Source of the DNA: a virus | Direction: 5' to 3' (one strand) | Length of the DNA: 20,153 nucleotides | IMG/VR virus record: IMGVR_UViG_3300047673_000229 | Span: 1-20,153 of that record | Part shown: positions 1-20,153 of the stretch, piece after piece | Layout of the letters: each line of letters starts with the position of its first letter | Position numbering within the stretch: the first letter of the stretch is position 1 | Position numbers and translations under genes: made by a program | The notes under the pieces: generated by a model | What the model saw: only the letters and a program-made list of their open reading frames with translations | Told to the model about the DNA's origin: nothing | The model's database searches: none

Positions 1-131
1 GGTCGCGAGAGTTCTTCTTCGCCACCGCGGAAAAGCTTGAATCGGATGGGTGGCATAGCAGCAGCGAGCTTGTTCTGGAGATCCTAAACGGAGGCTACTA
101 CCGCCCCGCCAGCGAAATCCCACCGATATAA
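1..131 (+). CDS. C-terminal fragment of an unrecognised protein
   Basis: The third forward frame is open from the window edge to a TAA at 129-131 and encodes the last 42 residues of a protein (starts SREFFFATAEKLESDGW, ends RPASEIPPI). The composition looks like a real soluble protein: aromatic-rich, mixed charge, GC-biased third positions. The other two forward frames stop early. The family is not recognised. It runs on the plus strand, against the phage head operon that ends at 454, so it belongs to a different transcription unit. Confidence 0.5.
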   Translation, partial: SREFFFATAEKLESDGWHSSSELVLEILNGGYYRPASEIPPI

Positions 132-150
132 CTCAGGTCTGGTAACGTTC

Positions 151-229
151 CGACTTGCGCGATATTGTCGTGCCTACATAACGCCACCGACTTGCGCGAT
201 ATTGTCGTGCCTACATAACGCCACCGACT
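151..229. repeat. Two tandem copies of a 37-bp repeat with internal dyad
   Basis: Positions 151-187 and 188-224 are identical 37-bp units, and 225-229 begins a third. Each unit holds a 17-bp imperfect palindrome, GCGCGA-tattg-TCGTGC (157-173 and 194-210), with one arm mismatch. The units lie between the stop at 131 and the gene starting at 275. A dyad repeated in tandem just upstream of a gene suggests a protein-binding site such as an operator. TACATA at 175-180 and 212-217 could serve as a -10 element, but there is no good -35 in register. The function is inferred. Confidence 0.85.
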
Positions 230-274
230 ACAGCAGACTCACATAGTCGACAGTTATCGGCCAGGGGACACGTC

Positions 275-457
275 ATGACTGCACCGGAAATGGCTGACGG
301 CATGCCGCAAGACTGCTGCTCAGTGTGTGAAAACCACCCGGTGAACTACCTCAACGACGGACTTTGCGAGGAGTGCGACCGGGCGCCGACAGACTTCGGC
401 CCGGCACCCCGGGGGTCGGGTGCCGGGCCGAAGTTGCCGCCCGCCAGCGGCCGTTAA
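275..457 (+). CDS. Small CxxC zinc-finger-like protein, 60 aa
   Basis: This encodes 60 residues from ATG 275, preceded by AGGGGA at about the right distance. Residues 15-34 hold CSVC, then a 12-residue loop, then CEEC, a four-cysteine knuckle likely to bind zinc. The C-terminal 20 residues are Gly/Pro/Ala-rich and are encoded by the hairpin at 393-434. The TAA stop (455-457) overlaps the stop of the convergent tail gene. Start codons at 290 and 302 are in frame, but 275 has the best ribosome site. The family is unknown. It sits just after the 37-bp tandem repeat, which may control it. Confidence 0.55.
   Translation: MTAPEMADGMPQDCCSVCENHPVNYLNDGLCEECDRAPTDFGPAPRGSGAGPKLPPASGR
393..434 (-). 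terminator. 17-bp perfect hairpin just past the tail-gene stop
   Basis: Positions 393-409 and 418-434 are perfect inverted repeats (17 bp, mostly G/C) around an 8-nt loop. On the minus strand the stem begins about 20 nt after the stop codon of the major tail gene (454-456), the classic place for an intrinsic terminator. No U-tract follows, which is common in actinobacterial terminators. The same bases encode residues 40-54 of the 60-aa plus-strand gene, so the hairpin could also act on that transcript. Confidence 0.6.
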
Positions 458-1581
458 GTGGTGGTAATCGGGTTGGACACCGCGGAGGTGGTCGCTTGGC
501 CATTGGTCCCGGTAGCCGTGAGCCGGAACTTGTACTGTGTCGCCGTAGTAAGCCCGGTGATGTTGTAGGTCGTGAAACCGGAGCTCGGCGTGTCCGGGGT
601 GGTGGAGCCCACGGTGGCCGAAGTCCATGTCGAGAACGGGCTGACCGACTTTTGCACAATCACCTCGAACGGATCGCCACCGCCCGTGGGATTGGCCGCC
701 GACACAGTAGCGGTGGTCGCGGCTGTCTGAGTCGCTAGTGGGGCCACACCCGGCCACACCGGGGCGCCGCCGATCGCGGTCCAGCCGTCCCCCGAGGACC
801 AGTCAACCATCAGCAGCGGCACCAGTTCCTCGGAGTCCGGGTTTGACGGATCCTTGCCGACCAGGAACGGATCGGGCAGCACCATGTAGCCGAGCTGGCC
901 GGCGTCCGGGTCGGTCTTTGACCGCTTGAACGATCCGATGTTGTTCAGCTTCGTCAGTGCGTAGCCCTCAGCGGTGTACAGCCAACGCCCGCCCTTGCGC
1001 CGGCCGAAGAACAGGATGATCTGGTATTCGGGGCCCTCGTTGTCGACCGGCTTGCCGATGTTGAAGTTCTCGGTGCCCGGATCCTCGACGATGTAGTTGC
1101 CGTTGCCGTCCTGCAGCGGCAGGTTCATTCGCAGACGCTTGAGGCTTGGCTTCAGTGTTTCCACACCGGTGAAGTTGATTGCCAGGTTCTCTTCGGTCAG
1201 GTCCGAGTCGAACGGCTGTGTCGACTGCAGAATCATCTGGTTGTCGTTCTTCACGTCGTAATGCCGCTCGGCGCCACCATCCTCGGTCAGCGCGCCGACC
1301 AGGGTGAAGCCTTCGTTGGGATTGGGGTTGGTGATCCATTCCCCATTAATGCGTACGACAGCCCACAGGTCGTCACGCGGGTTCCCGTCCAGCGCGAACG
1401 GCGACCAGCCACGCACGATCGTGGTGCCGTCGGTGTCGTACTTCCACGGCGAAATGTCGGTGGCAGCACCGCGGTTCATGCGGATGCCGATCGCCGCGAG
1501 GCCGCCGCGAGTATTGAATCGGCTGTCGACGTTGGCCAAGCCGGCGCCGCGCCAAGTCGTTCCAGTGGTTGGAATGGTCAT
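454..1581 (-). CDS. Major tail (tube) protein with C-terminal fibronectin III-like domain
   Basis: This 375-residue protein follows the tail terminator gene, the usual place of the siphovirus tube protein. The N-terminal 270 residues form a beta-rich body (GAATDISPWKYD, then an LPDPFLVGKDP region). After a Thr/Ala-rich linker, residues about 285-375 resemble a fibronectin III or Big-type domain, with TTYNITGLTTATQYKFRLTA as its E-F strand signature. Such decorations are known on tube proteins and are thought to bind surfaces weakly. The start ATG at 1581 is preceded by AAGGGA. The stop TAA (454-456 in plus coordinates) shares TTAA with the convergent gene. It is the last gene of the minus-strand structural operon seen here. 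The tube role is inferred from position, size and domain layout. Confidence 0.8.
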   Translation of the reverse strand: MTIPTTGTTWRGAGLANVDSRFNTRGGLAAIGIRMNRGAATDISPWKYDTDGTTIVRGWSPFALDGNPRDDLWAVVRINGEWITNPNPNEGFTLVGALTEDGGAERHYDVKNDNQMILQSTQPFDSDLTEENLAINFTGVETLKPSLKRLRMNLPLQDGNGNYIVEDPGTENFNIGKPVDNEGPEYQIILFFGRRKGGRWLYTAEGYALTKLNNIGSFKRSKTDPDAGQLGYMVLPDPFLVGKDPSNPDSEELVPLLMVDWSSGDGWTAIGGAPVWPGVAPLATQTAATTATVSAANPTGGGDPFEVIVQKSVSPFSTWTSATVGSTTPDTPSSGFTTYNITGLTTATQYKFRLTATGTNGQATTSAVSNPITTT

Positions 1582-1627
1582 CGGGAAATCCCTTCGCTCA
1601 CAAGCAGTCTACGGGTGTTCGGGTGTT

Positions 1628-2065
1628 CTACTGCACCTTCGCTCGGGTGAAACCCAGGTTGTATCGGCCAACCCTGCGAAGAATTTGTTCGTCGCCGTAG
1701 TCTTCACGCCGTGGGCGCATGGAGACTTTAACGAAATCAATAGTGGCAATGTCCCCGCCGGGGAGTGCGACATCCTCGAGATAGCGGGCCAGCAGCAGCA
1801 TTCGGCGGTGCATGGTACGTGCCTCGTCACGGTTAGCGACCTGGCCGGCCGACTTGTGGGTCAGTACATGCACTGAGATGAGTGAGTCGACGGTGGACTC
1901 CTCGACGCTTTCATTGTCCTCGAGATGGGTGACCATGTAGTACGGAAGCGGGCCACCCGGCTTGCGCTCGTTGCTCACATGCCCTTCGGGCAGAAGGGGA
2001 TTCAACCATGCAATGACGACAGCTTCATCATCGTCGACATCTTCATCGAGAATTTCAACAGTCAT
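1628..2065 (-). CDS. Tail terminator-like protein
   Basis: From ATG 2065 this encodes 145 residues (starts MTVEILDEDVDDDEAVV). The ATG overlaps the previous stop by 4 nt (ATGA) and GGAGG lies about 10 nt upstream within the previous gene, so this start is better than the upstream one that extends the frame to 2140. Features: a very acidic first 15 residues, then PLLPEGHVSNERKPGGPLP and a middle beta strand with HVLTHKSAGQVANRDE, a pattern seen in phage minor tail or tail terminator proteins between the gp10-like and tube genes. It probably caps the tail tube and joins it to the head. Assignment is by position and pattern. Confidence 0.7.
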   Translation of the reverse strand: MTVEILDEDVDDDEAVVIAWLNPLLPEGHVSNERKPGGPLPYYMVTHLEDNESVEESTVDSLISVHVLTHKSAGQVANRDEARTMHRRMLLLARYLEDVALPGGDIATIDFVKVSMRPRREDYGDEQILRRVGRYNLGFTRAKVQ

Positions 2066-2469
2066 GGCGCAGTACCTCCGAAGTGGTGGGCTGCACGACC
2101 AAATGGTGCGAATTCTGGCGTTGGCGTGTTTGGACCCCACGGTGAGCGACTGCCCGGCTTGTCGGGCCCGGTACCGAACTCGATGAAATTGGCGTTGGGA
2201 TGGTCACTACTGACGGTGAACGTCGACAGGAATCGGCCAGCGCCGATCTCTCCCTTGGGAATACGGTCCTGACTCACTTTGATCGACTCGACATAGCTGC
2301 CGGGGCCGCCTTGGGAGTACGGATGGTCCGGGCCCGGCCGCGGTGCAGTTACCGTCTGGATGTACTGCTTCACCTCTTCGGCCAGTTTCTTCGCCCCCCG
2401 GCGCGGCTCATCGTCGCGAGAGATCTTAGCGATGATCTCGCGTGCGATTTTGTCGCGGTCAACAGCCAT
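2062..2469 (-). CDS. HK97 gp10-like head-tail connector or tail component
   Basis: This 135-residue protein resembles the HK97-gp10 family: an N-terminal amphipathic helix (REIIAKISRDDEPRRGAKKL), then HPYSQGGPGSYVESIKV and the family-like NANFIEFGTGP stretch, followed by a Pro-rich tail. In related phages this protein sits between head closure and tail terminator and takes part in joining head and tail. It lies 2 nt after the previous gene's stop, and its own stop overlaps the next ATG by 4 nt, so translation is likely coupled. Fairly sure of the family, less so of the exact role. Confidence 0.75.
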   Translation of the reverse strand: MAVDRDKIAREIIAKISRDDEPRRGAKKLAEEVKQYIQTVTAPRPGPDHPYSQGGPGSYVESIKVSQDRIPKGEIGAGRFLSTFTVSSDHPNANFIEFGTGPDKPGSRSPWGPNTPTPEFAPFGRAAHHFGGTAP

Positions 2470-2471
2470 CG

Positions 2472-2693
2472 TTATTGCTTGTTGCGCTCGCGCGGCTTCT
2501 GCTCGGCGGCCGGCTCGGATTGGGGCTGCTCCTGCTCGGGCTTCGGTTCGGTGCCAACACGTTCCACGAAGGGGCCCAGCTTGCTGGCCACATCGTCATC
2601 GATGTCGACAATTTCATCTGAAGGCTTCGTGTGGAAGATGATCTTGCTGCCCTTCACATACGAGGTTGGCTTGACCACTCGATACTTGCCCAT
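2472..2693 (-). CDS. Small structural-operon protein of unknown function, 73 aa
   Basis: Encodes 73 residues from ATG 2693. The first 45 residues (MGKYRVVKPTSYVKGSKI, then IVDIDDDVASKLGPFVERVG) look like a small beta-rich fold. The last 28 are a Pro/Glu/Gln/Lys-rich disordered tail. Small proteins of this kind between head closure and gp10-like genes are common in actinophages, but no function can be assigned here. It is spaced 12 nt from the preceding gene and 2 nt from the following one, within the head-tail joining cluster. Confidence 0.7.
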   Translation of the reverse strand: MGKYRVVKPTSYVKGSKIIFHTKPSDEIVDIDDDVASKLGPFVERVGTEPKPEQEQPQSEPAAEQKPRERNKQ

Positions 2694-2705
2694 GATGCTT
2701 GCCTT

Positions 2706-3068
2706 TCAGCCGATCTGTTTCTTAGAAATGATAGTCGCTTTGAACGGACTACCATCTAGGTCGTCGTGCGGCCGGATGCCGCCCTCTATTTGGTACTCTT
2801 GGCCGTTGATCTCGATGACGCCGTCGGGCGGCATCGAGATGATTGCCGCCAAGAGAGTGTTGTCGTACTCCATCAACGGCATAGTGGTACGCCACCACTC
2901 TGTGGCGATATCCAGATTGGCGTCGATCATCTCCTGAAACGCCATTGGGCGGTGACGGCAGCCTGGCGCATCCACGGAGATGGGGGTACGCGCGTACTCG
3001 CCCAATTCGTCTGGCACACCAGTGTTTACGTACCTGGTCAAGGTGACTACAGCGGTCCCGAAAGGCAT
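2706..3068 (-). CDS. Head closure (stopper)-like protein
   Basis: From ATG 3068 this encodes 120 residues (starts MPFGTAVVTLTRYVNTG). The ATG overlaps the TAA of the adaptor gene by one base (TAATG), which favours it over the frame's upstream extension to 3104. The sequence has the usual layout of head closure proteins: an N-terminal strand, a middle segment with CRHRPMAFQEMIDANLDI, and a C-terminal OB-like part (GVIEINGQEYQIEGGIRP). It probably seals the portal-adaptor complex after packaging and forms the tail docking surface. The assignment rests mainly on position after the adaptor. Confidence 0.65.
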   Translation of the reverse strand: MPFGTAVVTLTRYVNTGVPDELGEYARTPISVDAPGCRHRPMAFQEMIDANLDIATEWWRTTMPLMEYDNTLLAAIISMPPDGVIEINGQEYQIEGGIRPHDDLDGSPFKATIISKKQIG

Positions 3069-3676
3069 TACATGAACTCCAACGGTGGCAGCTGATAACC
3101 ACACAGAATACTGCCCGCTGAGAACAACACCTCTTCAGCCATGGCCGTGTACGGATTTCCGAAGCCGAGTTGCACATCGTCAACGCGCAACGTGGTCTGG
3201 CCGAATGTGCTGGCGCCAGTGGACGCTTTCACTGGCAGGGTTGACATTTGGTCGACCATCGACAGAATGCCTTCGCGCCAGTCGACGGCCTCGGCTTCGG
3301 TGAAGCCGTGATTCATTACGATTTCGAGACCACTGAACTGGTCAGTCCACCATGTGCGATCTTTCTTGCGCAGTGTTACGCGCTTACGCAACAGCGGACC
3401 CCCGCCGGCCGAAATGGCGATGTTAGTCGGATCCACCGCACTGCCGTCCTCGGTGATCGAGGTCAGTGCGACAACTTTCATCGTCGGCAGGAACAGAATG
3501 CTGCTGTCCGGGCCGTCGATGGTCATCGTTTCCGTTTTGACTGGCGAGACGTGCCAGCCGCAGTGATTGCGGGCTATCTGCAGGGCAGCGGCGAGCATCC
3601 GTTTGACTTCAGCGTCATCGCCATCGAGGCGACCCTCGGTGAAGTTGGTGACGTCGCCACCCTGCAGGTCTGCCAT
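3068..3676 (-). CDS. Head-to-tail adaptor (HK97 gp6/SPP1 gp15-like)
   Basis: The 202-residue product has the pattern of connector proteins that dock under the portal. There is a helical N-terminal half (DDAEVKRMLAAALQIARNHCGWHV), then beta strands with FLPTMKVVALTSITEDG, the LRKKDRTWWTD hairpin, and a second helix that includes DWREGILSMVDQMS. It begins 3 nt after the probable decoration gene ends and its stop overlaps the next start, so it is translated as part of the head-completion block. Family assignment is fairly safe from the motif layout and order. Confidence 0.8.
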   Translation of the reverse strand: MADLQGGDVTNFTEGRLDGDDAEVKRMLAAALQIARNHCGWHVSPVKTETMTIDGPDSSILFLPTMKVVALTSITEDGSAVDPTNIAISAGGGPLLRKRVTLRKKDRTWWTDQFSGLEIVMNHGFTEAEAVDWREGILSMVDQMSTLPVKASTGASTFGQTTLRVDDVQLGFGNPYTAMAEEVLFSAGSILCGYQLPPLEFM

Positions 3677-3679
3677 CAG

Positions 3680-4321
3680 CTACGTGAGCCGCTTCCAGGT
3701 CACGCTGCCGTCGGTCACCGTGGCGCCCACCGCGGGCAGGGTCGGCACTGAACTGCTCGAAGTGCCCGCGACAGTGGCCTCATACACCTGGCCGGCCTTG
3801 TTGCCTTGAGTGGTCGTCCCGGCTACTACGGTGCCGCCGGAGACGTCGGGGCTACCCGCGACTACAGCGATCTGGCCGACGTTGCCCTGCTCGGACTGAA
3901 TGGTGACGTTGTAGGGGCCGGTGCCGGTCACCGTCACATCACCCGGGTCAACATTGGGCAGTGCGACGATCGCGTTCTGAATGTTGGTTGCACTCAGGCC
4001 GCTGATGGGGATATTGGCCGTCGTCTGCGTGTCGCCTTTCAGCGTCACTGCCAGCTTTGTGTTGCCACCGGTGGCCGTCACCGTCAGGGTCTGCACCTCG
4101 TCGGTGCCCTTTACCTTCACCCGCTGACCCACCGTGTAAGCAGTGGAGTTGGCGCGGTCAGGCGGAGGGAATGACGGGTTGTTGATAAGTGCCACGCCAG
4201 CGTAGTCCTTATCGCTGGCCGTCACCGCGCGACCGAGATAATCGGTGGCGTTCGACGAGCCCGGATTGTCGTTCTGAAGTGCCCGGCCGAGCGAGTCGCC
4301 GAGCTTCGTGGTGGTCGTCAT
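3680..4321 (-). CDS. Probable head decoration protein
   Basis: This 213-residue protein lies between capsid and adaptor genes. Residues 1-50 are Asn/Asp/Ser-rich. Residues about 60-165 form a beta domain with the pattern TVTATGGNTKLAVTL, NIQNAIVALPNVDPGDVTVTG, GPYNVTIQ. That pattern (an alternating strand followed by a short helix carrying IQ-A-ALP) recurs in actinophage surface and minor structural proteins. The C-terminus (QVYEATVAGTSSSSVPTLP, then TVTDGSVTWKRL) matches a common short beta motif of decoration and fibre proteins. The start ATG 4321 has AAGGAC upstream. It could instead be a minor capsid fibre. Role inferred. Confidence 0.6.
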   Translation of the reverse strand: MTTTTKLGDSLGRALQNDNPGSSNATDYLGRAVTASDKDYAGVALINNPSFPPPDRANSTAYTVGQRVKVKGTDEVQTLTVTATGGNTKLAVTLKGDTQTTANIPISGLSATNIQNAIVALPNVDPGDVTVTGTGPYNVTIQSEQGNVGQIAVVAGSPDVSGGTVVAGTTTQGNKAGQVYEATVAGTSSSSVPTLPAVGATVTDGSVTWKRLT

Positions 4322-4324
4322 GAA

Positions 4325-4567
4325 TCAGTCCTTTTTGTCGAGTGCAGACTTGAACGCCGTTTTCTTCGCCGGAGCGGCTTTCTTGGGGTCCGACTCCGAT
4401 TCCGGCTCGGCCTCGGGCTCGGGCTTCTCGTCAGGCGCCGACTTCTCGTCGTCGTCGGACTTCAACTCAGCCTTGGCCGCTGACTTGCGTGCACGCTTCG
4501 GCCCGGCGTTGCCGGGGTCGGCATCGTGCAGTACCGACCCCAGCTTCTCGCCGTTGCGAACGAACAC
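4325..4567 (-). CDS. Charged, low-complexity protein downstream of capsid
   Basis: Starts at GTG 4567, directly after the capsid TAA (TAAGTG), and encodes 80 residues. Residues 1-22 (MFVRNGEKLGSVLHDADPGN) look ordered. The rest is a Lys/Glu/Asp/Ala/Pro-rich tail, with runs such as KPEPEAEPESESDPKKAA, and is surely disordered. The position suggests a part in head assembly, for example binding capsid or the next structural protein through the N-terminal patch. No known family is recognised. Confidence 0.65.
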   Translation of the reverse strand: MFVRNGEKLGSVLHDADPGNAGPKRARKSAAKAELKSDDDEKSAPDEKPEPEAEPESESDPKKAAPAKKTAFKSALDKKD

Positions 4568-5818
4568 TTACGCCGCCACCAGCGGGACGATCGCGTCGTC
4601 GTTGATCATCAGCGGAGTGAAGTAGCCCAGATAGGCCACCTGCACACCGGCCACCGACGGCTCAACCGCCTGCAGCGTGCCGACGCGCTGCTCGTACACC
4701 TCGAGCGCCGCGGTGCTGAACAGGAACGCCTCACCCGAGGACAGTCCGGCCGACATCACCAGGCTGACGCCCGAGATGGTGCCCATGGCGCCCTGTGCGA
4801 AGCTGTTGGCGTTGAAACCGGCCGACTGTGCGTTGAGCGGGTTCACCGGGGCGAACAGGCGACCGAAGGCACCCAGGCGATCCGGCGCTACGGCGAGCAC
4901 CAAGCGCCCCTGGCCGCGGACCGCGGTGTAGGCCACAGCGGCTGCGTTCCATATCGCACCACTGATTTGGTTGGCGATCGTGTCGCCGGCTGATGGCGTC
5001 TCGTCGTAGTTGACCGCCGTAGTGGCCGTGGTGGCCAGCAGATCGCAGGTGGCCGCCTCGGTCTCGATGGCGTACTGCGCCGCGAGGTCGTTGACGATCA
5101 GATCCAGCGCCGCGGGGGTGCTGAAGTCGATGTTCTGGCGTGACACGTTGACGTAGCCACCGTAGGTGACAGCCTCAGCCGTCAACCGATCGATGACCAT
5201 CTTCTGGCTGGTGAGCTCCGACTTCTCATCGGTCTTCCCGCCGGCTGCGCCCTGCTTGCCGACCGCGGTGTGCTGCGTAACGCGGGGGCGGTGGAACGTG
5301 GCCGATGTCAGCGGCCGGGGGCCCAGCGTCGACACCAGCGGTCGTGCCGCATCGATGAAGTTGATGACCTCGCCCACGACCGGATCGGGGATAAGGCCGA
5401 GGTTGTCCGACGTCTTCTGGTGGGCCGCGGCGCGGTAGTAGGTCTCGAGCCGGTCGCCCGCTTCGCGGTTGCCGTTGTGGGCGTTCCAGATATCGAGAAT
5501 GTACTCGCCACCGGAACGGTATTCGACCTCACCGGTGACCGGCTTGCCCTTGTACTGCTGGACGGCCTGGTCGACGGCGGTCGACATACTGCGGGTCTCG
5601 AAGGCTTCGCGGTTGATGCCTTCGATCTGCTCGAGCTGGCCCTTGATCGAACCCATACGCGAACGCGCTTCGGTAAGGATCTCGGACTCGCTCTCGTCGA
5701 GGTCGCGTCCGCCGGCGTTGGCGCGCTGAATGATGCCGTTGACCAGCGTGGTCTTCTCGTCGAGCTCTGTCTGAAGGCGCCGGATCATCTCGTCCTGCGC
5801 GGTAACTGCGGTGGGCAT
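4568..5818 (-). CDS. HK97-fold major capsid protein with N-terminal scaffold domain
   Basis: From ATG 5818 this encodes 416 residues. An N-terminal coiled coil (about 8-72, with RRLQTELDEKTTLVNGIIQR) is the scaffold-like delta domain, normally removed by the protease encoded just upstream. The HK97 core follows: YILDIWNAHNGN region, GLIPDPVVGEVINFIDAARPLV (N-arm and spine), TFHRPRVTQ, then an E-loop and P-domain, and a C-terminal VGTLQAVEPSVAGVQVAYLG. The longer frame back to 5902 adds an unlikely 28 residues (HHFDARKPFGHKPIHTH), while ATG 5818 has AGGAAAGG upstream. The protein forms the icosahedral shell. The family is secure. Confidence 0.93.
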   Translation of the reverse strand: MPTAVTAQDEMIRRLQTELDEKTTLVNGIIQRANAGGRDLDESESEILTEARSRMGSIKGQLEQIEGINREAFETRSMSTAVDQAVQQYKGKPVTGEVEYRSGGEYILDIWNAHNGNREAGDRLETYYRAAAHQKTSDNLGLIPDPVVGEVINFIDAARPLVSTLGPRPLTSATFHRPRVTQHTAVGKQGAAGGKTDEKSELTSQKMVIDRLTAEAVTYGGYVNVSRQNIDFSTPAALDLIVNDLAAQYAIETEAATCDLLATTATTAVNYDETPSAGDTIANQISGAIWNAAAVAYTAVRGQGRLVLAVAPDRLGAFGRLFAPVNPLNAQSAGFNANSFAQGAMGTISGVSLVMSAGLSSGEAFLFSTAALEVYEQRVGTLQAVEPSVAGVQVAYLGYFTPLMINDDAIVPLVAA

Positions 5819-5968
5819 GGTTGCCTGACCTTTCCTGATATGGGTGTGTATGGGTTTGTGCCCAAACGGCTTACGCGCATCGAAATGATGCAGATGACCC
5901 AAACAGTCAGAGTGCGCTCAACCAGCGCCCCAGCCCAAACGGCTGATTATCGGCAGTTTAGCAGCGAA
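5819..5968 (-). promoter_or_regulatory. 150-bp non-coding leader of the capsid gene, with repeats
   Basis: This is the only gap over 100 bp inside the structural operon. The 12-mer gcccaaacggct occurs at 5860-5871 and 5933-5944, with a shorter relative (cccaaac) near 5898. GTTTG-tgcc-CAAAC at 5854-5867 can form a small hairpin. The ribosome site AGGAAAGG of the capsid gene is at the near end. No convincing promoter was found, but the placement suggests extra control of capsid expression, either a promoter or RNA-level control. Confidence 0.4.
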
Positions 5969-6892
5969 TTAGGCAGATGATGTATTAGTCCGGCCATTAG
6001 CCCACTGCATAATCGGATCATTGATGAACTGATCCATCAGTGGTGTTGCAAGCGGACTTGCGATGCTCGGATCGTCCTCGCTGCGCACTGAAAGAATGCG
6101 AGCGCCGCTGTAGGCCGGTTCGGCGACGAACGACAGATGATGCAGGAAAGCCCGGTCGATGCGACGTGTCTTCGTGTAACGATCAAGCCGCTGATCGCGA
6201 TTAGGATTCTTGATCTGGAATCCCACGCTCGGCGACACCGCTCGCTCACTAGCCAATTCCAGCGTGTCATTTCCGATAGATGTCTTCGCCACCTGCACCT
6301 TGGTAACCAGGCCCTCTTCGCCGTCGACAGTGCCTGATCGTGCCTCGACGATACGGCCGATCAGTTGCCCGTTGTCGTGATTCGGGTTAGGGATGACCAG
6401 CGATGCTGTCGCGGGAATGCTGCGCGCCCGTGGGCTGGTCAACCATTTGTCGAGACCGTCGAAAGCGGTGCGGGAAAACACTTCGTTCCACATGTCGTTG
6501 TTGAACATGACCGCGGCCGGCTGCTCATAAGGAACGGCGATCAGGGTGATGGTGCGATCGGGAAAACTGACACCGTCGATCGCGACATTGGAGCTTCGCG
6601 TCTCCACCTCGGTTGAGATCTTGGGCACCTCGTCGCTGCGGTTTTCGGTGCTGTTGCGATCCTTCTCGGCTGCGGCGTCACACTCGGCCAGGATTGCCTT
6701 ATCGCCATGCTCGTTAGCCCATGCCCGGACTTTTGCGATGATCTTCGCCGGGTCAGGGGCGTGTCCGCGCAGTTGTAGCGCATCGTGTGCGCTTTTATGG
6801 TCGAACACCGGATACTCGCCATGAGATCCGCCGTGGGTATCGCGAGCCTTTTGACTCGGGGCGCCCGATGGGGTCCGCATTGCATCAGCCAT
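5969..6892 (-). CDS. Prohead maturation protease (HK97 type, U35-like)
   Basis: The 307-residue protein has two parts. Residues 25-78 (EYPVFDHKSAHDALQLRGH, then a KIIAKVRAWANEHG helix) resemble a small domain found fused to actinophage capsid proteases. Residues about 90-270 form the protease domain: TRSSNVAIDG, ITLIAVPYEQPA, then the catalytic His in NPNHDNGQLIGRI (H172) and catalytic Ser in AVSPSVGFQI (S222), followed by HHLSFVAEPAYSGA. It should cleave the scaffold domain of the capsid protein during head maturation. The start overlaps the portal stop by one base (TAATG). No separate scaffold gene follows, fitting the scaffold segment on the capsid protein itself. Confidence 0.88.
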   Translation of the reverse strand: MADAMRTPSGAPSQKARDTHGGSHGEYPVFDHKSAHDALQLRGHAPDPAKIIAKVRAWANEHGDKAILAECDAAAEKDRNSTENRSDEVPKISTEVETRSSNVAIDGVSFPDRTITLIAVPYEQPAAVMFNNDMWNEVFSRTAFDGLDKWLTSPRARSIPATASLVIPNPNHDNGQLIGRIVEARSGTVDGEEGLVTKVQVAKTSIGNDTLELASERAVSPSVGFQIKNPNRDQRLDRYTKTRRIDRAFLHHLSFVAEPAYSGARILSVRSEDDPSIASPLATPLMDQFINDPIMQWANGRTNTSSA

Positions 6893-8139
6893 TAGTCCGC
6901 ACTTCCTGTCAGGGCTTGCGCCGCCGTACCTGCGGTGCTTCCGTAATATCGTTCCATAATTCTGATCTCATCAATGGTGAGAGCTCCGATACCGCCCGTT
7001 TCTACCGGTCCGAGCTCTTTGTAGATTGCCGCGCGCTTATCCAGCGGCAGCCGGGTGTAGTCGTCGCGGTTCAATTCGACCGACTGTCCTAACGGTAGGA
7101 ATTTGCCCGAAATCGAATCCATCACCATTTTTGATTTCGGCCGCAGGCTTGAACGGTCGTGGAAGTCGAACAAATCGGAGATGTTGCTGTAGGTCAGGCT
7201 GCCGCTGGCGCCCGCGAGCCCGACCAGAAACGGGGGGATGCCGAGCAATACGGCGATGCGCGACTCGCTGAACTGCGACAATTCCAGCAATGCCATCTCT
7301 TTGGCGTCCATGGTGCGGGCCTGATTGAGCGTCGCGCCGCCCGACACCAGTGCAGGCTGGCCGGCGTTCTTTATGCGACTCTCAATCCACCGGTCCATCA
7401 AGTCTCGGCCTTCGGTTTCAGTGATGCGCCGCTGAAGTTCCATCCAATACAGCGGTACGCCGCCTGTCTGGGCCAGTGTCGTCGTGTATTTCTGCAACAA
7501 CGCGATCGTCGTCATCCGCGCGCCCGCTATCTCGAGGGGCCCAACGCCGCGGGGGTGCGTGGTGTTGGAACTGTAGCGAATGTGCAGAATCCGGTCGGTC
7601 ACATCCTCGGCGCCGATATGGTAGATCCGCTGGCCTCTCTCCATTTCGACGGTCATCAGCCACGGGGGGATCACCCGGAACGCCACCGGATAGTTATCAC
7701 TACCCATCGACCCCCATGGCATGACGAAGGCTTCGCCCAGCTGAAAATCCCAGAACAACTGTTTGAAGAATTCCCCCCAACAGTTATAAATTGTCGGATC
7801 CGGGTTTGACATCCACGTTTTCGGCTCGATGATCCGGCCATTCTTCAGCCGGTACACCGGCATCGCCGAAACGATGTTGCTGCTCATGTCCAGGCAGGCC
7901 CAGGCGATATCGGCCAGTCTGTTGATGCCCGTATTGACCTTCCAGTCCGGGGTCTGCCAGCCGGTCGGCCAGCCATCCCACGGGCTGACAAAGGGTAGTG
8001 GCAGAGCGCGGGCCTCCACTTTGTCGCCGGTGAATTCGAGGCCGTCGGGGTCGCCCGGGTTTAAGTCCTCGGGCCCGTTATCGTTGGGGGTTGTTGGCGT
8101 GTTGTTCAGCCAGTTGATCGCGCTCGTCCAAAAGGCCAC
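6892..8139 (-). CDS. Portal protein (HK97 family)
   Basis: The 415-residue protein starts at GTG 8139 with GGAAGG about 12 nt upstream. It has the portal pattern: NRLADIAWACLDMSSNIVSA and MPVYRLKNGR (clip and stem side), FFKQLFWDFQLGEAFVMP, VIPPWLMTVE, HIRYSSNTTHPRGVGPLEIA, then ALLELSQFSESRIAVLLGIP and PPFLVGLAG. As a dodecamer it would form the DNA gate at one capsid vertex and dock terminase during packaging. It follows terminase after a 38-nt gap that holds no supported gene and directly precedes the protease. It is close to 400 residues, normal for the family. Confidence 0.92.
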   Translation of the reverse strand: MAFWTSAINWLNNTPTTPNDNGPEDLNPGDPDGLEFTGDKVEARALPLPFVSPWDGWPTGWQTPDWKVNTGINRLADIAWACLDMSSNIVSAMPVYRLKNGRIIEPKTWMSNPDPTIYNCWGEFFKQLFWDFQLGEAFVMPWGSMGSDNYPVAFRVIPPWLMTVEMERGQRIYHIGAEDVTDRILHIRYSSNTTHPRGVGPLEIAGARMTTIALLQKYTTTLAQTGGVPLYWMELQRRITETEGRDLMDRWIESRIKNAGQPALVSGGATLNQARTMDAKEMALLELSQFSESRIAVLLGIPPFLVGLAGASGSLTYSNISDLFDFHDRSSLRPKSKMVMDSISGKFLPLGQSVELNRDDYTRLPLDKRAAIYKELGPVETGGIGALTIDEIRIMERYYGSTAGTAAQALTGSAD

Positions 8140-8177
8140 TTACGCTACCAACCTTCCCGCCATCGTCCCATGATAAA

Positions 8178-10760
8178 TCACATGATGAATGGTAGGGGTT
8201 CCTCGGCCAAACCCCATCTATATAGCGCACCCGCCATGGCTACGGCCGGGCTGATGTCGATGTCGGTGTCCACCTTATCTTCGCGGCGGTCGAATGAACG
8301 TACCTCGCCTGTCTGAAGAAAACGCGATTTTGCGTTGGCCAGCGCGAACGTCAATTCTGGCTGCCCGGCATGGGCAACCGTTCCATGCTTGATGGCTTTC
8401 TGCAGATTGCCGTAGGCGGTGGACATATCGGCCTGCGACAGCGTTTTATATTCGATCATCGCTTTGGTTAAATCGGTTTCGAATACTTTGCCTGCACCCG
8501 TGATCGACACCTCGACGATGTCATGTTCCTTCATCAGCTTCTCGACCTGCTTGACCACTCCGGCGGTACCCGGGAACGACTTCGTCATCACCAGCACCCG
8601 CGCATCGTCAGCGGATGAATCCAGTGGTAGATCGGTGGCCATGCCGATCGATGCCCAGCGACCGTTGGGGCTGGCGTCGAGCACCAACACCGCGCGGTCG
8701 GGTTCTTCGGCTTCGACAACCAGATCCCCCCAGCGGCTCATGTTGAAGTCAGATTCGCTGTCTTCGTCATAGAGGCCCAGGCCCTCCCGGCGCCAGCCGT
8801 CGTCATTGAGCTTTCGACGCAGGCGCATGAACGCCTGTGCCGGTGTGCGATGTGGGTAGGACGGGTTGTGCAGCCACTGATCGCGGTCATCCAGATTGCA
8901 GCCGTTGTCAGCGCCAATCTCTGCCCACACCAGATCCTCGGTCTCGACCTGCATCGGGCCGTCAGGGCCACCTGCCCATGCCTCTTCACGGCTACGTATC
9001 CACTGCTCTGAGTTGTCCTCGGGCTTCGGCGGGGTGCCTGCATAGACGTGGATGCCCAGATTCGAGGTGTTCAGCGTGGCCAGCATGTTCTGCATTGCCC
9101 GCTCGCTCAAGATCTGGCCCTCGTCAGACATCAGAATGTCGACACCGGGAACGCCTCGACCAAACCCCCGCTCACGGGCGCCGAACAGGATGCGTGAACC
9201 ATTATGGAATTCAACAGCTTCATCCCCGGAACCGGTAAGCACCCGCTTGATGAGCGGCTTCACCTTCGCGCGGGCGGCGAACGCCTGCATCGATTGGAAT
9301 GTCTCTTCGTGCGTGTTGTGGGTTGGTATCAGATCGCGTCCAGCAAGGAATAAACCATCGTCTGCTGCGACCTTGATGCAACGTACCGGCCGAGACGCTA
9401 CCGGCTGAATCGAATCGATGGTGGTAGTGAATCGCCCATTGTTGTTATCAACTTCGCCGACTCGAACAGCCTTACGCTGCAATCGAAATGGCACCATTCC
9501 GTCAGACTGTTTTGGTGTGAAGGTTACCCGCCATACCGGACCATGTTTCTGTTCGTTCAGCCTTGCCTTATCCTCGATAATCGTGGCTCGCCAACCGAGC
9601 GACCGGGCAAGAAACAGGACGGATTCGCTAAGCTGCCGAGTCGTCGATGTGAAGTAGGCATTTCCCTGAGCGTTGATACTTCCATCGGTGTCCATCAGCC
9701 CTTGTAGTAGCGCCAAGCGCTGGGATGTCGCGGCGGTGAGGTATTCGTCGGGGACATGCTTGTTCCCTAAGACGCCGATCGCCGTTAGCTTTCCGGCCAG
9801 GGAGCGAGACAGATGACCAGCATTGCCTGGTGCTTTGATGGCAATACGCCATGCTCGGTTAGCGGGTTTCCGAGCGACGGTCAGGTACCCCGTCTTACCG
9901 ATTTCGGTGCACCAATGGGTCAGATCTTCAGTCGCGCATGTTAGACAAGCGGCCGTGCTACTGCCGTCTCCAAGCCATGCCCCCAGCAAGTATGGATCGA
10001 CAGACAATTGGCGTTCTGGCAGGTCAGCTAAGCATTTCTGTTGCGGCAATGCGAATCGGTTACGCCCTCGGGGCGACTTCAGGCCAGCATCGTGCATGGC
10101 TTTCGTGGTCAGGACTACAGGCGGTCCCTGCCAGCGACGGCGATTCGGCGGGGAGCCGGACGAAAGTTTGTAGTTGGCGTCCGTGACAGTCCAGAGATGG
10201 CCGGCATCTGCAATTAACGATCGCCCGTCGCTCATTTGAACTTCGTAGCAGTCGTTGCCGATCATCACATCCTTGACGGCTTCTACCGCAACAGTCGCAC
10301 CGGAAGGATGAAAAATTTCATCCCCCACGCGAATGTCAGCCATAGTCGTCCACCCACGGTTGGCCGTTAGAATCTCAGTGCTGCAATCCAAGGCTTTCGA
10401 GTGATGCGCGGACCAAATAGTCAGTAGGCCAGGGTATTTGACACTCAAGCCGAAGAATGCGCTGGCGAAAAAGTAGGTCTTTCCAACCTGGCGCATTGCC
10501 GAAAGATGAAAGCCGCCCACAGTGTGGACGATGATGTTCTCGGCATCTTTAGCCAGTAGTAGTTGTCCAAGGCCGTGCTGCCAGCCGTCGAACTCGATAC
10601 CCATCTGGTCGCGGCAGATCACATTGGCGATGTGATCCCACTCAGACGAGACGATCCGTGATTTCGGATAGGCCAGTTTCTTGGTGACCTCCGATAGTCG
10701 GCGCTTAGACCGATCGGGGATCCCAGCCGCCCGCGGGCGAGTCAGTGTTGGTGTTGCCAC
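8178..10760 (-). CDS. Terminase large subunit, interrupted by an intein
   Basis: The 860-residue precursor has 503 residues of terminase once the intein (126-482) is removed. The ATPase part carries a Walker A-like SAMRQVGKT (87-95), Walker B VDILMSDEG (540-548) and a coupling motif YAGTPP (573-578). The nuclease part carries LVLDASPNG (692-700) and DTDIDISPAVAMAGALYRWG (831-850), the acidic patch pattern of RNase H-like terminase nucleases. It packages DNA into the prohead and cuts it. GTG 10760 lies 56 nt inside the upstream gene, with GGAGGGCAGG at the right distance, and the downstream ATPase N-terminus reads well from there. An HNH gene shares the operon. The intein lies between Walker A and Walker B, so splicing must occur for activity. 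Confidence 0.95.
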   Translation of the reverse strand: MATPTLTRPRAAGIPDRSKRRLSEVTKKLAYPKSRIVSSEWDHIANVICRDQMGIEFDGWQHGLGQLLLAKDAENIIVHTVGGFHLSAMRQVGKTYFFASAFFGLSVKYPGLLTIWSAHHSKALDCSTEILTANRGWTTMADIRVGDEIFHPSGATVAVEAVKDVMIGNDCYEVQMSDGRSLIADAGHLWTVTDANYKLSSGSPPNRRRWQGPPVVLTTKAMHDAGLKSPRGRNRFALPQQKCLADLPERQLSVDPYLLGAWLGDGSSTAACLTCATEDLTHWCTEIGKTGYLTVARKPANRAWRIAIKAPGNAGHLSRSLAGKLTAIGVLGNKHVPDEYLTAATSQRLALLQGLMDTDGSINAQGNAYFTSTTRQLSESVLFLARSLGWRATIIEDKARLNEQKHGPVWRVTFTPKQSDGMVPFRLQRKAVRVGEVDNNNGRFTTTIDSIQPVASRPVRCIKVAADDGLFLAGRDLIPTHNTHEETFQSMQAFAARAKVKPLIKRVLTGSGDEAVEFHNGSRILFGARERGFGRGVPGVDILMSDEGQILSERAMQNMLATLNTSNLGIHVYAGTPPKPEDNSEQWIRSREEAWAGGPDGPMQVETEDLVWAEIGADNGCNLDDRDQWLHNPSYPHRTPAQAFMRLRRKLNDDGWRREGLGLYDEDSESDFNMSRWGDLVVEAEEPDRAVLVLDASPNGRWASIGMATDLPLDSSADDARVLVMTKSFPGTAGVVKQVEKLMKEHDIVEVSITGAGKVFETDLTKAMIEYKTLSQADMSTAYGNLQKAIKHGTVAHAGQPELTFALANAKSRFLQTGEVRSFDRREDKVDTDIDISPAVAMAGALYRWGLAEEPLPFIM
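9315..10385 (-). mobile_element. LAGLIDADG homing-endonuclease intein in terminase
   Basis: Residues C126 to N482 of the terminase frame form a 357-residue intein. The N-terminal splice block is CSTEILTANRGWTTMADIRV, starting with the nucleophilic Cys. Block B contains SLIADAGHLWTV. The two dodecapeptides are DPYLLGAWLGDGS (256-268) and LLQGLMDTDGSI (351-362), so the homing endonuclease appears intact. The C-terminal end is RCIKVAADDGLFLAGRDLIP then THN, followed by Thr483 as the C-extein nucleophile. Flanking exteins read SKALD / THEETF. The coding frame runs through without interruption. Splicing should restore the ATPase domain. Confidence 0.95.
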
Positions 10761-11055
10761 TGTTATTGATCCTGCCCTCCTGACGCTGTCTTTCCTCCAT
10801 GCTAGTGACCTCCGCGGAGAACTGTTGCAGCCGGTTGGTTAGCGCAGCTACATCCCGCGCTGCACAATCAGGGTCCATTACATGCTGGTGGATCTTCTGC
10901 AACGCTGCCCGCATCATCGCCAGATGGTCGTTGTCGGTGGTGAGCCAGCCACCATTGTCGAGCTCGGCGGTCAGCGCATTGCACGCCTTCACCAGCACCT
11001 TGTGATCCTTGATGAACGGGTCTAGCGCCTTGGCGATCACTTCGTATGCGCTCAT
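10705..11055 (-). CDS. Probable terminase small subunit
   Basis: This 116-residue, mostly helical protein lies directly before the large subunit and overlaps it by 56 nt. The segment DCAARDVAALTNRLQQFSAEV (residues about 64-84) matches the pattern RDLAALxRRLxxIxxEI found near the end of many actinophage small terminase proteins, and the N-terminus (MSAYEVIAKALDPFIKDHKV) is helical. No obvious helix-turn-helix was seen. The small subunit recognises the packaging site on phage DNA and activates the large subunit. The start overlaps the previous stop (ATGA). The assignment rests on position and this pattern. Confidence 0.55.
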   Translation of the reverse strand: MSAYEVIAKALDPFIKDHKVLVKACNALTAELDNGGWLTTDNDHLAMMRAALQKIHQHVMDPDCAARDVAALTNRLQQFSAEVTSMEERQRQEGRINNSGNTNTDSPAGGWDPRSV

Positions 11056-11405
11056 TGTTGCAACCTTTCGTATGCGGCGTTAATCCATGCCTGTGCCACC
11101 GATCGGCACGACGTGTAGCGCGGGTTCTCTTTGGTGGTGCGACGTAAATCGTTGAGCGCCATCACAGTGTTGTGAAATGTCTGTTCGTCGCCGATGGTGG
11201 CCGTTGACGAATTGGCTGGCGTGCCGTCGGCCGACGGCGTTAGCTTGTCGTTAATCTCCTGCAGCAGGGAAATCTGTGTTCGGGTATATGCCTTCAGGTC
11301 ACCATTGTGAAATGCCAGCACCCCTAACTGGATGATGAGCACTACAGCACAGGCCAGCACCAGCGACAGCAAGGCGACGATAGCGATGATCATGATGTGT
11401 TGCAT
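11052..11405 (-). CDS. Single-pass membrane protein, 117 aa
   Basis: Residues 2-31 (IIAIVALLSLVLACAVVLII region) form one strong transmembrane helix at the N-terminus. The rest is a soluble helical domain: KAYTRTQISLLQEINDKL, a Thr/Ser/Ala linker, then QTFHNTVMALNDLRRTTKEN and a C-terminal helix AQAWINAAYERLQQ. Topology is probably N-out or N-in with a cytoplasmic coil; this cannot be decided. It overlaps both neighbours (16 nt upstream gene, 4 nt downstream). Function unknown; a role at the host membrane is inferred only from the helix. Confidence 0.7.
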   Translation of the reverse strand: MQHIMIIAIVALLSLVLACAVVLIIQLGVLAFHNGDLKAYTRTQISLLQEINDKLTPSADGTPANSSTATIGDEQTFHNTVMALNDLRRTTKENPRYTSCRSVAQAWINAAYERLQQ

Positions 11406-11599
11406 TCTGGACAGATGTGCCGACCATCGATAATCTGCCAGCCATTCTCGCGGATGACCCGGTCAACCATGACTGGATCGCGAAGTGAATCCCAGCCGTG
11501 CAGTCCGTGTGCGATGTATTGGGTGCCACATGCGTCACACTGAATCCTCGGTGTCCATAGGTACAGGAAATGCTCGATGCCTATGACAATGCCCCTCAT
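11390..11599 (-). CDS. Zinc-ribbon-like small protein, 69 aa
   Basis: Contains CDACG (residues 21-25) and CPEC (63-66), a pair of CxxC motifs about 38 residues apart, consistent with a zinc ribbon. The segment between them has GWDSLRDPVMVDRVIRENGW, a helical stretch. ATG 11599 overlaps the HNH gene stop by 4 nt (ATGA), and its end overlaps the next gene by 16 nt. The family is not recognised. Being coupled to an HNH nuclease gene, it may assist DNA handling, but this is a guess. Confidence 0.6.
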   Translation of the reverse strand: MRGIVIGIEHFLYLWTPRIQCDACGTQYIAHGLHGWDSLRDPVMVDRVIRENGWQIIDGRHICPECNTS

Positions 11600-11937
11600 T
11601 TGAAGAATCCCAACGCATTTGACGTCCGGACCACCCGTACGCGCCGCCTTAGCGCTTCAGCTTCCAGCTTGGCGCGCAACCGCGGAATCAGTTGCGGCAG
11701 TGTGTGGCGCCGGGCCCGATTACAGTAGTTGCACGCCGGACGCCAATTACCCGGATCATCAGCCAGATCGGGCCGGTAATACTGTGGCCAGTAGTGATCG
11801 ATCGACGTGGCGGCAATAGTGCAGCGCGGGAAGCGAAGCCAGCATGTCTTGCCTGCGCAAAACTGCTTCGTCACCCGCGTCCATTCACGACTGCCGCCGC
11901 GGGCGCTGATCATCGGCTTACGACGACGGCGGGTCAC
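11596..11937 (-). CDS. HNH endonuclease near terminase
   Basis: The 113-residue basic protein has the HNH signature: CAGKTCWLRFPRC (first cysteines), SIDHYWPQ (the D-H pair of the active site), then DDPGNWRPACNYCNRARR (Asn and zinc-binding cysteines). HNH proteins of this size adjacent to terminase genes are part of the packaging machinery in many phages and nick or cut DNA at the packaging site together with the terminase. It starts at GTG 11937, which overlaps the previous TGA (GTGA). The C-terminal half is Arg-rich (LRAKLEAEALRRRVRVVRTS). The family call is strong; the packaging role is inferred from position. Confidence 0.88.
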   Translation of the reverse strand: MTRRRRKPMISARGGSREWTRVTKQFCAGKTCWLRFPRCTIAATSIDHYWPQYYRPDLADDPGNWRPACNYCNRARRHTLPQLIPRLRAKLEAEALRRRVRVVRTSNALGFFK

Positions 11938-12212
11938 AGCAGGACCGCTCTGAAGTTGTCATCGAAAACGGGAGAGATGACTTGGAAACATATGTTGCAA
12001 AAACTGCCGGCGTGCAATGTGAGATCGACTGTGTTGCTGTACTTCTCATCATAATGTGCCTGGCAGTAAAACTTGCCCCTATTAGGGCAGCCCCCGTTGC
12101 TGGTGTGCGCCAAAATCACGAACGCAATCGAGGGGCTGCCACAGTTGTCGCACGATCGCTGGAATTCGCAATCGCTCAGGGTGACAGCTGTCGTTGCCGG
12201 CTTATCGCTCAC
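11934..12212 (-). CDS. Cysteine-rich protein with two CxxC pairs, 92 aa
   Basis: The 92-residue product has CDNCG (21-25), a middle GGCPNRGKFYCQAHYDEKY (Cys and His), and CNICF (72-76). That could build one or two zinc sites, as in small treble-clef or ribbon proteins. GTG 12212 has a strong ribosome site (AGGAGGAG) lying inside the tiny gene upstream and overlaps its stop (GTGA). No family is recognised. It precedes the HNH gene in the operon. Confidence 0.6.
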   Translation of the reverse strand: MSDKPATTAVTLSDCEFQRSCDNCGSPSIAFVILAHTSNGGCPNRGKFYCQAHYDEKYSNTVDLTLHAGSFCNICFQVISPVFDDNFRAVLL

Positions 12213-12316
12213 TGCTCCTCCTGTATCTCCACCAGCTGCTCCAATAGTCTTCGGATAGCGGTTAATTCGTCTTTGAAATCGGCGATGTCTTTAGAGAAGT
12301 CGGGTATAGAGAACAT
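12209..12316 (-). CDS. 35-residue helical microprotein
   Basis: ATG 12316 overlaps the previous stop (ATGA at 12316-12313) and the frame ends at a TGA (12209-12211), itself part of a GTGA overlap with the next gene. The product (starts MFSIPDFSKDIADFKDEL, ends LLEQLVEIQEEQ) is a heptad-like amphipathic helix with Leu/Ile spacing, likely a coiled coil. Both boundaries being exact 4-bp overlaps, and its 3' end carrying the next gene's ribosome site, argue that it is real and translated. Function unknown. Confidence 0.6.
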   Translation of the reverse strand: MFSIPDFSKDIADFKDELTAIRRLLEQLVEIQEEQ

Positions 12317-12558
12317 CACGACGCCTCATATCTGACCGACATATCCCAGCCGTAGGACCGTGTCGTCACGCTAATTTCGGTGCTGCGCTTTTGCATCACC
12401 GCATCGGCGAACGCAATCAAAATCGACTTCAGCCACGGTTTCGGTGTGGCGTTCGGATTGATTGCATCCTTGAACATGCTGGGCGGCTTGGCAGCCCACT
12501 GATCGGTGTTGCCGTTGAATTCGACATTGCCGTCGATTTCGATTTTCACGTTGACCAC
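12316..12558 (-). CDS. Small beta-rich unknown protein, about 80 aa
   Basis: Three starts are possible: ATG 12579, GTG 12558 and GTG 12549. GTG 12558 is chosen because GGAGGG lies 7 nt upstream; GTG 12549 would make a 4-bp GTGA overlap with the previous gene. From 12558 the product begins VNVKIEIDGNVEFNGNT, an alternating strand pattern, followed by a helix (PKPWLKSILIAFADAVMQK) and a final strand pair (STEISVTTRSYGWDMSVRY). The family is not recognised. Its stop overlaps the next start (ATGA). Confidence 0.55.
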   Translation of the reverse strand: MVNVKIEIDGNVEFNGNTDQWAAKPPSMFKDAINPNATPKPWLKSILIAFADAVMQKRSTEISVTTRSYGWDMSVRYEAS

Positions 12559-12689
12559 GGTTGATCCCTCCATTCGCATTTAGCCCACCACGGCGGCGCT
12601 GTGATGGACACCTTAAGAACGGTATAACCGGCCCGTTCCAAGAGCAGGCGGGCCGCATCAATCTCGTGTTGGGTTGGCTCAGGCGCCAT
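12546..12689 (-). CDS. 47-residue protein with a MAPEPT start
   Basis: ATG 12689 has GGAGG 7 nt upstream and overlaps the preceding stop by 11 nt. The product starts MAPEPTQHEIDAARLLLERA and ends with an aromatic-rich tail (PPWWAKCEWRDQPW). It contains a predicted amphipathic helix then a strand (GYTVLKVSITA). Its start lies in a diverged copy of the junction module that recurs in the next genes upstream. The stop overlaps the following gene's start region. Function unknown. Confidence 0.55.
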   Translation of the reverse strand: MAPEPTQHEIDAARLLLERAGYTVLKVSITAPPWWAKCEWRDQPWST

Positions 12690-12921
12690 CAATCGCCTCC
12701 ATCACATATTTCTGCGAGTTCTGCAGCGCGAACTTCAAACCCAATACCACCGTTATCTGCTGCTCACTCAACTCGCCAGAATCAACCAGTGCGGTAGCCA
12801 TATCTTCCGCCGCTTGTAGGCCCTTGCAGAAACCACGATTCCATTGCTCCATCAGGCCAGCGGAGATCTGCCGCTGAAGATTCTCAAGAGGCTGCTGTGT
12901 TGGTTCAGGCTCAGACACCAT
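12679..12921 (-). CDS. Small helical protein of the MVSE family, 80 aa
   Basis: The start is taken at ATG 12921, because the sequence around it (MVSEPEPTQQ) repeats at the next gene's start; an earlier in-frame ATG would add 24 residues of junction-derived sequence. The body is helical (LENLQRQISAGLMEQWNRGF, then EDMATALVDSGELSEQQ). The end (YVMEAIDGA) sits inside the next gene's start. A ribosome site is poor (AGGTGG three bases before the ATG), so translation probably depends on the preceding gene, whose stop is 7 nt away. Function unknown. Confidence 0.6.
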   Translation of the reverse strand: MVSEPEPTQQPLENLQRQISAGLMEQWNRGFCKGLQAAEDMATALVDSGELSEQQITVVLGLKFALQNSQKYVMEAIDGA

Positions 12922-12928
12922 CAGCCAC
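12897..12928 (-). repeat. Junction module of the leftward small genes, copy 2
   Basis: These 32 bp match 13166-13197 with two mismatches, and 13382-13405 (24 bp) with one over most of its length; 12673-12690 is a diverged relative. Each copy holds the start of a gene (MVSE in the leftward sense) and, at three sites, the final codons of the preceding gene (ADGV or IDGA then stop). Confidence 0.85.
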
Positions 12929-13189
12929 CTAGAAACGCATTTGTTCATCGAAAGCGGCGATCTGCTCGTCTTCCCAGTCATCCAACCCCTCACAGAGCTT
13001 CGTCATCTCAAGTAGCTGGTCACACACCTTTGCTATGAGCGGAAACAGTTCCGTCTCAATCTTGTATTGGGCAGCCATCATGTCGGCTTGAATCTTCATC
13101 ACTGAGCGCCAGATAGCGTCCTCAATGACTTCTTTGGCGCGCTCAATGACCTCGTCGCCGTCTGGTGTTGGTTCAGACTCAGACACCAT
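12929..13189 (-). CDS. Small helical protein of the MVSE family, 86 aa
   Basis: From ATG 13189 the product starts MVSESEPTPDGDEVIERAKE and is almost wholly helical, with a long heptad-like middle (IQADMMAAQYKIETELFPLI) and an acidic end (EGLDDWEDEQIAAFDEQMRF). The ATG lies 11 nt inside the end of the preceding gene, a geometry repeated at two other junctions in this array. A coiled-coil or antiparallel helix pair is likely. No family known. The longer frame upstream (to 13258) is the reading of the preceding gene's end in another frame. Confidence 0.6.
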   Translation of the reverse strand: MVSESEPTPDGDEVIERAKEVIEDAIWRSVMKIQADMMAAQYKIETELFPLIAKVCDQLLEMTKLCEGLDDWEDEQIAAFDEQMRF

Positions 13190-13197
13190 CAGCCGCC
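13166..13197 (-). repeat. Junction module of the leftward small genes, copy 3
   Basis: Same module as 12897-12928, here with an intact ATG and an 11-nt overlap of the neighbouring genes. Confidence 0.85.
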
Positions 13198-13394
13198 AAT
13201 ACAAACGGCGTGCCTGCATCGGCGAATGCTGTCCTGATGTGCATATCAACCCATGCAACGGTGCCGGGCGCTTTACTCAGCCATGTGTTGCTCGCCTCGC
13301 CCCACTTGAACAAATAGCCCGTGTGAGACTGCCACACCTGACTGCGTTGATTCACGCCCAACGCAATCCTGGTTTCGATCCCAGACTCAGACAC
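13179..13394 (-). CDS. Small protein with GTG start and shared ETRIALG module, 71 aa
   Basis: The start codon expected from the repeated junction is ACG here (13397-13395) instead of ATG, so GTG at 13394 is the likely start. The product begins VSESGIETRIALGVNQRSQV, then has a strand-rich middle (HTGYLFKWGEASNTWLSKAP) and ends AGTPFVLAADGV. ETRIALG is encoded by a module also present, on the other strand, at 16682-16703. The stop overlaps the next gene by 11 nt. Function unknown. The much longer frame back to 13595 lies antisense-like within the preceding gene and is discounted. Confidence 0.5.
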   Translation of the reverse strand: MSESGIETRIALGVNQRSQVWQSHTGYLFKWGEASNTWLSKAPGTVAWVDMHIRTAFADAGTPFVLAADGV

Positions 13395-13405
13395 CGTCAG
13401 CCACC
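13382..13405 (-). repeat. Junction module copy 4, with ACG in place of ATG
   Basis: Same module; the codon matching ATG in the other copies is ACG (13397-13395), and GTG (13394-13392) directly follows it. Confidence 0.75.
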
Positions 13406-13707
13406 TTCGCGCGTAGTCGGCGGATCTCAGCGATAAGCGCGTGGATAACGCACCGCTCGGTGTAGTTCTGATCCCAACTCTCATAGATCGGGATAGCCCC
13501 AGCTGGTTCGCCCTCGCCACAGACGTCGCTGGTGTAGCCGAGCAGTGTGCTGCGTTCAGGGTCATAACCCGACATGAAGTCAAGGAACTGCGCAAGGGTG
13601 AACTCGCCGCCCACGAGTTTGCCGCTGTCGCCGCGACAGGTGTTCAAAGCATGCTCCAATTGGGTGAGTGTGAACTCATCGGTAGGGAATGGGGGGAGAT
13701 CGCTCAC
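13387..13707 (-). CDS. Unknown acidic protein ending RRLRAKVADGV, 106 aa
   Basis: GTG 13707 overlaps the preceding TGA (GTGA). The product (MSDLPPFPTDEFTLTQLEHA, GGEFTLAQFLDFMSGYDPE, then AIPIYESWDQNYTERCVIHA) has a repeated EFTLxQ phrase at residues about 11-16 and 35-40, each leading into a helix. It ends with a basic helix and the ADGV-stop that belongs to the junction module. The family is not recognised. It may act as a small protein-binding module; this is speculation. Confidence 0.6.
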   Translation of the reverse strand: MSDLPPFPTDEFTLTQLEHALNTCRGDSGKLVGGEFTLAQFLDFMSGYDPERSTLLGYTSDVCGEGEPAGAIPIYESWDQNYTERCVIHALIAEIRRLRAKVADGV

Positions 13708-13973
13708 ACTTCCCTCTTCACGTTGAAGTTGCGATCACCAGACAACGAGTTGTCCACAACGATCGTCAGTGTCGGTTCCGGGTAGATATCAGTTGCAACA
13801 GCTTGGCGAAACTTCACTTGGCGGCCCTTCTCGGGGTGATCCCATACCTCGGTAACAATGACAACCTGGCGTGCATTGCCGACCTCGAGGCGCACAGCAT
13901 CGCCAGCCTTCACATCGTCGATAGATGCCTGCTCGCCGACGACGTTCCAAAACTCGGTGTTGGCGTTAGGCAT
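13704..13973 (-). CDS. Small beta-barrel-like unknown protein, 89 aa
   Basis: ATG 13973 overlaps the preceding gene's end by 8 nt. The product has alternating strands with Val/Arg/Lys pattern: VKAGDAVRLEVGNARQVVIV, VTEVWDHPEKGRQVKFRQA, then TLTIVVDNSLSGD. This layout suits a small OB/SH3-like barrel. No cysteine or catalytic motif. Its stop forms a 4-bp overlap with the next gene. Function unknown. Confidence 0.6.
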   Translation of the reverse strand: MPNANTEFWNVVGEQASIDDVKAGDAVRLEVGNARQVVIVTEVWDHPEKGRQVKFRQAVATDIYPEPTLTIVVDNSLSGDRNFNVKREV

Positions 13974-14412
13974 CGCTCATCATTTCGTGTGGGCATTCGA
14001 TCTGACGCTGATGCAGGCCACGCAGCAAGGCTGGTCCGTCGATGATAATCGCCTCGGTGCTGTTCATCGTTAGCATGGCCAATGGTCGGCTGCGTTCGCG
14101 ATCACAGCGGCACAGCAGCGGCACGAACGGGCCTTCAGGGATGCCTTCGCTGACAGCGTCACGCATTGCCCGGGCCTCTTCTCGCGGCATAAGCTCGGTG
14201 GCGCCGTCGGTCTCGATCAGGTAGACAATCGCTTCGGCGATCATGGTGACGCTGCTATTGACCAGCTGTGCCATTTCCTCGCTCATGCCGGCCGTCTTGC
14301 CGAACGGCAGCGCAATCGGCCGCGGTGGAATGTTGCGCGCCGGGTCACCCGGATGCGTCAGGCCGGTGTTCAGTCGGGATGCGATCAGATCAACAAGGGC
14401 TCTATTCGCCAT
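13966..14412 (-). CDS. Unknown protein, 148 aa
   Basis: From ATG 14412 the product starts MANRALVDLIASRLNTGLTH, then has a Pro-rich linker, a helix (SVTMIAEAIVYLIETDGATE) and a C-terminal part with CRCDRERSRPLAMLTMNSTE, ILIDGPALLRGLHQR-like text and CPHE. Cysteines (two near residue 100 and one near the end) plus His could bind a metal. It overlaps the preceding gene by 11 nt and the following one by 8 nt. Family not recognised. Confidence 0.6.
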   Translation of the reverse strand: MANRALVDLIASRLNTGLTHPGDPARNIPPRPIALPFGKTAGMSEEMAQLVNSSVTMIAEAIVYLIETDGATELMPREEARAMRDAVSEGIPEGPFVPLLCRCDRERSRPLAMLTMNSTEAIIIDGPALLRGLHQRQIECPHEMMSDA

Positions 14413-14644
14413 GGAACAGCCTGTGGATGCGGGCGCGGGCTCGCGCCTCGGCCACCATCGGTTCGATACGCTGACGGTATTCGTCAGGCAGGATCCCGCG
14501 CAGCCTCACTGTTGAAATGTCGTTGGCCGGGTTGTAGGTGACGTCGCGGATCCCCAGCCAGCGCTTCCCGAAATCGGGACCGATCATCTGATCGCGGTCG
14601 ATGCTGGCAGTCAGATCGCCGCGGTAATGCAGAACGTCAGGCAT
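14402..14644 (-). CDS. Unknown small protein, 80 aa
   Basis: ATG 14644 has GGAGGAACA just upstream. The product (MPDVLHYRGDLTASIDRDQM, then GKRWLGIRDVTYNPANDIST) has a two-strand beginning and an Arg-rich C-terminal helix (YRQRIEPMVAEARARARIHR). It overlaps both neighbours (8 and 11 nt). Nothing identifies a function; the basic helix could contact nucleic acid. Confidence 0.6.
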   Translation of the reverse strand: MPDVLHYRGDLTASIDRDQMIGPDFGKRWLGIRDVTYNPANDISTVRLRGILPDEYRQRIEPMVAEARARARIHRLFHGE

Positions 14645-14825
14645 TGTTCCTCCTTTCCAGTTCGTCGGCTGCTTGCTCCAATCGCGTTGCTAGATAATCA
14701 AGATCGAACCCAATGAGTAGTGGCATCACGTTCGCGCTCATAGCCTTGTCCAGTAAGTCGTTCAGCTTCCACGTTTGGCGTGCTGCGTTATGCAGTTGCC
14801 TCGGAGTGATGTCAAGATCAGGCAT
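14637..14825 (-). CDS. First gene of the leftward operon, 62 aa helical protein
   Basis: ATG 14825 has AGGAG two to three bases upstream, an unusually short spacing. The product (MPDLDITPRQLHNAARQTWK, then GFDLDYLATRLEQAADELER) is helical, with a TPRQLHNAARQTWKLNDLLD segment. It is the first gene after the promoter at 14859-14888, so it is the probable start of the whole leftward transcript. Its 3' end overlaps the next gene by 8 nt. Unknown family. Confidence 0.6.
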   Translation of the reverse strand: MPDLDITPRQLHNAARQTWKLNDLLDKAMSANVMPLLIGFDLDYLATRLEQAADELERRNNA

Positions 14826-14844
14826 TGCTCCTGCTTACTTCGGG

Positions 14845-14858
14845 GGGTGACATCACCC
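14845..14858. promoter_or_regulatory. Operator-like palindrome over the leftward start site
   Basis: GGGTGA-ca-TCACCC is a perfect 6-bp-arm palindrome with a 2-bp centre. It begins directly past the -10 element of the leftward promoter, so it would cover the inferred transcription start (about 14852). A repressor bound here would block the head operon. The binding protein is not known; candidates in the window are the WhiB-like protein and the helix-turn-helix protein at 19009-19383. Confidence 0.55.
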
Positions 14859-14888
14859 ACCGTAGACGTTTTTCCACAACTATGTCAA
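14859..14888 (-). promoter_or_regulatory. Leftward promoter of the structural operon
   Basis: On the minus strand TTGACA (14888-14883) is followed, after 18 nt, by TACGGT (14864-14859), which fits TAnnnT. The first gene of the operon starts at 14825. No other good promoter was seen upstream of the head genes, so this may drive the transcript that runs towards 454, though internal promoters cannot be excluded. Confidence 0.6.
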
Positions 14889-14893
14889 TACTG

Positions 14894-14922
14894 TTGACGT
14901 CAGCAATGGCAATGATTTACAG
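14894..14922 (+). promoter_or_regulatory. Rightward promoter for the whiB-like operon
   Basis: TTGACG (14894-14899) is followed after 17 nt by TTACAG (14917-14922) or, at 16 nt, TTTACA. The -35 is part of the 8-bp palindrome TGACGTCA (14896-14903). A start of transcription around 14928-14931 would coincide with ATG 14931, so the first gene may be leaderless; no ribosome site is visible before it. The -10 match is weak. Confidence 0.45.
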
Positions 14923-14930
14923 TGGCAAAT

Positions 14931-15281
14931 ATGGGACGGACGCCAAACCTGAAAATCAGCCAATGGTTCAAGCAAGGCGGCGTATTTCTCGAGGGATGGG
15001 AAGACCTGGCAAACTGCCGGGGGCGCCATGACCTACCGTGGACCCCTAATTTCCGACCTAGCTTTGAAGATCAGCGCGCCATGGCCGACGTGTGCAGCGA
15101 CTGTCCCGTCATGGCTAAGTGTGCGCAGCGCGGGCTCGGCGCTGTCGGTGGGTTTTACGCTGGCGTGTGGATCCCTTGGAAAACATTGACGCCGGACACC
15201 GACGACACTCGCGCTATCCGCATCCACGGCCGTCGCAAGCTCAAGGTTCTCGCTGATGAGAGTGAACGCTGTGAGGCTTGA
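14931..15281 (+). CDS. WhiB-like iron-sulfur transcription factor
   Basis: From ATG 14931 this encodes 116 residues. It has the four-cysteine WhiB cluster site: NCRG (C29), then CSDCPVMAKC (C55, C58, C64), with FRPSFEDQ between them as in the family. The loop after the last Cys is VGGFYAGVWIPW instead of the usual G-[VI]-W-G-G turn. The C-terminus is basic (RIHGRRKLKVL), the DNA-binding tail. WhiB proteins carry a 4Fe-4S cluster, bind the main sigma factor and alter transcription; phage copies such as the one of TM4 can act on host genes. GTG 14922 is an alternative start, but ATG 14931 fits a leaderless start. Being first in the plus array, it is well placed to set the switch between the divergent operons. 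Confidence 0.9.
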   Translation: MGRTPNLKISQWFKQGGVFLEGWEDLANCRGRHDLPWTPNFRPSFEDQRAMADVCSDCPVMAKCAQRGLGAVGGFYAGVWIPWKTLTPDTDDTRAIRIHGRRKLKVLADESERCEA

Positions 15282-15474
15282 ACGCACCGGCCATATCCAT
15301 CTCGCAGATGGCTCTATTCTCCGGATTGATTACGAGTGCAAACACTACTGCGCATCCTGGTACACCCCAACGGCCTCACTGAAAGCGTATGCGGTCGGGC
15401 CGCTGGACGCGATGACCGTTGTAGTTGCAGCATGGGCAGACGCCTTTAATGAATCGAGAGGGCACGAATGCTGA
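15256..15474 (+). CDS. Small unknown protein, 72 aa
   Basis: ATG 15256 overlaps the whiB-like gene by 26 nt; GTG 15262 or GTG 15271 are alternatives with smaller overlaps. The product has a strand pattern (RTGHIHLADGSILRIDYECK), then a CKHYCASWYTP stretch and a helix (AVGPLDAMTVVVAAWADAFN). The two cysteines with His could bind metal. Its last bases overlap the next gene by 7 nt. Family not recognised. Confidence 0.6.
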   Translation: MRVNAVRLERTGHIHLADGSILRIDYECKHYCASWYTPTASLKAYAVGPLDAMTVVVAAWADAFNESRGHEC

Positions 15475-15788
15475 CCCCCACAGAGCAGGTAGCCGCCGTA
15501 GCTGAGGCAATACACCGGGCGCAAACCCGCTATGTGCTAGGTCCGTGGGAGACATTGGATGAGCGCGACCAGGAAGCCTTGTGTAGACAGGCTCAGGCTG
15601 CTATCGACGCTCTCGGACTCACCGAGATTTGGTGCATCCCAACCACCAAATGTAAAGACGGGCAGTCTCGTCGACCACTGAACCATTTCGACAGCTTCGA
15701 GGCTGCTAAGAAGTGCCGCGAGGAATGGCTGCCTGAAGCGCAGATTTACTCACAGTGGGTGTCTGCCTGGTCGGAGGTAGACCAGTGA
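15468..15788 (+). CDS. Modular small protein carrying 5' and both 3' modules, 106 aa
   Basis: ATG 15468 is preceded by GAGAGGG. It starts with the recurrent module (MLTPTEQVAAVAEAIHRAQT), then a middle helix (ETLDERDQEALCRQAQAAID) and the shared phrase ALGLTE, an unrelated insert (WCIPTTKCKDGQSRRPLNHF), and ends with WVSAWSEVDQ, shared with the gene at 16319. The pattern VAEAI...W...R..Y/A...AAIDALGL is one seen in small actinophage proteins of unknown role. The insert, roughly residues 53-95, separates the two halves that are adjacent in the paralogue. Its stop forms GTGA with the next gene. Confidence 0.7.
   Translation: MLTPTEQVAAVAEAIHRAQTRYVLGPWETLDERDQEALCRQAQAAIDALGLTEIWCIPTTKCKDGQSRRPLNHFDSFEAAKKCREEWLPEAQIYSQWVSAWSEVDQ
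15594..15625 (+). repeat. Module repeat coding QAAIDALGLTE, copy 1
   Basis: The 32 bp at 15594-15625 are identical to 16427-16458. Both are in the same reading frame of their genes. Identity at every base, including silent positions, points to a recent duplication or gene conversion and not only to a conserved protein motif. Confidence 0.9.
15756..15788 (+). repeat. Gene-end repeat coding WVSAWSEVDQ, copy 1
   Basis: These 33 bp recur at 16529-16561 with one mismatch (gtaga/gtcga), again including the stop codon and the GTGA overlap. A third, shorter and frame-shifted copy lies at 16636-16658. Confidence 0.85.
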
Positions 15789-15856
15789 GTGAACCGAGAT
15801 ACATGAGCGCGCCCACTGGCTGCCTGAACAGTTCGATTTCCTGGCCCGACTACTGA
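15785..15856 (+). CDS. Possible 23-residue microprotein
   Basis: GTG 15785 overlaps the preceding TGA (GTGA) and the frame runs to TGA 15854-15856, giving MSEPRYMSAPTGCLNSSISW and a short end. The overlap geometry equals that of its neighbours, but the product is too short to judge. The next 54 bp (15857-15910) hold no supported gene, only a 17-codon frame at 15861. Confidence 0.35.
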   Translation: MSEPRYMSAPTGCLNSSISWPDY

Positions 15857-15910
15857 CAGGATGACAATGGCAATGATAGTGCTCCATTCTAAGATCGGAG
15901 CGGCGACGCG

Positions 15911-16132
15911 GTGACTGACATTATTGACCGGGTAGCGCAGGCGTTGTGGATTGCTGATGGCCCATGGCGGCAGCGTTCTCCATGGTCTGTTTCCGTACCG
16001 ACTTTATGGGCGGACGCCGACGACGGCGACCGGGACTTATACCGTAACAAGGCCAAGATTGTTATCGAACAATTAGTGGCCTCACTAGCAGATTGTTGCC
16101 GCGCTACTAAAGATGCTGAAGGGGCATCGTGA
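15911..16132 (+). CDS. MTD-start small protein, 73 aa
   Basis: GTG 15911 begins MTDIIDRVAQALWIADGPWR, which parallels the start of the gene at 16981 (MTDLTDRITEVL). It then has a short Asp-rich patch (ADADDGDRDLYRNKAKIVIE) and ends with a helix containing CC. The layout start helix, Trp/Arg turn, then a D-R-x-x-Y-R helix is a shape shared with the PTEQVAEAI proteins, so it is a likely distant paralogue. GGAG lies about 11 nt upstream. Its stop overlaps the next GTG. Confidence 0.65.
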   Translation: MTDIIDRVAQALWIADGPWRQRSPWSVSVPTLWADADDGDRDLYRNKAKIVIEQLVASLADCCRATKDAEGAS

Positions 16133-16326
16133 AACCCATCGAATGGCTATTTGTCATCGGCGGACTCACCTGGATTCTCGCCATGCTGTGGGAATGCCGC
16201 CACGAACTATCCAAGGATCCGATCAACCTGCCGGTAACAATTCTGCTGCTAGCGCCGATCGGGGTGGGGCTGCTGCCGATGTGGTACGGCATCAAGTATT
16301 CGTGGCGAAAGGTATCGAATGACTGA
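16129..16326 (+). CDS. Two-helix small membrane protein, 65 aa
   Basis: GTG 16129 overlaps the preceding TGA and has AAGGGG upstream. Residues 5-21 (EWLFVIGGLTWILAMLW) and 35-53 (PVTILLLAPIGVGLLPMWY) form two transmembrane helices separated by a charged loop (ECRHELSKDPI), so both ends likely face the same side. The C-terminus is basic (KYSWRKVSND). No family is known; holins have this topology, but it lies far from any lysis gene and the evidence is insufficient to call it one. Confidence 0.65.
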   Translation: MKPIEWLFVIGGLTWILAMLWECRHELSKDPINLPVTILLLAPIGVGLLPMWYGIKYSWRKVSND

Positions 16327-16561
16327 CTGTATCCCCACAGAGCAGGTAGCCGAAGCGATCGCAAACGAGTTTCGCAGGGTGCCGTGGATGCAGCGGTCCT
16401 ATCCAGACATGTTCAATGACATGGCCCAGGCTGCTATCGACGCTCTCGGACTCACCGAAGAGACCGGGCCAATGCTGACCGGCCACTTTGAAGGTACTAA
16501 CCACGGCGGCATCGTGCCAGGGCGCCGTTGGGTGTCTGCCTGGTCGGAGGTCGACCAGTGA
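16319..16561 (+). CDS. Modular small protein, 80 aa (paralogue of 15468 gene)
   Basis: ATG 16319 has AAAGG upstream. The product combines the start module (MTDCIPTEQVAEAIANEFRR), a middle (WMQRSYPDMFNDMAQAAIDA), the shared phrase LGLTE, a short variable part (HFEGTNHGGIVPGRR) and the end module WVSAWSEVDQ. It lacks the long insert of the gene at 15468. It overlaps the membrane protein gene by 8 nt. Two genes with the same start, middle and end but different inserts imply swapping of cassettes. Confidence 0.7.
   Translation: MTDCIPTEQVAEAIANEFRRVPWMQRSYPDMFNDMAQAAIDALGLTEETGPMLTGHFEGTNHGGIVPGRRWVSAWSEVDQ
16427..16458 (+). repeat. Module repeat coding QAAIDALGLTE, copy 2
   Basis: Identical over all 32 bp to 15594-15625. 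Confidence 0.9.
16529..16561 (+). repeat. Gene-end repeat coding WVSAWSEVDQ, copy 2
   Basis: Matches 15756-15788 at 32 of 33 positions, including stop codon. Confidence 0.85.
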
Positions 16562-16650
16562 GGTACCGATGGACTTGCCGATTCTGTGGGCGGATGAATG
16601 TCTACGGCGTGAATTGCCAATGTGGTCAACGTCCTCCTGGACGGAGGTAG
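16558..16650 (+). CDS. 30-residue zinc-knuckle-like microprotein
   Basis: GTG 16558 overlaps the preceding TGA. The product (starts MRYRWTCRFCGRMNVYGVN, then CQCGQRPPGRR) has CxxC and CxC about 10 residues apart, fitting a tiny zinc knuckle with a basic tail. Its last codons are a frame-shifted copy of the WSEVDQ gene-end module (see 16636-16658). A real gene is likely given the cysteine spacing and exact overlap, but it is short. Confidence 0.5.
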   Translation: MRYRWTCRFCGRMNVYGVNCQCGQRPPGRR

Positions 16651-16658
16651 ACCAGTGA
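16636..16658 (+). repeat. Frame-shifted relic of the gene-end module, copy 3
   Basis: Twenty-two of 23 bp match the end of the 15756-15788 repeat, but the frame in use here is shifted: bases that encode WSEVDQ elsewhere are read as PPGRR-stop. The copied GTGA still provides the start (16655) of the next gene. Confidence 0.7.
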
Positions 16659-16753
16659 CTGACTGTATCCCTACGGGGCAGGAAACGAGGATTGCATTAG
16701 GCGGTACGAACGCAAAGATCAACCCACACGTCAGAGTCGGGCGCTTTGCATAG
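16655..16753 (+). CDS. Short modular protein with start module and ETRIALG, 32 aa
   Basis: GTG 16655 begins MTDCIPTGQETRIALGGTNA and ends with INPHVRVGRFA. The first nine residues are the start module (with two changes), then ETRIALG, a phrase that is also the N-terminus of a leftward gene (13179-13394) and is encoded by a near-identical 22-bp stretch. The rest is unrelated. It may be a chimera in formation or decay. Confidence 0.4.
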   Translation: MTDCIPTGQETRIALGGTNAKINPHVRVGRFA

Positions 16754-16804
16754 CCACTAAGCCCGTCTAGTCGTGGTCGGTCTACAACAACAGGAGGAGC
16801 AGTA

Positions 16805-16975
16805 GTGGCCAAGACTGAGACGCAGCGAGCTGCAGATCGCGCCCGCGTTCGTCGAAATAGGCGCATCGAAAGATGGCAGCAAAAGGGACTTTGCCCTGAG
16901 TGTGTCAAGCTGCTAGATGCCGACCATGAAAGAAAGCAGCTATCTAGGCGCAACATTTCGGCTGTCCGAAAGTGA
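16805..16975 (+). CDS. Basic 56-residue protein with CPEC
   Basis: GTG 16805 has a strong GGAGGAG ribosome site. The product starts MAKTETQRAADRARVRRNRR and continues with a QQKGLCPECVKLLDAD part, ending in a basic tail. It is Arg/Lys-rich and has one CxxC; no further cysteine pair is present, so a zinc site would need His (ADHERK) or a dimer. Likely nucleic-acid-binding. It is preceded by a 51-bp gap that holds only the ribosome site. Its stop abuts the next start (TGATG). Confidence 0.6.
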   Translation: MAKTETQRAADRARVRRNRRIERWQQKGLCPECVKLLDADHERKQLSRRNISAVRK

Positions 16976-16980
16976 TGACG

Positions 16981-17352
16981 ATGACTGACCTCACCGATCG
17001 CATCACCGAAGTGCTGCGGCACCACGAATGCTGGCGATCATGGGGTGAAACCTCCGAGGGTCTGTGGTGCCCTGGCTGTAAACGGCGTTATCCCGAAGAC
17101 CGGTTCGCCGCGCATGTGGCTGAGCGGATAGCCGAAGCCCTTCCGCCCACACTGTCGCCGTCGCTGCTAGAGCAGTTACAGCCAGAAGGCAGTGACCTTC
17201 TGATTCAGAAAGCTAACTCCGATAACCTCGACTGGACTTGGCGCGTGCGTTATTGCAACGGAACTACCGGCCAGAGTGACACCCGCACAGGATCGTCGCT
17301 GCACGAGCTGCTATCTGGTTGGGCTGCGGGAGAGAAGGAGAGCACCGAATGA
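16981..17352 (+). CDS. MTD-start small protein with zinc-knuckle pair, 123 aa
   Basis: Three nested starts exist (GTG 16972, ATG 16975, ATG 16981); the last is chosen because it aligns with the start of the 15911 gene (MTDLTDRITEVL). After a helix comes HHECWRSWGE, then GLWCPGCKRRYPEDRFAAHV (CPGC and a downstream His), then VAERIAEALPPTLSPSLLEQ. The C-terminal third (SDLLIQKANSDNLDWTWRVR) is strand-rich and ends GEKESTE. The CPGCxxxxPxxxF-H pattern looks like a small zinc finger. The stop makes ATGA with the next gene. Confidence 0.6.
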   Translation: MTDLTDRITEVLRHHECWRSWGETSEGLWCPGCKRRYPEDRFAAHVAERIAEALPPTLSPSLLEQLQPEGSDLLIQKANSDNLDWTWRVRYCNGTTGQSDTRTGSSLHELLSGWAAGEKESTE

Positions 17353-17510
17353 CTGACCGTATCCCCACAGAGCAGGTAGCCTGCCCGGCATGTGGCGAGC
17401 AGGGAACGTACTGGGAAGACCGCATATCTGTTCACGACAGCATTGTCGGATTTGAAATTCGGGATGCCGGTATCGAGCATCCCAACGGAAAGGTTTGCAG
17501 AGAATGGTGA
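17349..17510 (+). CDS. Start-module protein with CPAC, 53 aa
   Basis: ATG 17349 overlaps the previous stop (ATGA) and has AAGGAG 9 nt upstream. It carries the intact start module (MTDRIPTEQVA), then directly CPACGEQGTYWEDRISVHDS and IEHPNGKVCREW. CPAC with the later Cys suggests a zinc site. Here the conserved module is joined to a completely different body from that at 16319. The longer upstream frame (17319) is just the tail of the preceding gene in another frame. Confidence 0.65.
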   Translation: MTDRIPTEQVACPACGEQGTYWEDRISVHDSIVGFEIRDAGIEHPNGKVCREW

Positions 17511-17540
17511 ACCCCCACAGAGCGGGTAGCCGAAGCGATC
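17505..17540 (+). repeat. Decayed start module between genes, copy 5
   Basis: The text after ATGGTGA at 17505 (acccccacagagcgggtagc, then cgaagcgatc) matches the start module, but in the module's frame it has no start and meets TAA at 17541-17543, giving only PTERVAEAI-stop. It lies between the stop at 17510 and the next ATG at 17543. Confidence 0.75.
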
Positions 17541-17542
17541 TA

Positions 17543-17785
17543 ATGACTACCGCTGATGTCCTCATCGATGTTGATTCGAGAGGGCGGACGAACTTGTCCA
17601 AGTTCTCGAAGGGAGCACGCTTCCTAGGACGGCAGGAGGAAGACGGCACGATCATCCTGGAGCCGGCTCGGATCGTGACGGCTGCTGAAGATCGTCTTCG
17701 GCGTAACCCTCATACCGTCGAGAAGCTGGAGAAGGCGCACGCGAATATCGACAACGCCGTAAAGCTCGACTTGGTAGAGGGCTAA
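17543..17785 (+). CDS. AbrB/antitoxin-like protein, 80 aa
   Basis: From ATG 17543 the product starts MTTADVLIDVDSRGRTNLSK and has VDSRGRTNLSKF, FLGRQEEDGTIILEPARIVT, then AAEDRLRRNPHTVEKLEKAH. The pattern of a short strand, a glycine-arginine turn and a strand pair with DGTIxLEPA is typical of AbrB/SpoVT-type swapped-hairpin DNA-binding domains found in actinobacterial antitoxins. No toxin gene is beside it. It may regulate transcription as a dimer. An upstream start at 17505 would include the decayed module and is less likely. Confidence 0.6.
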   Translation: MTTADVLIDVDSRGRTNLSKFSKGARFLGRQEEDGTIILEPARIVTAAEDRLRRNPHTVEKLEKAHANIDNAVKLDLVEG

Positions 17786-17786
17786 C

Positions 17787-17816
17787 ACCTAGAAGGGATT
17801 CCACCAGGAACTAGGT
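17787..17816 (+). terminator. Weak terminator candidate after the rightward array
   Basis: ACCTAG (17787-17792) pairs with CTAGGT (17811-17816), and TTCC (17799-17802) with GGAA (17807-17810), leaving a 6-nt bulge on the left side. It lies 2 nt after the last plus gene and 44 nt before the end of the convergent gene at 17860. There is no U-run. Confidence 0.3.
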
Positions 17817-17859
17817 CCGATCTCATTCATTCGGTGTTTCCTTCAATCGGCAGGGGTCA

Positions 17860-18105
17860 TCATTGAGTGTCATCGCTGCCCACACCGTGGGTAATCGCAT
17901 AGCCCAGGTTGGTCAGCGCGTTGGATGTGCTGAAGTTGTTCTGCAGGTTCTTACGGGCGTTGGCGATGCTATCGGAAACGTTGGGCACTCCGCAGATCGC
18001 ATTGCTCGGTTTGTCGCCGAAGTAAGCGCACGGTGCGGCCTGCGCCGGCGCGGCTAGCCCGATGCCAGCGACAATGGTCAGCGTGGCGATAATAGATTTC
18101 TTCAT
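17860..18105 (-). CDS. Exported small protein with signal peptide, 81 aa
   Basis: The product starts MKKSIIATLTIVAGIGLAA, a classical Sec signal peptide with a two-Lys start, a hydrophobic core and an AQA-AP signal peptidase I site near residue 23. The mature part is 58 residues, with two cysteines (C26 and C38, probably a disulfide) in CAYFGDKPSNAICGVPN and then a Ser/Asn/Ala-rich helical end. GAGGAG lies upstream of ATG 18105. Short exported proteins of this shape are common in mycobacteria. In a phage, a single exported gene with its own control region suggests a moron-type gene that alters the host surface or environment; that role is inferred. Confidence 0.8.
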   Translation of the reverse strand: MKKSIIATLTIVAGIGLAAPAQAAPCAYFGDKPSNAICGVPNVSDSIANARKNLQNNFSTSNALTNLGYAITHGVGSDDTQ

Positions 18106-18132
18106 AGTTGATACTCCTCTAGTGACGTTGTG

Positions 18133-18248
18133 GGACTGGCGCTTTCGCAGCTAACGGCATTCCTCGCTAACGAATGAACAACATTAACGGTTCGCCGCGC
18201 TTGCCCCGGGAGAAAGTAGAGTCAAAGGGTTTGACGAAGCGCCAGTCC
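18133..18248. repeat. Long-range inverted repeat around the divergent control region
   Basis: The 12 bp at 18133-18144 (ggactggcgctt) are perfectly inverted at 18237-18248, 92 bp apart. Between them are three copies of TAACG (18152, 18168, 18185) on a 16-17 bp period. Together they frame the intergenic region between the exported gene (minus) and the gene starting at 18268 (plus). Confidence 0.7.
18221..18235. promoter_or_regulatory. Operator-like palindrome GTCAAA-ggg-TTTGAC
   Basis: A perfect 6-bp-arm palindrome with a 3-bp centre. Its right arm overlaps the -35 hexamer of the rightward promoter (18231-18236), so a bound protein would compete with RNA polymerase. Confidence 0.55.
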
Positions 18249-18260
18249 TTAAGTCATCAT
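18231..18260 (+). promoter_or_regulatory. Rightward promoter, probably leaderless transcript
   Basis: TTGACG (18231-18236) is followed after 18 nt by CATCAT (18255-18260). A start about 7-8 nt on coincides with ATG 18268. No ribosome site precedes that ATG, which fits leaderless translation, common in mycobacteria. The -10 is not a close match. Confidence 0.45.
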
Positions 18261-18267
18261 ATAGGAC

Positions 18268-18507
18268 ATGACGCTGAAATGGAACCGTGAGCATGGCGAT
18301 CTCTTTGCTGTTGGCCGGCGCGGCCGGTACTCGATTACGCACGGCAGTATCGGCACACGAGTATTGACCGCTACCGGATATGACGGCTTACCGTTGCTCG
18401 ACCTGCCCCCATTCGGTGCTGTCTATCTTACCGAATGGCTTGCCAAGCTAGGCGCCGACGAGCTCGAGTCCCGCTATGTCGTTGAGCCGGAAATGAGTGG
18501 GACGTAA
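18268..18507 (+). CDS. Unknown small protein, 79 aa, probably leaderless
   Basis: Product starts MTLKWNREHGDLFAVGRRGR, continues with strand pairs (YSITHGSIGTRVLTATGYDG) and a helix (FGAVYLTEWLAKLGADELES). A soluble alpha/beta protein with no recognised family. Immediately before ATG 18268 there is no usable ribosome site. The TAA at 18505-18507 directly abuts the stop of the convergent gene. Confidence 0.6.
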   Translation: MTLKWNREHGDLFAVGRRGRYSITHGSIGTRVLTATGYDGLPLLDLPPFGAVYLTEWLAKLGADELESRYVVEPEMSGT

Positions 18508-18849
18508 TCACTGGACGCGATGGACGCGGAGCGGTAAGAATCGATCGGTCAGAATGTCCCAGCCGCCGATATCGGCATAGTGATAAGCCAATTGAGGGAC
18601 AGTTTCATCTCTGTGAATGGCGAGCCACCCATCCTCTTGCCGGATTAGGATCAGGCCGGTTTCCGCGTTACGTCGGATGAAGCCAACAGGATCATCTCTT
18701 AGCCTTTGGGCTCCTGTGCGGCCAATCAGAGGAGATGAATATGCCCCGCAAACTCCAACTTTCGGCAGTGGATGGTCGGGAATGTGATGCGCCTCTTCGT
18801 GGCCACACGTCCTACAGACGGACCTATCCTCCTGCGGCGACTCAGGCAC
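18508..18849 (-). CDS. Unknown protein with CRTCGHEEAHH zinc motif, 113 aa
   Basis: GTG 18849 has GGAAG upstream. The N-terminus carries CRTCGHEEAHH and a later CGAYSSP, a possible zinc site (Cys, Cys, His, Cys). The middle has DPVGFIRRNAETGLILIRQE, and the rest is strand-rich (WLAIHRDETVPQLAYHYADI). The start overlaps the preceding gene's stop by 8 nt. It is the last gene of the right-hand leftward operon. Family not recognised. Confidence 0.6.
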   Translation of the reverse strand: MPESPQEDRSVCRTCGHEEAHHIPDHPLPKVGVCGAYSSPLIGRTGAQRLRDDPVGFIRRNAETGLILIRQEDGWLAIHRDETVPQLAYHYADIGGWDILTDRFLPLRVHRVQ

Positions 18850-19012
18850 TATCAGCTACTTCCATGCCGCAATCAAGACAGTAATGCGGCGGCGATACTA
18901 AGCGTCGCCGATGCTCGCACTGCCGACGCTCAGATGCGCCATAAGTGAACGCCACAATCAGCGTGAACGAGACAGCCCACCCGATAAAGAACACCAGCCA
19001 AAACATCATCAT
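18842..19012 (-). CDS. Small membrane-anchored zinc-ribbon-like protein, 56 aa
   Basis: Three consecutive ATGs (19012, 19009, 19006) exist; the first overlaps the previous stop by 4 nt. Residues 4-24 (FWLVFFIGWAVSFTLIVAF) form one transmembrane helix. The cytoplasmic-side tail has CEHRRR and, 11 residues on, CLDCG, a Cys-x-His...CxxC arrangement that may bind zinc. Likely topology: N-terminus outside or short, basic tail inside. Function unknown. Confidence 0.55.
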   Translation of the reverse strand: MMMFWLVFFIGWAVSFTLIVAFTYGASERRQCEHRRRLVSPPHYCLDCGMEVADSA

Positions 19013-19383
19013 CGATACGTCACAGTGACGTTACGCCCCTGCGCCTCAAGATGTTCCAACACGCGGAAGGTGAGACTGCGGTGCCACGACGCCGGCCACT
19101 TACCATGCTTGGACGAAACATTGCCATCGGTCCGGTACGTCATCAACGTTACGTCATCACTGTCGCCCAGCTTCTCGATCGTCGTCCACATTTCAGCGAG
19201 CGTGCGTTCCTCGAGCTTGTCGAGTAGGTCGGCCGCCGCCGCGGGTACGGCAGTGCTGTCGAACCAGCGCACTACCGTGCGCATCGTCACCCCCGCCCGC
19301 TCAGCGAAAAATGAGGGGGGCAACCCCAGGCCCCCCAATCTGACTTTCAGGGCGGCGCCGCTGAGGGTTTTCGTGTCGGTCAT
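19009..19383 (-). CDS. Helix-turn-helix DNA-binding protein, 124 aa
   Basis: Residues about 12-60 (LKVRLGGLGLPPSFFAERAG, then VTMRTVVRWFDSTAVPAAAA) have the Cro/CI-type helix-turn-helix pattern, with FFAERAGVTMRTVVRWFD as helices two and three. The rest (DLLDKLEERTLAEMWTTIEK) is a helix pair and then a strand-rich end (NVTVTYR). It is coupled to the preceding gene by ATGA. A repressor, anti-repressor or excision-control role is plausible; its binding site is unknown. It is a candidate for the operators at 14845, 18221 and 20068, without proof. Confidence 0.65.
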   Translation of the reverse strand: MTDTKTLSGAALKVRLGGLGLPPSFFAERAGVTMRTVVRWFDSTAVPAAAADLLDKLEERTLAEMWTTIEKLGDSDDVTLMTYRTDGNVSSKHGKWPASWHRSLTFRVLEHLEAQGRNVTVTYR

Positions 19384-19913
19384 CGGATCACTTTCTCGTT
19401 GCGAAGGGCTTCGATGGCGCGCTGCGGGTCACAGGCAATGCGATCGGCGATGATGTTGGCGACATGCTCGCGCCAGTCGGCCCAAGACATGTCATCGTCA
19501 TCGAGTGGCGCATTTTCGGCCAGCACCTCAAGAATGGCTGGCACCGCCCAACCGCGCCATGTCAGCGATTGGGCGGTGTGCTCGGTGTATGGGCCTGACG
19601 TTATTGGAATGAAGCCCGGGGAGGTTGGCCACCACTTGCCGGCATCATCAGGGCTGCTGCGCCACCACTTGCCGGCCTCGTACCTCCAGTGCGATCCGGT
19701 GTACGCGACCCACTCGCGATCCTGCTCATCGGGCCCTAGCGACATGACAACGGTGGGCTGCGGTTCCAAGGCTTCGCCCCCGTCATCGGGGTCGTCGAGC
19801 GGATTGTCGTAATCATGCCCTAAAGGCGTTGGCCGCTGGAACAGCACTTTTTCGATGGTGTTGCCTATTTCGGTGATTAGTTTGAGATGGCGTTCGAACG
19901 GGATCGGAATCAC
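19380..19913 (-). CDS. Unknown protein with tandem GKWW repeat, 177 aa
   Basis: GTG 19913 is preferred because it forms GTGA with the stop of the preceding small gene; the longer frame to 20024 is the reading of that gene in another frame. The product starts VIPIPFERHLKLITEIGNTI, then an acidic/Pro linker, then an 11-residue tandem repeat AGKWWRSSPDD / AGKWWPTSPGF, and ends with a helical part (SWADWREHVANIIADRIACD). The repeat DNA is ccaccacttgccggc at 19629-19643 and 19662-19676 (plus strand). Family not recognised. Confidence 0.65.
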   Translation of the reverse strand: MIPIPFERHLKLITEIGNTIEKVLFQRPTPLGHDYDNPLDDPDDGGEALEPQPTVVMSLGPDEQDREWVAYTGSHWRYEAGKWWRSSPDDAGKWWPTSPGFIPITSGPYTEHTAQSLTWRGWAVPAILEVLAENAPLDDDDMSWADWREHVANIIADRIACDPQRAIEALRNEKVIR

Positions 19914-20029
19914 AGGTCGTCCCCGTGCAGAGAGCCGAGGATGTGGAAGCCTTCGCGTTTCAGGCGGGGATGGTCGACATAGCCATCCTTGTCGAATGGT
20001 GTCCACGGCCGTTGAGTTGCCCACAGCAT
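19910..20029 (-). CDS. 39-residue microprotein at the head of the right-hand operon
   Basis: ATG 20029 to TGA 19910-19912 encodes MLWATQRPWTPFDKDGYVD, ending EGFHILGSLHGDDL. It follows the promoter at 20048-20076 and is the first gene of the operon; the stop makes GTGA with the next start. Codon use and composition look protein-like. No ribosome site is evident between the promoter and ATG, so the initiation is uncertain. Function unknown. Confidence 0.5.
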   Translation of the reverse strand: MLWATQRPWTPFDKDGYVDHPRLKREGFHILGSLHGDDL

Positions 20030-20047
20030 TGCTAGATTCACGGGATC

Positions 20048-20076
20048 AGCCTAGTTGTCAAAGACAATGACGTCAA
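20048..20076 (-). promoter_or_regulatory. Leftward promoter of the right-hand operon
   Basis: On the minus strand TTGACG (20076-20071) is followed after 17 nt by TAGGCT (20053-20048), fitting TAnnnT, with ATG 20029 19 nt downstream. The -35 is part of the palindrome TGACGTCA (20068-20075), exactly the 8 bp that also overlaps the -35 at 14896-14903. The spacer holds TTGTC-aaa-GACAA (20055-20067), a second palindrome. Confidence 0.6.
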
Positions 20077-20084
20077 TGTCGGTG

Positions 20085-20153
20085 TCATTTTTCCATGCCA
20101 AGGCGAATGTTGGCGACAGCATGCAGGATCGCGGCCACCGCAGGAGACGGTTC
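20085..20153 (-). CDS. C-terminal fragment of a gene at the window edge (uncertain frame)
   Basis: The frame open from 20153 to TGA (20085-20087) encodes EPSPAVAAILHAVANIRLGM and EK-stop, a helical, alanine-rich tail. A second frame, ending TAG at 20051-20053 (…WKNDTDIDVIVFDN), is also open but would run through the promoter at 20048-20076. The first is preferred because it ends just before that promoter. Only an extended sequence can settle it. Confidence 0.3.
   Translation of the reverse strand, partial: EPSPAVAAILHAVANIRLGMEK

What the first reader, a model, noticed from the sequence alone, without database searches (positions are those of the whole stretch)
15468..17545. Five copies of one gene-start cassette in front of unrelated small genes
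The sequence for roughly MTD-x-IPTEQVAEAI begins or precedes genes at 15468, 16319, 16655 and 17349 and is a decayed remnant at 17511-17543. Behind it come four different bodies (helical with insert, helical short, ETRIALG, CPAC zinc). DNA identity includes silent sites, so this is recent copying. It looks like a system that moves a translation start plus an N-terminal peptide onto new bodies, which would make new small proteins quickly. The peptide itself may be a shared targeting or partner-binding tag.
Basis: partly seen in the sequence, partly recalled or inferred. Interest (0 to 1): 0.78.

Follow-up and report, generated by a model that had tools for sequence, protein, structure and literature searches.

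The report
Phage genes sharing copied start patches
A mycobacterial-type virus carries a run of very small genes whose beginnings, middles and ends repeat nearly letter for letter around otherwise different sequences; this looks like an unusually dense case of a known process, in which phages gain and swap small genes by recombining at short shared stretches, rather than a dedicated gene-tagging machine.

Summary
The repeats are real. Near-identical copies of a 5' patch lie at 15468, 16319, 17349 and 17511, with a weaker copy at 16655, far beyond chance and identical at silent sites. A middle patch (AQAAIDALGLTE) and a 3' patch (WVSAWSEVDQ, carrying a ribosome site and GTGA overlap) are copied too. 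The first two "unrelated bodies" are one family, also present three times in another virus. A second, unrelated gene-junction patch repeats on the minus strand. One body, probably two, carries a swapped start. The zinc body of 17349 has a homologue in phage WXIN with a different N-terminus. The ETRIALG stretch of 16655 recurs in a minus-strand gene that begins with the other patch. The shared peptide is predicted as helix 1 in one protein and as a strand in the zinc protein, so an autonomous tag is unlikely. The 5' patch carries no ribosome site, and no shuffling enzyme is visible. Best reading: tandem paralogues and unrelated small genes recombined at short boundary sequences; Island3/Brujita is a published precedent, re-read here. 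It is a dense variant of a known kind; a dedicated tag-shuffling system is unlikely but not excluded.

The parts
15468..15788 (+). Small gene A (106 aa): 5' patch + helical hairpin + insert + 3' patch
   Evidence: predicted helices 4-20 and 32-48 at pLDDT about 72-83
15474..15495 (+). 5' patch, copy 1 (short form MLTPTEQVA)
15590..15625 (+). Middle patch, copy 1 (AQAAIDALGLTE)
   Evidence: 97% to 16423-16458; 94% to virus G001
15756..15789 (+). 3' patch, copy 1: WVSAWSEVDQ stop, GGAGGT ribosome site, GTGA overlap
15911..16132 (+). Probable remote family member MTDIIDRVAQALW..., without patches
   Evidence: Alignment A3; inferred
16319..16561 (+). Small gene B (80 aa), paralogue of A
16316..16351 (+). 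5' patch, copy 2 (reference)
16423..16458 (+). Middle patch, copy 2
   Evidence: 97% over 35 nt to G001
16529..16562 (+). 3' patch, copy 2
16558..16650 (+). 30-aa zinc-ribbon-like ORF MRYRWTCRFCGRMNVYGVNCQCGQRPPGRR lying between two 3' patches
   Evidence: an overlapping frame ending SSWTEVDQ is also open
16626..16659 (+). 3' patch, copy 3, fused directly to a 5' patch
   Evidence: 76% to copy 1
16655..16753 (+). 32-aa ORF MTDCIPTGQ-ETRIALG...: 5' patch copy 3 on another body
16972..17352 (+). 126-aa gene, weak match to phrog_647 (zinc + helical small protein)
   Evidence: E 0.003
17349..17510 (+). 53-aa gene MTDRIPTEQVA + CPACG zinc-type body
   Evidence: Body 59% identical over 44 aa to phage WXIN protein WPH57804.1, E 3e-12
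17346..17381 (+). 5' patch, copy 4 (97% to copy 2)
17511..17543 (+). 5' patch, copy 5, untranslated remnant TPTERVAEAI-stop after the 17349 gene
13373..13405 (-). Minus-strand junction patch, copy 1 (KVADGV stop / VSESG start)
13165..13197 (-). Minus-strand junction patch, copy 2 (AADGV stop / VSESEPT start)
   Evidence: 94%
12897..12929 (-). Minus-strand junction patch, copy 3 (VSEPEPTQ start)
   Evidence: reference copy
13179..13394 (-). Gene N1 VSESGIETRIALGVNQ..., shares ETRIALG with 16655
   Evidence: 19 of 22 nt, the 3 differences at third codon positions

Best explanation
This is a fast-changing cluster of very small genes in an actinobacteriophage. It contains tandem paralogues of one small helical-hairpin family, mixed with unrelated small genes. 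Short stretches at gene starts, at the conserved core of the family, and at gene ends (where a ribosome site and stop/start overlap sit inside the last codons) act as recombination joints. Crossovers at these joints, by a phage or host general recombinase or by unequal crossing-over between paralogues, insert, delete and fuse genes while keeping translation starts intact. The shared gene start on the zinc and ETRIALG bodies is the product of such fusions. Shown here: the repeats, their silent-site identity, the lack of DNA similarity between patches, and the zinc body with another start in WXIN. Inferred: that recombination at the patches (not selection alone) made the pattern, and which recombinase acted.
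For: Patches 90-97% identical (z 6-9) while the segments between them in the same two genes show no significant DNA similarity (z 0.4 and 1.7). Silent-site identity above codon-usage expectation in all three patches (P 0.001-0.004). The middle patch is the only DNA match between this window and the otherwise unrelated 38-kb virus G001. Zinc body in WXIN starts MSNPWDDRIIPGVD; similarity is clear only from about the codon after PTEQVA onward. ETRIALG body under two different start patches in the window. Single small genes flanked by direct patch copies (16558-16650; 17349-17510; N1; N2), and the same layout twice in G001 (2242/2498 and 4167/4447). Near gene-start pairs at >=26/38 identity: 5 of 145 here, 5 of 1582 in the 13-record scan, 5.5e-5 of between-phage pairs. 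Published precedent: Island3 gp67/gp68 share their last 18 residues and about 60 bp of DNA, with one recombinant copy in Brujita (PMC3029335; sequences re-read); LRRHood's 1.35 kb flanked by 29-bp direct repeats.
Against: No close relative with an empty or alternative site was found: near-identical contigs L006 and L007 cover only window 208-10876, so no event is seen directly. The silent-site P values are modest individually and come from patches picked for similarity. The fragment shows no recombinase. Selection on translation initiation could also preserve junction patches. The junction detector's hits include some doubtful junctions and, through length and GC3 filters, it missed the window's own pairs, so the rate comparison is rough.
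Confidence: 0.72

Rival explanations
1. Ordinary tandem duplication of one gene family followed by divergence, with conserved motifs (first helix, AQAAIDALGLTE, WVSxWSEV) kept by selection on the protein; the patches are simply its conserved motifs.
For: 15468, 16319, probably 15911 and three genes of G001 are one family with this motif order; weak matches of both the window and G001 proteins to phrog_1091.
Against: Silent-site identity; differences within the 5' patch are replacements; patch present on two non-family bodies and on an untranslated remnant.
Confidence: 0.13
2. The patches are functional translation-initiation signals, like the Start Associated Sequences of Cluster K mycobacteriophages, spread and kept because they set expression.
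For: 3' patch and minus-strand patch each hold a ribosome site plus a stop/start overlap; SAS precedent (PMC3203893).
Against: The 5' and middle patches lie inside coding sequence and lack the ribosome site; few copies; two unrelated sequences in one phage; coding frame kept for several codons.
Confidence: 0.08
3. A dedicated system moves a start plus N-terminal peptide onto new bodies, the peptide being a shared targeting or partner-binding tag.
For: Two non-family bodies carry the peptide; copies look recent.
Against: Peptide is the family's native first helix, is predicted as a strand in the zinc protein, is truncated in 16655 and untranslated at 17511; other patches behave alike; no enzyme seen.
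Confidence: 0.05

Closest known systems
Boundary-sequence recombination in Cluster I mycobacteriophages (Island3 genes 67/68 versus Brujita 66; PMC3029335)
   Same: Adjacent different small genes share a C-terminal peptide and DNA stretch that ends in the ATGA stop/start overlap; explained by recombination between about 50-60 bp repeats.
   Different: There one pair and one 3' patch, with a relative showing the single-copy state; here 5', middle and 3' patches in 2-5 copies plus a second patch on the other strand, and no such relative.
LRRHood 1.35-kb insertion flanked by 29-bp direct repeats (PMC3029335)
   Same: Genes flanked by short direct repeats; single copy in relatives.
   Different: A multi-gene segment, not single small genes or N-terminal fusions.
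Start Associated Sequences of Cluster K mycobacteriophages (PMC3203893)
   Same: Short repeats at gene starts across different gene families.
   Different: SAS are 13 bp, noncoding, upstream of the start, 11-19 per genome; these are longer, coding, local and of several sequences.
Mobile regulatory cassettes of T4-type phages (Arbiol et al. 2010; text not held, known from citation and memory only)
   Same: Repeated cassettes between small genes linked to module shuffling.
   Different: Described (from memory) as promoter/stem-loop cassettes; no stem-loop or promoter was identified in these patches here.
phrog_1091 and phrog_647 (unknown function)
   Same: Weak profile matches to window small proteins.
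   Different: E-values 0.003-0.04, not firm membership.

Membership tests
Boundary-sequence-mediated gene gain/loss (Island3/Brujita type) | Near-identical DNA at ends or starts of adjacent different genes | tested here: met
Boundary-sequence-mediated gene gain/loss (Island3/Brujita type) | A close relative with the single-copy (empty) state | tested here: inconclusive
   L006/L007 are near-identical but end at 10876, before the region
Boundary-sequence-mediated gene gain/loss (Island3/Brujita type) | Inserted body has independent ancestry | tested here: met
   Zinc body in WXIN with another N-terminus
Cluster K SAS | 13-bp GGGATAGGAGCCC-type sequence just upstream of starts | tested here: not met
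   Start contexts read; no such sequence seen
Dedicated start/tag shuffling system | Recombinase, retroelement or homing enzyme tied to the patch | tested here: not met
   No such gene recognised next to the patches; the fragment is only 20 kb
Dedicated start/tag shuffling system | Peptide acts as an autonomous tag with one structure or partner | tested here: inconclusive
   Helix in 15468, strand in 17349, moderate-confidence models
phrog_1091 family | Profile match at a firm E-value | tested here: not met
   E 0.04 for both window and G001 proteins

The most novel reading that the evidence does not exclude
The phage has an active process that copies short gene-junction and gene-start patches within its own small-gene arrays, on both strands, to capture incoming reading frames under ready-made starts: a factory for new small proteins.
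Probability: 0.07. Interest if true: 0.8.

Novelty: new variant of a known kind. Interest (0 to 1): 0.38.

Why it matters
How phages keep producing small orphan genes is open. The boundary-sequence model is often set aside because most mosaic joints show no shared sequence (PMC3029335, PMC3233612). This array is a dense natural example, with several patch types and at least one body swap in about 5 kb, where the model could be tested by sequencing sister phages or by measuring excision between patches.

Tried and rejected
Exact and degenerate scans of IMG/VR for the 5' and 3' patches found no relatives (the hits are an unrelated protein that happens to hold PTEQVAEAI). Protein searches of IMG/VR, GTDB and phages with the 15468 and 16319 proteins found nothing direct. 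The middle-patch scan found only G001. blastn of the middle patch in phages gave chance-level hits. N1 has no phage homologue of note. Genus-level searches were not possible for a virus record. No Rfam, tRNA or clear promoter feature. The 'unrelated bodies' reading of 15468/16319 was rejected. The D6 repeat (13245/16718, 74%) was treated as probable chance.

Full report
WHAT THE WINDOW IS. The window is a 20,153-base virus record from IMG/VR. Its portal is about 57% identical to those of Mycobacterium phages prophiGD91-2 and MooMoo, so it is a mycobacterial-type siphovirus. Near-identical contigs from other samples (L006, L007) cover only 208-10876 and do not reach the region in question.

THE OBSERVATION. 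The 5' patch exists in five places. CCCCACAGAGCAGGTAGCC is exact at 15476, 16333 and 17363, and has one mismatch at 17513; 16652-16687 is 78% identical to the reference. The longest exact direct repeat in the region is 32 nt, against at most 15 in 200 shuffles. Within PTEQVA every codon is identical in the pairs tested, where 2.5 of 6 are expected (P about 0.004), and the few differences among the good copies change amino acids. The 17511-17543 copy is not a gene start: it follows the stop codon of the 17349 gene in the same frame and ends in TAA.

WHAT WAS MISSED. The genes at 15468 and 16319 also share a middle patch (AQAAIDALGLTE, 97% over 36 nt) and a 3' patch (WVSAWSEVDQ-stop, 97% over 34 nt). 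A third copy of the 3' patch at 16626 is joined straight to the 16655 start. The segments between patches show no significant DNA similarity (z 1.7 and 0.4, against 6-9 for patches). The 3' patch holds GGAGGT and the GTGA stop/start overlap, so it carries the next gene's ribosome site; the 5' patch does not, since its homology begins 2-3 nt before the start codon. On the minus strand an unrelated patch, GGTGGCTGATGGTGTCTGAG, recurs at three consecutive junctions, with two weaker look-alikes at 12678 and 18841.

THE BODIES. 15468 and 16319 are paralogues. A search with their alignment finds three members in virus G001 (E 1.9e-36, 7.5e-6, 5.3e-5; one G001 member was itself in the alignment, so the first value is by construction) and one in Gordonia phage Skog (5.7e-7). 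The members seen in full begin with, or fit, a VAxAI helix, so the shared peptide is the native first helix of this family. The model of 15468 shows a hairpin of helices 4-20 and 32-48 at pLDDT about 72-83, with the rest unreliable. The other two bodies really are different. The zinc body of 17349 matches a Mycobacterium phage WXIN protein (59% over 44 aa, E 3e-12) that begins MSNPWDDRIIPGVD. A DRI and a V can be aligned upstream, so part of the resemblance of that start may be native. The ETRIALG stretch of 16655 recurs in minus-strand gene N1 behind a different start patch, with 19 of 22 nt identical and the three differences at third codon positions; this is suggestive, not proof. In a single-sequence model of 17349 residues 2-11 form a strand (mean pLDDT 78).

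G001. The only DNA similarity between the window and this 38-kb virus is the middle patch (94-97% over 35-36 nt), with 10 of 12 codons identical where about 4.5 are expected (P 0.001). G001 also has two cases of a single small gene flanked by direct junction repeats, read by eye from the ORF list.

GENERALITY. An annotation-free junction detector on the window, G001 and eleven phages found gene-start pairs within 1.5 kb at >=26 of 38 identity in 5 of 1582 pairs, against 5.5e-5 of pairs between phages. Its filters missed the window's own cassettes. With gene starts set by hand the window has 5 of 145. The comparison is rough but suggests the window is unusually rich.

MECHANISM. The data fit recombination at short shared patches that serve as joints at starts, cores and ends. 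This is the boundary-sequence model. PMC3029335 reports what it calls the first mycobacteriophage example: Island3 genes 67 and 68 share their last 18 residues and about 60 bp, with one recombinant copy in Brujita. I re-read these sequences and the repeat also ends at the ATGA overlap. The same paper reports a 1.35-kb segment flanked by 29-bp direct repeats in LRRHood. The enzyme, and whether each patch was copied by recombination or kept by selection, are inferred.

NOVELTY. I rate this a new variant of a known kind: more patches, at starts as well as ends, on both strands, with at least one swapped start. A dedicated start-and-tag shuffling system is not needed by the data and has no identified machinery.

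Noticed in passing
window 8178-10760 (-): Terminase-like gene of 860 aa appears to contain an intein with a LAGLIDADG homing endonuclease domain.
   Followed up: partly
window 150-229: Tandem repeat of 37-bp period with a 43-nt exact repeat; the match of contig L007 ends at 208, inside it.
   Followed up: no
window 12678 and 18841 (-): Weaker look-alikes of the minus-strand junction patch at two more gene junctions.
   Followed up: partly
window 14922-15281 (+): WhiB-like transcription factor gene just upstream of the array.
   Followed up: no
window 17543-17785 (+): Gene matching phrog_19414, annotated as an antitoxin; 71% DNA identity to Gordonia phages.
   Followed up: no
window 16558-16658 (+): Two overlapping open frames: a 30-aa zinc-ribbon-like one and one ending SSWTEVDQ in the 3'-patch frame.
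   Followed up: partly
L037 2441, 2821, 3168 (phage WXIN): Three successive gene starts with similar junctions ending in AGCTACACCAT or ACCTACACCAT, perhaps tandem paralogues.
   Followed up: no
L002 5435-5467 and 11521-11553 (prophiGD91-2): A 33-nt gene-start context (TGAAACGGAGGATAATTGAGGTATG...) repeated, imperfectly, at two places.
   Followed up: no
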